IMG/VR virus record: IMGVR_UViG_3300042937_000802
Location: 27,462 to 91,461 of that record
Origin: a virus
Length of the DNA: 64,000 nt
Strand: one strand, 5' to 3'
The position numbers were made by a program, and so were the translations under genes. Each line of letters starts with the position of its first letter. Positions within the stretch are counted from its first letter, which is position 1. The notes under the pieces are model-generated. The model was not told the DNA's origin. It worked only from the letters and a program-made list of their open reading frames with translations, and searched no databases. Below, piece after piece: positions 1-64,000 of this stretch.

Positions 1-2417
1 ATAATGAATTTGATGTTGCAATTGATCCTAATAATATTAATTCATTTGCAGTAGAACTAAATGGTATAACCTATGTTAATTTAAACAGATGGTGTCAATA
101 TTCATCGACTCAAGAAGTTCCACCCGCAGATAAAAGATGTAAATTACTTGATCCAGAAAATTTAGATGTTGATCTTCCTATTTTTACAAATATTGGTTCT
201 GGTAATTATCACAGTGTTGCTATTCAAAGTGATAATCAAGTTAGAGTGTGGGGAAAATACTTATATTTAAATCCACTTGGAACACCATATGGCACTCCAT
301 ATGATACTTTTGTTCCAGCTGAAGTTAAAGCATTGGCTGACAAATGGGATGTTTCATATTATGGGGCATCAGAATTGCCTTCGGGAGATTATAGTTATAT
401 CTCTAAAGGTGCTACACTAGCATCTATACACAGTGAAAATGATACATTTCTTTTTGCTGATGGTGGTCCAGATTATAGTATGGTTGCAAATAACAATACA
501 GTATATGTCTGGGGTAGAACGGAAATGCTCCCAACTTGGAAGTCTACGGATACTGAATCAACTTTTGGTAGTTGGAGTAAATCATTTGACGGAGAAATTA
601 TAAGAATTACTGCTGGTGCAAATGGATTTGCTGTTTTATATAAATTAAATAATGAAACTTCAAATGCTGGTTTTGGAAATAATAATTATAGAGTAAATAA
701 AACTTATATATGGACTCGTAAAGGACAAGAAACTCCACCCGATGGTGATAAATATGGTTTAATACCAACAGATGATGAAGATATAAGTGAATTTGGTTAT
801 AGTGATATAGCATTTGGTTACGGGCATGCAATAGCACTAAAATATGCTAATATTGCAGCACCCACATGGGATTACGATGACTTTAAAGATCCAGAGGCAA
901 AAAAGAATCAATTTTTAGCTGGATCTTCAAATATTCCAAAATATTTTAAAAGACAAGCATTTTTTAGAGCAGTTCCCGGAGCTTGGGATTTTTCAAAATG
1001 GTTATGGGGTGGATATTGTAGTTTTGCAGCAGAAGGATTCGAAGCAAATAACCCAGTACTGGCCAGAGATCTTTGTAGTGTATTGGGTGAACCAGATCCA
1101 ACAGATGCAACTGGTTTAAGAAATGACAACTATTCATATAGTGGTCATCCTGAATATTATTGGATGAGTCCTTTGTTAAGACGTTATCAAAACTTTGTTC
1201 CCAACCACAGTGTGCAACCATCTCCCGAGACAAATGAATGTTTAACATATGCTGCATTTGGTAGCGCTATTACTAATCCAGATCTTGCTGGAATGAATAG
1301 TGGAGTAAACGGAGCAGCATCTTCATGTCCTGAAAAAGCAGACGTTTGTTGGCAGGCAACCGGATTACCTCAACAGAGAACAAGTACATATTGGGCACCG
1401 CAAAACCCAGACTGTAATGGTGTGTGTGATAATTCGTGTGATAGAAGTGCTTGTATTAGAAATTGTTGTCCCCTTGCATCAGAAACTACTCTAGCTGCTA
1501 CATGTACACAGTGTATTGGTAGAATAGGATTTAATTCTAGTAAAGATTACTTTATACAATCGTATAAAAATTTTAGTAAACAAAGGGAATGTTGTAGAGT
1601 AATTTATACAAATATAAGTTATGTTAATTATGCATCACGATTAACATATTTTGGATGGGATAGTGCATCTGCTACTTTTAAAATATTTTTTACAAAAGAT
1701 CCATATAGATTTAGTGATCTTATTCCAAGTAATGCCAATACTTCATATAAACTTGCTAATGGTTTAATATATCCTTATGTATATCTTGGTGGTGAGATAT
1801 TAAGAAAATTATGGTCATCTTTTTTTACTGCTATATATGGAGATGATGGAACTGGAAGAACATGTGAAAATACTGGAGATGTATGTTTAGCAAGAAATCC
1901 AAAAGAAACAATTTTGGGACCAGGTGGTTGGTTATGGGCGAGTACTAATAGTCCAACTGGAAGACCTTCGACAAACGAACAGGGTGATTTTGTCAATAGC
2001 ATATGGTCTTATCCTGTAGCTGCTCCATTAGTATCACCTTATGCTCTTTTAGGTGCATATACATATGGTGGTACATCAACCGGTGCAATAGTACCAGATG
2101 GATCTACAATACCAACTGACATAAAAATATTTAATCCAGATAATCCAAATGCATATGCTCCCGTTTATGGTAGTCCATCATCAAAGAAATGGCATAAAAT
2201 AAATGTAACTAGACCAAATATTTATGCTGCCGGCGATAATGAATTCTCAAATTTTGATCCTATAGCATTTCAAGGTGGTGTGGAAGAAGGAGATATAACT
2301 GGCACGGCAAATATTGTATTTTATGAATATTATGAAACAGATAAAGATGGTAATAGAGTAAGAAATATAATTATAAAATCTGGTAATATAAATTGCATTG
2401 GCATTGACGACGGATAA
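1..2417 (+). CDS. RCC1-like, Cys-rich putative virion protein (5' end outside window)
   Basis: The reading frame is open from base 3 to the TAA at 2415-2417, so the gene begins left of the window; an internal GTG at 246 lies inside the open frame and is not a convincing start. About 800 residues are visible. The N-terminal part carries repeats of the RCC1 beta-propeller type, each ending in a VWG or similar motif (HSVAIQSDNQVRVWGK, SMVANNNTVYVWGR, then FAVLY...TYIWTRKG). The middle part (around 1380-1530) is rich in cysteine, with clusters such as CNGVCDNSCDRSACIRNCC that could form disulfides or bind metal. RCC1-type propellers occur in some large phage fibre or adsorption proteins, but enzymatic activity is not indicated. 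It is followed by a TATAAATA late box and a small gene. A structural or host-contact role is inference. Confidence 0.6.
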   Translation, partial: NEFDVAIDPNNINSFAVELNGITYVNLNRWCQYSSTQEVPPADKRCKLLDPENLDVDLPIFTNIGSGNYHSVAIQSDNQVRVWGKYLYLNPLGTPYGTPYDTFVPAEVKALADKWDVSYYGASELPSGDYSYISKGATLASIHSENDTFLFADGGPDYSMVANNNTVYVWGRTEMLPTWKSTDTESTFGSWSKSFDGEIIRITAGANGFAVLYKLNNETSNAGFGNNNYRVNKTYIWTRKGQETPPDGDKYGLIPTDDEDISEFGYSDIAFGYGHAIALKYANIAAPTWDYDDFKDPEAKKNQFLAGSSNIPKYFKRQAFFRAVPGAWDFSKWLWGGYCSFAAEGFEANNPVLARDLCSVLGEPDPTDATGLRNDNYSYSGHPEYYWMSPLLRRYQNFVPNHSVQPSPETNECLTYAAFGSAITNPDLAGMNSGVNGAASSCPEKADVCWQATGLPQQRTSTYWAPQNPDCNGVCDNSCDRSACIRNCCPLASETTLAATCTQCIGRIGFNSSKDYFIQSYKNFSKQRECCRVIYTNISYVNYASRLTYFGWDSASATFKIFFTKDPYRFSDLIPSNANTSYKLANGLIYPYVYLGGEILRKLWSSFFTAIYGDDGTGRTCENTGDVCLARNPKETILGPGGWLWASTNSPTGRPSTNEQGDFVNSIWSYPVAAPLVSPYALLGAYTYGGTSTGAIVPDGSTIPTDIKIFNPDNPNAYAPVYGSPSSKKWHKINVTRPNIYAAGDNEFSNFDPIAFQGGVEEGDITGTANIVFYEYYETDKDGNRVRNIIIKSGNINCIGIDDG

Positions 2418-2420
2418 AGA

Positions 2421-2428
2421 TATAAATA
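2421..2428 (+). promoter_or_regulatory. Late promoter box TATAAATA
   Basis: Exact match to the T4 late promoter octamer, 16 nt before the ATG at 2445, with a GGAG ribosome-binding sequence between. It belongs to the long-gap class of late boxes in this window. Confidence 0.6.
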
Positions 2429-2444
2429 AAAATGGAGTGTATAT

Positions 2445-2933
2445 ATGTTTATTGATAGATTTACTTTTAATACTAATGTAACTGAAGATGGAAGAGGTTC
2501 TACGGTAGCGATACCAAACTATGAAAATCCAAAAGATAAAATGTATCCAAATTTTATCTTTAAAAAACGATTATCATATGAATTTAAAATTGAAAAAATG
2601 TTTGGTATTGTAAAGAAGTATGTTGGATTTGGTGATATAATTGAATATATAACCAAACATACTGGAATAAAATACCTTATTGTTAAAATAACAAAAGGCA
2701 ATTGTGGTTGTGAAAAAAGAAGAAAACGTTTTAATGCGTTGCTGCAAATACCTTATTTTTCTTTTTATTATAAAGATACCACTATTTTAGATGTTGACAA
2801 TTCAATAAAACATGTTAATATGTTTACATCAAACACCCCGCCAATGGATGAAAATATGCAAAAAGAAATTCTTTCCAAAAGAAAACCATGTGGATGTGGT
2901 GCTAAAATGACACGACCTGTGGAGACAAAGTGA
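2445..2933 (+). CDS. Conserved-looking small protein with CGC motifs
   Basis: This 162-residue protein starts at ATG 2445 behind GGAG and a TATAAATA box. No enzyme family is recognised. A central segment (about residues 60-97: a GFGD start, an amphipathic stretch with THTGIK-like character, then CGCEKRRKRFN at 87-97) resembles a short helix plus Cys-Gly-Cys and basic tail motif that I associate with phage structural or accessory proteins. A second Cys-Gly-Cys pair lies near the C-terminus (CGCGAK). The two CxC pairs could bind zinc; this is inference. Its stop overlaps the GTG start of the next gene, so the two are translationally coupled. Late expression is likely from the promoter box. Confidence 0.6.
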   Translation: MFIDRFTFNTNVTEDGRGSTVAIPNYENPKDKMYPNFIFKKRLSYEFKIEKMFGIVKKYVGFGDIIEYITKHTGIKYLIVKITKGNCGCEKRRKRFNALLQIPYFSFYYKDTTILDVDNSIKHVNMFTSNTPPMDENMQKEILSKRKPCGCGAKMTRPVETK

Positions 2934-3202
2934 AAATTAAATTTATAAAAATATCGCAAAGTGAAGAGATAATTGCCGAGTGCACAGATAAAAACAACGG
3001 TGTCTTTATTAAAGACGCTGCTGTCATTGTATCTTTAGAATTGGGAAAAATTAATCTTGTAACTTGGTTACCTTATACAAAAGTACAAGATGGTTTTTTT
3101 CTTCCAGAAAAAGCCTACTTGTTCATAGCAGATGTTCAAGATGACATGGCTGAGTATTACAATAAATGGCGTACTGAACCTTTTGCACTTAATAAAAATT
3201 AA
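2930..3202 (+). CDS. Small Sm-like beta-barrel protein (tentative)
   Basis: Ninety residues starting at GTG 2930, which overlaps the stop of the preceding gene (GTGA). The N-terminus (IKISQSEEIIAEC, then a VFIKDAAVIV strand) has the pattern of an Sm/LSm-like small barrel and parallels the start of the larger protein at 29592-30263 (VVKLTSGEEIIGMV). The C-terminus is acidic then aromatic (ADVQDDMAEYYNKW). Such small barrel proteins are frequent in marine T4-like phages and have no assigned function. Its TAA shares the palindrome TTAA with the stop of the convergent gene on the other strand. RNA binding is possible but not shown. Confidence 0.55.
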   Translation: MKIKFIKISQSEEIIAECTDKNNGVFIKDAAVIVSLELGKINLVTWLPYTKVQDGFFLPEKAYLFIADVQDDMAEYYNKWRTEPFALNKN

Positions 3203-4509
3203 GCAATATTTATTCTAAGAACATTTGTTGTGTTCTTTTTAATTTGCATGAATATGGTCTTTGAAGAGTATGCTCTGTCTACCATATAGATAAAGGATGC
3301 TCCTTCGTAGCCAGGTTCGCCTAAAAGATAATAATTTTCAATTAAAGGTTGAGTGCAGTTACTGTCTAAAAATAGATTTATTACAGCACTTTTATTTTCC
3401 GCATGTGAAAGATCAATTTTAATTGGAGCAACTGCAGTATTACTGTTAATTGATAATGTTTCCGTTTCACTATTATCAATATAAATTACATCATTATATT
3501 GGTTGGTTCCAAGAAACTCTGAAATATTAAAACCATCAGTATTAAAAGAAATAAAATACGAAGTTTTGATTTTTAATATAAAGATATTTGAGTAAGAAAT
3601 AGAAATATTTTTATAATCTACAATGCTTTCTGTATTGGCATTGATTGTCTTTAATGTGCTATTCGGATAATAGTAATATACATTTGCAGTATCTAGTTGT
3701 TGTCTTAATGCATGTTGTAAAATGTTTTGGTTTTCCAATAACATTGAAACAATACCAGAAGTTGCTCCAGCAATTTTAATTACACCATTTTGCAATGGAT
3801 TCGTAGCCAACACAGCTAGCGAAGGAAGACCTCTGTGCAATATATCAACTTGAGATTTATTAAAAAATCTATTTTCATTGGTTACTGGATTTGTAAGATA
3901 AATTACTTCTGTATTATCATTTAACTTTACGTAATTTTTTACTTTAAGTCTTCCAGAGTTTAATGTACTACCAATAACTTCTACGTATTCTTCAAATCCA
4001 TAATCTGAACCATATACTCCAAAGAAATCAAAATTTAATGGACTGCTTCTAGGTGTATTTGATATTAACATATGGGCAGTATTGCCCGTTGTTGCAGTAA
4101 ACTGTATAGGATTTGTAAAATTTTTACTTACGTAATATCCACCAGTAAGAGCTGCAGTGCCCGTAACACCAGAGCACGAGATATATTGTTTAAAAGTTCC
4201 AGATACACTTTGTAACTGCAATGTACCATTCCAGTTTATACTGGAAGAAGTAGCATCGTTGTAATATACTCCACTAGAAAAATTAAAAGTACTTCCAGTT
4301 GTAAGCCCATTGAAGAATTTATTTAAAAACTTTAAATCATTTCCAGTTTTTACTTCAGAATAATCAAAGAACAACGAGTTACCAGTAACAAAAATATTAG
4401 CAGAACCATTCAGATTACCTTTTGTAAAACAAGGATCTGCCGTATTACCAACAAATTGTGTTGTGTATGAATACGATGTTTTTGCTGTATTTAACGAAAA
4501 TAAAGACAT
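3199..4509 (-). CDS. Putative virion structural protein, beta-rich
   Basis: A 436-residue minus-strand protein, rich in Ser, Thr, Asn, Gly and aromatic residues with alternating short hydrophobic strands, the composition typical of phage fibre or decoration proteins. I recognise no catalytic motif, signal peptide or membrane segment. It begins at ATG 4507-4509, directly after the stop of the upstream minus-strand gene (4511-5458), so the two form an operon driven from the late box near 5488. Its stop overlaps that of the convergent plus-strand gene at 3199-3202. Being transcribed against the flanking genes suggests a separately acquired late module. Function is not assigned. Confidence 0.6.
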   Translation of the reverse strand: MSLFSLNTAKTSYSYTTQFVGNTADPCFTKGNLNGSANIFVTGNSLFFDYSEVKTGNDLKFLNKFFNGLTTGSTFNFSSGVYYNDATSSSINWNGTLQLQSVSGTFKQYISCSGVTGTAALTGGYYVSKNFTNPIQFTATTGNTAHMLISNTPRSSPLNFDFFGVYGSDYGFEEYVEVIGSTLNSGRLKVKNYVKLNDNTEVIYLTNPVTNENRFFNKSQVDILHRGLPSLAVLATNPLQNGVIKIAGATSGIVSMLLENQNILQHALRQQLDTANVYYYYPNSTLKTINANTESIVDYKNISISYSNIFILKIKTSYFISFNTDGFNISEFLGTNQYNDVIYIDNSETETLSINSNTAVAPIKIDLSHAENKSAVINLFLDSNCTQPLIENYYLLGEPGYEGASFIYMVDRAYSSKTIFMQIKKNTTNVLRINIA

Positions 4510-4510
4510 G

Positions 4511-5458
4511 TTAGGTCGCTAGATAACTAATAATTTGAGCACCTGATTTTGCTCTGTGGGCCAAAAGACTAGAATTTATTATGTCGATGAATAGCGATTC
4601 TCCGGGATCTAGTTCATATCCAAGAGATGTAGTAGATACAGTTGTATCAGTAGTAATGTAAATTACATCGGTATTTGTGGATGCAGCTTTTACATTTATT
4701 CCGCTCATGCAAGTAAATCCAACAAATTGTGATGATGTTGTTGTGCTTGTTAACCTATAAGCAGTGCCACCAGTTGGACGAATAACAGCAAATCCACCAA
4801 GATCACTTCTTAGACCTACGACCTGACCATAGATGGCAGTCATACCACTTAGAATATTTGTGTCATTAATTCCAACAGTGTTGCCTACGTTAACTCCTAC
4901 AGCAGTAGCACCGGAAAGACCAACTACAGTAACAGTAGAAGGAATGGTGGCAGTAATTGTTGCACCAGCAACGTTAACGTTTAGTGCACCATTGGTGTAA
5001 CTTAAAGAATTTCCGGCTTGATCTACTAGATTTACATAGATGTATGTAAGACCGCTGGGCCCCCATACAGAAACCGAATCTGTAGATTTTCCTAGATAAC
5101 GACCACCAGTGACTTCTACTTGTGATCCTGTAAAAGTTCTAACAAATAATGGAGATGAAGTTAGACCAGTTGTGACTACTGAACCAGACACCACCACCGC
5201 AGCACCACCTATACCACGTACATCAATGGTTCCTGTGAATCCAGAAATAGTGGCAGTCATTCCAGTGGCAATTGTTACTGGAAGTGGATTTGCTGAATTT
5301 ACAACTGTCGCAGATCCATCGACACCATACCCAAGTTTAATGAGTTGGTAGTGACCTGTAATACCGCCTGTACCGACAAAATCGGTCGCAATATATGCGG
5401 TTATACCTGCTGTTTGAATTGGAATCGCATCTGATGTTACGCCTGTTCCTGATGGCAT
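4511..5458 (-). CDS. Putative virion structural protein, Gly/Thr/Val-rich
   Basis: A 315-residue minus-strand protein starting at ATG 5456-5458. It has a GAGG-type ribosome-binding sequence in the leader (AACGAGGTCTAATCC) and a CTAAATA late box 29 nt upstream. The composition is almost entirely small and beta-branched residues with repeated short motifs of the ATI.., TVVGLSGATAV and GTGGITG type, consistent with a beta-helical or beta-sandwich fibre or decoration protein. The first 60 residues (PIQTAGITAYIATDFVGTGG and onward) read like the shaft-start segment of phage structural proteins. No enzymatic motif is visible. It forms a two-gene late operon with 3199-4509. Confidence 0.6.
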   Translation of the reverse strand: MPSGTGVTSDAIPIQTAGITAYIATDFVGTGGITGHYQLIKLGYGVDGSATVVNSANPLPVTIATGMTATISGFTGTIDVRGIGGAAVVVSGSVVTTGLTSSPLFVRTFTGSQVEVTGGRYLGKSTDSVSVWGPSGLTYIYVNLVDQAGNSLSYTNGALNVNVAGATITATIPSTVTVVGLSGATAVGVNVGNTVGINDTNILSGMTAIYGQVVGLRSDLGGFAVIRPTGGTAYRLTSTTTSSQFVGFTCMSGINVKAASTNTDVIYITTDTTVSTTSLGYELDPGESLFIDIINSSLLAHRAKSGAQIISYLAT

Positions 5459-5487
5459 GGATTAGACCTCGTTAATTAGTTCATGAA

Positions 5488-5494
5488 TATTTAG
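5488..5494 (-). promoter_or_regulatory. Late promoter box CTAAATA (minus strand)
   Basis: CTAAATA on the minus strand, 29 nt upstream of the ATG at 5458, with an SD-like GAGGT in the leader. It probably drives the two-gene minus-strand structural operon. Confidence 0.5.
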
Positions 5495-5507
5495 ATGTAT
5501 TTAATTA

Positions 5508-5535
5508 TTGATTATTGGAATATAACGTATATAAT
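5508..5535 (+). promoter_or_regulatory. Sigma70-type early promoter of gene 33, leaderless geometry
   Basis: TTGATT at 5508-5513, 16-nt spacer, TATAAT at 5530-5535, then exactly 6 nt to the ATG at 5542. Transcription starting 7 nt after the -10 would begin at the A of the start codon. Confidence 0.6.
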
Positions 5536-5541
5536 AAAACC

Positions 5542-5775
5542 ATGTATATAGATGAAGCAGCAAAAGAAAAATTTTCAAATAAAGTTTTAGATAGAGTAAA
5601 ATCTACAAAACTAAGTTTTATGGATTGTATACTTGAATTATCTGAAGAAATGAATATTGACCCAAGTACGGCTGGTAAACTTATTACTAGACCAATAATT
5701 GAAAAAATTCAAATTGAAGCCAGAGACCGCCATTTGCTAAAGAATGGCAAAACCAAGAAACTCCCAATTGACTAA
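5542..5775 (+). CDS. 33: Late promoter transcription accessory protein gp33
   Basis: Seventy-seven residues from ATG 5542; a TTG at 5515 in the same frame would add nine residues, but the promoter -10 lies at 5530-5535 and so argues for the ATG. In T4, gp33 bridges RNA polymerase and the sliding clamp gp45 to activate late promoters with sigma gp55. The central block (STKLSFMDCILELSEEMNID at 21-40, then a PIIEKIQIEA helix and a basic tail ending KKLPID) matches what I know of short cyanophage-type gp33 proteins. The partners gp55 and gp45 are both encoded later in the window. Its stop codon overlaps the -35 of the gp32 promoter. No ribosome-binding sequence precedes the ATG. Confidence 0.75.
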   Translation: MYIDEAAKEKFSNKVLDRVKSTKLSFMDCILELSEEMNIDPSTAGKLITRPIIEKIQIEARDRHLLKNGKTKKLPID

Positions 5776-5795
5776 CCATTTAGTTGGGCTATAAT
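5768..5795 (+). promoter_or_regulatory. Strong sigma70-type early promoter of gene 32
   Basis: TTGACT at 5768-5773, 16-nt spacer, perfect TATAAT at 5790-5795. Expected transcription start near 5802 gives a leader of about 33 nt, most of which is the hairpin at 5809-5825. Confidence 0.7.
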
Positions 5796-5808
5796 TAGAA
5801 TAGAAAGG

Positions 5809-5825
5809 CCGAGGTAGGTCCTCGG
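5809..5825 (+). promoter_or_regulatory. GC-rich 5'-UTR hairpin before gp32, possible autoregulatory operator
   Basis: CCGAGG at 5809-5814 pairs perfectly with CCTCGG at 5820-5825 around a TAGGT loop, 9 nt before the ATG at 5835. The stem contains the only good SD-like GAGG, 20 nt from the ATG; outside it only a weak GGGA remains. T4 gp32 represses its own translation through a leader RNA structure, so an equivalent role is plausible but unproven. Confidence 0.5.
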
Positions 5826-5834
5826 GAAAATACT

Positions 5835-6692
5835 ATGTCAAACTTTGCAGATTTTAAGAAGAAGAGTAAGAACTCAGTCGCATCTCTAACCGAGCGTATG
5901 GATAAGCTCACCTCTAAGGAGAGTTACAAGGACGAACGTATTTGGAAGCCCGGTATCGATAAGTCAGGTAATGGATACGCTGTAATCCGCTTCCTGCCCG
6001 AAATTCAGGGTGAAGATACCCCCTTCGTATCAATGTACAGCCATGCCTTCAAGGGCAAGGGTGGTTGGCTGTTTGAAAACTGCCCCACTACGATTGGTGA
6101 GAAGTGCCCAATTTGTCAGGGTAACACTGAACTCTGGAACAGTGGTATTGAAGATGACAAGAACATTGCACGGAATCGTAAGCGTAAGTTGGCTTATATC
6201 TCCAATATTCTTGTAATCGAAGATCCTGCCAATCCAGAGAATAAGGGAAAGGTTTTCCTTTACCAGTATGGCACCAAGATCTTCCAGAAGATTCAGAGCC
6301 TCGCTCACCCTGAGTATCAGGATGAGGTTGCAGTTGACCCATTCAACTTCTGGACTGGTGCAGACTTTAAGATCAAGATTCGTAATGTCGGAGGTTACGT
6401 CAATTATGATCGGTCAGAATTTGCATCTCCTGCTCCCCTTCTTGGTGGAGATGACAAGAAGCTAGAGGAACTTTGGAAGAAGCAGTATCCTCTGAAGCCA
6501 TTTATTGACAAGAGCCAGTTCAAGAGTTACGCAGAACTCTCTGAGCGTTACAAGAAGGCTGTTGGTGATGATATTCGTGCTCAGTTTACTGAAAGCAAGA
6601 GCATTGAGGATGATGTGGCAGACACAGTGGTGTCTGAAGACATTGAGGAAAAGGATCCTTTAAAGTACTTCTCCGAGATGGAGAACGATTGA
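5835..6692 (+). CDS. 32: Single-stranded DNA-binding protein gp32
   Basis: A 285-residue protein equivalent to T4 gp32 (301 aa), which coats ssDNA cooperatively during replication, recombination and repair. The basic N-terminal domain (FKKKSKNSVASL) fits the cooperativity segment. The zinc site is recognisable as H70, C83, C91, C94 (SMYSH ... ENC ... KCPIC), matching the His-Cys3 site of T4 gp32. The core OB-fold follows to about residue 230, and the C-terminus is acidic (EDDVADTVVSEDIEEKD), as needed for partner contacts. The gene uses more C-ending codons and is less AT-rich than its neighbours, as expected for high expression. It is flanked by its own promoter and a strong terminator, so it is probably a monocistronic unit. 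Confidence 0.95.
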   Translation: MSNFADFKKKSKNSVASLTERMDKLTSKESYKDERIWKPGIDKSGNGYAVIRFLPEIQGEDTPFVSMYSHAFKGKGGWLFENCPTTIGEKCPICQGNTELWNSGIEDDKNIARNRKRKLAYISNILVIEDPANPENKGKVFLYQYGTKIFQKIQSLAHPEYQDEVAVDPFNFWTGADFKIKIRNVGGYVNYDRSEFASPAPLLGGDDKKLEELWKKQYPLKPFIDKSQFKSYAELSERYKKAVGDDIRAQFTESKSIEDDVADTVVSEDIEEKDPLKYFSEMEND

Positions 6693-6693
6693 G

Positions 6694-6720
6694 AAAAGCC
6701 CCCGCAAGGGGGCTTTTTTT
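6694..6720. terminator. Bidirectional rho-independent terminator after gp32
   Basis: AAAAGCCCCC (6694-6703) pairs with GGGGGCTTTT (6708-6717) around a GCAA loop and is followed by a T-run on the plus strand. On the minus strand the stem is followed by CTTTTC, so it may also stop the convergent transcript; the stop codon of the minus-strand gene (6719-6721) abuts it. Confidence 0.9.
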
Positions 6721-7168
6721 ATGCCCAATTTGGGGCTGATGATGTTTTAGTTGCTCTATCTAAAAATATTAAATTTGTTGGAGCGATTGTAGGTCTTTCT
6801 ACCAAATCAGTATTATGATTCTTAGTAGATACATTCATGTCATTTACTTGCTGTGCAATCTTCTGAAGAGATGGCATGATATTATCTTTAATTTGTTTTT
6901 CAATATTTGAAGTTTTAGAATTATCCATGAAACCGGTATTAGCCTGCATTGGAATTATTCTGGATTGATTTGGTGCAGCAATAACTGGAGAAACATTTAC
7001 ACTGGTATCCATGGACATCATGGACAGATTTTGAGTACTAAAAGGAGAAGGAGTGACTGAATATGATGGTTCTGTCATTTCTAGTTTTTGCTCAGATCTT
7101 CCTATGGCATCACTGAATACAGTTTTTTCTGCTTCAATGTTTATTTTTGCTTCATTATTATTATCCAA
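6719..7168 (-). CDS. Hypothetical protein downstream of gp26/51
   Basis: A 149-residue protein read from TTG 7166-7168. The TTG is favoured because AGGA lies 7 nt before it and the next in-frame ATG is 30 codons downstream. The start overlaps the 3' end of the gp51-like frame, suggesting translational coupling. The sequence is low-complexity and polar (many Asn, Ser, Thr, Met, Pro) with one likely amphipathic helix near residues 88-112 (EKQIKDNIMPSLQKIAQQVNDM). No family is recognised. It is the last gene of the minus-strand baseplate operon and ends at the gp32 terminator. A tail-assembly role is suggested only by position. Confidence 0.55.
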   Translation of the reverse strand: MDNNNEAKINIEAEKTVFSDAIGRSEQKLEMTEPSYSVTPSPFSTQNLSMMSMDTSVNVSPVIAAPNQSRIIPMQANTGFMDNSKTSNIEKQIKDNIMPSLQKIAQQVNDMNVSTKNHNTDLVERPTIAPTNLIFLDRATKTSSAPNWA

Positions 7169-7361
7169 AGTGTTGTCCTGCTGTTTGGTTATGTAATTGT
7201 TTTTGTTCTTGTTCTAAATTGTAATTTACCAAAATGTTAATATACACTTCTCTCTCCCAAAAATACATATTTTCGATATCTTGAACACTCCATTTTAGTT
7301 CTTTCATTAAAGAGAAGTTAGTTTGATAGTAGTCAACCACATCAAAGTAACTTGCTGCTAG
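7161..7361 (-). CDS. 51: gp51-like baseplate hub assembly segment, probably made as a -1 frameshift fusion with gp26
   Basis: In the -1 frame relative to gp26, an open stretch runs from the overlap with the gp26 end to TAA at 7161-7163. It encodes about 65 residues with a conserved-looking core (MKELKWSVQDIENM, then FWEREVYINILVNY), the W/F-E-R-E-x-Y pattern I associate with gp51 and tail-assembly chaperone extensions. The frame has no start codon with a ribosome-binding sequence: the first ATG is at 7305-7307 with only pyrimidine-rich sequence before it. At the gp26 end there is T TTT TTT (minus strand of 7364-7370) directly before the gp26 TAG. Slippage by -1 there would give a fused protein of about 284 residues. 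T4 has gene 26 directly followed by gene 51. The coding segment is well supported; the frameshift is inferred. Confidence 0.65.
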   Translation of the reverse strand, partial: LAASYFDVVDYYQTNFSLMKELKWSVQDIENMYFWEREVYINILVNYNLEQEQKQLHNQTAGQHFG

Positions 7362-8014
7362 ATAAAAAAACTTAGGAAACCAGATACCTCACTCCCACTA
7401 TTTTCTTTTTCGACCTTGAACCATAATCTTGGTTCGTTTTTTACAAATTCATTAATTTGTTTCATAGTAAACAAAGGGAGATTATCGATGATCTCCTTGC
7501 ACTTTTCATTTACAAATTTATTTAAGTAAAAAACTTGACCAGAAATTATTATACTCTTGATGCATGATTTAGAATAAACTTCATCTGAAAATGAATCTTG
7601 TTTTAGTAAATCACTTAAAGAAGGAGTTGCCAAAGTAATTGTAATGGATTCACCTACTGTTATATTCAATGATTGAATTGCATTTTTATTTTCAATATTA
7701 GATATACCAATTTGAGTTTTTTCTTGATTTACAATCACATTAATCAATTCATCAACACTTTTAGATCTAATTTGTAAAAATAAGTATTCTGCATCAGCAA
7801 GACACAAATCTTGTATATTTTTTAAATCACAGTTGTCTTTTATGCATTCATATAACGCCAATAATGACAATTTTTTATTATCTTCATTAAGTATCAAAGA
7901 TATTTTTTTAGCATCTTTTACTTTAAATGCAGTAAATAAAACTTTCTTTTTACTAAAAGGAAGTGTGGTTTCAAACTTTGGTTGCGAGTCTTTAAATAAA
8001 TTTAAAATATCCAT
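7358..8014 (-). CDS. 26: Baseplate hub subunit gp26 (T4_baseplate family)
   Basis: A 218-residue protein, close in length to T4 gp26 (208 aa), required for baseplate hub assembly. The N-terminal block (KFETTLPFSKKKVLFTAFKVKDAKKI) and the later DAEYLFLQIRSKSV segment match the gp26 pattern known from cyanophages (polar strand, then basic 'KxVxFRPFxVKEEK'-type segment, then LxxIRAKSVGE-like helix). It is followed immediately by a gp51-like frame, the T4 order 26-51. The last codons are AGT TTT TTT ATC TAG, so the slippery run lies two codons before the stop. In siphophages and many myophages tail-assembly chaperones use the same arrangement, which makes gp26/gp26-51 a likely functional equivalent. 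Confidence 0.8.
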   Translation of the reverse strand: MDILNLFKDSQPKFETTLPFSKKKVLFTAFKVKDAKKISLILNEDNKKLSLLALYECIKDNCDLKNIQDLCLADAEYLFLQIRSKSVDELINVIVNQEKTQIGISNIENKNAIQSLNITVGESITITLATPSLSDLLKQDSFSDEVYSKSCIKSIIISGQVFYLNKFVNEKCKEIIDNLPLFTMKQINEFVKNEPRLWFKVEKENSGSEVSGFLSFFI

Positions 8015-8030
8015 AATAATTCCAAAAAAT

Positions 8031-8627
8031 TTATAGTATAGAAGATCTAGTAATAGATCTGTAATTCAATACAACTTGATAAAGTAAGGGAGAATCTGCT
8101 TTGGCAGACAATTGAATAGGCAGTGCCTCTACTGGATATACTTCTTGAAATGTCCATAGAGATTGGTTACTTGTTGAAACCGACTGGTTTCCATTTAAAT
8201 CCAAATATGTAAGTTGAAGATTTGCAGGTTGTACAGTTTCAGTATACCAAGGAACAAAAAAAGTATTATTATTTCTATTGTACATAGCATCAAACCAGTC
8301 ATTAAAATAATTTAAAATAAATAGATCGCCAGTGACATAAAAAGTCATTACAATTCCACCAACAAATTTTGTAGAATTGGGAACAGCTCTACCATAATTG
8401 TAGCCTTGTAGTCCATCATATATGTAATTCGTCGCACGTGCACCAAAAGAAATTTCAGATGGATAGACAGTTATATATGATGATGATACTTGACCATTAG
8501 GAAGGTCATCTAATTCGGGCCTATAAATTTTTACAGCATATCTATTGGCTCTTTGAAGACCGCCACGGGCATTCAAATAATTTTTTAGATTGTCAATATT
8601 ATTGGTGTTTATGGGTGAGGATGACAT
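8031..8627 (-). CDS. Tail-tube-like baseplate protein (gp54-like)
   Basis: A 198-residue protein with the look of a tail-tube fold: an N-terminal helix (NIDNLKNYLNARGGLQRANRYAVKIY, comparable to the NxFKxxFKGGTRxNRFxV start of the two gp19 proteins here), a PSEISFGARATNY strand, and a long strand-helix segment (IVMTFYVTGDLFILNYFNDWFDAMYN). It lies between gp26 and gp4 and opposite gp48. In T4 the tube initiator gp54 and cap gp48 share the tube fold and lie together; I therefore favour gp54, although it is shorter than T4 gp54 (320 aa), and it could instead be a second tube-like baseplate protein. Its 5' end overlaps the end of gp4. Confidence 0.6.
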   Translation of the reverse strand: MSSSPINTNNIDNLKNYLNARGGLQRANRYAVKIYRPELDDLPNGQVSSSYITVYPSEISFGARATNYIYDGLQGYNYGRAVPNSTKFVGGIVMTFYVTGDLFILNYFNDWFDAMYNRNNNTFFVPWYTETVQPANLQLTYLDLNGNQSVSTSNQSLWTFQEVYPVEALPIQLSAKADSPLLYQVVLNYRSITRSSIL

Positions 8628-9040
8628 TTGTTATATAACTCTTTTTCTGTTAAAATTTTAAATTCTATATTGTGTTTTTCACAATAACTTTCTGCTGCCT
8701 TCCACTTTGCAGTATTTACTGCCCATATATATTTTTCATTTTTGTTGGCATTTTCTTTTAAGAAGGTTTGTTTTTTGGGTTTGACTTCTACCATCCAAAT
8801 TTTTTTATTATTGTTTTGCTTTATCTCTATTAAAAAATCTGGATAATAGTTTTTAATTTTATTTTCTATTGGATGCACATAAGGAATTGCAATTTCTTCA
8901 GATGACCATTTTATTATATTTGGATGGTCGTCGCAAAATTTGCAAACAGTTCTTTCCCATAGGGATCTGCATACGATCTTTTCACAATCGCCTATGTATT
9001 TCTCTTTGTTTTTTGGAAAAAACTGTGTTCTGTACGCCAT
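8609..9040 (-). CDS. 4: Head completion protein gp4 (TnsA-like nuclease fold)
   Basis: A 143-residue protein equivalent to T4 gp4/gp50 (about 150 aa), needed to finish the head after packaging. The sequence shows the endonuclease-like core: a SLWERTVCKFCDDHP helix, then VHPIENKIKNYYPDFLIEI (PDF motif with the conserved Asp) and IWMVEVKPKKQT (E-x-K motif). Together PD...ExK is the PD-(D/E)xK nuclease signature seen in TnsA-like gp4 proteins. It opens the minus-strand operon gp4-gp54-like-gp26/51. A CATAAATA box lies only 6 nt upstream of the ATG and no ribosome-binding sequence is visible, so a leaderless late mRNA is likely. Confidence 0.85.
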   Translation of the reverse strand: MAYRTQFFPKNKEKYIGDCEKIVCRSLWERTVCKFCDDHPNIIKWSSEEIAIPYVHPIENKIKNYYPDFLIEIKQNNNKKIWMVEVKPKKQTFLKENANKNEKYIWAVNTAKWKAAESYCEKHNIEFKILTEKELYNKCHPHP

Positions 9041-9046
9041 TTTAAA

Positions 9047-9054
9047 TATTTATG
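9047..9054 (-). promoter_or_regulatory. Late promoter box CATAAATA for gp4 operon (minus strand)
   Basis: CATAAATA on the minus strand, 6 nt from the gp4 ATG (9040). It is back to back with the plus-strand box at 9061-9067. Confidence 0.55.
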
Positions 9055-9060
9055 ATATTG

Positions 9061-9067
9061 CTAAATA
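9061..9067 (+). promoter_or_regulatory. Late promoter box CTAAATA for gp48
   Basis: CTAAATA, then 7 nt (TTATAGT) to the ATG at 9075. There is no room for a ribosome-binding sequence if transcription starts 6-7 nt after the box. Confidence 0.5.
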
Positions 9068-9074
9068 TTATAGT

Positions 9075-9881
9075 ATGGCATCAACATATATATACCCAAT
9101 TGCAGGTAGCGCTTCTGGTGCTGAAGTTCCTTTGCAACTCAGATTTGATGTTGCAACCTATTCTTTAAAGAATTTTGAAAGAACCAGAGATTCTATCGTA
9201 ACTAGATCCGATGCTACCATAATACTTCCTATGCCAAAAGAACCGGGCTATAGTATCATTCACCAGTTTGGTGAAGGTCAAAATCCTGTTGGACCCGTAA
9301 TTTCTATGGCAGGTGCAGCCAATAGCGGTGGTTTGGATAACTTTGGAACTTTGTATTCAAGAGTAATGCAGCCAGTAGCATTCTTTGCTGAAAGGCAATA
9401 TGCAACTGATACTTATAGAAGGTTTAGTAATATTACCGAACTTACCATGGTTTCAGAGGCTAGAAAAAGTTATTACTTTGAATATTTGTTTGTTCCAAAA
9501 TCACCAGATGAGTCAAATGTTGTTACTGATATAGTTGGAACGTTTAGAAAAGGATCTTATCCAGTAGTTGCTACAGGCTTACCCGAAAGATCTTATCCAC
9601 AAAGACTATGGAATATTTCCGTAATGAATGGTGGAGATATAAATCCAAATAGAACTGCGGATTGGTTTGGTGAACCTCTTCCATGTGTTTTGAGTGGTAT
9701 TGTCGTAAAACATGCAGACTACGGTGATCCAGTATTGCGGTATCTTAAAGACTATCGTTCATCTGCTGTTATGCTTGGTCTTAATTTTGTTGAATTTGAA
9801 ACTGGTACATATGTTCCAGATGCAAATGCTACTTGGTCTAAATCTGAAATTTCAGATTATTATTTTGGATACTCTGGATAA
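9075..9881 (+). CDS. 48: Baseplate tail tube cap gp48
   Basis: The frame is open from 8940, but the first part overlaps divergent gp4 and its promoter, and the sequence becomes protein-like at MASTYIYPIAGSASG; ATG 9075 gives 268 residues. T4 gp48 caps the baseplate and starts the tail tube. Family-like segments are SDATIILPMPKEPGYSIIHQFGEGQNPVGPV, then ITELTMVSEARKSYYFEYLFVPKSPDE and FRKGSYPVVATGLPERSYPQRLWNISVM, with a late strand pair (LPCVLSGIVVKHADYG ... VMLGLNFVEFET) as in tube-fold proteins. It is shorter than T4 gp48 (364 aa) but fits the marine T4-like family. It is directly followed by gp53 with overlapping stop and start. A CTAAATA box lies 7 nt upstream. Confidence 0.75.
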   Translation: MASTYIYPIAGSASGAEVPLQLRFDVATYSLKNFERTRDSIVTRSDATIILPMPKEPGYSIIHQFGEGQNPVGPVISMAGAANSGGLDNFGTLYSRVMQPVAFFAERQYATDTYRRFSNITELTMVSEARKSYYFEYLFVPKSPDESNVVTDIVGTFRKGSYPVVATGLPERSYPQRLWNISVMNGGDINPNRTADWFGEPLPCVLSGIVVKHADYGDPVLRYLKDYRSSAVMLGLNFVEFETGTYVPDANATWSKSEISDYYFGYSG

Positions 9882-10699
9882 TGAAATACTTTGATAAACT
9901 TCCAAAACGAACTTTTGAAACTACACTTGGATCTTTTTCTATTAGTGATTATTTTAGTTACTATAAGTTTAGCTTTGATTTAGTTAGCAAAAGACAATTT
10001 GAATTTGATAGCAAAACCACATTGGTAGAGGCTGCTTCAACTCTATATGAAGATCCCAATTCTTTTTGGTTGATTCTTCTAGCGAATCAAACAATAAATC
10101 CATTTTTCTTGTTTATTGATAACTATACTGATTTTATTCAAAATAACAAATACAAAGAAACAGCAAAAATTGCAAACTCGACAGGAAATAGTGGTTATTA
10201 TATGAGTGCTGGTAGTTTAGTATTACCATATTCGGCAACTGGAGGCAATCCATTTGATTTTAATTATGTTGGTAATTTTTCTTTAGATGGAGATATCTAC
10301 ATTGTAGAAGATCAAGATTCATATACAAAAAGAGTAACAATGAAACCAACACCAAGCAATGGGGTTCCTTTTGCAAGTGGAGGTATTGAGGCACAATATG
10401 TTGATTTTAAAGCACCATCAACATTTATAAATTCTACAGAAACACCAATTAACACACTTGAAAAGTACTCTTATATAGATACAGTAGAATTAATTGAAGA
10501 TTATGGACCTGTTGGATCACTGTTATTTAAAAACATGTTGTTAGGAGATGTTCCAAATGTTTATATTCCTCCAAGCTCTAAAACCGCAGAACAGACAACT
10601 CAACAAGTAGCGCAGTATGCAAATAGAAAGGTGAATATATTTAATCCAAGTGAATTGTCCAAAGTGACTAGTCGTTTAATTACGATTAAATATACATGA
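9881..10699 (+). CDS. 53: Baseplate wedge subunit gp53
   Basis: A 272-residue protein whose N-terminus (MKYFDKLPKR) and LysM-like segment at about residues 44-75 (KTTLVEAASTLYEDPNSFWLILLANQ) match the Phage_gp53 family. T4 gp53 (196 aa) joins neighbouring baseplate wedges into the six-fold ring; its N-terminal LysM-type domain carries the conserved W-x-I/L-x-x-x-N that is visible here. The longer C-terminal part has strands and a Pro-rich loop (VYIPPSSKTAEQTTQQ). Its ATG overlaps the TAA of gp48 (TAATG) and the hub gene follows after one base, so all are in one late operon. Confidence 0.8.
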   Translation: MKYFDKLPKRTFETTLGSFSISDYFSYYKFSFDLVSKRQFEFDSKTTLVEAASTLYEDPNSFWLILLANQTINPFFLFIDNYTDFIQNNKYKETAKIANSTGNSGYYMSAGSLVLPYSATGGNPFDFNYVGNFSLDGDIYIVEDQDSYTKRVTMKPTPSNGVPFASGGIEAQYVDFKAPSTFINSTETPINTLEKYSYIDTVELIEDYGPVGSLLFKNMLLGDVPNVYIPPSSKTAEQTTQQVAQYANRKVNIFNPSELSKVTSRLITIKYT

Positions 10700-10700
10700 T

Positions 10701-12662
10701 ATGCCTCCAAATTTACAATCAAATCCATTTGACTCACCATTAAGTGCAATCGTACTTAAAAGTTCTACAGATTCACGATATGCATTTAATATTTTAAACA
10801 GAAATAGTCAGTGCCAGTTTCAACGTTTGGAATTAGAAGAAAGTGCATTTGAAATATTTCCTGTTGGCGCTATAGTTGTGCGCGATACACAAGATATAAC
10901 CACGTTTATTCAAAACAATAAAATTGATTATGCCTTAATGTACATGACTGATGGTAAGATGATAAGACTTTCTATTACTAGCACAACCTATGTAAATAAT
11001 GCAGCTTCAGAAACTGAAGAAAACTTTGTATCTATAAATGTTACAAATAGTTTTTATAAATTATCTCAAAAAACTTCAGCATCGGATTTATTAACATCCA
11101 ATGGAAAACTTGAAGATAGAGTTGATTCTTTAAATAATATTTTAGATTATTTTGATCAAAATGTTTTTGCTAAATTACAATATCTAAGTGAATCAGGTGA
11201 ATCATATAAAGGTGAAAGTACTACGGTAAATCCTAGTAACTTTTTTTGTTTAAAAATGTTAAGTCCGGGAAATAATAATAATTTAACATATGCCTCCACA
11301 GATAGTGCTTTTCAATATTTAAATTATATTTCTAGTTTGGCTGTTGGGCCAGAAACATCAAACGGAACACGAGAACCCAGATATCTATTTTGGTCGGAGT
11401 TTGGTGACTATATCAATTTTAAATATTTCTATGAAAAGAAAGATGAGGACACTCAAACATTTAACAAATATAAGAATTACAATTATAGATACAGTGTTTA
11501 TGATTCAGACGTTCCATCACAAACATCGACCAATGGTAATGTCTATAAAAAAATCTATAATTTAAGAACAGATCCGACAAATCAATGGGTATCTAAAAAC
11601 TACTTCTATGTTAGAAAAACACCAAAATTTTTAGATAGTGTGCCATCATATCTTACTACCAACCAACAAAAACAAGATTATACAACAAAAGCTCTTACAT
11701 ATCATTTTCAAGATGATGGAGAAAAATATAATATTGAAGTAATAGCATCTAGTGGTGCTATAAATGGTGTTACTTCTGGTGCAGAGGAAATGATATGTGA
11801 GAAGAACTGGGGCTGGATCTCAGATGATAACACAACAAATGATAATGCTCCACCCACATATGGATCTGGAGAATTTGGTTTTGCAAAATCTTATTCTCAA
11901 ATAAATTATATGGGAAATAGTGGTTATTTTTCACATTCAGATAATATCGATATGTGGAAAAATCTATTTGATGCTACTGAAATTCATCCAAATTATCCAA
12001 ACCCAGCTAATGCGTCAACAGCAGTAAATGATTTTTTATATAATGTAATTCAAACAAACTTGACAAATTTGTATAAAGGAAATACTTACGTTCCTGAAAA
12101 TTTGGAAATAAGACGACAAATAGAAAGAGAAAACTTTGTATTGTATTCTTTATGCTGTATGGGTGATGGTGAAGAATCATTCTTTGCTAGTTTGATTCGA
12201 TATGCACCAGATCCATTTACTTCCATACCATTGATTGGAGGGGACGGTCTTAAGTGGCGGTATAAGTGGGAAGGATTAAAATTTACAAATGGTGCTGGTA
12301 GTACTTATTGGACAGCAATGGAATTGTGGGAATCTGATTCAACAAATATGGCAACTGGCACAGGTCCAAATGATTCGTGGGCAATAAATTTAAATGAACG
12401 AACTGCAGGTTTAGGAAGTCCAGCATACTATCCACCTGGATGGGTCAGTACTGGTCTTGGTTCGGGATTTAAATATCGACCTATTGGATGTTATACTACA
12501 ATTCCAAATACGGCTGGCGATACGATTGCACATATTGTAAAGATGTATAAAACTACCGCAGAAAGACTTGCTGTTGAAGGGGGTATAGCCGTACCACCCG
12601 AATTAAAAGGAAAAATGTTGTATTATTTTAGTGCTGAAAACGTAGTAGATGGGAGCTGCTAA
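10701..12662 (+). CDS. Putative baseplate hub protein (gp27-like), large part
   Basis: A 653-residue protein between gp53 and gp25. The start (NPFDSPLSAIVLKSSTDSRYAFNILNRNSQCQFQRLELEESAFEIFPVGAIVVRDT) reads like the first beta domain of hub proteins. The segment AFQYLNYISSLAVGPE ... EPRYLFWSEFGDYINFKYFYEKK resembles the part of gp27/gpD-like hubs that asks for a fixed peptide in a barrel. It lacks the recognisable C-terminal barrel domain, which instead appears in the next gene. Stop and start overlap (TAATG at 12660-12664). I infer that this and the next protein together make the hub below the spike; a fusion or complex with the gp5-like spike is not visible in this window. Confidence 0.55.
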   Translation: MPPNLQSNPFDSPLSAIVLKSSTDSRYAFNILNRNSQCQFQRLELEESAFEIFPVGAIVVRDTQDITTFIQNNKIDYALMYMTDGKMIRLSITSTTYVNNAASETEENFVSINVTNSFYKLSQKTSASDLLTSNGKLEDRVDSLNNILDYFDQNVFAKLQYLSESGESYKGESTTVNPSNFFCLKMLSPGNNNNLTYASTDSAFQYLNYISSLAVGPETSNGTREPRYLFWSEFGDYINFKYFYEKKDEDTQTFNKYKNYNYRYSVYDSDVPSQTSTNGNVYKKIYNLRTDPTNQWVSKNYFYVRKTPKFLDSVPSYLTTNQQKQDYTTKALTYHFQDDGEKYNIEVIASSGAINGVTSGAEEMICEKNWGWISDDNTTNDNAPPTYGSGEFGFAKSYSQINYMGNSGYFSHSDNIDMWKNLFDATEIHPNYPNPANASTAVNDFLYNVIQTNLTNLYKGNTYVPENLEIRRQIERENFVLYSLCCMGDGEESFFASLIRYAPDPFTSIPLIGGDGLKWRYKWEGLKFTNGAGSTYWTAMELWESDSTNMATGTGPNDSWAINLNERTAGLGSPAYYPPGWVSTGLGSGFKYRPIGCYTTIPNTAGDTIAHIVKMYKTTAERLAVEGGIAVPPELKGKMLYYFSAENVVDGSC

Positions 12663-13519
12663 TGCCAAAACGTGGAAAAACTGTAACTCTTGGAACAAAT
12701 GTTTTAAATGTACCAATTGGAAATTTTGGTTCTAGGAGCGAATATGTATGTGCAAATGCTCAAATAGTGCAAGGTGTTACATCAACTCCAAACTCATTGG
12801 AAGAATGTTTTTCTAAATTCCCTGGTATATTAGCTATTGCTACTGCTGTAGGTATTACTAGTTCTACTTCATTGTGGTCATTTCCTGGTGTCACTTATGG
12901 TACAGAAGGTCTTACATATCCATTAGATATATACCTTGGCACCGCTTCAAATGAATGCAAAGAAATAAGTAATAATACTAGATTAGGAAAAGACTTTTTT
13001 GGTTGTCTTTGGGGAGTACCTGAAGCTCCATATAACTGTAGTTGCCCTGATCTTGGACCTAAGTTTGAAGCATATTTAAAACTTAGATTAAATGTTGCTA
13101 CTTTTTGGAATACTCCAAAAGCTACTCCCGTTAAAAGAAAAGAGTTTTTGGATGCTTTAAAGTATGCCAGAAAACTAACAATTAATATTGCTGGTGACTA
13201 TTCAATAAAAGTTGGTAACTTTGTAGAAATTTTAGCAAACAATATAAGTGGTTATCCATATTTTTCAGGTGGATCAGTAATAAATGGTATTTATTGGGTG
13301 CTTGGTGTAAAACATGTTTTTACTAATTCCGGTACACATGAAACCATTTTAACTCTATCTGATATATTACCATCAACTTCTGCACCAATAAATTCTAGTG
13401 GTGGGAATAATCAAAATACAGTACCCCCTTGGAATATCGATTTAGATATTCCAAATAATCCTGGTAACTTCAATGATCCATTCTTTCCAACAAATATTGG
13501 TGACCAGATCTGGTCATAA
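12662..13519 (+). CDS. Putative baseplate hub protein, C-terminal barrel part
   Basis: A 285-residue protein starting at the ATG overlapping the stop of the preceding hub-like gene. A Cys-rich middle (CKEISN ... GCLWGVPEAPYNCSCPD) is followed by a segment typical of the last barrel of phage hub proteins: KLTINIAGDYSIKVGNFVEIL ... INGIYWVLGVKHVFTNSGTHETILTLSD. That is the 'x-I-x-G-D-x-x-I-x-x-G-x-x-V-x-I ... Y-x-V-x-x-V-x-H-x-F-x-x-x-x-Y-x-T-x-L-x-L' pattern of gp27/gpD relatives. The C-terminus is a Pro/Asn-rich tail. A TATAAATA box follows its stop and serves gp25. Confidence 0.6.
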   Translation: MPKRGKTVTLGTNVLNVPIGNFGSRSEYVCANAQIVQGVTSTPNSLEECFSKFPGILAIATAVGITSSTSLWSFPGVTYGTEGLTYPLDIYLGTASNECKEISNNTRLGKDFFGCLWGVPEAPYNCSCPDLGPKFEAYLKLRLNVATFWNTPKATPVKRKEFLDALKYARKLTINIAGDYSIKVGNFVEILANNISGYPYFSGGSVINGIYWVLGVKHVFTNSGTHETILTLSDILPSTSAPINSSGGNNQNTVPPWNIDLDIPNNPGNFNDPFFPTNIGDQIWS

Positions 13520-13521
13520 TG

Positions 13522-13529
13522 TATAAATA
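13522..13529 (+). promoter_or_regulatory. Late promoter box TATAAATA for gp25
   Basis: Exact T4 late octamer, 7 nt before the gp25 ATG (13537), without a ribosome-binding sequence between. Confidence 0.6.
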
Positions 13530-13536
13530 AATTAGA

Positions 13537-13920
13537 ATGAAAACCAAAGATTTTTCAATATTATTAGAAAAAGTATCAACTGCAAATTCCAAAAAAGATT
13601 TGGCATTTGTGAGTGGTACAAATTCTATAGTTCAACAAATTGAAAATGTACTGAGAACAAATAAAGGTGAAAATGTTTCAAACATGAGTTTTGGAGCAAA
13701 TATCAGAGATTATACCTATGACGTTGCCGTCAATAGACAAATTATTACAAGTACTTTGAGGTCAGTAATCAAATCCTCAATAAGAAAAATATTTGATGTA
13801 TCTGTTACTGTAAATTATTATTCGGATACAGCAATAATCTTTGATATTCAATTTTCTACAGAAATATCTTTAACTAGTCAAAATAAATCATCCTGCCAGA
13901 TAGAGATACCATTATCATGA
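13537..13920 (+). CDS. 25: Baseplate wedge subunit gp25 (GPW_gp25 family)
   Basis: A 127-residue protein matching T4 gp25 (132 aa), the lysozyme-like-fold wedge protein that contacts gp6 and gp53 and initiates the sheath. The family signature is clear: NSIVQQIENVLRTNKGE with R40-T-N-K-G-E45, followed by MSFGANIRDY. Its start follows a TATAAATA box by only 7 nt with no ribosome-binding sequence, so the mRNA may be leaderless here. The stop overlaps the gp6 start (ATGA at 13917-13920), giving translational coupling with the next wedge gene. Confidence 0.9.
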   Translation: MKTKDFSILLEKVSTANSKKDLAFVSGTNSIVQQIENVLRTNKGENVSNMSFGANIRDYTYDVAVNRQIITSTLRSVIKSSIRKIFDVSVTVNYYSDTAIIFDIQFSTEISLTSQNKSSCQIEIPLS

Positions 13921-14990
13921 CATACAATTTAAAAACTTTAAATGTAGCCTCTTTGGATTTTGAAGATATTAAAAATTCATTGATTTCTTTTTTAGAAATA
14001 CAACCCGGTTTGACCGACATTGATTTTAGAAACCAAGCTAGCACTGCTAATCTTTTAATTAATATTCTATCAACTGCCACAGCATATAATGGTGTATATT
14101 CACAATTTGGATTTACCGAATCATTTTTATCAACAGCAACGTTATTAGAATCTGTAATATCAATTGCTTCAAATCATTCAATTGTTGTTCCGCTTGTAAA
14201 ATCTGCAACCGTAAAGGTTTCTACTCGTGCATATGTTCAAGATTATCAATCTTATGCAGCTACGGCGACAGATGGAAGTAATGTAAATTTCTTTGTTATA
14301 AATGGAACACCTGGGGGTTTAACAAGTGCACAGGAAATGTATCTATATGCTGGCTCAAATGTGCAAACATTTAGCAATTATGACTTTACAAGCCAGTCAA
14401 TACTTTTACCATATAACATTGACCCCGATACTATTTCTTTTTACGTTATTCCAGATTCTTTAAATAAAGCTGAAAAAGTAAAATGGACACGAGTCAGTAA
14501 AGGTAATATGACTACCAATACAGACAACAATTATTTTACTGTTACAAATTCTGCTAATGGTTATCTAGTTACTAATAATTTTGCAAATGCAAATACCGTT
14601 CCTACTTCTAAGTCCGTTATAGTTCGTGCAGTTACTGCAAATGGAACAAGTGGAAATAACGCTGTATTAGCTGACCCAAATAATGATTTTGATCTTATTG
14701 GCACTCCCGGTGGTGGTTATAATACGATATCGCTCGATACTGCCAAAGCAAAACTACTTTTTGAATTAAACTATGACCGATGTGTAACTCTCAAAGATTT
14801 TACTAATGCTATAGTTGGTTCTGGTATCTCTGGAACATCTGATCCAGATATGGTATATGTAAGAAATGGTGATATTCCGGGATCTGTTAATGTTTATGTA
14901 ACTGATCTTTCTACTGGAAGTCAAGCGGCTCTAATGGAATACCTAGAAGCCAAAGTCATAGCTGGAATACAGGTGGTATACGGACTATGA
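13917..14990 (+). CDS. 6: Baseplate wedge subunit gp6
   Basis: A 357-residue protein after gp25, the usual position of gp6 (baseplate J type). The N-terminal helices (FEDIKNSLISFLEIQPGLTDIDFRNQASTANLLINILSTATAYNGVYSQFGFTESFL) are the classical gp6/gpJ core that dimerises around the baseplate. The C-terminus (KLLFELNYDRCVTLKDFTNAIVGSG ... DPDMVYVRNGDIPGSVNVYV) is the GxxxTxxDFxxAV-type segment of the same family. It is much shorter than T4 gp6 (660 aa), so peripheral domains are missing. Overlaps on both sides with gp25 and the next gene indicate one wedge operon. Confidence 0.8.
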   Translation: MTYNLKTLNVASLDFEDIKNSLISFLEIQPGLTDIDFRNQASTANLLINILSTATAYNGVYSQFGFTESFLSTATLLESVISIASNHSIVVPLVKSATVKVSTRAYVQDYQSYAATATDGSNVNFFVINGTPGGLTSAQEMYLYAGSNVQTFSNYDFTSQSILLPYNIDPDTISFYVIPDSLNKAEKVKWTRVSKGNMTTNTDNNYFTVTNSANGYLVTNNFANANTVPTSKSVIVRAVTANGTSGNNAVLADPNNDFDLIGTPGGGYNTISLDTAKAKLLFELNYDRCVTLKDFTNAIVGSGISGTSDPDMVYVRNGDIPGSVNVYVTDLSTGSQAALMEYLEAKVIAGIQVVYGL

Positions 14991-15610
14991 TTCCTCTGTT
15001 CTTTAACAGATTACCCGTAAGTATTGCTCAAAAAGTTGAATTGCTTTTTGAAAAAGCATTAAAGCAATATGGTTCAGAATTATATAATGTTGGAAAAGAC
15101 AAATTTATTGGTGATAATCTAACAGTTGAATCATTGTTTCCAGAGTGGATAATTCAGGAATATCAAAGCAATACTTCTAATGTGACAATTGTTCCTATTG
15201 TCAAACAATATCTTCGTTGGCTGTACAGCATGAAATATGGCTATGGTGCATATATTCCGTGGGAAGTATTGAGAAGTCCAGTATTCATGCCACCTGAATT
15301 GTTACAGGGGTTGGCTGAATTATATTTCCCCGGAGAAGATTTCTCATCTGATGAATTATCAGATATTCTTCCAAACATTCCAAAATTTTCAATACAAGTG
15401 GATTATCAATACTTCGGAAAAAAGGGAACTCCTGGTGGCATTCGTTATGTGTTAACAACTCTAATGGGTTATAGTTATTCAACTACTAAAGTTATAAGTT
15501 TTAGTAATTCTGTTATAAAAATTATTGCAAATGTTTCAGATAACCATAAAGCTTTCTTAGAAAGAAGTGTTATACCAGCCGGAATGGTGATTATATATGA
15601 GGCTCCATAA
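14987..15610 (+). CDS. Putative baseplate wedge partner (gp7/gpI-like)
   Basis: A 207-residue protein whose ATG overlaps the gp6 stop (ATGA). It contains FPEWIIQEYQSN, a VKQYLRWLYSMKYGYGAYIPWEVLRSP helix pair, and QYFGKKGTPGGIRYVLTTLMG, where the K-G-T-P-x-G-I-x-Y motif resembles the segment found in tail protein I and the conserved core of gp7. In the contractile baseplates the gp6 dimer pairs with one gp7 to form the core wedge, and gp7 equivalents directly follow gp6 equivalents. It is far shorter than T4 gp7 (1032 aa). The assignment rests on position and this motif. Confidence 0.5.
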   Translation: MIPLFFNRLPVSIAQKVELLFEKALKQYGSELYNVGKDKFIGDNLTVESLFPEWIIQEYQSNTSNVTIVPIVKQYLRWLYSMKYGYGAYIPWEVLRSPVFMPPELLQGLAELYFPGEDFSSDELSDILPNIPKFSIQVDYQYFGKKGTPGGIRYVLTTLMGYSYSTTKVISFSNSVIKIIANVSDNHKAFLERSVIPAGMVIIYEAP

Positions 15611-16056
15611 TGTTATCAAAAATTGTTCTGTTTGCACTATCTGTTGCATCGCGTGGATTAAAAAATCATAAAACTGATTTACCAACTAAACAACTCAGGT
15701 ATATATCTTGTTACGGTAATGGTATTATACCTCCTTGTAAATTTTTAAATAAAAGCAAAGACTCAGAACATTATTATTGTGGAAAATGTGGCTGCGGAGA
15801 TCATAAACATACTTGGTTGGTACGAGAAGCTGGTGAGTATTCTAAATTAGATTATCCAGTAATAAGTTGTCCATTAAAGATGCCGGGATTCAGTAATTAT
15901 GATCCAAATTTTTATGATAAAGAAGATGGCCAACGAAAACGTGATATTGAAAATTTAAATCCTGCATCTGTGGAGTTGGTACAAATAACAGTAAATCACA
16001 GTGAAGAAAATGAACGACTATTTGAAAAACTGAATAACATTATGAAAAATTCATAA
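15610..16056 (+). CDS. Conserved small Cys/His protein of T4-like phages
   Basis: A 148-residue protein between the baseplate wedge and neck genes, beginning at ATG 15610 which overlaps the preceding TAA. Its first 20 residues are hydrophobic. Four Cys and several His (YISCYGNG ... PCKFL ... YYCGKCGCGDHKHTW) form a likely zinc-binding patch, followed by EYSKLDYPVISCPLKMPGFSNYDPNFY. I recognise the arrangement as recurring at this place in marine T4-like phages but know no function. A CATAAATA late box for gp13 overlaps just after its stop. Confidence 0.6.
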   Translation: MLSKIVLFALSVASRGLKNHKTDLPTKQLRYISCYGNGIIPPCKFLNKSKDSEHYYCGKCGCGDHKHTWLVREAGEYSKLDYPVISCPLKMPGFSNYDPNFYDKEDGQRKRDIENLNPASVELVQITVNHSEENERLFEKLNNIMKNS

Positions 16057-16059
16057 ATA
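16052..16059 (+). promoter_or_regulatory. Late promoter box CATAAATA for gp13, leaderless geometry
   Basis: CATAAATA, then TTTTC (5 nt) and the ATG at 16065. T4 late transcription starts about 6 nt after the octamer, which would place +1 at the start codon. Confidence 0.55.
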
Positions 16060-16064
16060 TTTTC

Positions 16065-16892
16065 ATGGCCATTACAACCCGTCAAAACTTTATAGATTAT
16101 TGCTTTAGATCTCTGGGTGCACCTGTAGTGCAAGTAAATATTGATTCCAAACAAGCAGAAGATAGACTTGATGAAGCTCTTGAATATATGTATGAAAGGC
16201 ATTTTGATTTTAATCAACGTGCTTTATTTTTATATCAAATAACGGAAGCAGATAGAGTTAATAGATATTTTGATACAACTCAATTTGGGCCAGCTCTTGG
16301 TGCACAAATTAAAACAGATGAAAATGGAAATACTGGTTACTGGCCTTTAGCAACAGATATTCGTACTATTACAAAGGTATATTCTCCAAGTGATATTGTT
16401 GGTGATTATATGTTTGATTTGCGGTATCAAATGACATTGTTTGATTTTTTTGGATTGTACTTCAACCAGTCAGGCGCCCCTCAGGGACCAATGGCGGCAT
16501 ACATGGAAGGTATGAGTTATATTAAATTGGTTAATGATGTATTTAACTACCCAACATCCTTTACATATACGAGAACAACTGACAGACTATTTTTAGATAC
16601 AGAGCATAGCAAACTTCCTGCCGGAGCATTTTTAATGGTAGAAGCATATGTTCAAATTGACACAAGCCAATATAATAAAGTTTGGAATGATAGAGTTTTC
16701 AAAAGATATTATACTGCATTATTGAAAAAACAATGGGCTCAAAATCTATTAAAATTTACTGGTGTTCCTTTACCCGGTGGTGCTCAATTAAATGCCCCAG
16801 CACTGATGACTGAAGCATTAACTGAATTAAATACCATAGAACAACAACTAGTAAAAACACAAGAATTGCCACCTGATCCACTTATAGGTTAA
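16065..16892 (+). CDS. 13: Neck protein gp13
   Basis: A 275-residue protein matching T4 gp13 (309 aa), which with gp14 forms the neck closing the filled head. The N-terminus (TTRQNFIDYCFRSLGAPVVQVNIDSKQAEDRLDEALEYMYERHFD) is the typical gp13 start with the helix carrying D-R-L-D-E-A-L. A later segment (FKRYYTALLKKQWAQNLLKFTGVPLPGGAQLNA) is also characteristic. gp14 and gp15 follow with 1-8 nt spacing. There is no ribosome-binding sequence, but a late box is 5 nt before the start. Confidence 0.9.
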   Translation: MAITTRQNFIDYCFRSLGAPVVQVNIDSKQAEDRLDEALEYMYERHFDFNQRALFLYQITEADRVNRYFDTTQFGPALGAQIKTDENGNTGYWPLATDIRTITKVYSPSDIVGDYMFDLRYQMTLFDFFGLYFNQSGAPQGPMAAYMEGMSYIKLVNDVFNYPTSFTYTRTTDRLFLDTEHSKLPAGAFLMVEAYVQIDTSQYNKVWNDRVFKRYYTALLKKQWAQNLLKFTGVPLPGGAQLNAPALMTEALTELNTIEQQLVKTQELPPDPLIG

Positions 16893-16893
16893 A

Positions 16894-17559
16894 ATGACCA
16901 CAAATCCTTATATAATAAACTATAGTAATAAAGGTGAGCAAGATCTTGCTGAGGGTATTACTATAGAAATAATACAGGCAATGGGACAGGATTGTATATA
17001 TGTTCCAAGAGAATATTTTTCAATAGATAAAGTTTTTGGTGAGGATCCTGGATCATCATTTACGAAATCTTATACACTAGAAATGTATTTGATGAATTAT
17101 AAAGGATTTGATGGAACTGATATAATAACTCAATTTGGTCTTGAGATTAAAGATAAAGTTACTTTATTATTTGCAAGAAAAAGATTTTTTCAAGAAGTAA
17201 CTAATAGACAAAATTCAATTACTAGACCCAGAGAGGGAGATTTAATTTATTTTCCTCTTTCAAAATCTTTATTTGAAATAAACTTTGTAGAGCATGAAAA
17301 TCCATTATATCCATTTGGCAAACTTTATTCTTATATGATAACAGCAGAATTGTTTACCTATAGTTATGAAAAGGTTAAAACAAATAATGCTACAATTGAT
17401 TCTATAGTTTCACAGACTCGTGGTTTCTCTGGATCACAAATCATACCACTCAATATAAATATTGGCACAACTGCTGGTATAAATGATACTCTACAGACAG
17501 AAGCCAAAGGATATACGTTTGATCCTCAGAATCCCTTTGCAGCAGAAGAAAGTCCTTAA
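16894..17559 (+). CDS. 14: Neck protein gp14
   Basis: A 221-residue protein directly after gp13, equivalent to T4 gp14 (256 aa). The first half (EQDLAEGITIEIIQAMGQDCIYVPREYFSIDKVFGEDPGSSFTKSY) is the conserved start, and ENPLYPFGKLYSYMITAELFTYSYEKV carries the family's closing motif with F-x-Y-S-x-E. Together with gp13 it forms the head-tail connector to which the tail binds. Operon position between 13 and 15 is the T4 order. Confidence 0.9.
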   Translation: MTTNPYIINYSNKGEQDLAEGITIEIIQAMGQDCIYVPREYFSIDKVFGEDPGSSFTKSYTLEMYLMNYKGFDGTDIITQFGLEIKDKVTLLFARKRFFQEVTNRQNSITRPREGDLIYFPLSKSLFEINFVEHENPLYPFGKLYSYMITAELFTYSYEKVKTNNATIDSIVSQTRGFSGSQIIPLNINIGTTAGINDTLQTEAKGYTFDPQNPFAAEESP

Positions 17560-17567
17560 GGTAATAA

Positions 17568-18245
17568 ATGTTTGGATATTTTTACAACCAAAGTCTTAGA
17601 AAATTAGTGATAGGATTTGGTACCCTATTCAATAATATATCTGTTGACCATGTTAATCCTGATGGTGGTAGCGATCTTAACATTCGTGTACCCATTACTT
17701 ATGCTTCTCAAGAAAAATTTATAATAAGGTTTTTAGAACCATCATCAATTAATGATGGTTTAAGAATTGAAAACCAGCTTCCGCGTATGAGTTATGTTAT
17801 GACAAGCATACAAGCGGATCCAAGCCGAAGACGCAATGTAAATACACCTTCACTTTCACGGTCAACAGCAAATTGTGCCGAAAATCCACTGGTTATAACC
17901 GAAGAAATTCCAGTCAATATAGGATTTACTTTGTTTATTTATTCAAGACATATTGATGATACATTGCAAATTGTTGAACAAATAATGCCGTATTTTAATC
18001 CACAGCACGTGATAACAATGGATTTAAATCCTGCAAAACCGGGTATCAATATACCCATAACGCTGGTTTCCAATAGCATCAGTGAAAGGTATGATGGCGA
18101 TCTTTCTACTCGTCGTATTAATATTTCTTCATTTACTTTTGTAGCAAAAAGTTATATATTTGGAAAGGTGCAAAATGGAACTGTTATCAATTCAGTTTCT
18201 GTTTCCGGCCTAACAGCTGGAATTGCATTTGGATTTGACTCATGA
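17568..18245 (+). CDS. 15: Proximal tail sheath stabilization protein gp15
   Basis: A 225-residue protein equivalent to T4 gp15 (272 aa), the hexameric tail terminator that caps the sheath and joins tail to head. The start FGYFYNQSLRKLVIGFGTLFNNISV is nearly the family signature. RIENQLPRMSYVMTSIQADPSRRRNV and the C-terminal strand YDGDLSTRRINISSFTFVAKSYIFG also fit. The stop overlaps the gp16 start (ATGA at 18242-18245), so connector and terminase genes are coupled. Confidence 0.9.
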   Translation: MFGYFYNQSLRKLVIGFGTLFNNISVDHVNPDGGSDLNIRVPITYASQEKFIIRFLEPSSINDGLRIENQLPRMSYVMTSIQADPSRRRNVNTPSLSRSTANCAENPLVITEEIPVNIGFTLFIYSRHIDDTLQIVEQIMPYFNPQHVITMDLNPAKPGINIPITLVSNSISERYDGDLSTRRINISSFTFVAKSYIFGKVQNGTVINSVSVSGLTAGIAFGFDS

Positions 18246-18682
18246 ATAAACAATTAGCTAAATTTTTTAATGTTCCTGATCAACCAGACTCTAAAACAAA
18301 AGAAATTTTGGGCGGTACGTACGATGCAAATAATTTTCAAAAAGATTATACACTTGTACAATCAAATCTAAAAGATTTGATTGGTAGCGGAAATGTTGCT
18401 TTGGAGGCTGCATTGAAAGTTGCTACTGAATCTGATGCACCCAGAGCATTTGAAGTGGTTGCTATTCTTTTAAAGACAATGGCAGATTTAAACAACAATG
18501 TATTAGATGTACATAAAAAAGCTAAAGAAACTACAAATACTAAGACTGAAATAAAGCAGACAAATAATTCTGTGTTTGTTGGTTCGACAAAGGATTTGCA
18601 GAACCTGTTAAATAAAGATAGAAGTACAGAAAAAAATGTGATTGATATAGAGGCAATAAAGAATGAGTCTCAACAAGAATAA
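18242..18682 (+). CDS. 16: Terminase small subunit gp16
   Basis: A 146-residue protein in the position of T4 gp16 (164 aa), which recognises DNA and stimulates the gp17 motor. The central segment (NLKDLIGSGNVALEAALKVATESDAPRAFEVVAILLKTMADLNNNVLDVHKK) is the helical, oligomerising core with the typical A-P-R-A-x-E-V motif. The C-terminus is polar and linker-like. It overlaps gp17 by 20 nt, in line with coupled translation of the two packaging subunits. Confidence 0.88.
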   Translation: MNKQLAKFFNVPDQPDSKTKEILGGTYDANNFQKDYTLVQSNLKDLIGSGNVALEAALKVATESDAPRAFEVVAILLKTMADLNNNVLDVHKKAKETTNTKTEIKQTNNSVFVGSTKDLQNLLNKDRSTEKNVIDIEAIKNESQQE

Positions 18683-20312
18683 TCAGGGATATAGAAATAA
18701 TCCAAAACTCAAACCACCGGGCATTGAGCTCCAGTATACAAAAGAACAACTAGACGAATATATTAAATGTGCAAATGATCCTGTATACTTTTGTAACAAA
18801 TACATCAAAGTAAAGACTCTTGACAAGGGTATCATGCCCTTTGAACTTTATGATTATCAACAAAAGTTTGTTAATTATATTCATAAAAATAGATTTGTTA
18901 TTTCAAAATGGCCCCGTCAGTCTGGTAAGTCTACCTCTGTAATTGGTTATATCTGTCATTATATTACCTTTAACCAAAGTGTAAGCGTGGCAATTTTAGC
19001 AAACAGACTAAAGACGGCCAAAGATGAATTGTATTCAAAATTACAGTTAGCCTATGAAAATTTACCACAATTCTTACAACAAGGTGTAGTGGAGTGGAAT
19101 AAAACATCTTTAAAATTAGAAAATGGTTCCCGAGTAGTATGTGACGCTACCTCTTCCGGTGCAATCCGTGGTGGTTCGTTTAACTTTCTTCTTTTGGACG
19201 AATATGCCTTCTTGCCATCTCACGTAGCTGAAGAATTCTATGCATCTACCTATCCTACCATTTCAGCAGGTACCACCACCAAGCTTGTAATAGTTTCTAC
19301 TCCCAATGGAATGAATCACTTTCATAAACTTTGGGTTGATGCCAACAGGGCAGATGGCCATAAACTAAAGAATAAATTTATTCCCATAGAAGTTAGTTGG
19401 AGAGATGTACCGATTACCTCTGGTGGAAGAAAAAGAGACGATGTTTGGGCAGCGGAACAGATTGCCAATACAAGCCCAGAGCAGTTTGAACAGGAATATG
19501 GCTGTAGTTTCTTGGGATCGTCCAATACACTGATCGCTACCTCAAAACTAAACGTTCTGGCACCAGAGGAGTTTTTGCAAGAAGATTCTGATGGACTTAG
19601 AATATTTGAACTTCCTAAAAAAGATGAAATTTACTTTTTACAAGCCGATGTCTCTAGAGGACAAGGTTCAGACTATTCAGCATTCACCGTAATAAATGGT
19701 ACTTCGGCTCCATATAAGGTAGTTGCATCATATCGAAATAATGCAGTAAGTCCTTTTAATTTTCCAAATGTAATTAAAAAAGTTGGAGAACGATATAATA
19801 ATGCTTATGTGTTAGTAGAAACAAATGACATAGGTGGGCAGGTTTCTTCTATTCTTTATAATGATTTGGAATATGAAAATGTTCTTATGACCAAAATAAT
19901 GGGTCGGAAAGGACAAATGTTATCACAAGGATTTGCTGGTGGAAGAAGTGAAATGGGATTAAGAACAACTACTCAAACCAAAAAATTGGGGTGTGCTATA
20001 TTTAAAAGGTTAGTTGAAGAAGACAAAATTTTAATAAATGATGAAAGAATATTGGCTGAATTAATAACATTTGTTTCAAAGTCAAATACATTCAAGGCAG
20101 AAGAAGGACATAATGACGATCTTGTAATGACTTTGGTATTCTTTGCTTGGTTAACAAGACAAGAATATTTTGCAGATTTGATTGAAAGCGCAAAATTTAA
20201 CTATGAAGAAGCCAAAAAGCCAGAAGATGACAACACTTTATTCATGTTAAGCGAAGAATCTATGGAAGATGATGAATTTTCTGATGGAAATGTTGTTTGG
20301 AAGAAGGTATAA
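18663..20312 (+). CDS. 17: Terminase large subunit gp17
   Basis: A 549-residue packaging motor, close to T4 gp17 (610 aa). The N-terminal ATPase has Walker A RQSGKST (85-91) and Walker B FLLLDE with D179-E180, followed by the coupling motif VSTPNG. The C-terminal RNase H-like nuclease begins at about residue 320 with ADVSRGQGSDYSAF, where D329 is the first catalytic acid, a second acid follows in VLVETNDIG, and HNDDLVMTLVFF near 485 supplies the last. It packages DNA into the prohead through portal gp20 and cuts the concatemer. It ends in an acidic tail and is followed by a CTAAATA late box. Confidence 0.97.
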   Translation: MSLNKNNQGYRNNPKLKPPGIELQYTKEQLDEYIKCANDPVYFCNKYIKVKTLDKGIMPFELYDYQQKFVNYIHKNRFVISKWPRQSGKSTSVIGYICHYITFNQSVSVAILANRLKTAKDELYSKLQLAYENLPQFLQQGVVEWNKTSLKLENGSRVVCDATSSGAIRGGSFNFLLLDEYAFLPSHVAEEFYASTYPTISAGTTTKLVIVSTPNGMNHFHKLWVDANRADGHKLKNKFIPIEVSWRDVPITSGGRKRDDVWAAEQIANTSPEQFEQEYGCSFLGSSNTLIATSKLNVLAPEEFLQEDSDGLRIFELPKKDEIYFLQADVSRGQGSDYSAFTVINGTSAPYKVVASYRNNAVSPFNFPNVIKKVGERYNNAYVLVETNDIGGQVSSILYNDLEYENVLMTKIMGRKGQMLSQGFAGGRSEMGLRTTTQTKKLGCAIFKRLVEEDKILINDERILAELITFVSKSNTFKAEEGHNDDLVMTLVFFAWLTRQEYFADLIESAKFNYEEAKKPEDDNTLFMLSEESMEDDEFSDGNVVWKKV

Positions 20313-20319
20313 AAAATTA

Positions 20320-20326
20320 CTAAATA
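20320..20326 (+). promoter_or_regulatory. Late promoter box CTAAATA for tail sheath
   Basis: CTAAATA, 22 nt before the ATG at 20349, with AAAGGA as ribosome-binding sequence between. It belongs to the long-gap class. Confidence 0.6.
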
Positions 20327-20348
20327 TTAGTGATAAAAAAGGACAATC

Positions 20349-21650
20349 ATGCCAACTCTTAGTTCTTTTACTAGCACTAATCAATTTCGAACTGAAACAG
20401 CCTCTGATGCATTTAAGATGGATTGCGGCTATTTGACAGGTTTAACCTATTTAACCCCAACATTTAGTACTGTTGGAGCATCAAACAATCCCGGAAATTT
20501 ATTTGGTTGGCTAATTTATGCCAGAGCAATTAAGTCATCGCCAGCAATAGGTACTACCGCATCAACGTATGTGTATTATACTTCGCCATCAGCAATGGTT
20601 AATGATTTAAACAAATTAAATGGTGTTACCGGAGCTTTAATAAATCCTACAACAACTACAGGAAATAGTTTTGGATTCTTTATCTATAATGGTATAATTA
20701 ATACCGATCAAACCAGTAATCTTGGAATTACTGGTGCTGGAAGAGAATTTTTATATGCATTAGATTATCTTTCATACGGTGGTAATCTCGTTATTGCAGG
20801 AACTACAAAAGGTTTTTTAGACTGGAAAACTGACTATAATACAGATTTTGATTTAATTATGGGTGCAACTGGTTTAGGTTTTTCTGGCGCTCAAAGATGG
20901 CTTGAAAAGGAAGCACCATATACTATAGGTGTGTTTCCTAGTCTAGATGATGGCGCAGGAACAACTTTAACAAATTTTGTTTTTAATGCAACATCATTTG
21001 TCGAAGGCGCAACTGTAGCTGATCGTGTATTTTCTGTGTATGGTCAAAAAACAGTAACAAATCTCCCACTTCCATCGCTTTATACTTCCGGTGTACTGAC
21101 TTATGTTAATAATCTTAGTGCTGATGTTGCTGGTATGTTTACACGCGTTAATGCTAGAAATGAACTTTATTTAACTATTGCGGGTTCGGCTAGAGGTTTC
21201 ATTTTAAATGGAGACGTAACAACCACAGTAAACTTTGCTGATACTGATCTTAAAAATCTTCTTAAAAATGCTCGTGTAAACTATTTCTTAAATTATACAA
21301 CCAAATTCCTTGGTGCTGATTTAGTTGGAGCAACTAGTTCACCATCAAATCCAATAGTTGATGAAAGAATTGGCCCAGCTCAAATGAAGGCCAAAATGAA
21401 GAGAGATATTACAAACATTGGTCTTAAATATCTCTATGAGTTGAATAACTCAACAACCAGAAATCTAGTTACTGGAGAAATAACAAATTACTTGTTGCAA
21501 TATACTACGTACTTGGATACTACAAAAACTCAAGTTATTTGCGATTCTACCAACAACAATGACAACGTATCAACACTTACAATCTTTGTAAATGTAACTC
21601 CATTGATTGGAACAACCTCGTTTACACTGAATATAACTCTAAACCAATAA
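20349..21650 (+). CDS. 18: Tail sheath protein gp18
   Basis: A 433-residue protein between gp17 and the tube genes, the T4 position of the contractile sheath gp18 (659 aa). The middle (GREFLYALDYLSYGGNLVIAGTTKGFLDWK) and the C-terminal domain (VDERIGPAQMKAKMKRDITNIGLKYLYELNN, then the long strands to the end) resemble the sheath fold, in which C-terminal domains mesh neighbouring subunits. The shorter length suggests that one of the outer, protease-resistant domains of T4 gp18 is missing. High expression is expected: it has a late box and a good AAGGA ribosome-binding sequence. Confidence 0.8.
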   Translation: MPTLSSFTSTNQFRTETASDAFKMDCGYLTGLTYLTPTFSTVGASNNPGNLFGWLIYARAIKSSPAIGTTASTYVYYTSPSAMVNDLNKLNGVTGALINPTTTTGNSFGFFIYNGIINTDQTSNLGITGAGREFLYALDYLSYGGNLVIAGTTKGFLDWKTDYNTDFDLIMGATGLGFSGAQRWLEKEAPYTIGVFPSLDDGAGTTLTNFVFNATSFVEGATVADRVFSVYGQKTVTNLPLPSLYTSGVLTYVNNLSADVAGMFTRVNARNELYLTIAGSARGFILNGDVTTTVNFADTDLKNLLKNARVNYFLNYTTKFLGADLVGATSSPSNPIVDERIGPAQMKAKMKRDITNIGLKYLYELNNSTTRNLVTGEITNYLLQYTTYLDTTKTQVICDSTNNNDNVSTLTIFVNVTPLIGTTSFTLNITLNQ

Positions 21651-21651
21651 T

Positions 21652-22191
21652 ATGGCATCATATAACTCATTAAACCAATTTAAAGCTGGGTTTAAGGGCG
21701 GTACTAGAGCAAACCGTTTTCGTGTTATTCCTAATTTTCCCAGTACAGTAAATGTTGGGAGTAATAATACTACTAGTTCATTTCTTATATCATCTGGATC
21801 ATTACCAAAAGCAGATGTTGGTGTTATAGGTGTTCCATACAGAGGAAGAATGGCGTATTTTGCCGGAGACCGTCAATATTCAGTATGGCCAGTTAGAATT
21901 TATGATGACAATGACAGTGCTTTATGGAAAGCATTTAATAGTTGGAAAGAAAAATTGGATGGCCATCTTACACATAAAGTAGAAGGTAACAATTATTCTT
22001 ATTCCAATTTACAAACTACTTTTTTTATAGAACAATTGAGACCAAATGGTGAAGTATTAAGAAAAATTAAATTAAATAGATGTTGGCCAAGTGAAGTTGG
22101 TGGAATTAATTTTGACTTAGGCTCATCTGAATTTGTTACCTTTGATGTAACATTAACATTTGATTATATAGACATACTTACTGGAATCTGA
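21652..22191 (+). CDS. 19: Tail tube protein gp19, first copy
   Basis: A 179-residue protein similar in length to T4 gp19 (163 aa), which stacks as hexamers into the tail tube. The N-terminal NQFKAGFKGGTRANRFRVIPNFP, the strand-rich middle (FAGDRQYSVWPVRIYDDND), the helix ALWKAFNSWKEKLDGH and the C-terminal strand FVTFDVTLTFDYI are the family elements. It lies directly after the sheath gene and 2 nt before a second, divergent tube-like gene, so this phage carries two adjacent tube paralogues. Confidence 0.85.
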   Translation: MASYNSLNQFKAGFKGGTRANRFRVIPNFPSTVNVGSNNTTSSFLISSGSLPKADVGVIGVPYRGRMAYFAGDRQYSVWPVRIYDDNDSALWKAFNSWKEKLDGHLTHKVEGNNYSYSNLQTTFFIEQLRPNGEVLRKIKLNRCWPSEVGGINFDLGSSEFVTFDVTLTFDYIDILTGI

Positions 22192-22193
22192 CC

Positions 22194-22760
22194 ATGGCAT
22201 CACTAAATGAATTTAAAGATAACTTTAAAGGTGGTACTCGCCAAAATAGATTTTTGGTGACAGGAAGTTTTCCTTCTGGGGCTGCTACTGCTTCTAATGC
22301 AGGCAATTCGAATAATGCTGGAACCGCAATTCCATTTCATATTAGATCAACTCTTATACCTACTCTACAGACAAGCACAGTTTCATATGACTATTTTGGT
22401 AGAAAATTAAATTATCCCGGTGAAAAACTGTATTCCACATGGTCTGTGTCCATTGTAGATGACACAGATAGTGGAGATTTGTGGAAAAGATTTCATCGGT
22501 GGCATAATTTTATAAACAATCATGTTGACAATAAAACAAGATATTCAGTTACCCCAAACTATAAAGTTAACTGGTATATTGAACATCTTGGATTGAATGA
22601 AAATGTTTTAAAGCGTTTTCGTTTAAATGGATTGTGGCCCAGAACAATAAATGAGATGTCTTTTAGCATGGCTCGTCCAAATGTGTTAAATACTTTTAAC
22701 GTAGTCTTTGTTTATGATACAATTTCAATTGATAGCATAACACAAAGAGACAGCTTATAA
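22194..22760 (+). CDS. 19: Tail tube protein gp19, second copy
   Basis: A 188-residue paralogue of the preceding protein: both start with MAS, have FKxxFKGGTRxNRF near the N-terminus, a GRKLNYPGEKLYSTWSVSIVDDTDS segment corresponding to GRMAYFAGDRQYSVWPVRIYDDND, a W-K-x-F helix and a terminal FNVVFVYDTI strand. Outside these anchors they differ strongly, so the duplication is old. It could be the main tube, a tube initiator like gp54, or a second tube type. The downstream portal gene begins 13 nt later. Confidence 0.8.
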   Translation: MASLNEFKDNFKGGTRQNRFLVTGSFPSGAATASNAGNSNNAGTAIPFHIRSTLIPTLQTSTVSYDYFGRKLNYPGEKLYSTWSVSIVDDTDSGDLWKRFHRWHNFINNHVDNKTRYSVTPNYKVNWYIEHLGLNENVLKRFRLNGLWPRTINEMSFSMARPNVLNTFNVVFVYDTISIDSITQRDSL

Positions 22761-22773
22761 AAAGGAATTATTG

Positions 22774-24333
22774 ATGGAAATAGATATTTTTGGATTCCAG
22801 TTTGGTAGAACAAAGGACGAACCACAGAAAAAAAGTGAGATTGTAGCGCAAAATATCGCTGCTCCCGAAATCTTTGATGGAACTGTTACAGTTGAAGCTG
22901 GTGGATTTTTTGGAACTGCTTTGGACTATGCTGCCAACCTTCGTGATGAAGGTGCATCCATCATTCAATATCGCAATATGTCTATCTATCCAGAGGTAGA
23001 CAATGCTATTGATGAAATTGTAAACGCATCAATTGTACCGGGTACAGACCGCAAACCAGTAAAATTAGATCTTGTCAGTGTTCCAATTGCTGAGCCAATT
23101 AAATTAAAGATTTACAAAGAATTTGAAAGAATCATCCATCTAATGGATTTCAATGGAAAGTCATATGAAATTTTTAGAAGATGGTATATTGATTCTCGTA
23201 TATTTTATAATATTGCAATTGATAAAGATCAACCAATGAATGGAATTGAGGAAATTATTCCTCTTGATCCTCTAAAGATAAAAAAGATTCGTAAAGTTGA
23301 AAAACAACAAGAACGAGTCGGAAATACTCAAGTTGGTGTAATTAAAAAAATTGAAGAATATTATCTTTATACCAATACCGATAAAGAAACATATATGTTG
23401 ACTGGACCGGGTGGTCTGCATCTGTCTCCAGATAGTATAGTTTATGTTCCATCTGGCGTTGTTGATCTCAATACAAAAAGAGTTCTTGGCTATCTGCACA
23501 AAGCAATCAGACCATTGAACATGTTGAGACAACTAGAAGATTCTCTTCTAGTTTACCGTGTTGCACGTGCACCAGAACGAAGAGTCTTCTACGTTGACGT
23601 AGGACAGCTTCCTAAGCAAAAGGCTGAACAGTACGTTCGTGACATGATGAGCCGTTTCCGCACACGCCTGATCTACAATCAGACTACTGGCGAAGTGCGT
23701 GACGAAAGAAACCATCTTTCTGTATTGGAAGATTACTGGATTCCTCGCCGTGAAGGTTCTAATGGCACACAGATTACTACTCTTCCCGGTGGTAATGCCA
23801 TGTCTCAAATTGAAGACGTAGAATACTTTAAGAAGAAGTTGTATGCTTCATTGAACGTTCCTCTTAGCCGTTTGATGTCAGATCAAACTGGATTTAATAT
23901 GGGCCGTTCCGTAGAAATTACCAGAGAAGAAGTCAAGTTCTATAAATTTATTGAAAGACTTCGCCATCAATTTAGCAAGTTGTTCTTAGATCTATTGCGA
24001 GTTCAATTGATCCTAAAAGGTATAATGACTGAAGATGACTGGCACGAACTTCGTCCAGAAATCAAAGTAGTATTCAATACCGACAATTATTTTTGGGATC
24101 TTAAGGAAGCAGAAATTTTAGCAGAACGTCTAAAGATGGTTCAGTTTGTTGATCCATATGTTGGAAAGTATTTCTCTTCAGAATATGTTCGTAGAAAGAT
24201 TTTGAAACAAACTGAAGAAGAAATGCAAGAGATGAATAAAGAAATAGCAGTTGACAGACAGAGAATCCAAGCCGAGCAAATGGCACAGATGGCTCAACAA
24301 CAGGCTGCTGGCGAAGGAGAGCCACCACAATGA
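22774..24333 (+). CDS. 20: Portal protein gp20
   Basis: A 519-residue protein matching T4 gp20 (524 aa), the dodecameric portal through which DNA enters and the prohead is nucleated. The start is ATG 22774: AAGGA lies 7 nt before it, whereas an in-frame TTG one codon earlier lacks that spacing. Family segments include SIYPEVDNAIDEIVNASIV, IEEIIPLDPLKIKKIRKV, the clip/stem region LRQLEDSLLVYRVARAPERRVFYVDVGQLPKQKAEQYVRDMM and PLSRLMSDQTGFNMGRSVEITREEVKF. The C-terminus is Gln/Met-rich and acidic (QMAQQQAAGEGE). It overlaps the next prohead core gene. Confidence 0.96.
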   Translation: MEIDIFGFQFGRTKDEPQKKSEIVAQNIAAPEIFDGTVTVEAGGFFGTALDYAANLRDEGASIIQYRNMSIYPEVDNAIDEIVNASIVPGTDRKPVKLDLVSVPIAEPIKLKIYKEFERIIHLMDFNGKSYEIFRRWYIDSRIFYNIAIDKDQPMNGIEEIIPLDPLKIKKIRKVEKQQERVGNTQVGVIKKIEEYYLYTNTDKETYMLTGPGGLHLSPDSIVYVPSGVVDLNTKRVLGYLHKAIRPLNMLRQLEDSLLVYRVARAPERRVFYVDVGQLPKQKAEQYVRDMMSRFRTRLIYNQTTGEVRDERNHLSVLEDYWIPRREGSNGTQITTLPGGNAMSQIEDVEYFKKKLYASLNVPLSRLMSDQTGFNMGRSVEITREEVKFYKFIERLRHQFSKLFLDLLRVQLILKGIMTEDDWHELRPEIKVVFNTDNYFWDLKEAEILAERLKMVQFVDPYVGKYFSSEYVRRKILKQTEEEMQEMNKEIAVDRQRIQAEQMAQMAQQQAAGEGEPPQ

Positions 24334-24758
24334 ATGAAACTAGCACCATACTTTTAAAAAAGAGTTTTGAAAGTTTAATTCAAAATAATGATGAGGAATT
24401 CAAAAAATCTCTGAGAAGTGCTTTAAGTACAAAACTCAATGAAAATATTGAATATTTAAAAATTCATACCCAGAAGAAGTTATTTGAGCCTTCTTTCAAA
24501 TTTACTCCTAAATCAGAAGAAATTAAAAATTTTGTTGAGTTTTTAGAATCATATGATCCTTCAAATCCATCAAAAATTAAATTAAAAAATGAAAGTGTTA
24601 TAAATATAACAGAGAAAGAACTTAAAGATATCAAGATACTATTTGATCAACTTAGTCCAAAAAATAGAACCCTAATGGTTGAATCTATTTTTGAAAGCAA
24701 AGCCAATCTAGATCAACATCTTGAATTTTGCCAGAAAGTAAAGGTATTACAAAAATGA
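24330..24758 (+). CDS. Prohead core protein, gp68-like
   Basis: A 142-residue, charged, helical protein between portal and protease, the place where T4 encodes the prohead core proteins gp67 and gp68. Its middle (KIKLKNESVINITEKELKDIKILFDQLSPKNRTLMVESIF) matches a block common in proteins annotated as gp68-like in marine T4-like phages. It overlaps the portal gene by 4 nt and the next small gene by 4 nt. Such core proteins are digested by gp21 during maturation. Assignment is by position and this block; symbol left open. Confidence 0.65.
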   Translation: MNETSTILLKKSFESLIQNNDEEFKKSLRSALSTKLNENIEYLKIHTQKKLFEPSFKFTPKSEEIKNFVEFLESYDPSNPSKIKLKNESVINITEKELKDIKILFDQLSPKNRTLMVESIFESKANLDQHLEFCQKVKVLQK

Positions 24759-24925
24759 ATCCCAAAGTAAATGAACTAATCAAAAATATGATTGACGAGA
24801 ACGTAGTTGCTTTCAAAGAAAATACCTCCAAGCTTCTCTATGAAAAGACTGGCAAAAAGATTGAAGGAATGTACGAAACTGTCGCAAAAACCATCATAAA
24901 GCCCACCAATGAAACTAATAACTGA
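24755..24925 (+). CDS. Small prohead core protein, gp67-like
   Basis: A 56-residue protein from ATG 24755; a TTG further upstream in frame overlaps the preceding gene more deeply and lacks a ribosome-binding sequence. The sequence (NPKVNELIKNMIDENVVAFKENTSKLLYEKTGKKIEGMYETVAKTII) is a single amphipathic-helical stretch with many Lys and Glu, like the short core protein gp67 (80 aa in T4). Its end overlaps the start of the protease gene by 17 nt, so the two are tightly coupled. Confidence 0.6.
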   Translation: MNPKVNELIKNMIDENVVAFKENTSKLLYEKTGKKIEGMYETVAKTIIKPTNETNN

Positions 24926-25553
24926 AATAAACGAAGATATTAAGTATATCAAAGAGAACACTGGAAACGGTGATAAGGCTTATTTCATTGAAGGTATCTT
25001 TATGCAAGCCAGCGTAAAGAACCGCAATGGTAGAGTATATCCCCAAGGCATTCTTATTAAGGAATGTAAGAGATATATCACTGAGTACGTTGATAAAGGC
25101 CGTGCTCTTGGTGAACTAAACCATCCAACTGGTCCAACTGTCAATCTTGACCGTGTTTCGCACATCGTCAAGGAACTTCATGAAGATGGCAATACCATTT
25201 ACGGTAAGGCTAAGATCATGGATACCCCAATGGGTCGCATTGTAAAGAACCTAATTGAAGAAGGTGCACAATTAGGTGTATCTACCCGTGGTATGGGTTC
25301 GTTAAAGAGTAAGAATGGTTATCAAGAAGTTCAAGAAGATTTCATGCTTGCTGCGGTTGATATCGTAGCCGATCCATCAGCTCCAAATGCTTTTGTCAAT
25401 GGAATCATGGAAGGAAAAGAATGGATTCTTGAAAATGGCAGCTGGTCTGAAAAAGAATTCAACAATGCTAAAAGAATTATCAAAAGTTCTTCCAAAAGAG
25501 ATTTAAACGAAAATATCGTAAAACTATTCAACGATTATTTTAGGAGTATGTAA
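24909..25553 (+). CDS. 21: Prohead core protease gp21
   Basis: A 214-residue serine protease, the size of T4 gp21 (212 aa). It cleaves the scaffold and trims the major capsid protein. The catalytic elements are visible: H72 in GELNHP and S125 in QLGVSTRGMGS, with the conserved FMLAAVDIVADPSAPNAFV motif following. The N-terminal IEGIFMQASVKNRNGRVYP is also family-typical. It lies between the core protein genes and the scaffold, and stop and start of the next gene overlap (TAATG at 25551-25555). Likely cleavage sites of the (I/L)xE type occur in gp22 and gp23 here. Confidence 0.93.
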   Translation: MKLITEINEDIKYIKENTGNGDKAYFIEGIFMQASVKNRNGRVYPQGILIKECKRYITEYVDKGRALGELNHPTGPTVNLDRVSHIVKELHEDGNTIYGKAKIMDTPMGRIVKNLIEEGAQLGVSTRGMGSLKSKNGYQEVQEDFMLAAVDIVADPSAPNAFVNGIMEGKEWILENGSWSEKEFNNAKRIIKSSSKRDLNENIVKLFNDYFRSM

Positions 25554-26398
25554 TGTCATTTGACTGCATCACCGAAGGTTCCAAAGACTATATTAAATAC
25601 GTTCTTCAATTATCTGAAGAATCTATGACTGGTGTTACCTACGTAGCTCCAGGTCGTAAAAAAGAAACTAGAAAAAGACCTTCTTTTACTTTTAGTGGTG
25701 GTGCAGGTGGAAAAGGATTGGGTGGAGGAGATGATATTCAACCTGGAGATTTTCTTTCAACCGAAAAAGATGAAAAAGGAAAAACAAAAGATCAAGGTTT
25801 GCGTGCAGGCATAATGTGGGGTAATTCTAAAATTCCAAATTCACGTACAACAAATGAGAAGGGCGAAGAACAAGACAATACCCAAGGTGGTTTAGATTAT
25901 ATAACCTCATTAGGTCAAGCTCAAAGTGCTTTGGATTTTGCAGACCAAATGATGCCTGCAGCCGTAAAACTGCTTTTAGCCAAAGGTCTTTTCTCTTCAC
26001 AAATTAAAGCTAATCCCGGCAGTACTGCTGGCACTGCCGACAGCAGTAATGTTTCTTTGAAAGGTGCATTAGATGCAGCACGCGGTGGGGCTAATCAAGA
26101 ACAACAAATGGCTCTTTCTGGATTTGAAGCTGTAGCAGGTGATTTACTATCTCAAATAGAAAATTTGACAGGAACCACTAAGATTGCAAATGAAAACAAT
26201 CCACTTGCTCAAAAAGTAATGCAATATAGCAAAAATTTAGGAGCAATAGATCCTTATAATCCGCTATTGGGTCTAAAAATTGGTGTTGAAATGTTGGGTG
26301 GTAAGGAAGTTTTAAGACGTACAAGAGAACTTGGTGCAGTCCAAAGCGCTGGTGCGGCAAGTTCAATGGGACATCCCTCTGGTTTCAGAGGATATTAA
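25553..26398 (+). CDS. Unknown protein inserted between protease and scaffold genes
   Basis: A 281-residue protein starting at ATG 25553, overlapping the gp21 stop. It has a hydrophilic N-terminal third with a Gly-rich stretch (FSGGAGGKGLGGGDD), a polar linker (KDEKGKTKDQG), then Ala/Leu-rich helices (AQSALDFADQMMPAAVKLLLAKGLF; GANQEQQMALSGFEAVAGDLLSQIENL) and a Gly-rich end. No family is recognised. The location inside the prohead module and the coupling to gp21 suggest an internal head or core protein, but this is inference. T4 has gene 22 directly after 21. Confidence 0.55.
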   Translation: MSFDCITEGSKDYIKYVLQLSEESMTGVTYVAPGRKKETRKRPSFTFSGGAGGKGLGGGDDIQPGDFLSTEKDEKGKTKDQGLRAGIMWGNSKIPNSRTTNEKGEEQDNTQGGLDYITSLGQAQSALDFADQMMPAAVKLLLAKGLFSSQIKANPGSTAGTADSSNVSLKGALDAARGGANQEQQMALSGFEAVAGDLLSQIENLTGTTKIANENNPLAQKVMQYSKNLGAIDPYNPLLGLKIGVEMLGGKEVLRRTRELGAVQSAGAASSMGHPSGFRGY

Positions 26399-26411
26399 AA
26401 ATTAAAATATA

Positions 26412-26418
26412 CTAAATA
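26412..26418 (+). promoter_or_regulatory. Late promoter box CTAAATA for scaffold gp22
   Basis: CTAAATA, 24 nt before the ATG at 26443, with AAGGA as ribosome-binding sequence. Confidence 0.6.
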
Positions 26419-26442
26419 ATTTAACCTTAAGGATTAATTGAC

Positions 26443-27492
26443 ATGAAAAAGAACAAAAAACTAAATTTATCTGAAGCCGCTGCCCAAGTAATGGGTGTTA
26501 TGGACGCAACTGGTCGTTCTGATATGGACGCAAGTGGTCGTGGATCCATGATTTCTGCTCCAGTTGACACAACTGGCGTTTCTGCAATTGCAGCGTCTGC
26601 TGGTCAACCTGGCGTACCCGCAACCATGAGAGTTGCTGCTCCAGGTATGCGTGCTACTGCTGCAAAAGATGGCGAAGAAGATACTGCCATTGATAATGAT
26701 GCTCAAGAAGGCGAAGAAGGCGAAGAAGAAGAAATGCCTGTTGAGACCAACGAAGAACTAAAGACACAATTCCGTGATGCCATCATTTCTCTTCTTGGTG
26801 AAGATAATGTCAATAAGTCTTCTCTAGAACAACTTGAAGCAATCTTTGAGGCTGCTGTCTCTGACAGAGTTGAATCAGAAGTTGCCAAGGTTCTTGTTGA
26901 ACTTGATGAGAATGCCAAAGACTATCTCTCTAATGTAACCAATTCATTGGTTGAGAAAGTTGATGACTATCTTGAGTACGTTGTTGAAGAGTGGATGACA
27001 GAGAATACTGTTGCCGTCGAACAAGGTATCAAGACCACTATTGCTGAGAATTTCATCAGTGGCCTCAAGAATCTCTTTGAGAATCACTACATTGATGTTC
27101 CAAACGAGAAGTACAATGTTCTTGATGAACTCTATGAGCAAAACAGAAAGCTTCAAGAATCTCTCAATGAGTCCATGAAGTTTAGCATCGATCTCAAGAA
27201 AGAGATCGCACTCACCGAGTGTGCTGGAATCTTTGTTGCCGAAACCAAGAATCTTGCTGACACTCAAGTCAACAAACTACAAAATTTGATGGAAAATATC
27301 AACTTCAACACTCCCGAAGAGTATCGTAATAAGTTGGTAGCCATCAAGGAAAACTATTTACAGGGTAATAGAGTTTCTGCACCCTCTAAGCCAGTTGATG
27401 AGGATATGACCTTCTCAAAGACTGTTTCTGCTCCAACAACACTCGTAGAAAACTATGCGAATGTAATGGGTAGATTAAATAAGAAACTATAA
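26443..27492 (+). CDS. 22: Prohead core scaffold protein gp22
   Basis: A 349-residue scaffold, longer than T4 gp22 (269 aa). After a basic start with a possible gp21 site (L9-S-E11 followed by AAAQ) comes an Ala/Gly/Thr-rich linker, a strongly acidic run of Glu-Gly repeats near residues 87-97, then a long coiled, helical core (LKTQFRDAIISLLGEDNVNKSSLEQLEAIFEAAV ... YNVLDELYEQNRKLQESLNESMKF) typical of scaffolds. Codon use shifts toward C-ending codons in its second half, as in gp23, consistent with strong late expression. Own late box and ribosome-binding sequence precede it. gp23 follows with another promoter. Confidence 0.88.
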   Translation: MKKNKKLNLSEAAAQVMGVMDATGRSDMDASGRGSMISAPVDTTGVSAIAASAGQPGVPATMRVAAPGMRATAAKDGEEDTAIDNDAQEGEEGEEEEMPVETNEELKTQFRDAIISLLGEDNVNKSSLEQLEAIFEAAVSDRVESEVAKVLVELDENAKDYLSNVTNSLVEKVDDYLEYVVEEWMTENTVAVEQGIKTTIAENFISGLKNLFENHYIDVPNEKYNVLDELYEQNRKLQESLNESMKFSIDLKKEIALTECAGIFVAETKNLADTQVNKLQNLMENINFNTPEEYRNKLVAIKENYLQGNRVSAPSKPVDEDMTFSKTVSAPTTLVENYANVMGRLNKKL

Positions 27493-27504
27493 CTTTACTA
27501 ATTA

Positions 27505-27511
27505 CTAAATA
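27505..27511 (+). promoter_or_regulatory. Late promoter box CTAAATA for major capsid protein
   Basis: CTAAATA, 28 nt before the gp23 ATG (27540), with CAGGAGA as a strong ribosome-binding sequence. Confidence 0.65.
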
Positions 27512-27539
27512 ATTTTAACTCACAGGAGAATTTACTAAA

Positions 27540-28988
27540 ATGCAATTTCAAGACAATACCCCATATGACATTCTAACCGAGAAATGGAATCCAGTGCTCA
27601 ATCACGAAGCACTATCTCCAATCGGTGATGATTACCGTAAGAAGGTGACTGCCGTCCTTCTTGAAAACCAAGAGCAAGCCATTCGTAGCCAACACCTCGC
27701 TGAGGATATGAGCTCCGGTAACCTCGGTGGTCCCGCCACCTCCACTGGTTACAACACTGGTGCCGTCTCTGGTTATGACCCCGTTCTAATCAGCCTCGTT
27801 CGTCGTTCCATGCCAAATCTCATGGCATACGACATCTGCGGCGTTCAACCCATGACTGCCCCAACCGGCCTAATCTTTGCGATGCGTTCGCAATATGGTA
27901 ATGGTGGTAGTTATGGTAGCAACTTCTACACCGAAGCCATGTTCCAAGAACCACAACCAGTATATGGTGGTTCAGGATATACCTTAACTGGTCTATCATT
28001 CGCTGGTATTACCGCTGGTTCCGGTCTAAGCGCTGGATGGAATTATGCTGCTGGATTCTCTGGTGGTATTAACTATACCTCCTACGCCGGTAGCGGAGTA
28101 AATTCCTTCAACGCTCTACGTGGTATTTTGACAAACTTCGGTGAAGGTATCGGTGGAGCAGCTACAACTTCTCCTTACACTGCTTTTAACCAAATGTCTT
28201 TCTCAATCGACCGCGTTGCTGTTCAAGCTCGTACTCGCGCTCTAAGCAGCAACTACTCTGTCGAATTGGCACAAGACCTCAAGGCCGTCCACGGTCTCGA
28301 TGCTGAAGCCGAACTCGCCAATCTTCTCAGCACAGAAATTCTTGCTGAAATCAACCGCGAAATCGTCAGAACCATTTACTATGTTGCTAAGAGTGGTTCA
28401 CAACAACCCGATATTGGTAATAAAGGTGTTTATAACCTTGTTGCTGACTCAGACGGTCGTTGGTCTGCTGAACGCTTCCGTGGCCTCAGCTTCCAAATCG
28501 AGCGCGAGTGCAATGCAATTGCTAAGGAAACCCGCCGTGGTAAGGGCAACTTCATCATCTGCGATAGCGATACCGCAGCCGCCCTCGCTATGTCTGGCTT
28601 CATGAGCCTCAGCCCAGCCATTGCTCCTCAACTCAATGTTGATGACACTCAAGCAACCTTTGCTGGTATCCTAAGTGGTAAGATCCGTGTTTACATCGAT
28701 CCATATGCCCCACTTGGTGCCAACTTCTTCGTTGCTGGCTATAAGGGTGAGAGTCCATATGACGCAGGTATCTTCTACTGCCCATACGTTCCTCTCCAAA
28801 TGGTCCGTGCAGTTGATCCCAATACTTTCCAACCACGTATTGCGTTCAAGACCCGTTATGGTGTAGTTGCTAACCCCTTTGTTATCAACACCACAACCAA
28901 GATTCCAGATGGTGAAACCCTAAGCGCTGGTATCAATCAATACTACCGTCTAACCCAAGTTGCCAACCTCCACGGTAACGGTACTTGA
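27540..28988 (+). CDS. 23: Major capsid protein gp23
   Basis: A 482-residue HK97-fold major head protein (T4 gp23 is 521 aa). Recognisable blocks are YDPVLISLVRRSMPNLMAYDICGVQPMTAPTGLIFAMRSQYG, EYSVELAQDLKAVHGLDAEAELANLLS-like, FIICDSDTAAALAMSGF and the C-terminal FKTRYGVVANPF. The N-terminal 55 residues look like the removable prohead peptide: HLAE at 52-55 followed by DMSSG fits the (I/L)xE cleavage consensus of the gp21 protease (T4 is cut at Glu65). The gene has the highest share of C-ending codons in the window and lies between a late promoter with strong ribosome-binding sequence and a 13-bp terminator. Confidence 0.97.
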   Translation: MQFQDNTPYDILTEKWNPVLNHEALSPIGDDYRKKVTAVLLENQEQAIRSQHLAEDMSSGNLGGPATSTGYNTGAVSGYDPVLISLVRRSMPNLMAYDICGVQPMTAPTGLIFAMRSQYGNGGSYGSNFYTEAMFQEPQPVYGGSGYTLTGLSFAGITAGSGLSAGWNYAAGFSGGINYTSYAGSGVNSFNALRGILTNFGEGIGGAATTSPYTAFNQMSFSIDRVAVQARTRALSSNYSVELAQDLKAVHGLDAEAELANLLSTEILAEINREIVRTIYYVAKSGSQQPDIGNKGVYNLVADSDGRWSAERFRGLSFQIERECNAIAKETRRGKGNFIICDSDTAAALAMSGFMSLSPAIAPQLNVDDTQATFAGILSGKIRVYIDPYAPLGANFFVAGYKGESPYDAGIFYCPYVPLQMVRAVDPNTFQPRIAFKTRYGVVANPFVINTTTKIPDGETLSAGINQYYRLTQVANLHGNGT

Positions 28989-29016
28989 TTAGAAGTTAGT
29001 TGATAGCGTAAGTTCA

Positions 29017-29046
29017 AAAACCCTCCCGAGAAATCGGGAGGGTTTT
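29017..29046 (+). terminator. Strong rho-independent terminator after gp23
   Basis: A perfect 13-bp stem (AAAACCCTCCCGA pairing with TCGGGAGGGTTTT) closed by a GAAA tetraloop and followed by CTTTT. It insulates the abundant gp23 message from the next gene, which has its own late box. Confidence 0.92.
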
Positions 29047-29054
29047 CTTTTATC

Positions 29055-29062
29055 CATAAATA
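29055..29062 (+). promoter_or_regulatory. Late promoter box CATAAATA, leaderless geometry
   Basis: CATAAATA, then TTTCT (5 nt) and the ATG at 29068. No ribosome-binding sequence; the same 5-nt arrangement as at gp13. Confidence 0.55.
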
Positions 29063-29067
29063 TTTCT

Positions 29068-29595
29068 ATGGCAACCTGCTCAAGTAATACCAATCCACTT
29101 TACAATAATTACTTTACTCTTAAATTTAATAGAGGTACTAGCCAACTGGAACTTATGTGTCAGAGAGCAAACCTTCCCGGCATTTCTGTTCCAGATCTAG
29201 TTCAACCAACTACTTTAGGTACTACAATTCCAGTTCCAAGTATGGTTGCTGGATTTGAACCTCTGGCAGTGGAATTCATTGTTGATGAAAATATGACAAA
29301 TTGGAATTCCATATACTCATGGATTCGAAATATTACAAATATTGAAAATGATACTGAATATAATATTGATTATCAAACCTGGCATATTACAGGAACCCTG
29401 AGCATTTATACAGGTCCGTTTGGACTTGCTAACAACAGCCCTATAACAATAACTTTTACAAATATTGTTCCAATATATTTGAGTGGATTGAATTTTCAAT
29501 CTGACAATAGTGATGCAATTGTTCAAAAAGCCAATTGCAAATTTAAATATTCGTATTATACAATATCACCCAACCCCCCCGCCATACTTACTTAA
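29068..29595 (+). CDS. Tail completion/tube-related protein (gp3-like)
   Basis: A 175-residue protein directly after gp23, the cyanophage position of gene 3 (T4 gp3 is 176 aa), whose product terminates the tail tube. The sequence (YNNYFTLKFNRGTSQLELMCQRANLPGISVPDLVQPTTLGTTIPVPS ... EPLAVEFIVDENMTNWNSIYSWIRNI) has the look of a tube-fold protein: an opening strand, an 'LPG' turn, and F-x-V-D-E-x-x-x-N-W-x-x-I-x-x-W before a helix. A role as a tail terminator or tube-associated protein is therefore likely; the exact name is by synteny. Its TAA shares TTAA with the convergent Sm-like gene. Confidence 0.6.
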   Translation: MATCSSNTNPLYNNYFTLKFNRGTSQLELMCQRANLPGISVPDLVQPTTLGTTIPVPSMVAGFEPLAVEFIVDENMTNWNSIYSWIRNITNIENDTEYNIDYQTWHITGTLSIYTGPFGLANNSPITITFTNIVPIYLSGLNFQSDNSDAIVQKANCKFKYSYYTISPNPPAILT

Positions 29596-30263
29596 AGATA
29601 GTCGGTGGGGTTGTCAGACCAGCTCTCAGGGTTCTCTGGGGGCAGATTTGGGTCAAATGGTAATTTGTTTTGCTCAGGCTTGACTTTACGGCGCTTCTTG
29701 CGCTTGGGTTGGGGTGCAGGCTCTTCTGGAGGTGGTTCGTTTATAGGGGATTCTTGGTCTTCGTTTGACAATATATCCTCTTCGTCACCCTCATCTAGTA
29801 AAATTTCAGCTTCTTCAAAGTTATCTATCAGATCATTGACAAAATTTACAAAATCTTCATTTGTGAATAAATCATTTAACATTTGAAGACCAGATTCATG
29901 TGCAAACTTCATATTATCGGGGAGAGATGAAACTACAGTTTTGGGATCTGTCTGCATTGTCATAAAATAGATCTCATACATCTTCTCTAATTCCAGAGTA
30001 GGTGCTCCAATATAAACTATGACATTGCGTGTTAGAGAAATTTCATGACCACGAATATTGGAAAGATAATTTGTTAGTTTGACGTATTCTACTAATTCGC
30101 CTTGTTCATCACGAACAACATAGGCTTCAAGCCGAGCAGGCAGTTTAATTGAAATTCTGTCGGTGTAAGCCTCATTGACCATACCAATTATTTCTTCACC
30201 TGAAGTAAGCTTAACCACTCGCAACACACCGCCAAAAGAATTTTCGGGAAGTGATTCGGACAT
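29592..30263 (-). CDS. Sm-like domain protein upstream of uvsW
   Basis: A 223-residue protein. Residues about 10-90 form an Sm/LSm-like pattern (RVVKLTSGEEIIGMVNEAY ... ISIKLPARLEAYVV ... RNVIVYIGAPTLELEKMYEIYF). A helical acidic linker (EEAEILLDEGDEEDILSNEDQE) and a Pro/Lys-rich basic tail (PPPEEPAPQPKRKKRRKVKPEQ) follow. The tail could bind nucleic acid or a partner. The ATG has a very good GGGAGGA ribosome-binding sequence and a GATAAATA box 22 nt upstream. Position next to uvsW is conserved in marine T4-like phages; function unknown. It may be a larger relative of the protein at 2930-3202. Confidence 0.65.
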   Translation of the reverse strand: MSESLPENSFGGVLRVVKLTSGEEIIGMVNEAYTDRISIKLPARLEAYVVRDEQGELVEYVKLTNYLSNIRGHEISLTRNVIVYIGAPTLELEKMYEIYFMTMQTDPKTVVSSLPDNMKFAHESGLQMLNDLFTNEDFVNFVNDLIDNFEEAEILLDEGDEEDILSNEDQESPINEPPPEEPAPQPKRKKRRKVKPEQNKLPFDPNLPPENPESWSDNPTDYL

Positions 30264-30284
30264 ATGTATGTCCTCCCTTCTCTA

Positions 30285-31793
30285 TTATTTATCTTTTAAG
30301 GTGTCCTTTAAAGACATGGAAAAGATCTTATGGTCAAACTTTTCTTTTTTGTATATCTTAACACGTTCTTCAAAGTGACGGAAGATATGGTTCTTATGTT
30401 TTAACCAACAAAGATCATCCACAATATCAAAAACTTTAAGTGTTTTCTTCTTTGCAGATACTCTAAGACCACGACCAATGCTCTGTAACAATCGAATTAT
30501 AGACTTAGTAGGCGAGGCAAAAATAATATTGTCGATATTAACAATGTTGATACCAGCGCTAGTAGTGCCATAACTCGCAACCAGTATAGCATCTCTTTCC
30601 GTATCAACGACTTTTCTAATATATTCTCTTGTGTCTGCTTCTGTTTTTCCAGAGATGAAATATATTGGTCTACCGCTTTTTGCTGACTCCAAGAGAGCGG
30701 CGAGAGGCTTTCCGTGATCTTCGACGTAATTGAAGAGGACGAGCGTGTTGCCTTTGGTTTTGAGGGCAAGTTCTTTGACAAATTCGTTCCTCTTCTTATT
30801 AGTTATAATCCACTTTAATTCGTCAGGGTATTTTTGCTTCTTGAGCAACTGCTTTTCTTCGTCTGTATACTGCAACAGAATACAGTCGATTCCAATAGTG
30901 GCAAGCAATCCCTTGTTCATTAGGTTTTTTGTTTGGATGAACTGAATAGCGGGACCAAGTATGCCTTCAATACTAAGTCTATGTGCCTGTGCTTGATCCA
31001 GTGTTCCTGTTGTACCAATACGAAACCAAGCCTTGGCAAGCTTCTGACCAATCATGTTGATTGATTCGGCTTTTGCTTGATGACACTCGTCAAAGAAAAT
31101 AGCATCAAATTGATCAAACCATTCTTTTGGCAATTTATATATTGATTGCCAAGTAGAGACTACTATCTGCTTATTAGTATCTTTATCTACCCCTGCTGAT
31201 ATTTTATGAATATATTTTTTGCAAGACCAAGATGAGTCTTGGGAAGAATAATCAAAAAAGTCAGAATCCATTTGATTCACGAGACCAACTGTTGGTACGA
31301 GAATCAAAATTTTTCGATTTGGCGATAAGACGGATTGTAGAAAACGGACCAAGACGTAGATTATCAAACTTTTGCCCGAACCAGTAGGAGAAATCAATAC
31401 GCATCTGTGATGGTTTAAAGCATGCATAATTGCTTGCTGCTGATGCGCATGCATCTGAACGGGCTTTTTCTTTACCGATACCGCTAGGGTATCGTAAAAT
31501 TGAGCAAGCTGTGTTTCCTTTATACATAAAGGATTCCTATTCTCTTTAATATTTAATGAATATTTACGATCTTGAGAAAATTTATCAAGATAAGTTTTTA
31601 ACCCGCGTGGAAGAGTGGATGTAAGGATATCATATAAGCGGATCTTTCCATCCCATATACGCCGTTTGAACATAGGCATATACTGGGCACCGGGTACCAT
31701 GAACGAGAAGTAATCTCGTAATTCTTGCTTGATTCCTTTTTCTGTTTTGATGTAGTAACGAACTTCATCTACAGATTCAACTTCAATATCCAC
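30285..31793 (-). CDS. uvsW: RNA-DNA and DNA helicase UvsW
   Basis: A 502-residue superfamily 2 helicase, almost exactly the length of T4 UvsW (503 aa). Motif I is SPTGSGKS at 135-142, motif II is DECH at 235-238, motif III lies in GTTGTLDQ, and motif VI is QSIGRGLR. A Rossmann-like N-terminal substrate domain precedes the helicase core. UvsW removes R-loops, drives branch migration and turns replication from origin to recombination mode late in infection. The start used here is GTG 31791-31793; no better ATG is in frame. It follows uvsY within 7 nt in one minus-strand operon. Confidence 0.95.
   Translation of the reverse strand: MDIEVESVDEVRYYIKTEKGIKQELRDYFSFMVPGAQYMPMFKRRIWDGKIRLYDILTSTLPRGLKTYLDKFSQDRKYSLNIKENRNPLCIKETQLAQFYDTLAVSVKKKPVQMHAHQQQAIMHALNHHRCVLISPTGSGKSLIIYVLVRFLQSVLSPNRKILILVPTVGLVNQMDSDFFDYSSQDSSWSCKKYIHKISAGVDKDTNKQIVVSTWQSIYKLPKEWFDQFDAIFFDECHQAKAESINMIGQKLAKAWFRIGTTGTLDQAQAHRLSIEGILGPAIQFIQTKNLMNKGLLATIGIDCILLQYTDEEKQLLKKQKYPDELKWIITNKKRNEFVKELALKTKGNTLVLFNYVEDHGKPLAALLESAKSGRPIYFISGKTEADTREYIRKVVDTERDAILVASYGTTSAGINIVNIDNIIFASPTKSIIRLLQSIGRGLRVSAKKKTLKVFDIVDDLCWLKHKNHIFRHFEERVKIYKKEKFDHKIFSMSLKDTLKDK
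30286..30293 (-). promoter_or_regulatory. Late-type box GATAAATA for Sm-like gene (minus strand)
   Basis: GATAAATA on the minus strand overlapping the uvsW stop, 22 nt upstream of the ATG at 30263, with GGGAGGA between. Confidence 0.45.
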
Positions 31794-31797
31794 ATAA

Positions 31798-31805
31798 TAT
31801 TTATA
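31798..31805 (-). promoter_or_regulatory. Late-type box TATAAATA before uvsW (minus strand)
   Basis: TATAAATA on the minus strand overlapping the uvsY stop, 4 nt before the GTG of uvsW. It would allow late uvsW transcription independent of uvsY, as T4 UvsW is a late protein. Confidence 0.4.
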
Positions 31806-32238
31806 CTATGCCGTTCATCATTTTTTGCCAGTCAATGGCAGACTTGATGTTGAAGTTTCGGTTATTAATGGCCTTTAGAAACTCCTCAACCATCTTGACT
31901 TTAATTTCATTGACAGCAACTTTAGACTTCAATTCAACAATTTTGGGATCACCCTCAATGAACTTTTCTACATCAGTTTTTAGTAGATCTAAATCAAATG
32001 GTTCTTCTCCCCATGCTTCCAATTCTTCTTTGGATGCTTTGCCAGTCAAAATTTTCCATTTACGCAATCTTTGAATTGCATAATCATTTTGGTGTTTGGT
32101 CAAAAGTAATTTAAAGTCTGTAAGCATATTAAGATATTTGGCGTGTATTTGAGGTATCTTAAGAGCCTCTACACCTAATTCTGTAGAGTCTATTTGGGAA
32201 TCTTTAGTAATATTATTCTTGAGGTCTTCTAGATTCAT
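31801..32238 (-). CDS. uvsY: Recombination mediator UvsY
   Basis: A 145-residue protein, like T4 UvsY (137 aa), that loads UvsX recombinase onto gp32-covered ssDNA. Family blocks are IPQIHAKYLNMLTDFKLLLTKHQNDYAIQRLRKWKILTGKAS, FDLDLLKTDVEKFIEGDPKI and the C-terminal helix VEEFLKAINNRNFNIKSAIDWQKMMNG. It is the first gene of the minus-strand unit uvsY-uvsW. Its ATG is only 9 nt after a TATACT -10 with a TTGACT -35, giving a leader of about 3 nt, and no ribosome-binding sequence is visible. Confidence 0.9.
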   Translation of the reverse strand: MNLEDLKNNITKDSQIDSTELGVEALKIPQIHAKYLNMLTDFKLLLTKHQNDYAIQRLRKWKILTGKASKEELEAWGEEPFDLDLLKTDVEKFIEGDPKIVELKSKVAVNEIKVKMVEEFLKAINNRNFNIKSAIDWQKMMNGIV

Positions 32239-32247
32239 TTGGTTTAG

Positions 32248-32275
32248 AGTATAAAGTACCTTAGGAAAAAGTCAA
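32248..32275 (-). promoter_or_regulatory. Sigma70-type early promoter of uvsY (minus strand)
   Basis: TTGACT (minus strand of 32270-32275), 16-nt spacer, TATACT (32248-32253), then 9 nt to the ATG at 32238; nearly leaderless. It is arranged divergently to the promoter at 32285-32312. Confidence 0.6.
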
Positions 32276-32282
32276 CTAAATA
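32276..32282 (+). promoter_or_regulatory. Possible late box CTAAATA in the divergent control region
   Basis: CTAAATA just upstream of the TTGACA of the sugar-island promoter. It lies 44 nt before the ATG at 32327; too far for the geometry of the other late boxes, so a second late start for the island is only possible. Confidence 0.25.
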
Positions 32283-32284
32283 AC

Positions 32285-32312
32285 TTGACATCTTTATATG
32301 ATGTATTATATT
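32285..32312 (+). promoter_or_regulatory. Sigma70-type early promoter of the sugar island
   Basis: Consensus TTGACA at 32285-32290, 16-nt spacer, TATATT at 32307-32312; start expected near 32319, followed by GAGG and the ATG at 32327. Confidence 0.6.
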
Positions 32313-32326
32313 TATTGTGAGGTCTT

Positions 32327-32986
32327 ATGATTATTGATTTACAGGAAATTAAAACACTTTGGATTAATTTAGATCGGGCTACAAAAAACGCAGAAGATAT
32401 AACAAAGCAATGTGAAATTTATGGAATAAAAAACCATGAAAGATTTCCAGCAATAGTTATTGATCCTTCAAATCATTTATGTGTAAGTCATCATCCACAC
32501 ATGAAGCCATATTTGGCTGGTTGTGGGCTTTCTCACATAGAATGCATTAAAAAAAGTATTGGCAGTGGTCCAACACTGGTTTTGGAAGATGATGCTCAGA
32601 TTACACCGGCATATGAGAATATTATAGAAGTTCCAGATAATATTGATGCACTTTATCTGGGTGTTTCTACCGGTTCTCAACAATATTTGAGTTGTGCATA
32701 CAATGAAAAATATTTAAGAATAGGCAGAATGTTAGCAGCACATGCGGTTGTTTATATATCTGAACGGTATAAACAAGCAGCATTAGCAGAAGCAGAAAGA
32801 TTTGTACACGAATTGCATTATCCGTGGGACATATCACCTTCAGTAATCCAAGAACACTTTTTAGTATTGACTCCAAAATTGCCATTTTACATTCAATCAG
32901 ACAATAGACAATCTGAACACAAATGGCAATTTTTTACAGATAAAGCAATAGAAGACAAAGGTTATAACTTTAATGATAACTTTTAA
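32327..32986 (+). CDS. Glycosyltransferase, GT25 (LPS biosynthesis) type
   Basis: A 219-residue protein opening the sugar island. The start LWINLDRATKNAEDITKQC is the typical V/I-N-L-x-R-x-x-x-R opening of GT25 enzymes, GCGLSHIECIKKSI the conserved middle G-C-x-x-S-H motif, and TLVLEDDAQITPAYE carries the acidic L-E-D-D metal-binding motif. GT25 members add galactose or related sugars to LPS and, in eukaryotes, to collagen hydroxylysine. A GAGG ribosome-binding sequence and early promoter precede it. It overlaps the next gene by 14 nt. Acceptor unknown. Confidence 0.75.
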   Translation: MIIDLQEIKTLWINLDRATKNAEDITKQCEIYGIKNHERFPAIVIDPSNHLCVSHHPHMKPYLAGCGLSHIECIKKSIGSGPTLVLEDDAQITPAYENIIEVPDNIDALYLGVSTGSQQYLSCAYNEKYLRIGRMLAAHAVVYISERYKQAALAEAERFVHELHYPWDISPSVIQEHFLVLTPKLPFYIQSDNRQSEHKWQFFTDKAIEDKGYNFNDNF

Positions 32987-33761
32987 AAATTTAGGAGCAT
33001 ATGGTAGAATGGGAAACCAGATGTTCCAGTATGCACTTTTATATTCAATTGCCAAGACAAGAGAATACGAATTTGGTATACCTTATAATTTAAAATCAAA
33101 TAATCCATATTTTAATATGTGTCTCTCAGATTCTTTTGATAATTTATCAGCAAAAAACAGCGATGATGCTCATATCATATATCAAGCAAAAGAAAAAGTT
33201 TGGGGATATAATCCAGGAATTTTTGGTATATCCGACAATACAGATATACTTGGTTATTTTCAAAGTGAAAAATATTTTATAGATTATAAAACACAATTAT
33301 TAAAAGAATTTGAATTTAAAAAAGACATTCAAAGAAAAGCACTTGATATTCGAAGCATTACAAAAGAACCAATAATATCTGTTCACCTGAGACTAGGTGA
33401 TTACAAAAATTTAGTTGGTAAACATCCTATTTGTACTATAGAGTATTATAAAGAAGCTCTCAGTAAATTACCAGAAGATTTATTGATTGTAGCTTTTAGT
33501 GATGAACCAGATTTAGCAAAAGATTTATTTGATTCTTTAAGGAGAAAATATTTTATTACAGAGTCTAATGATCAAAATGTTGATATGTGTGCCATGACTT
33601 TATGTGATTATCACGTTATAGCAAACAGTAGTTTTAGTTGGTGGGGCGCATGGCTTGGAGAAAGTAAAAAAGTTATAGCTCCGAGTCAGTGGTTTGGTGA
33701 ATCTCATGATATGCCAAAAAATTGGTCAGATATTTATTGCAAAGATTGGATTATTATATAA
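32973..33761 (+). CDS. Alpha-1,2-fucosyltransferase-like protein (GT11)
   Basis: A 262-residue protein with the GT11 hallmarks: an N-terminal LGRxGNQMFQYA-like motif (YGRMGNQMFQYALLYSIAK), the GDP-binding HxRxGDY motif at H138-L-R140-L-G-D-Y, and the C-terminal NSSFSWWGAWLG. GT11 enzymes transfer fucose from GDP-fucose. The matching donor pathway is supplied in part by gmd at 45830. Overlaps with genes on both sides (TAATG with the next) indicate one operon. Lower confidence only for the exact donor and linkage. Confidence 0.85.
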   Translation: MITFKNLGAYGRMGNQMFQYALLYSIAKTREYEFGIPYNLKSNNPYFNMCLSDSFDNLSAKNSDDAHIIYQAKEKVWGYNPGIFGISDNTDILGYFQSEKYFIDYKTQLLKEFEFKKDIQRKALDIRSITKEPIISVHLRLGDYKNLVGKHPICTIEYYKEALSKLPEDLLIVAFSDEPDLAKDLFDSLRRKYFITESNDQNVDMCAMTLCDYHVIANSSFSWWGAWLGESKKVIAPSQWFGESHDMPKNWSDIYCKDWIII

Positions 33762-34366
33762 TGCTATTTGATATTACTCAATATATAAAAAAAGAAATTA
33801 ATGGAATTATTCAAATCGGAGCCCATCACGGCAACGAATATGAAACATTAAAAAAATTATCTGAAAATATTTTAATGTTTGAGCCACAAAAAAAAGTTTA
33901 TGAAAAACTTTTTAATAAATTGGGATCATTCTCAAATGTTATTATAGAAAATAAAGCTCTGGGATCTTCTAGTGGAACTATGAATATGTACACGGAACAG
34001 GCAAATGAAGGGCAATCCAGTTCTTTACTTTCCCCACAATTGCATTGTGTACAATATCCTGGAATAAAATTTAATGGAACGGAAGAAGTAGAAGTTATTA
34101 CATTAAATGAATATTTTAGTAATAAAACATTTAATTATAATTTAATTACGCTAGATGTACAGGGATATGAGTTAGAAGTATTAAAAGGATCTACTAATAT
34201 TTTATTAAATGTTGATTATATTTTGTGTGAAGTAAATCGAGCTGAATTATATAAAAATTGTCCTATGGTTGAAGAAATAGATACTTTTTTAGCCTCATAC
34301 GGATTTAAAAGAGAAGTAACATCTTGGGATGGATATACTTGGGGTGATGCTCTTTATGTTAAATGA
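33761..34366 (+). CDS. FkbM-family methyltransferase
   Basis: A 201-residue protein from ATG 33761, which overlaps the preceding TAA; a longer in-frame start upstream would lie inside the fucosyltransferase gene. The SAM-binding start (IIQIGAHHGNEYETLKKL, then MFEPQKKVYEKL) and the second conserved block (YNLITLDVQGYELEVLKGSTNIL) are the FkbM signatures. FkbM enzymes O-methylate sugars or polyketides, often in glycan clusters. Here it is likely to methylate a sugar of the island's product. Confidence 0.85.
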   Translation: MLFDITQYIKKEINGIIQIGAHHGNEYETLKKLSENILMFEPQKKVYEKLFNKLGSFSNVIIENKALGSSSGTMNMYTEQANEGQSSSLLSPQLHCVQYPGIKFNGTEEVEVITLNEYFSNKTFNYNLITLDVQGYELEVLKGSTNILLNVDYILCEVNRAELYKNCPMVEEIDTFLASYGFKREVTSWDGYTWGDALYVK

Positions 34367-35171
34367 AATATCGGGGTTTGGAAGCCCATTTTCGCATGAT
34401 GTAACTTCATGTCATAATGTATTGCCTAAAAATTTTAAATGGGTTTTTAATAAACCATCAAATATAGAAATCTATATGGATTATAATATTTTAGGTGGAT
34501 ACAATAGCAAAAGCAAAAATAAATTTTTATGGTTATCAGAATCTAAAGAAATAGTCAGTGATCAATTTAATTATATAAAAGATAATTATACAGAATTAAA
34601 AAAAATATATAAAAAAATATTTACTAATATAGCAGATTTAATCGTTTTAGACGAATGCTTTGAGTATTGCCCTCCTGCATCAAATAAAAGTTGGATTGTA
34701 GATGGTAAAATTTATAATAAAAGTAAAATTGCTTCAATGATTTGTTCGGGAGTAAATGAAACATCTGGACACAAATACAGAAACAATTTAATGAATTTTT
34801 ATAAAGAAAAAAATGTTCCAATAGATTTTTATGGAAGATCTCATAATCCTTTCAATAAAAAAGAAGAAGCCCTTGCAGATTATTGTTTTTCTTTTGTAGT
34901 AGAAAATGGTCAATATAGTGATTACTACACAGAAAAAATTATGGATTGTTTTGCAACAGGAACTATACCAATATATTATGGATCACCAGAAATATATAAA
35001 AATTTTAATATGAATGGAATATTATTATTAGACAATTCATTTAATTATGATATATTATCTTTTGAATTATACCAATCAAAACTGGATGCAATACATGATA
35101 ATTTTATTAAAGAAAAAAATCATAAAATCGCTGATGATGTTTTGTTTGAAAAACTACAAAAATACATATGA
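34356..35171 (+). CDS. GT10-like fucosyltransferase (alpha-1,3/4 type)
   Basis: About 271 residues from ATG 34356; earlier in-frame starts would only add residues coded inside the methyltransferase gene. The C-terminal half has the GT10 nucleotide-sugar motif: FSFVVENGQYSDYYTEKIMDCFATGTIPIYYGSPEIY, i.e. F-x-x-x-x-E-N-x-x-x-x-D-Y-x-T-E-K-(I/L)-x-x-x-x-x-x-G-x-(V/I)-P-(I/V)-Y-x-G-x-P. GT10 enzymes add fucose to glucose or GlcNAc from GDP-fucose. It is strongly AT-rich. A second GT10-like gene follows, overlapping by 4 nt. Confidence 0.75.
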   Translation: MLNEISGFGSPFSHDVTSCHNVLPKNFKWVFNKPSNIEIYMDYNILGGYNSKSKNKFLWLSESKEIVSDQFNYIKDNYTELKKIYKKIFTNIADLIVLDECFEYCPPASNKSWIVDGKIYNKSKIASMICSGVNETSGHKYRNNLMNFYKEKNVPIDFYGRSHNPFNKKEEALADYCFSFVVENGQYSDYYTEKIMDCFATGTIPIYYGSPEIYKNFNMNGILLLDNSFNYDILSFELYQSKLDAIHDNFIKEKNHKIADDVLFEKLQKYI

Positions 35172-36118
35172 ATCCCATTATACATAACGCAGATTATTTA
35201 TTTAATCCAGATTTAATTAATTTTGATATTCCAGTAGAAATACATGTAACGCGATTTTTATTAAATGATTATCCGCAGTGTATAATAAAACATTATAATA
35301 AAATTGAAACTGAAAATATTTTTAATGAAAAAACAAATTATACATTTAATTCAACCAATTATAGAGTATTTGTGGATTCAAATGAGCCTGCAGTATGTTA
35401 TATGAAAGAAACAGAAGAAGATATAATAAAATTTTCAAGTTTTTATGATTTATTATTAACTTCAAATAAAAATATTTTAGAAAAAGTACCACATTCCAAA
35501 TTATTTGTATATGGTACTACTTGGTTAAATAAACAAAATAAAGATAAAACATATTTGGGAGAAGTAGATTTAAATTTTCAAGGATTTGATCTTAATAAAA
35601 CAAATAGTATTAGTTTTTTAAAAACAAATAAATCACCACAAGCAATAAATAATGTTCCTGGATATGCTTTAAGAGAAAAAATTTGGCCATTAAAAAATAA
35701 TATTAACCATAATTCTTTATTTTATTATAGTAATGTTTATAATAATATTACAGGAATAAATAATGATGGCCCGCTTCCAAAAGACGATAAATTAAATATT
35801 TTTAATTCTAAATTTTCTATAATAATAGAAAATTCTGAAGAAACAAATTATTTTAGTGAAAAAATCATTGATTGTTTATTAACAAAAACAATACCAATTT
35901 ATTGGGGATGCCCCAATATAAATCACTATTTTGATACTAATGGATTTATAATTTTTGAAAATGAAAATGATTTTTTAAATAAAGTTAATTCAATTAATCT
36001 GCAATCATTTTATGAAAATAAAAAAGAATACGTAGAACACAATTTCAATGAAGCAAAAAAATATGCTTTAAATTATTCTAAAAGATTAGAAAATACAATA
36101 AATAATTTTATAAAATAA
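35168..36118 (+). CDS. GT10-like glycosyltransferase, second
   Basis: A 316-residue protein with the same GT10-type motif near the C-terminus (FSIIIENSEETNYFSEKIIDCLLTKTIPIYWGCPNI). The N-terminal half is divergent and unassigned. It is the most AT-rich gene of the window, with long runs of AAT, TTT, AAA and ATT codons. Its start overlaps the stop of the preceding gene (ATGA). Two adjacent GT10-like enzymes suggest a fucose- or deoxyhexose-rich glycan. The substrate could be another 6-deoxysugar made by the nearby dehydratases. Confidence 0.65.
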   Translation: MNPIIHNADYLFNPDLINFDIPVEIHVTRFLLNDYPQCIIKHYNKIETENIFNEKTNYTFNSTNYRVFVDSNEPAVCYMKETEEDIIKFSSFYDLLLTSNKNILEKVPHSKLFVYGTTWLNKQNKDKTYLGEVDLNFQGFDLNKTNSISFLKTNKSPQAINNVPGYALREKIWPLKNNINHNSLFYYSNVYNNITGINNDGPLPKDDKLNIFNSKFSIIIENSEETNYFSEKIIDCLLTKTIPIYWGCPNINHYFDTNGFIIFENENDFLNKVNSINLQSFYENKKEYVEHNFNEAKKYALNYSKRLENTINNFIK

Positions 36119-36121
36119 TAA

Positions 36122-36149
36122 TTGCATATTACAAATTATAGTATATATT
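36122..36149 (+). promoter_or_regulatory. Sigma70-type promoter inside the sugar island
   Basis: TTGCAT at 36122-36127, 16-nt spacer, TATATT at 36144-36149, then 10 nt to the ATG at 36160; no ribosome-binding sequence. Confidence 0.45.
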
Positions 36150-36159
36150 AATAATAATT

Positions 36160-37464
36160 ATGGACCATATTTTAAAAGAAATAGAAAAATATATAAATGA
36201 AAAACCAAAAAAGGTTTGGATTCCAGGGCATGATTGGGTGCAATATGCAGGTCCATATTTTGATTCTGAAGAATATGTAGGAGCAGTCGAAGCACTATTA
36301 AATGGTTGGCTAGTATTAGGGCAGCTTGGTATTAAGTTTGAAAACATATTTCCAAAACTTTTAAATAAAAATTTTGGTATTCTAACAAATAGTGGAAGCA
36401 GTTCAAATTTATTAATGATGTCAGCACTGACATCAAAAAGATTATATAATCTTCCAAAGGGAACTAAGGTAATAACACCAATCGCCGGCTTCCCTACTAC
36501 AATAAATCCAATATTTCAAGTAGGATTTGAACCAGTTTTTGTTGATATTGATTTAGAAACCTTAAATTTAAATCTAGAAGAAGTAGAACAAAAAGCAAAA
36601 GAAGGTTGTAAAGTTATAACTTTTGCACATGTTTTGGGAAATCCTCCAAACATGGATAAACTGATGAATATTGTTAAAGAGTATGACTTAATACTTTTAG
36701 AAGATTGTTGCGATGCTTTGGGTTCTCTTTATAAAGAAAAACCATTGGGATCATTTGGTGAAATGTCCAGTTGTTCTTTTTATCCCGCTCACCACATAAC
36801 AATGGGAGAAGGTGGATTTATAGCTTGCAATACGCAAGAACAAGAAACAGTTATAAGAAGTTTTCGAGAATGGGGTAGAGGATGTTTTTGTGTTGGACAA
36901 AAAGCCAATTTATTAAAAAATGGGTGTTGTGGAAAAAGATTTTCTAATTGGTTGCCTTCTTTGCCAGATGAAGTCTTTGATCACAAATATGTTTATGATG
37001 AAATTGGTTATAATTTAAAACCAATAGAACTGCAAGCAGCCATGGGATTGGCTCAAATAAAAAAACTTCCACGAATACATCAATTGAGAAAAAATAATCA
37101 TAAACGTTTATATGATATTTTTTCAAAATATGAAGACTATTTTATTTTACCTAAAGCAACAGAACACTCCGATCCTAGTTGGTTTGCATTTGCAGTAACT
37201 ATTAAAGATAATAATAAATTTAAAAGAAAAGATATTATTGATTATTTTGAAGATCATAAAATTCAAACTAGACCATATTTTGCTGGAAATATTATGTTAC
37301 AACCAGCATATAGTGGTATGTTAAATAATGATGATATAATTAAAAATTATCCTAATGCAAGAAAAGTAACAACGGATACATTTTTTCTAGGAACTAGTCC
37401 GGTAATTACAGAAGAACAATTAAATTATATTGAAAAAATTATTACTAAATTTTTTAAAAAATAA
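36160..37464 (+). CDS. RfbH/E1-type Fe-S sugar dehydratase (CDP-4-keto-6-deoxyglucose 3-dehydrase-like)
   Basis: A 434-residue DegT-family protein with the features of DdhC/RfbH (E1), not of an aminotransferase. The cofactor lysine is replaced by histidine in FYPAHHITMGEGG (H211-H212), which in E1 allows PMP-dependent C-3 dehydration. E1 carries a [2Fe-2S] cluster on C-x57-C-x1-C-x7-C; here C184-x57-C242-x1-C244 is exactly kept, and the last Cys falls at C256 or C257, 4-5 residues later than in E1. WGRGCFC ... CCGKRF matches the E1 WGRxCxC ... CGKRF region. The enzyme initiates 3,6-dideoxysugar synthesis. An E3-type reductase is not seen in the window. It has its own promoter. Confidence 0.85.
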   Translation: MDHILKEIEKYINEKPKKVWIPGHDWVQYAGPYFDSEEYVGAVEALLNGWLVLGQLGIKFENIFPKLLNKNFGILTNSGSSSNLLMMSALTSKRLYNLPKGTKVITPIAGFPTTINPIFQVGFEPVFVDIDLETLNLNLEEVEQKAKEGCKVITFAHVLGNPPNMDKLMNIVKEYDLILLEDCCDALGSLYKEKPLGSFGEMSSCSFYPAHHITMGEGGFIACNTQEQETVIRSFREWGRGCFCVGQKANLLKNGCCGKRFSNWLPSLPDEVFDHKYVYDEIGYNLKPIELQAAMGLAQIKKLPRIHQLRKNNHKRLYDIFSKYEDYFILPKATEHSDPSWFAFAVTIKDNNKFKRKDIIDYFEDHKIQTRPYFAGNIMLQPAYSGMLNNDDIIKNYPNARKVTTDTFFLGTSPVITEEQLNYIEKIITKFFKK

Positions 37465-37474
37465 GGAATATGCT

Positions 37475-38188
37475 GTGAATAATAAAAGAGTGTTAATGAT
37501 AACGGGAACAACTGATCTTGGTAAAGGTTTACTTCCTGGTTGGCCATTAGCTGAAGATAATTATATGGAAGAAGTGTTTAATTTAACACTACCTTCCAAA
37601 CAAAGATATTGCAAAAAATATGGATATGATCTTTTATCACTTCGTTCATTTGGAATTGATAAAAAAAATAGGTATAAACCAGAAGATATTGCAGCATTAA
37701 GAGTTGTGCGTCCTTTAGAAATGTTAGAATACTATGATATTGTTATGTGGATAGATGCAGATTCTATTATAACAAATGATAATATTAATATTAATGATTT
37801 CCCATTAGATGATGATCATTGTTTTTATGCTTCATGGGACTGGAATGGTCAAGTTTCAATGAGTACTGGTAATTTTATATTAACAAATAATCAACATACT
37901 TCATATTTTGAAAATACATTTCATAAAATTAGACATAATTTTAATAGTGAACAAGAAGGAATAAATGTTATGTATAATTATGATTTAAATTCAAAAAATA
38001 TAATTAAAATTTTAGATCATAATTTTTTAGGTTCTGTATCTTCTAAAGAAATATGTAAAGAGGCTTGGTTAGATAGACCAGCTCCAACGCATCCATGGAC
38101 AAAGGATTCATTCTTATTACATCTTACAGGGTTATCAAATAAAAAAAGAATTGAAATGTTACATGAATATTATAGAGAATATTTATAA
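37475..38188 (+). CDS. Putative glycosyltransferase with DxD motif
   Basis: A 237-residue protein from GTG 37475, chosen because AAGGA lies 7 nt before it; the frame is open 45 nt further upstream inside the previous gene. It starts VLMITGTTDLGKG, has KQRYCKKYGYDL, and WIDADSII as a DxD-type nucleotide-sugar motif, followed by FYASWDWNGQVSMSTGNFIL and a late HPWTKDSFLLHLTG. This is the pattern of GT34-like or similar galactosyl/mannosyltransferases (Q-x-x-Y-x-x-x-x-G-Y ... W-x-D-x-D ... G-x-F-x-x-x-N ... H). Donor and acceptor unknown. Confidence 0.65.
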   Translation: MNNKRVLMITGTTDLGKGLLPGWPLAEDNYMEEVFNLTLPSKQRYCKKYGYDLLSLRSFGIDKKNRYKPEDIAALRVVRPLEMLEYYDIVMWIDADSIITNDNININDFPLDDDHCFYASWDWNGQVSMSTGNFILTNNQHTSYFENTFHKIRHNFNSEQEGINVMYNYDLNSKNIIKILDHNFLGSVSSKEICKEAWLDRPAPTHPWTKDSFLLHLTGLSNKKRIEMLHEYYREYL

Positions 38189-38209
38189 ATAAAAAAAGAA
38201 TATTAAATA

Positions 38210-39157
38210 ATGAAAATTGTATATATAACAGGTTGTTTAGGTTTTATAGGATCTTATGTTACTCGCTTATGTCTTAAAAAAGGATGGTATGTTAAAGGTA
38301 TAGATAAAATGACATATGCTGCCAATAAAGAATTATTGGAAGAATTTAAAAAATATAATAATTTTTCATTTGTTCAATGTGATATAAATGATTTAAAGTT
38401 TTTGTATGACTGTGATTACATTATAAACACAGCAGCAGAAACACATGTTGGAAATTCTATTGCAAATAGTGATGATTTTATTACTAGTAATATAAACGGT
38501 GTTCATAACATTTTGGAATTAATAAAAAACTATAGGCAAGAGAACACTAAAATTCCTACCCTACTACACTTTAGCACAGATGAAGTGTATGGTGATATTG
38601 TAGAAGGCGCGCACACTGAATTTGATTTACTAAAACCATCCAATCCATATTCTGCTTCAAAAGCAGCAGCAGATATGTTAGTATTGGCTTGGGCTAGAAC
38701 TTATAAGATACCATATGTTATTATTCGTCCTACTAATAATTATGGTATAGGTCAATATGTTGAAAAACTAATACCAAAGGCATGTAAGTATTTAAAGTTA
38801 GGAAGAAAGATACCACTTCACAATAATGGAACACCAATACGAAATTGGCTACATGCTGAAGACACAGCAAATGCTGTCATTCAATTAATAGAGAATGGTG
38901 TCACAAATGAGATCTATAATATATGTGGTGGATATGAACAAAGTAATTTACAGACAGTCAGCAAACTATTAACAGCATATGGTGTAATCGAAAACCAAGA
39001 AGAATATATTGATTTTTCTTGCAATAGACCTGGTCAAGATGTAAGATATGCTTTAGACGATTCGAAGTTAAGGTCTATTGGTTGGGAACCAAAAAAGATA
39101 TTTGATGAAGAACTTAAATCTACAGTACACTACTACAAGAATAAATTTATATGGTAA
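38210..39157 (+). CDS. NDP-glucose 4,6-dehydratase-like SDR (RmlB family)
   Basis: A 315-residue extended SDR. The NAD motif is GCLGFIGS (8-15), the catalytic region LHFSTDEVYGDI has the T-D-E triad typical of NDP-glucose 4,6-dehydratases, and NPYSASKAAADMLV provides Y-x-x-x-K. The later HNNGTPIRNWLHAEDTANA block is also RmlB-like. The product would be an NDP-4-keto-6-deoxyhexose, the substrate of E1-type dehydratase encoded just upstream. Whether it prefers dTDP- or CDP-glucose cannot be told. The next gene overlaps its end. Confidence 0.85.
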   Translation: MKIVYITGCLGFIGSYVTRLCLKKGWYVKGIDKMTYAANKELLEEFKKYNNFSFVQCDINDLKFLYDCDYIINTAAETHVGNSIANSDDFITSNINGVHNILELIKNYRQENTKIPTLLHFSTDEVYGDIVEGAHTEFDLLKPSNPYSASKAAADMLVLAWARTYKIPYVIIRPTNNYGIGQYVEKLIPKACKYLKLGRKIPLHNNGTPIRNWLHAEDTANAVIQLIENGVTNEIYNICGGYEQSNLQTVSKLLTAYGVIENQEEYIDFSCNRPGQDVRYALDDSKLRSIGWEPKKIFDEELKSTVHYYKNKFIW

Positions 39158-39450
39158 TTTATATTGATATAGACGATACAATCTGTAATAGTCCTAATAA
39201 ACCAGACTATACGGTTTGCTATCCTATTTTAGAAAATATAATTAAAGCCAATAAATTATATGATGATGGACATTTAATAGTTTATTGGACTGCCAGAGGA
39301 ACTGCAACTGGTATTGATTGGTCTGATATTACTAAAAAACAACTAAAAGAATGGGGAGTTAAATATCATGATTTAAAATTTGGTAAACCAAATTATGATC
39401 TCTTCATTGATGATAAAAATATGAATACCAAAGATTGGAATCTTATATGA
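39151..39450 (+). CDS. Small HAD-family phosphatase-like protein
   Basis: A 99-residue protein beginning at the ATG that overlaps the RmlB-like stop. DIDDTI at residues 5-10 is HAD motif I with both aspartates, YWTARGT is motif II, and KPNYDLFIDDKN supplies the motif III lysine and motif IV aspartates. Short HADs of this type occur in polysaccharide clusters, where they remove phosphate from sugar-phosphate intermediates. Between a sugar dehydratase and a NeuB-type synthase, a sugar-9-phosphate or similar phosphatase is plausible but not shown. Confidence 0.7.
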   Translation: MVIYIDIDDTICNSPNKPDYTVCYPILENIIKANKLYDDGHLIVYWTARGTATGIDWSDITKKQLKEWGVKYHDLKFGKPNYDLFIDDKNMNTKDWNLI

Positions 39451-40943
39451 TTAAACCTTTAATAATTTGTGAGATGGCAAATAACCACATGGGAGATGTC
39501 AATCATGGTAAATTGATGATTGAACAATTCTCTGAAGTATGTAAGAAGTACTCTGATCATTTTAGATTTGCTTGGAAGTTTCAATTTAGAGACTTTTCAA
39601 CCTATATTCATAAAGATTTCAGAAATAACATGGAACACAAATATGTAAAACGGTTTACAGAAACCATGTTAAGCAAAGAACAATTTATAGAACTTAAGAA
39701 TCATGCAAAGACATATGGATTTATAACCATGTGTACTGGTTTTGATGAAGGTTCTATTGATCTTATATCAGAAATGTCATTTGATATTCTTAAAGTTGCA
39801 AGTTGTTCTTTTAATGATTGGCCGTTATTAAACAAGATTGTAACAACAGATAAGCCAATTATTATTTCCACTGCCGGAGCATCTCTGGAACAAATCGATA
39901 GTGTCGTTAGTTTTATGCAGCATCGCAATAAAGATATTTCATTGATGCATTGTGTTGGTGAATATCCAACAGAAGCAGATAGATTACAATTAAATCAAAT
40001 TGATTTACTCAAGCAACGATATCCAAATGTTCCAATTGGTTATTCTACACACGAAGAACCAGCACAAGTCGATGCAATAAAACTGGCATTAGCAAAGGGA
40101 ATAGAACTAGCAGAAAAACATGTTGCGGTTTTAACAGAAAAATATCAACCAAATGCTTATTCTGTAACACCAGAACAAATGGATTCTTGGTTATTTGCTG
40201 CTGTAACTGCCATTAGAATGTGTGGTGTTCATGGGGAGCGTTCTCCGATTTCTGAACGAGAGCAAAAGGATCTTCTCCAGTTTAAGAGAGGCATTTATCT
40301 TAATAAGGATATAGCTAAGGGATGTTTGATTACAAAGAATGACATCTATTATGCTTGGCCAAATGTTCAAAACCAATTATTGGCAAATGATGCGTCAAAG
40401 TACAATCAATTCGTAGCAACAAATTATATCTCAGCAGATTCTCCTTTACTCAAAGATGATGTAGTAATTAAAAATACAAGAGAAAAGGTTTGGAATATTG
40501 TTCAAGAAGTAAAAACATTCTTAAAACAATCTGGTGTGGTCTATCCGGGTAAAGCAGACTTGGAGATTTCTCACCATTATGGTCTTGACAAATTTTATGA
40601 AACTGGTATTACTATGATTACTGTAGTAAATCGTGAGTACTGTAAAAAACTTATCATAGTATTGCCAAATCAAACACACCCCGAACAATACCATAAAGAA
40701 AAGGAAGAAACTTTTGTAGTTCTTCATGGTGAAGTTGAACTTTGTTTAAATGGAAGTGTTCAAACTTTAAAAAAGGGTGATGTGATAACAATTGAAAAAC
40801 AAATAAGACATGAGTTTACAACTAAAACTGGTTGTATAATTGAAGAGGTTTCTTCCACTCACTATTTAAATGATTCCTACTACACCGATGAAACAATCGC
40901 ACAGAATAAAGATCGCAAAACTTTTGTGACATATTGGCTATGA
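39447..40943 (+). CDS. NeuB-like nonulosonate synthase with SAF and C-terminal cupin domain
   Basis: A 498-residue protein from ATG 39447 (GGA in front); a TTG 12 nt earlier is less likely. The N-terminal TIM barrel (about 1-270) has the NeuB features: CEMANNHMGD, KFQFRD, SCSFNDWPLL, TAGASLEQID, LMHCVGEYPT and GYSTHE, ending EKHVAV. An SAF (antifreeze-like) domain follows (about 275-340: RGIYLNKDIAKGCLITKNDI). The C-terminal part (about 395-475: EQYHKEKEETFVVLHGEVELCLNG ... GDVITIEKQIRHEFTT) is a cupin, not present in classical NeuB. It condenses PEP with a 6-carbon sugar to a sialic-acid-like C9 sugar; the exact sugar is unknown. Confidence 0.85.
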   Translation: MIKPLIICEMANNHMGDVNHGKLMIEQFSEVCKKYSDHFRFAWKFQFRDFSTYIHKDFRNNMEHKYVKRFTETMLSKEQFIELKNHAKTYGFITMCTGFDEGSIDLISEMSFDILKVASCSFNDWPLLNKIVTTDKPIIISTAGASLEQIDSVVSFMQHRNKDISLMHCVGEYPTEADRLQLNQIDLLKQRYPNVPIGYSTHEEPAQVDAIKLALAKGIELAEKHVAVLTEKYQPNAYSVTPEQMDSWLFAAVTAIRMCGVHGERSPISEREQKDLLQFKRGIYLNKDIAKGCLITKNDIYYAWPNVQNQLLANDASKYNQFVATNYISADSPLLKDDVVIKNTREKVWNIVQEVKTFLKQSGVVYPGKADLEISHHYGLDKFYETGITMITVVNREYCKKLIIVLPNQTHPEQYHKEKEETFVVLHGEVELCLNGSVQTLKKGDVITIEKQIRHEFTTKTGCIIEEVSSTHYLNDSYYTDETIAQNKDRKTFVTYWL

Positions 40944-42712
40944 AACTATCTGACTATGTAATCAAACGCTTAGAAGAATATACTAAACATATTTTTCTAA
41001 TTTCTGGTGGTGGTTGTATTCATTTGGTTGATTCTCTTAGTAAGAGCAAGATCAAATTAATACCAAATCTTCACGAACAAGCATCAAGTATTTGTGCTGA
41101 ATCTTATTCTCAGTACACTAATAACATTGGTGTTGCTTTGGTGACGACTGGACCTGGTTCAACAAATGCTTTAACAGGAATTGCATCTGCTTGGTTAGAT
41201 TCTATTCCAGTTCTTTTGCTTACTGGTCAAGTTCAAAGCAAAGATAGAGTGGGGGACAGAAAAGTAAGGCAGTTTGGATTCCAAGAAATCGACACAGTTT
41301 CAATCTATAAATCAGTTACTAAATATGCAGTCACGATAACAGATCCAACTACTATTCGTTATCATTTAGAAAAAGCATTATGGTTAGCAAAAACGGGTAG
41401 ACCTGGACCTGTTCTTATTGATATCCCACTTGATATTCAAGCAGCAGAAATTGATGAACAATCATTAATTGGATTCGACGCAGAACCGGTTTCTTATTCT
41501 TTAGATAAAATTTCTGAAATAGCGGATCTTTTAAGTAAAGCAAAACGACCAATTGTTTTAGTTGGAAATGGTGTTCGTTTATCCGGCTCAATAAACGAAT
41601 TTATGCAATTTATATCCAAAACAAATATACCAGTATTAACTACATGGAAAGCATTAGATTTATTAGAAGAAACCCATCCGCAATATGTTGGTAGACCTGG
41701 TGGTGTTGGACAACGCGGAGCAAATTTTAACCAGCAGAATTCAGATTTCATATTAGTAATAGGTGCTAGATTAGATCATGGGCAGTTAGCATATCAACCA
41801 CAATATTTTGCGAGAGAAGCAATTCGTTGTATCGTTGACATTGATGAAAATGAAATCAATAAACTTGGTATACATGTTCATTATCCTATGGTAATTGATG
41901 CCAAAGTTTTCTTGACGGAATTGAATAAACATATAAAATCCAATGAATCTTATGATTGGCTTAATACTTGTAAAAAATTATATGAAAAGTATCCAGTTAT
42001 TTTAGATGAATACTTAGATGAAAATAAACCCCATGTTAATAACTATGCTTTTATAAAACATCTTTCTGATCTATTGCCAGAGGATTCGTTGTTAGTTCCG
42101 GGTAGTTCTGGTGCTTGTAGTGAAGTTACTATGCAGGCATTTCAAACAAAAAAACATACAAGAGTTTACAATAGCGAAGGATTGGGTTCTATGGGGTTTG
42201 GAATCCCATCAGCAATTGCTGCTGCTATAGCAAGTGGCAAAGAAACTATTTGTATAGATGGTGATGGTGGTTTCTTTATGAATGTACAAGAGTTGGAATT
42301 GGTGTTCAGATACCAGTTACCAATTAAGTTTTTTGTATTAAACAATGATGGTTATGGATCAATAAAAACAACGCAAAACACCCATTTTAATGGTAATTTG
42401 GTAGTAAGTGATCCAACAAGTGGATTGACATTACCTTCTATTCAACTAAATGCCTCTGCTTACAAAATACCTTATGTAAAAATACAAAATCAAAATAATC
42501 TAAAGGAAGAACTCAACAAAGTTTTATCTCATTCTGGTCCAATTATATGTGAATTAATAGTTGATCAGAATCATAAAACTTTTCCAAAGGCATCAGTTTA
42601 TAAAAAACCAGATGGTAGTTTTGCTGCAAGACCTATGGAGGATTTATCTCCTTTTTTGAGTCGTGAAGAATTTATGAACAATCTTTTAATTAAACCCATA
42701 TCTTATGAATAA
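40940..42712 (+). CDS. ThDP-dependent acetolactate synthase-like enzyme
   Basis: A 590-residue protein of the IlvB type, starting at ATG 40940, which overlaps the NeuB-like stop. ThDP activation needs the glutamate in HEQAS (E46). The family motif TTGPGSTNALTGIASAWLDSIPVLLLTGQV, the FAD/central domain, and the Mg-ThDP motif GDGG (D442) with LNNDGYGS are all visible. Such enzymes in sugar clusters include YerE, which adds a two-carbon acetyl unit from pyruvate to CDP-3,6-dideoxy-4-ketohexose to give branched yersiniose; the E1-type enzyme upstream makes that reading attractive. A true amino-acid pathway role is less likely in a phage. Substrate is inferred. Confidence 0.8.
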   Translation: MKLSDYVIKRLEEYTKHIFLISGGGCIHLVDSLSKSKIKLIPNLHEQASSICAESYSQYTNNIGVALVTTGPGSTNALTGIASAWLDSIPVLLLTGQVQSKDRVGDRKVRQFGFQEIDTVSIYKSVTKYAVTITDPTTIRYHLEKALWLAKTGRPGPVLIDIPLDIQAAEIDEQSLIGFDAEPVSYSLDKISEIADLLSKAKRPIVLVGNGVRLSGSINEFMQFISKTNIPVLTTWKALDLLEETHPQYVGRPGGVGQRGANFNQQNSDFILVIGARLDHGQLAYQPQYFAREAIRCIVDIDENEINKLGIHVHYPMVIDAKVFLTELNKHIKSNESYDWLNTCKKLYEKYPVILDEYLDENKPHVNNYAFIKHLSDLLPEDSLLVPGSSGACSEVTMQAFQTKKHTRVYNSEGLGSMGFGIPSAIAAAIASGKETICIDGDGGFFMNVQELELVFRYQLPIKFFVLNNDGYGSIKTTQNTHFNGNLVVSDPTSGLTLPSIQLNASAYKIPYVKIQNQNNLKEELNKVLSHSGPIICELIVDQNHKTFPKASVYKKPDGSFAARPMEDLSPFLSREEFMNNLLIKPISYE

Positions 42713-43370
42713 AAATATTGCAATTATCGGTTGTCCTAGAAGTGGTACATCATTAGTAGCAAATTTGGTAAAAAGTTCTGGTTATGATGCGGATGTACAC
42801 GGAACGAAACAATTAATGAAACCAAATAATAAATTTAACCCAGATGGTTATTTTGAGCGAATTGATATTGTTAAATTGAATGATATGCTAATAAAGGAAA
42901 TCGAATCTTCCTTAAGTTTTCTTAATCCGCCCACTTTGTCTCAGATACAGTCTTTGACTACTAATAACCAAAAACTTAATGAAATTGTAAATGAACAAAA
43001 TTTGTATTCTGGTTGGTTCATTAAAGATTCTAGACTGGCATTCACCATGAATCAGTATTCATTTAATAACCTAAGTATAATTAAAGTAGTTCGAAACCGA
43101 AGTTCTGTTAAAAAATCCATGATAAACCATTATGGCAATTTATTTGAACATGATGTCATTCAAGGACCACATACTATTAAGAAAATTGATTTTGACTATT
43201 ATTATGATCATATTAATTCCTGTATTGATTGGCAAATGAAATCGCATGAACATATAACCGTATCATACGAGGACATTCTAAATAGTAATGTTGAATCATT
43301 AAATAAGTTTTTAGATTCAGATGTCGATCTCAATATAATTAAAAAACAATATCAAAATTATGCAGTGTGA
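42705..43370 (+). CDS. Sulfotransferase-like P-loop protein
   Basis: A 221-residue protein. GCPRSGTSLVANLV (residues 9-22) is the 5'-phosphosulfate-binding loop of PAPS-dependent sulfotransferases, and KVVRNRSSVKKSM has the conserved Arg/Ser of the 3'-phosphate site (R-x-x-x-S). NPDGYFE between them is common in this family in glycan clusters. It overlaps the ThDP gene by 8 nt and the following methyltransferase by 11 nt. Sulfation of a sugar hydroxyl is the likely role; it could also be a related sugar-modifying transferase. Confidence 0.75.
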   Translation: MNKNIAIIGCPRSGTSLVANLVKSSGYDADVHGTKQLMKPNNKFNPDGYFERIDIVKLNDMLIKEIESSLSFLNPPTLSQIQSLTTNNQKLNEIVNEQNLYSGWFIKDSRLAFTMNQYSFNNLSIIKVVRNRSSVKKSMINHYGNLFEHDVIQGPHTIKKIDFDYYYDHINSCIDWQMKSHEHITVSYEDILNSNVESLNKFLDSDVDLNIIKKQYQNYAV

Positions 43371-44463
43371 TTTTTGTAAATGTAATTCTTTGACTAAAAT
43401 TTATGATGTTCCTACCTCTAGAATAGGAGCATGTGTATATTCTTGTGACAATTGTGGACTTATTCAAAGTTCATATACTAACAAGCAAAATAAGCACACC
43501 AATAAATCAGTTAGTTCTGGTGCTGATTGGGGTAATATCAGGCATGGAAAGAAAATTAGATTAGATTCTTCGCTATCTTTTATTGAACCTATATGTAAAT
43601 TATCAGAAGTGAAAAGAGTTCTTGATATAGGATCGAATCGCGGTCATTTTGTTAATCATCTATTAAGCATCAATTCTAAGTGTGATGTAGTGGCTATAGA
43701 ACCAGACAATAGAATATTAGACGGTTATCATAAAGATCAAAGATTACATTTATTAAATATACGATTTGAAAATTATACAGACACAGATAAATTTGATTTT
43801 ATCTACTGCTGTCACACATTAGAACATGCAGATTCTGCTCATGGTATGTTAATTCATGCCATTTCTCTTTTAGAAGAAAACGGATATTTGTATATTGATG
43901 TTCCCAGTTTATCTGTATTGAATGATAAAACAAATGTTCAAGAATTTTTTATTGACAAACATACCTTTCATTTTTCAATATCAATCTTGCATAAGCATTT
44001 AGTTAATTTAGGTTTAACTGTTTTGGAGTATAAAGACGACACACATAATATTGTAATCTTGTGCCAAAAGAAAAACAAATCAATAGCGAATATTTCTATG
44101 ATCGATGAATATAAAAAAACATTAGATCACAATTTCAAAAACTTAAATTATGTTTCTGGGTTCATTCAGCAATTGTCTATTAATAACAGAGTAGCAATAA
44201 TTGGTGCTTCTAAAATCTATGATTCATTAATTAAATATGGAAATTTTGACTCAAAGAATGTAAAGTATTTAATTGATGATTATTTGTATGGTTATGTTGA
44301 TGAAGTTCATGGAAAACCAATACACAAACAAGAAGACATTCCATTTGATGAAATTGATGTTGTGATTTTATTAACAAAAAGTGCAACAAATGAGTTAATA
44401 GAAAGTGTAAAGAAAAAAGGAATATCAACTATTTACACATTTAATGATTTAATTTTAAAATGA
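43360..44463 (+). CDS. Sugar C-methyltransferase-like protein (zinc ribbon + SAM domain)
   Basis: A 367-residue protein with three parts: an N-terminal zinc-binding ribbon (C3, C6, C29, C32), a class I SAM methyltransferase domain (VLDIGSNRGHFVNHLL, then FIYCCHTLEHADSAHGML), and a C-terminal Rossmann-like domain (VAIIGASKIYDSLIKYG ... DVVILLTKSATNE). This is the layout of TylC3/NovU-type sugar C-3 methyltransferases acting on NDP-4-keto-6-deoxysugars. Such a substrate could be made by the RmlB-like enzyme and E1-type dehydratase of the same cluster. Which carbon is methylated cannot be told. Confidence 0.8.
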   Translation: MQCDFCKCNSLTKIYDVPTSRIGACVYSCDNCGLIQSSYTNKQNKHTNKSVSSGADWGNIRHGKKIRLDSSLSFIEPICKLSEVKRVLDIGSNRGHFVNHLLSINSKCDVVAIEPDNRILDGYHKDQRLHLLNIRFENYTDTDKFDFIYCCHTLEHADSAHGMLIHAISLLEENGYLYIDVPSLSVLNDKTNVQEFFIDKHTFHFSISILHKHLVNLGLTVLEYKDDTHNIVILCQKKNKSIANISMIDEYKKTLDHNFKNLNYVSGFIQQLSINNRVAIIGASKIYDSLIKYGNFDSKNVKYLIDDYLYGYVDEVHGKPIHKQEDIPFDEIDVVILLTKSATNELIESVKKKGISTIYTFNDLILK

Positions 44464-45251
44464 AAAAAACTATACTAATAACTGGCGGTAATGGATACAT
44501 TGCAAAAAGTATCCATGAACATTTAAACCATATTCATGATGTAACTTCTATTACAAGAAATGATTTTGACTTGTCTGATTATAAACAAACATTAGACTGG
44601 TTTTCTAAAAGAACATATGATGTTGTTATACACACTGCTATAAGTGGTGGAAGTAGATTGAAAACAGATCAACATTCAGTATTTACCCAAAATATGGGAA
44701 TGTTTGACAATTTAGTCAAAAACAAAGATAGATTTTCTAAGTTAATAACATTTGGTTCTGGTGCTGAATTATTTCATGGTGATACACCATATGCCAATAG
44801 TAAAAGACAAATATCAAAAGAAATTATTAAATATCCAAATTTCTATAATCTAAGAATTTTTGGTGTGTTTGATCACAATGAACTGGATACTAGATTTATA
44901 AAATCAAATATAATTCATTATATTAAAAAAGAACCAATGATCATTCATACAAATAAAATAATGGATTTTTTTTATATGGATGATTTGATAAATTTAGTTA
45001 ATTATTATATAGAAGAAAAAAATCCTCCCAAAGAAATAAATTGTTCATATGAAAAAAAATATACTTTAAAAAATATAACAGATATGATAAATGTTTTAGA
45101 TAATTATGTGGTACCCTGTTATACAGAAGATAAAACCAAATTAGAATTTTATTGCGGAGAATCTAATTTACCTATTGATGTGTTTGGATTTAAACTCGGA
45201 ATTAAGAAAACATTTTATAATTTAAAATATAATACTTGCATTTTAAATTAA
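44460..45251 (+). CDS. SDR-family nucleotide-sugar reductase/epimerase
   Basis: A 263-residue extended SDR with GGNGYIAKSIHEHL as the NAD-binding loop, a LITFGSGAELFHGD segment in place of the usual catalytic Ser region, and PYANSKRQISK as Y-x-x-x-K. It is shorter than GDP-fucose synthase (about 310 aa). Given the GDP-mannose dehydratase downstream, a final reductase/epimerase step to GDP-fucose or a similar sugar is one option; reduction of the branched or methylated ketosugar is another. Last gene of the main sugar island, with the gp55 promoter overlapping its 3' end. Confidence 0.65.
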   Translation: MKKTILITGGNGYIAKSIHEHLNHIHDVTSITRNDFDLSDYKQTLDWFSKRTYDVVIHTAISGGSRLKTDQHSVFTQNMGMFDNLVKNKDRFSKLITFGSGAELFHGDTPYANSKRQISKEIIKYPNFYNLRIFGVFDHNELDTRFIKSNIIHYIKKEPMIIHTNKIMDFFYMDDLINLVNYYIEEKNPPKEINCSYEKKYTLKNITDMINVLDNYVVPCYTEDKTKLEFYCGESNLPIDVFGFKLGIKKTFYNLKYNTCILN

Positions 45252-45263
45252 TACTTATATAAT
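45236..45263 (+). promoter_or_regulatory. Sigma70-type early promoter of gene 55, leaderless geometry
   Basis: TTGCAT at 45236-45241, 16-nt spacer, TATAAT at 45258-45263, then 6 nt to the GTG at 45270, exactly the arrangement seen for gene 33. Confidence 0.6.
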
Positions 45264-45269
45264 AACTTT

Positions 45270-45833
45270 GTGAAACAACCTAAAAAGAAAAAGAAAGCAT
45301 CCGATGCCGATTACGTGAGTAATCAAGAGTTATATGATGCTTTAGTAGAATATCGTAAAAAGTCTGCTGATGCAGATAATGCTGGCCGCAAAAAACCAAA
45401 GTTACCAGATTTCATAGGCGAATGCATTCTTAAAATTGCATCTCGCCTTTCTTATCGTCCTAATTTTGCAAATTATCCATACAGAGAAGAAATGGTATCA
45501 GATGCAGTATTAAACTGTGTTACATACATTGATAACTTTGATCCCAGCAAGTCTACAAGCCCATTTGGGTACTTGACACAGATTTGCTGGTTTTCTTTTG
45601 TACGTATAATAAACAAAGAAAAGCGAGAAAAGTATACTCAGTATAAATTTGCTGAACAGCAGAATGATAAAGATTTCCATAACTGGTTCAATGAAACCTA
45701 TGCGGGAATTGATATTGGTAGAAGAGATTTCTTTGGATTGACAGATCTTGACATGGAACGTTTTGATGAAATGTTAAGCCCAAAGAAAACAAAAAGAAAA
45801 AAGAAAGTTAAAAAGGATTCATTAGATATATGA
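45270..45833 (+). CDS. 55: Late-gene sigma factor gp55
   Basis: A 187-residue protein similar in length to T4 gp55 (185 aa), the minimal sigma factor that recognises the TATAAATA late box. After a Lys-rich start comes [77 protein letters not shown], which carries the region 2-like helices with W and F residues for promoter opening. The C-terminus is basic. It starts at GTG 45270 without a ribosome-binding sequence, 6 nt after a perfect -10, so the transcript should begin at the start codon. It overlaps gmd by 4 nt. Confidence 0.9.
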
Positions 45834-46891
45834 AAAAAGTAGCACTCATTACAGGAATTTCTGGTCAAGATGGAAGTTATCTTGCGGACTTATTGATTTC
45901 AAAAGGATACGAGGTTCATGGATTAATTCGTAGAAGTTCTTCTTTCAATACTGGAAGACTAGAACATCATATTCAAAACCCAGAAGTCTATAATAAAACT
46001 TTGTTTCTTCATTATGGAGATATGAATGATTTTACAAGTATTTACAATATCTTGTCTAAGTATAATCCTTCCGAGATTTATAATCTTGCCGCACAGAGCC
46101 ACGTAAGGCTATCTTTTGACATGCCGGTATACACTGGAGAAGTAGATGCGATTGGTACAGTAAATGTATTGGAAGCAATTCGTTCATACCAAGATCATAC
46201 TGGAAACAAGATTCGATATTATCAAGCATCTAGTAGTGAAATGTTTGGTAAGGTTCAAGAAGTTCCACAAAGAGAAACTACTCCTTTTTATCCTAGATCT
46301 CCATATGGGTGTGCCAAAGCATACAGTCATTATATGACAGTTAACTATAGAGAGAGTTATAACATGCATGCTTCGTGTGGTATTTTGTTTAATCACGAAA
46401 GCCCACGGCGGGGTGAAACATTTGTAACTAGAAAGATTACCAGAGCCGTAGGCAGAATTAGTCAGGGTTTACAAAAAGAACTTCGACTTGGAAATATTGA
46501 CTCACTTAGAGATTGGGGCTATGCTGGTGATTATGTTGAAGCAATGTGGCTGATGTTACAACAAGATACGCCAGATGATTATGTTGTTTCAACTGGTAAA
46601 ATGATCTCTGTGAGAGATTTTTGTGATTATGCTTTTGGTTTGATTGGTAAAAACTATAAAGATTATGTTGTTATTGATCTCAAATATTATCGTCCAGCAG
46701 AAGTGGATCAACTATTGGGGGATTCGACCAAGGCAAGACAAGTATTGAATTGGCAACCAAAAGTATCAGTCTTTGAACTTGCTGAAATGATGGTTGAACA
46801 AGATATTGAAATTGCCAAAAAAGAATTTTTAGTTCATCATTTGATTGATAAAAACGAAACCAGAAAGATATATGAAAGCAGTCATTCTTAA
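45830..46891 (+). CDS. gmd: GDP-mannose 4,6-dehydratase
   Basis: A 353-residue enzyme closely matching bacterial Gmd (about 370 aa). NADP-binding [12 protein letters not shown] at 9-20, catalytic S135, E137, Y159 and K163 (in ASSSEMFG and [11 protein letters not shown]) line up with T132, E134, Y156, K160 of E. coli GMD with an offset of three. [18 protein letters not shown]-type substrate loop is present as [18 protein letters not shown]. It makes GDP-4-keto-6-deoxymannose, precursor of GDP-fucose, rhamnose or perosamine. It is placed inside the replication operon between gp55 and gp47, both overlapping it. Confidence 0.95.
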
Positions 46892-47918
46892 CGATACTCA
46901 TTTTGGCTATAAAGCTGATTCGCCTATCGTACTTGAATACTTTTTATCGTTCTTTGAAGAACAATTATTTCCTTATCTAAAGGAAAATAATATCAAAACC
47001 ATCTTCCATCTGGGAGATGTTTTTGACCGTAGAAAGTATATAAACTTTAAGACACTACATCAAGTCAGAACTAGATTTTTTGAACCTCTTAGAGATATGG
47101 GAGTAAAGTGCATTGCTATTTGCGGAAATCATGATACCTATTACCGCAACAATAACAATGTAAACTCATTGCATGAGTTGGTTGCCCCATACCAAAACTG
47201 GGAAATCTATTCAGAACCAACCGAGATTCAAACCTCAGCAGGTTGTGTGGCTCTTCTACCATGGATCAATCCAGAAAATGAAACACAGGCAGCAAAATTT
47301 ATTACCAACACCACATGTTCTCTTCTAATGGGTCATTTGGAATTATTTGGATTTCAGAGTATTCGTGGTATCTTTATAGAGCAAGGATATGATCCCAAAC
47401 ACTTCGACAAGTTTGAATACGTTCTTACTGGGCATTATCATATTAAGTCCACTCGTGACAATATTCATTATTTGGGTACGCAATACCAAATGGCTTTCTC
47501 GGATGTTTGGGAACCAAAAGGATTCCACGTATTTGACTTTTTGGCTAGAGAACTGGTATTTGTCGAAAATAACAAAAAGTTATTCTATACGTTTGATTAT
47601 AATGAAGACGAACCAGAAAAACTTGACTACTCAAAGTTCAAGGACTGCTATGTCAAGATTTTTATCAAAAAGCGCACGAAAGCTGCGAGTTTTGAAAAAT
47701 ACATGGATAAATTCTATGAAGCAGGCGTGGCAGAATTGGCAGTGACCGAAGAGGTATCTGCAAACCCTGAACTAGTGGCTGTAGATGTTCATAAGGATAC
47801 TCTCCAACTTCTTCACGAAGAACTTGAGAGTATTCAGGAAAAATCTATTGACAAGAAGTTTCTTGCAAGGATCATAGATGAAGCGTATAATAGTGCACTA
47901 TCAAAGGATGAAGAATGA
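46872..47918 (+). CDS. 47: Recombination endonuclease subunit gp47 (Mre11-like)
   Basis: A 348-residue metallophosphatase (T4 gp47 is 339 aa), starting at ATG 46872 with AGAAAGA before it; nine further in-frame codons upstream lie inside gmd. The five nuclease motifs are visible: [35 protein letters not shown] and LTGHYHIKS. With gp46 it resects DNA ends for recombination-dependent replication and host DNA breakdown. Normally 47 and 46 are adjacent; here a glycosyltransferase gene lies between them. Confidence 0.95.
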
Positions 47919-48634
47919 AAATTTTAATTAATTATGCTAATTTAATATATAACCAAGCTCAATTAAAAAATTGTATAAGTGGATTTGAATCCGGTGGGTT
48001 TGATGCAGTTATAAAATATAGAGTTGAACATATTGATTCTGAATTTTATAATAAAAATAAACATATATTAGATTTAGAACGTGGTGCCGGTTATTGGTTA
48101 TGGAAACCATATTTTATAAAAAAAACAATGATTGAAAGAATGAATGAAGATGATATACTTTTTTATTGTGATGCTGGGCATCAATTTTATAATTCAATTG
48201 ATCATTTAATTCCTTTAATGGAAAATACAAAACAAAAAATGTTAGCAACAAACACTGGTCAAATTTCAAAAAAATTTACTAAAAGAGATACTTTTTATTA
48301 TATGAATTCTGATTCAGAATTTCATCATAACTGTGATCAAATACAGGCTACTTTTATATTATTAAAAAAAAATAAATTTACTTTAAATTTTATAGATGAA
48401 TGGCTAGAATATTCCCAAGATTATAGACTGATAACAGATTCACCAAATGAATGTGGTTTACAAAATTTTGATGAATTTGTTGATCATAGACATGATCAAT
48501 CTATTTTTAGTATATTAGCAAATAAATATGGAATTACTTCCATATTACCTCCAGATCAATATAATTATAATAATCCAAATAAAGAAGTACAACAACAAGT
48601 TATAATATATGTTGGAAGGCATAATACCACTTAA
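47915..48634 (+). CDS. Putative glycosyltransferase inserted between genes 47 and 46
   Basis: A 239-residue protein of GT-A character: RGAGYWLWKPYFIKKTM, then DDILFYCDAGHQFY with a DxG-type acidic site, and QATFILLKKNKFTLNFIDEWLEYSQDYR, with H-R-H-D-Q-S-I-F. That set is typical of uncharacterised capsular-polysaccharide-type transferases in which W-x-W-K-P and C/D-D-A-G are conserved. It overlaps gp47 by 4 nt (ATGA) and ends 2 nt before gp46. Its composition is far more AT-rich than both neighbours, resembling the sugar island instead, which marks it as a later insertion. Confidence 0.7.
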   Translation: MKILINYANLIYNQAQLKNCISGFESGGFDAVIKYRVEHIDSEFYNKNKHILDLERGAGYWLWKPYFIKKTMIERMNEDDILFYCDAGHQFYNSIDHLIPLMENTKQKMLATNTGQISKKFTKRDTFYYMNSDSEFHHNCDQIQATFILLKKNKFTLNFIDEWLEYSQDYRLITDSPNECGLQNFDEFVDHRHDQSIFSILANKYGITSILPPDQYNYNNPNKEVQQQVIIYVGRHNTT

Positions 48635-48636
48635 TT

Positions 48637-50358
48637 ATGATTGAATTTTTAACAGTTCGATTTAAAAATTTTGGATCGTTTGGAACAAATTTTTCAGAGA
48701 TTAAACTAGATAACCATAAGACTACGTTGGTCACAGGTACTAACGGACATGGCAAGTCTTTTGCGCTATTGGACTCTCTGTGCTTTGGATTGTTTGGAAA
48801 GCCCTTCCGACCCATTAATATACCGCAGCTTGTAAACACCGTTAATGGCAAGAATTGCCTAGTTGAGATAGAGTTTAATAAGGCAGGTTCTCATTACTTG
48901 GTTCGTCGCGGGCTGTCCCCAAAGATATTTGAAATTATTAAAAATGGGGATATGATTGACCAGAATGCCAAGTCAAAAGATTATCAAGAAATGTTTGAAG
49001 AGCATATTCTTGGATTTGATTATGCAGCCTTTAAGCAAGTTGTTATTCTCGGTAAGTCCAACTTCATACCATTCATGCAGTTGACTCCTTCAGAGCGCCG
49101 TAAGATCATTGAAGGTCTTTTGGATCTTGATATCTTGGCAGATATGAACCAGCATGTAAAGGGACAACTGAGTTCGTTGAAGGTGTCTATTGGCGAGCAT
49201 GAAAGTTTGGTCAAGATTGCTCATGAAAAAATCAAGTCTCAAAAAGAATTTATCGATCAAGTAAAAACTAGCAATGCAGACGACATCAATGTTCTTGTAA
49301 ATCGTATTAAAGAATACCAAGACCAAATAGATCAAGATAGAGTTCTAGTTAAGACTGAACTAGATGATCATAAAAAACTTGGAGAACAAATAACAAAGAT
49401 TAACAAAAAGATCGAATCTCTAAAAGATGTTCCATCTATGTTAGTGAAGACTGAAACTCTTCATGCTACACTGTTGGATGAGATCAAGGCATTGGAAGAA
49501 AATGCAACCTGTAAGTGTTGCCTACAAGTTCTTCCCAAAGTTCAAAAAGAAAAGCATCTGGAAGAAAAACGCAAGAAAGCCAAAGATTGTTCTGAGGCAC
49601 TTAAAGTTGCGGAAAAGAAAAATATTGAACTAGAAGCATACAAGAAAGAATATGAAAAACTCATGGTCTTATCTAGAGGAAAAGTTCAAGACATAAATGC
49701 TTTAAATTACAGAATTGGAAATGCAGAATCAAACATCAAAGTAATTGAAAAAGATAAGAAAGATAAAGAAGCCTCAAGCAATATTTCTATACTGGAAAAT
49801 AGCCTGAATGAATCGGAAAATAAAAAGAATGATATCGCCAAAAAACTTGAATCTTTTATCTCTCAACAAATTCACTATGATGTTGTTTATGATATCCTCA
49901 AAGATGGGGGGCTTAAGAGCCGCATTATCAAACATTATGTTCCCATCATCAATGGACTCGTCAACAAGTTCCTCGGAAAACTTAATCTCTATGTTGACTT
50001 CACAATCGATGAGGAGTTCAAGGAGACCATCAAGTCACGATACAGAGATGCATTCTCATATTCCTCTTTCTCTGAGGGAGAGAAACAACGCATCGACTTG
50101 GCGATCCTGCTGACTTGGCGTGAAGTTGCCAAGATGAAGAATAGTCTTAACTGCAATCTATTGATCTTTGATGAAATTCTAGATTCATCCTTGGACGCAG
50201 CAGGTACGGAAGCATTCATGAAAGTATTGAATAAGATGAAAAACAAATGTTCAATTTACATCATTAGCCACAAGGCTGATGCACTGGTTGATAAGTTTGA
50301 CCAAACTTTGCAATTTGAAAAGAAGAATAATTTTTCAAAAATCAAGGTTCAGGTATAA
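48637..50358 (+). CDS. 46: Recombination endonuclease subunit gp46 (Rad50-like)
   Basis: A 573-residue SMC-type ATPase (T4 gp46 is 560 aa). Walker A is GTNGHGKS (34-41), the Q-loop lies in FKQVVILGKSNFIPFMQL, a long coiled coil runs from about 170 to 430, with the zinc hook CKCC at 292-295. The signature FSEGEKQRIDLAILL and Walker B LLIFDEILDSSLD close the ATPase. Together with gp47 it forms the resection complex. Its start follows the inserted glycosyltransferase by 2 nt, so it now depends on that gene's translation or its own weak start. Confidence 0.95.
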   Translation: MIEFLTVRFKNFGSFGTNFSEIKLDNHKTTLVTGTNGHGKSFALLDSLCFGLFGKPFRPINIPQLVNTVNGKNCLVEIEFNKAGSHYLVRRGLSPKIFEIIKNGDMIDQNAKSKDYQEMFEEHILGFDYAAFKQVVILGKSNFIPFMQLTPSERRKIIEGLLDLDILADMNQHVKGQLSSLKVSIGEHESLVKIAHEKIKSQKEFIDQVKTSNADDINVLVNRIKEYQDQIDQDRVLVKTELDDHKKLGEQITKINKKIESLKDVPSMLVKTETLHATLLDEIKALEENATCKCCLQVLPKVQKEKHLEEKRKKAKDCSEALKVAEKKNIELEAYKKEYEKLMVLSRGKVQDINALNYRIGNAESNIKVIEKDKKDKEASSNISILENSLNESENKKNDIAKKLESFISQQIHYDVVYDILKDGGLKSRIIKHYVPIINGLVNKFLGKLNLYVDFTIDEEFKETIKSRYRDAFSYSSFSEGEKQRIDLAILLTWREVAKMKNSLNCNLLIFDEILDSSLDAAGTEAFMKVLNKMKNKCSIYIISHKADALVDKFDQTLQFEKKNNFSKIKVQV

Positions 50359-50361
50359 ATA
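50354..50361 (+). promoter_or_regulatory. Late-type box TATAAATA overlapping gp46 end
   Basis: TATAAATA at 50354-50361, spanning the gp46 stop, 37 nt upstream of the small gene at 50399. Together with the early promoter it may keep gp45 expressed late, when the clamp is needed for late transcription. Confidence 0.4.
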
Positions 50362-50364
50362 TAT

Positions 50365-50392
50365 TTGTATTATCCTATTTTGGAGTTATAAT
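50365..50392 (+). promoter_or_regulatory. Sigma70-type early promoter before the gp45 operon, leaderless geometry
   Basis: TTGTAT at 50365-50370, 16-nt spacer, TATAAT at 50387-50392, then 6 nt to the ATG at 50399. Confidence 0.6.
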
Positions 50393-50398
50393 AGAACT

Positions 50399-50551
50399 AT
50401 GAACGAAGAAAGTTTTGAAAAGTTTAAGAATCGCCGCAAGAACAAGCCTACTGGCCTGAGCAAGAAGCAACAGAAGAGAAATGTTCGCGGCAATAGACAC
50501 GAACAGAAACAGCAACTTAACGATAGCGTTTATCGTAAAGATTTTGATTAA
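50399..50551 (+). CDS. Small basic protein before the sliding clamp
   Basis: A 50-residue protein rich in Lys, Arg, Asn and Gln (FEKFKNRRKNKPTGLSKKQQKRNVRGNRHEQKQQ). The ATG at 50399 is directly behind a sigma70-type promoter (6 nt after TATAAT), so this is the first codon of the clamp operon's transcript. The strong positive charge suggests nucleic-acid or RNA-polymerase binding, or a role only as leader peptide. No family recognised. gp45 follows 17 nt later. Confidence 0.55.
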   Translation: MNEESFEKFKNRRKNKPTGLSKKQQKRNVRGNRHEQKQQLNDSVYRKDFD

Positions 50552-50568
50552 TTTACAGAAAGATTTAT

Positions 50569-51240
50569 ATGAGTACTGTGACAAAAATGCGTCTGAGCAA
50601 AGAAACCTATAACATTCTAAAGAATTTTGCAGCCATCAACTCAAACATTCTTATTCAACCCGGAAACATCCTGAAGACGGTTTCAGCTGGTAAGAACATC
50701 TATGTTGAGGCAAAGGTAACTGAGGACTTTGATATTGATGTTCCTATTTGGGATCTAAATAAGTTCCTCGGTATCATTAGCATGTTTAACAATCCTGATC
50801 TTGAGTTTCATGACACTCATGTCGTGATTACTAACGGTCGGTCTAGCGTTACATATTACTATTCCGAACCAAGCCTGCTCACGGTTCCTACCAGAGAGAT
50901 CAAAATGCCTGCGACTGTTACACGTTTTGAGCTTGATGAAAAAGATCTTAACGAGATTCTTAAGGCTTCAAGTGTGCTTCAGGTAAGTGATCTTCGTATG
51001 GTTGGTGGTGACGGCAAGTTCACCATTAGTGTAGATGACTCTGGTCAGAGCACAAGCAATAGTTTTGAAATTGTCATTGATGAAAATTATACCGGCAAGG
51101 ACTTTGAAGGAACGGTCAATGTTTCAGAAATGAAGTTCATTCCCGGTTCATATAGTGTTGAATTGACTGACACTATTATTTCTAAGTTTACGCACAAGAG
51201 TTTGGATCTTTCTTACTACATCGCCATCAAGCGGGGTTAA
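50569..51240 (+). CDS. 45: Sliding clamp gp45
   Basis: A 223-residue clamp, similar to T4 gp45 (228 aa). The two-domain clamp pattern is visible: RLSKETYNILKNFAAINSNILIQPGN, the inter-strand region DFDIDVPIWDLNKFLGIISMFN, and the second domain FELDEKDLNEILKASSVLQVSDLRMVGGDGKF. It holds DNA polymerase on DNA and acts as mobile activator of late transcription through gp33 and gp55, both present here. It leads the clamp-loader genes in the T4 order 45-44-62-regA. Confidence 0.95.
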   Translation: MSTVTKMRLSKETYNILKNFAAINSNILIQPGNILKTVSAGKNIYVEAKVTEDFDIDVPIWDLNKFLGIISMFNNPDLEFHDTHVVITNGRSSVTYYYSEPSLLTVPTREIKMPATVTRFELDEKDLNEILKASSVLQVSDLRMVGGDGKFTISVDDSGQSTSNSFEIVIDENYTGKDFEGTVNVSEMKFIPGSYSVELTDTIISKFTHKSLDLSYYIAIKRG

Positions 51241-51242
51241 TC

Positions 51243-52187
51243 GTGTCTGATGTGACTAATCTACTTTGGGTCGAAAAGTATCGTCCCAAAACACTGTCTG
51301 ATTGTATTCTTCCTACCGATCTTTCCATTGTGTTTAATGGTATGATTAAGGAAGGTACAATTCCAAACATGATGCTATACGGCAAGGCAGGCACGGGCAA
51401 AACTACGGTTGCCCGTGCCTTGGCAAACGATTTGGGTGCTGACAGCATCATAATCAACTGCTCCGAAGAGAATGGTATTGATACTCTTCGGACAAAGATT
51501 CGTAATTATTGTTCTACAGTTTCACTTAACGGTGGACTAAAGATTGTAATTCTAGACGAGTTTGACTATTCGAATGCACAGTCTATTCAGCCAGCATTGC
51601 GTGGAGCCATAGAGGAATTTGCAAATAACTGCAGATTTGTCATGACTTGCAACTATAAAAATCGGATCATTGATGCTCTGCACTCTCGGTGCACTGGAAT
51701 TGACTTTACCGTTCCAAGTGCTGAGAAGGCTCAGGTTGCAGTAGGAATCCTCAAGCGTATTGAGTACATTCTCAATAATGAAAAGATTCCATATGATACT
51801 CAAGTTCTTTCTAATCTGGTAAAGAAGCATTTTCCAGACATTCGTAGAATTCTTAATGAGTTGCAAAAATATGCATCTTCTGGAAAGATTGATGTTGGTA
51901 TTCTGGCTCAGGGAAGCAGTGAATCCTATAAAGAACTTCTTGCTTTTATGAAAGCAAAGGACTTCACATCTTGCCGCAAGTGGGTGATTCAAAACTTGGA
52001 TCTGAATACAGCAGACTTCTATAAGCGTCTTTACACAGAACTATATACAGCATTGAAGCCCAATTCTATTCCACAGGCCATTCTTATTATTGCCGAATAT
52101 CAATACAAGTCTGGATTTGCTGCGGATCAGGAAATCAATACGATGGCTCTTATCGTGCAACTTATGATGGACTGCGAGTTTAATTGA
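51243..52187 (+). CDS. 44: Clamp loader large subunit gp44
   Basis: A 314-residue AAA+ ATPase (T4 gp44 is 319 aa), from GTG 51243, 2 nt after the gp45 stop. Walker A is GKAGTGKT at 47-54, Walker B ILDEFD with D105-E106, and the SRC motif at 148-150 provides the trans arginine finger. The N-terminal LLWVEKYRPKTLSDCILP is the typical RFC-like opening. Four copies assemble with one gp62 to load the clamp. The stop overlaps the gp62 start region (TTGATG). Confidence 0.96.
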   Translation: MSDVTNLLWVEKYRPKTLSDCILPTDLSIVFNGMIKEGTIPNMMLYGKAGTGKTTVARALANDLGADSIIINCSEENGIDTLRTKIRNYCSTVSLNGGLKIVILDEFDYSNAQSIQPALRGAIEEFANNCRFVMTCNYKNRIIDALHSRCTGIDFTVPSAEKAQVAVGILKRIEYILNNEKIPYDTQVLSNLVKKHFPDIRRILNELQKYASSGKIDVGILAQGSSESYKELLAFMKAKDFTSCRKWVIQNLDLNTADFYKRLYTELYTALKPNSIPQAILIIAEYQYKSGFAADQEINTMALIVQLMMDCEFN

Positions 52188-52585
52188 TGAAGTCTGAAGA
52201 GCTAAAACTTAAAGACTTTCTTGCAAGCATCAACCACGACAAAAAAGCTCTACTTGACAAGGATGAGGCTGATGTTCGCCTTTATAAACCATTTGTTGTA
52301 AATCGATGTTTATCGTATTTCCCTGATACGATCTTTCACGCCAATGAAATGAATTGTGTACCATGGCTCGACAACAAGAGCCAGTTTGACTTTCATAGAC
52401 TTGGCATTCGTAAAAAGAAGCGTTTTTCTCCTTGGACAAAGAAAGAACCGGAAGATGATATATCTCTTATTAGAGAAGCATATGGATACACAGAATCCAA
52501 GGCTAGGGAAGTCCTAAATATTCTTGGACCCGAGGATCTGGATAAAATAAAAAAATCCTTAGATACTGGTGGTCCAAAATCTTAA
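52187..52585 (+). CDS. 62: Clamp loader small subunit gp62
   Basis: A 132-residue protein from ATG 52187, whose A is the last base of the gp44 stop codon. It is shorter than T4 gp62 (187 aa). Family blocks include LKDFLASINHDKKALL, YKPFVVNRCLSYFPDTIFHANEMN and FHRLGIRKKKRFSPWTKK. It completes the gp44/62 loader. The region after it holds AAGGG and the regA start, so the whole replication set is translated in sequence. Confidence 0.9.
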   Translation: MKSEELKLKDFLASINHDKKALLDKDEADVRLYKPFVVNRCLSYFPDTIFHANEMNCVPWLDNKSQFDFHRLGIRKKKRFSPWTKKEPEDDISLIREAYGYTESKAREVLNILGPEDLDKIKKSLDTGGPKS

Positions 52586-52597
52586 TAAGGGTGTGAT

Positions 52598-53023
52598 ATG
52601 TCAGAAGCTTCGGATAAAATTTTTAATAATGTTGGTGTACACATAAAATTATTTGATGAAGAAGATTTCATGGTTGTCCGTGAAACTTTATCTCGTATAG
52701 GGGTATCACCAAAAGGCAAAAAAGTATTATATCAGTCATGTCATTTAATTCATAAAAATGGAGTGTATATAGTTGCACACTTTAAAGAATTATTTGCATT
52801 GGATGGATTGCCTTCCAATGTTTCCGAAGAAGATATTAAAAGAAGAAATGCAATTATTCAATTGCTTGAAGAATGGAAACTGCTTGAAATCATTGATAAA
52901 GAAAAAACAGTAGACAAAATGCCTATCAATGGTTTGAAGATAATTAAATATGGTGAAAGAGATGACTGGGAACTTATTCCAAAGTTTAATCCTGGTTCAT
53001 TACGTAGATTTTTTAATTCATAA
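52598..53023 (+). CDS. regA: Translational repressor RegA
   Basis: A 141-residue protein, T4 RegA being 122 aa. The family motifs are FDEEDFMVVRETLSRIGVSPKGKKVLYQSCHLIHKNGVYIVAHFKELFALDG and IQLLEEWKLLEIID. RegA binds AU-rich initiation regions of many early mRNAs and blocks 30S binding. In this phage several early genes lack a leader and ribosome-binding sequence, so RegA's target choice could differ. It directly follows gp62 and precedes a pair of GT2 genes. Confidence 0.93.
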   Translation: MSEASDKIFNNVGVHIKLFDEEDFMVVRETLSRIGVSPKGKKVLYQSCHLIHKNGVYIVAHFKELFALDGLPSNVSEEDIKRRNAIIQLLEEWKLLEIIDKEKTVDKMPINGLKIIKYGERDDWELIPKFNPGSLRRFFNS

Positions 53024-53031
53024 GGATGAAA

Positions 53032-54258
53032 ATGCACAAGCTAGCTTTATCGATGATCGTCAAAAACGAGGCACCAAATATTCAACGATGCCTTGAATCT
53101 GTTGCCCCATTCATTAACTATTACGTAATCTGTGATACAGGATCGACAGATAACACCAAGGAAATTATAAAAAATTTCTTTGATTCCAAGGGAATTTCCG
53201 GAGAGATTCTAGACCATGAATGGAAAGACTTTGGTCATAACCGTTCTTTGGCTATCGAAGCATGTGAAGGGAAAGCACAATGGGCATTGATGATTGATGC
53301 CGATGATATGATCTCTGGAACTCTTCCTATTGAAAAGTTGAATGACGAATTGGATGGTTACGTTGTAAAAATTCAACGCGGTGAGTTCGTATGGTATCGC
53401 GCACAATTATTTAATATTGGCAGGACAAAATGGTGGTATGAAGAGCCACTGCACGAATATGCAATTTGCCGCCAACCAATGAATATTCAAAAATTAGAAG
53501 GCGACTATGCTTGGGATGTTCGGACTGAAGGATGTCGTTCTCGGCAATTTGGAAATGATATTGAAAAGTATAAGAATGACTATGAAATTTTAAAGAAGTA
53601 TCTTGCAGAAGACCCAAATCAACCAAGAAAACAATTTTATGCAGCACAATCTGCATTTGATTCACGGATGTATGCTATAGCAGAAGAAGAATATATTAAA
53701 AGAGCGGAATTAGGTTCATGGCCAGAAGAAGTATATTTTTCTTGGCTAAGAGTAGGTATGTGCAGAGCAATTCTTGAAAAACCAATTGAACTAATTTCAG
53801 ATGCAATGATGCAAGCATATGAAACAAAACCAGATCGCGCAGAATCTTTGTATCATTTATCTTGCATATACAGAAAACATGGAAGACCAAGAAATGCGTT
53901 TTTAGTGGCATCTATGGGTCTTACTATACCACCACCACAGAATGATATTCTGTTTGTAGATATGGCAAACTATAAATGGGGTATATTAGATGAAATTGCC
54001 ACAACTGCATTTTATGTTGGAAAATATCATATGGGATTGGCTGCATGTGAAAAATTGCTTTCAGAACCATATCTTCCAGAAGAACACAGACCCAGAGTAG
54101 AAAATAATAAAAATACTTATATTAAAGTAATTGCTGACATTCAAGCACAAATGAATGCGCAGCAAGCACAAAATTTAGTAAATATGAAAAAAGTAGAAAT
54201 TCCAGAACCAAAAACTACTTTAAAGATTGATCCTAAAAATTTAACAGTAAAACTGTAA
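53032..54258 (+). CDS. GT2 glycosyltransferase with helical repeats, first copy
   Basis: A 408-residue protein from ATG 53032, for which AAGGA lies 5 nt upstream; an ATG 6 nt earlier would collide with that ribosome-binding sequence. The GT2 core is ALSMIVKNEAPNIQRCLESV, DTGSTDNT (35-42) and MIDADD with D89-A-D91 for the metal. From about residue 200 on, helical repeats of TPR character appear (AQSAFDSRMYAIAEEEYIKRAEL, ESLYHLSCIYRKHGRPRNAFLVASMGL). This build, a GT2 domain with TPR-like tail, is common in phage glycosyltransferases. The next gene is a paralogue. Confidence 0.85.
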   Translation: MHKLALSMIVKNEAPNIQRCLESVAPFINYYVICDTGSTDNTKEIIKNFFDSKGISGEILDHEWKDFGHNRSLAIEACEGKAQWALMIDADDMISGTLPIEKLNDELDGYVVKIQRGEFVWYRAQLFNIGRTKWWYEEPLHEYAICRQPMNIQKLEGDYAWDVRTEGCRSRQFGNDIEKYKNDYEILKKYLAEDPNQPRKQFYAAQSAFDSRMYAIAEEEYIKRAELGSWPEEVYFSWLRVGMCRAILEKPIELISDAMMQAYETKPDRAESLYHLSCIYRKHGRPRNAFLVASMGLTIPPPQNDILFVDMANYKWGILDEIATTAFYVGKYHMGLAACEKLLSEPYLPEEHRPRVENNKNTYIKVIADIQAQMNAQQAQNLVNMKKVEIPEPKTTLKIDPKNLTVKL

Positions 54259-54259
54259 T

Positions 54260-55378
54260 ATGTACAACTTAACTTTAGCAATGATTGTAAAAAACGAATC
54301 TTCAAATATTGAAGATTGTTTGAAGAGTGTAAGTCCATTTATTAATTATTATGTTATTGCTGATACCGGTTCTACTGATAATACAAAAGAAATTATAAAA
54401 AAATTCTTTGATGATAGAGGAATTCCAGGAGAAGTTTTAGATCATCCTTGGGAAGATTTTGGAACAAACAGATCTAAAGTCTTGGCTCATTGTTATGGTA
54501 AAACCAAATGGGCTATAATGATTGATGCTGATGATTATATTGAAGGTGATCTACCTGTTAATTCATTTGATAATACTTTGGATGGCTATCTTGTTAAACT
54601 AGGGCGTGGTAGCAATATATGGTATAGATCTCAAATATTTAATTTAGCAAAAAAGAAATGGTGGTATGAAGAGCCATTGCACGAATATGCTTGTTGTGAA
54701 CAACCAATGAATTTAAAAAAGTTGGAAGGTAATTATTCGTGGATTGCAAGAACACAGGGTTGTCGTTCAAAATCAGTTTCTTCTGATAGAGAAAAATATG
54801 CCAGAGATTATTTTACTCTTAAAAAACATTTAGAAACAGATCCTACTTCTGTTAGAAAACAATTTTATGCAGCACAATCCGCTTTTGATTGTGAACTTTA
54901 TGAAATTGCAGAAAAAGAATATATAAAAAGAACCGAGATGGGTGGATGGATTGAAGAAATTTATTATTCGTGGTTGCGTATAGGTATGTGTAGAGAAAGG
55001 CTTCAAAAGCCAGTTCAAGATATAGCCGATGCTTATCTAAAAGCATATGATATTCGTCCAACAAGATCCGAGTCTTTATATAATTTATCTTGCCTTTACA
55101 GAAAAGTTGATCGTCCTAAAAATGCTTTTTTGGTGGCTATCCAGGGATTAGATTTACCTCTGCCCGGTGAAGATGCTTTATTTGTAGATAGTTCTGTATA
55201 TGATTGGGGAATTTTAGATGAAATTTCTGCTACAGCATATTATGTTGGAAAATATCAGCTGGGATATGATGTAAGTGAAAAACTTTTAAAAAGTTCTAAT
55301 ATTCCAGAGTTTCATAGGGAAAGAATAGAGAGCAATAAAAAAATTTATATGGCCGAATTGAGCAAACTAAATAGTTAA
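54260..55378 (+). CDS. GT2 glycosyltransferase with helical repeats, second copy
   Basis: A 372-residue paralogue of the preceding enzyme; shared blocks include MIVKNESSNIEDCLKSVSPFINYYV, DTGSTDNTKEIIKKFFDDRGIPGE, MIDADDYIEGD, WWYEEPLHEYA and the TPR-like ESLYNLSCLYRKVDRPKNAF. It starts 1 nt after the first copy's stop. The second copy is more AT-rich in third positions than the first and lacks the long C-terminal tail. The pair lies directly before the fibre genes, which makes the fibre a candidate acceptor. A dyad hairpin follows its stop. Confidence 0.85.
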   Translation: MYNLTLAMIVKNESSNIEDCLKSVSPFINYYVIADTGSTDNTKEIIKKFFDDRGIPGEVLDHPWEDFGTNRSKVLAHCYGKTKWAIMIDADDYIEGDLPVNSFDNTLDGYLVKLGRGSNIWYRSQIFNLAKKKWWYEEPLHEYACCEQPMNLKKLEGNYSWIARTQGCRSKSVSSDREKYARDYFTLKKHLETDPTSVRKQFYAAQSAFDCELYEIAEKEYIKRTEMGGWIEEIYYSWLRIGMCRERLQKPVQDIADAYLKAYDIRPTRSESLYNLSCLYRKVDRPKNAFLVAIQGLDLPLPGEDALFVDSSVYDWGILDEISATAYYVGKYQLGYDVSEKLLKSSNIPEFHRERIESNKKIYMAELSKLNS

Positions 55379-55397
55379 TAATGATTCTAATCATTAT
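55378..55397 (+). other. Perfect 8-bp inverted repeat between GT2 and fibre genes
   Basis: ATAATGAT (55378-55385), loop TCTA, ATCATTAT (55390-55397), perfectly symmetrical. It is AT-rich and has no T-run, so it is a weak terminator at best; an mRNA stabiliser, processing site or operator is possible. It lies just before GGAG and the ATG at 55411. Confidence 0.45.
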
Positions 55398-55410
55398 ATC
55401 TGGAGCATAA

Positions 55411-55811
55411 ATGGCTAGTAACTATGATGTCTCAATTGTCCAAGGCGATACATTAAGGTGGTCAATGTATCTTACTGGTGTAGGTGGCACAGCATACAAT
55501 CTTGCTGGATCTACACTATCAATGCAAGTAAGAAAAAGTTATTATCCATCTACACTTATTTCTTCTTATTCTGTTTATATTCCTGCTGGTCGTACATTTG
55601 TTTCTGCTCCAGATGGATTAATTGGTGGTCTTACAGCTACAGCAACTGGTGGAACAATTTATATTTCAGTTGGTGCCACATATACATCTTTATTGTCTTC
55701 AGAACAGACAGCTAAGTATGATATACAACTTATAAATTCAAATGATAACAATAATGTTACAACATTGTTGAGAGGTTCAATAGACGTTATTCCAGAGGTT
55801 ACTAAATTGTA

Positions 55812-55812
<1 letters not shown>
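55411..55812 (+). CDS. Putative virion baseplate/fibre-associated protein
   Basis: A 133-residue beta-rich protein with GGAG 7 nt before the ATG. The opening YDVSIVQGDTLRWSMYLTGVGGTAYNLAGSTLSMQVRKSYY resembles N-terminal domains of phage upper-baseplate or fibre-anchoring proteins of the BppU_N type, where a Q-G-D-T-x-x-W/F motif is followed by 'PYDLTGxTxxxxIR'-like strands. The rest is short strands with a terminal LLRGSIDVIPEVTKL. It overlaps the next fibre gene by one base (TAATG). Likely a connector or assembly factor for the fibres; inference. Confidence 0.5.

Positions 55813-64000
<8,188 letters not shown>

Follow-up and report, generated by a model that had tools for sequence, protein, structure and literature searches.

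Late promoters in two layouts, one of them predicted to give leaderless mRNAs, in a T4-like phage and its relatives

Introduction

Where does a late transcript begin, and how is it translated, when its promoter lies five bases ahead of the start codon? The question is raised by gp13 (head-tail adaptor Ad2; 16065..16892, + strand; phrog_211, E=1.8e-31) in the DNA analysed here, a window of 64,000 bases that corresponds to bases 27462-91461 of a 91,461-base (91 kb) record of a T4-like freshwater virus. In the window sequence, a late box, CATAAATA (16052..16059, + strand), is separated by 5 nt from the gp13 ATG at 16065. The octamer of T4 late promoters occupies positions -13 to -6 (PMC1524935), which makes the sixth base after the box +1, and a gap of 5 nt would thus put +1 on the A of the AUG. 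The gp13 mRNA is accordingly predicted to be leaderless, starting with the A of its ATG.

Leaderless mRNAs are known in phage lambda and are widespread in bacteria (PMC9031893, PMC4965119). In pelagimyophages the usual methods reportedly could not find late promoters (PMC7029224), and the late promoters in the transcriptome of Ma-LMM01 are sigma-70-like and have no bearing on the octamer. We found no description of leaderless late transcripts in T4-like phages in the open-licence literature, an absence that is weak evidence.

Materials and methods

Relatives were collected around the portal genes of the window phage, of Mosig, a phage of the ocean bacterium Pelagibacter, and of cyanophage Syn9, with 80 loci for each of the three; 32 loci around gp4 were added. 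They were analysed as a freshwater clade (clade F, n=113), a Pelagibacter-phage-like clade (clade P, n=81) and cyanophages (n=81). The gap was measured from ATAAATA to the first ATG of the called ORF, and only ATG starts were counted. Composition-matched control heptamers were obtained by rearranging the letters of ATAAATA in the 20 other possible ways. Raw site counts are inflated by phage kinship and are not independent, so sites were also counted by gene family.

Results

The window encodes T4-like structural genes (gp4, gp48, a gp25-like gene, gp13 to gp18, the tube, portal gp20, gp21 to gp23 and gp3), and its uvsW and uvsY are also T4-like. Both the T4-type late sigma factor gp55 (45270..45833, + strand; phrog_234, E=3.5e-50) and the sliding clamp gp45 (50569..51240, + strand; phrog_223, E=2e-67), which in T4 is a co-activator of late transcription, are present, as expected for gp55-dependent late promoters. 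The portal was less than 50% identical to those of the best cultured phages among the matches listed; close relatives of the window phage are metagenome contigs. The freshwater, pelagi-like and cyanophage clades were apart in a portal tree that did not settle the branching order among them, so that the short class of promoters described below may have had one origin or several. A host search in genome contigs returned either nothing or four contigs with ~50% identity, which came from bins of bacteria unrelated to one another.

Bases 1 to ~8900 of the source contig (window coordinates ~-27460 to -18560) had a G+C content of 51-60%, compared with ~40% just downstream, carried four tRNA genes (Ile-TAT, Arg-TCT, Leu-CAA and Lys-TTT) and were without a nucleotide match in any fetched relative; this block is either foreign or an assembly chimera. 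Within the window, a sugar cassette (32327-46891) comprised glycosyltransferases, an aminotransferase, epimerases, a methyltransferase and a TPP enzyme, and an ORF of more than 2300 residues (56995-64000), open at the contig end and with a G+C content of ~50% in its mid-part, consisted mostly of collagen-like Gly-X-Thr repeats. One contig with a relative of gp4 (L276; 202 kb) had a predicted permuted tmRNA at 16762-17129.

The late boxes of the window have the form N[A/C]TAAATA. A sequence-only reading had described boxes either 4-7 nt or 16-29 nt before start codons, and every site that it named was present at these distances. Short-class boxes preceded six genes. Besides gp13, whose box contains the TAA stop codon of an upstream ORF (15610-16056), these included gp3 (tail completion / sheath stabilizer with a tail-tube fold; 29068..29595, + strand; phrog_45), the product of which matched annotated gp3 of cyanophages and coliphages; its box, CATAAATA (29055..29062, + strand), lies at a gap of 5, and its mRNA is likewise predicted to be leaderless. 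The head closure gene gp4 (8609..9040, - strand; phrog_218, E=1.6e-48) has a box CATAAATA (9047..9054, - strand) at a gap of 6, and the baseplate tail tube cap gene gp48 (9075..9881, + strand; phrog_230), the start of which was set at ATG 9075 with the N-terminus aligned in relatives, has a box GCTAAATA (9060..9067, + strand) at a gap of 7; the two boxes are divergent inside one 34-nt intergenic region. The gp25-like baseplate wedge gene (13537..13920, + strand; phrog_975 / phrog_43) is preceded at a gap of 7 by TATAAATA (13522..13529, + strand), and the uvsW helicase gene (30285..31793, - strand; phrog_16, E=5.5e-92) begins with GTG at a gap of 4 from TATAAATA (31798..31805, - strand).

Leadered boxes were each followed by a Shine-Dalgarno (SD) sequence. 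The same octamer, ACTAAATA, preceded the tail sheath gene gp18 (20349..21650, + strand; phrog_23; box 20319..20326, + strand, gap 22, SD AAAGGA), the scaffold gene gp22 (26443..27492, + strand; phrog_237; box 26411..26418, + strand, gap 24, SD AAGGA) and the major capsid gene gp23 (27540..28988, + strand; phrog_138, E=2e-147; box 27504..27511, + strand, gap 28, SD AGGAGA). Three further leadered boxes belonged to gene 29592-30263 (GATAAATA, 30286..30293, - strand, gap 22, SD GGGAGG), gene 2445-2933 (TATAAATA, 2421..2428, + strand, gap 16, SD GGAG) and gene 4511-5458 (TCTAAATA, 5488..5495, - strand, gap 29, SD CGAGG).

Outside the window, the source contig carried gap-5 boxes at three more genes, which start at window coordinates -17427 (- strand), -16903 (- strand) and -13502 (+ strand). 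The products of the first and third of these open with similar MD(Y/H)(L/I)T motifs, and neither gene had a match when searched against PHROGs.

The spacing exceeded chance. Five short-class sites preceded an ATG in the window alone, whereas shuffling the upstream regions 2000 times gave 0.66 on average (p<0.001), and ATAAATA occurred nine times at gaps of 4-8 in the 91-kb contig, relative to a mean of 0.9 and a maximum of 3 for the 20 permuted heptamers. Bimodality was modest in the window by itself and became decisive once relatives were added. At a gap of exactly 5, we counted 46 distinct sites in clade F (control mean 1.3, maximum 6) and 31 in clade P (control mean 0.15, maximum 1); by gene family, a gap-5 site occurred in 16 families, with a control mean of 0.8 and a maximum of 3. 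Gap histograms of both clades showed a peak at 5, almost nothing at 9-12 and a renewed rise from 13, and the Bayesian information criterion (BIC) preferred two gap components in clades F and P and one in cyanophages. At gaps of 4-8, no site was found in the 81 cyanophage loci, and none before the first ATG in the T4 region read. The proposed division into two gap classes, for which a wider scan without bimodality would have been fatal, thus held in both clades, where the layout is present. Octamers close to TATAAATA lie upstream of late genes beyond chance, as T4-type late promoters do.

Class went with gene family. In clade F, the gap was always 5 at gp3, 5 or 8 at gp13, mostly 5-7 at gp25 and gp4 and mostly 7 at gp48, and in the leadered class it was 20-24 at gp18, 20-28 at gp22 and 27-31 at gp23. 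The 5-nt spacer of the short class was constant in length and variable in sequence. Families with mixed gaps exist as rare exceptions, part of which stem from the choice of the first ATG; for instance, a gp4 at an apparent gap of 2 begins MMAY, and the ATG that matches other gp4 starts lies at a gap of 5. In clade P, gp13 (in most members), gp20 and gp21 were leadered. SD-like motifs were found at 5/94 short-class sites vs 79/86 leadered sites in clade F, and at 2/35 vs 78/104 in clade P; apart from these 5 and 2 sites, short-class starts lack a Shine-Dalgarno sequence before the start codon, as leaderless mRNAs do. At gp13, the gap-8 loci L017, L023, L049 and L080 had AAT, ATA or ATC at +1 with ATG right after, and gaps of 6 and 7 were not seen, the change from 5 to 8 being an in-frame step of one codon.

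The start codons on which these gaps depend agreed with those of known phages. In alignments, gp13 began no more than 2-3 residues away from the N-termini of its counterparts in T4, Syn9 and Mosig, the N-terminus of gp4 coincided with that of T4 gp4 to a similar precision (two or three residues), and the uvsW GTG was aligned with the ATG of T4 uvsW. With one exception, the freshwater members listed had this GTG at a distance of 4 nt from the box; a strict +1 at position 6 would cost its first base, so that uvsW must have either a displaced +1 or another layout.

The position of +1 can be approached in two ways. At leadered boxes, position 6 after the box was the most purine-rich position in cyanophages (family-balanced share 0.89), with shares of 0.77 in clade P and a weaker 0.62 in clade F, and it was a purine in 27/33 sites with gaps of 6-9; this enrichment hints indirectly at a +1 there. 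The second approach is geometric. An intrinsic terminator hairpin (29017..29046, + strand; 13 pairs, 4-nt loop) follows gp23 and insulates gp3, with 8 nt between its end and the gp3 box, and it is kept across clade F and in most members of clade P, with a stem that varies in sequence. Because of this terminator, and because the gp4 and gp48 boxes diverge within 34 nt, a transcript starting downstream of these boxes would have a leader of at most a few bases, a limit that, as read from this geometry, is independent of the T4 start point.

Discussion

We consider it highly probable that these boxes are gp55-type late promoters in two layouts, one of which gives leaderless mRNAs. The octamers would be T4-type late promoters read by RNA polymerase under the phage's own gp55 and gp45, in two conserved, gene-specific layouts. 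In the leadered class the octamer would stand 13-33 nt upstream, with a strong SD filling the leader. In the short class its distance to the start codon would be 5 nt (range 4-8), and transcription would begin at the AUG or 1-3 nt ahead of it, leaving no SD. With +1 carried over from T4, late mRNAs from short-class boxes are very likely leaderless; we infer that these phages share the T4 position of +1, at the sixth nt past the box, and that such mRNAs are translated, which would need recognition of a 5'-terminal AUG, as in the 70S initiation of other systems. The prediction of leaderless late mRNAs made by the sequence-only reading is, as a prediction, strongly supported, and the modal gap of 5 is sharper than the range it had given.

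Other explanations account for parts of these data. Short-class genes might be expressed mainly from longer mRNAs by coupling or re-initiation, the box being a secondary promoter. The stop codon held in the gp13 box, 8 nt before the ATG, is suggestive of this, and gp13 and gp25, in same-strand clusters, could also be reached by a read-through mRNA and then re-initiation; as a general account it is distinctly unlikely, as a conserved terminator stands ahead of gp3, gp4 and gp48 are divergent, so that the neighbouring gene is on the opposite strand, and read-through gives no reason for keeping an exact +1/AUG spacing. Boxes might instead have been pushed against start codons to save space, with leaderless expression tolerated rather than selected. 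The gp13 and gp25 boxes do overlap or abut the upstream gene, and gp4 and gp48 share 34 nt. However, 57-72 nt are free between the gp23 stop codon and the gp3 box, yet the gp3 gap is exactly 5, and in most members the upstream gene comes within 0-12 nt of the gp18, gp22 and gp23 boxes, which still have gaps of 20-31 nt. Compaction by itself predicts no exact 5; we regard it as unlikely, and as a sufficient cause it is ruled out by the gp3 spacing. That the heptamer beside the AUG is an A/U-rich S1-type site enhancing translation, and not a promoter, is scarcely credible: the region is A/U-rich, but the late promoters of T4 and of cyanophages consist of an octamer whose first base varies (PMC1524935, PMC2984593), leadered genes use the same octamer, and the 20 permutations of the same composition, none of which shows a comparable peak, rule this explanation out.

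Two further proposals concern what leaderless late mRNAs would be for. T4 gp18, gp22 and gp23 are high-copy proteins, and gp3, gp4, gp13, gp25, gp48 and uvsW are low-copy ones. The sequence-only reading had proposed dosage control, in which leader length sets the translation rate, so that capsid and sheath genes carry SD leaders and the connector and baseplate genes of low copy number do without; such control would give the leaderless mRNAs a function and is no alternative to them. The nine freshwater genes of known copy class fit, with gp18, gp22 and gp23 leadered and the six low-copy genes short (one-sided Fisher p=0.012, tested after the pattern had been seen), but in clade P, where the low-copy genes gp13, gp20 and gp21 are leadered, the association did not hold (p=0.48). 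Low-copy genes of T4 and cyanophages are leadered too. Dosage control is therefore compatible with the data at most, and we hold it to be doubtful as a general explanation, although, given the freshwater arrangement, leader length may help to hold connector and baseplate proteins of low copy number below the amounts of capsid and sheath. Alternatively, leaderless late mRNAs might be a tier with regulation of its own if the phage alters the host initiation machinery late in infection, so that 5'-terminal-AUG mRNAs for connector, baseplate and tail-completion proteins would be timed and dosed apart from SD-led capsid and sheath mRNAs. The annotation of a ribosomal protein S21 in HTVC008M is an example that can be cited for this proposal, which we find improbable.

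The predicted leaderless class is best seen against the systems that it resembles. In T4, late promoters (gp55/gp33/gp45; TATAAATA at -13 to -6) have the same octamer at the same late structural genes, and gp55 and gp45 are also found here; the leadered class has the T4 layout, most T4 boxes lying at gaps of 12-35 in the region read. Unlike that region, the window phage has a second class, in which +1 would coincide with or adjoin the start codon in at least six conserved genes. The T4-like cyanophages S-PM2 and Syn9 (NATAAATA) share the degenerate octamer and the structural gene order, with boxes at leader distance. Leaderless mRNAs of the lambda cI type start with their AUG, carry no SD and use 70S-type initiation (PMC9031893, PMC4965119); here, by contrast, the prediction extends to an entire promoter class under a phage late sigma factor, beside an SD-led class with the same octamer.

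Among cultured phages, the pelagimyophages HTVC008M and Mosig and the methylophage Melnitz have gap-5 boxes at gp3, at a small gene next to it, or at another small gene, which is flanked by gp17 and gp18. The gap is 5 at Mosig gp3, at HTVC008M gp3 and gp092, and at Melnitz gp200 (- strand), and it is 8 at HTVC008M gp13. The pelagimyophage-like clade differs from the window phage in that gp13 is mostly leadered, and Melnitz differs in that its annotated gp3 has a leader. In Melnitz (L286, position 12001), the ATG at a gap of 5 is not in the reading frame of gp3 as annotated, the start of which has a gap of 22 nt and an SD-like AAGGGA; the out-of-frame ATG is possibly a 5'-terminal upstream AUG. 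Beside gp18, clade P loci (minus strand; for example L138, L142 and L149) and Melnitz (gp200) carry a gene of ~100 residues with its own gap-5 late box. In loci that have both terminase and sheath this gene lies between the two, and it encodes cysteine motifs that may recall HNH endonucleases.

Because the same arrangement occurs in cultured HTVC008M, Mosig and Melnitz, the leaderless prediction is testable. If it is true, a T4-type late sigma factor drives an entire class of leaderless mRNAs, a layout missing from the T4 region and the cyanophages examined, and the pelagimyophages would gain the late promoters that an earlier study had sought without success (PMC7029224). The layout would also make it easier to place start codons and 5' ends in many phages known only from uncultured material, and it would offer a natural comparison of leaderless and SD-led translation from the same type of promoter.
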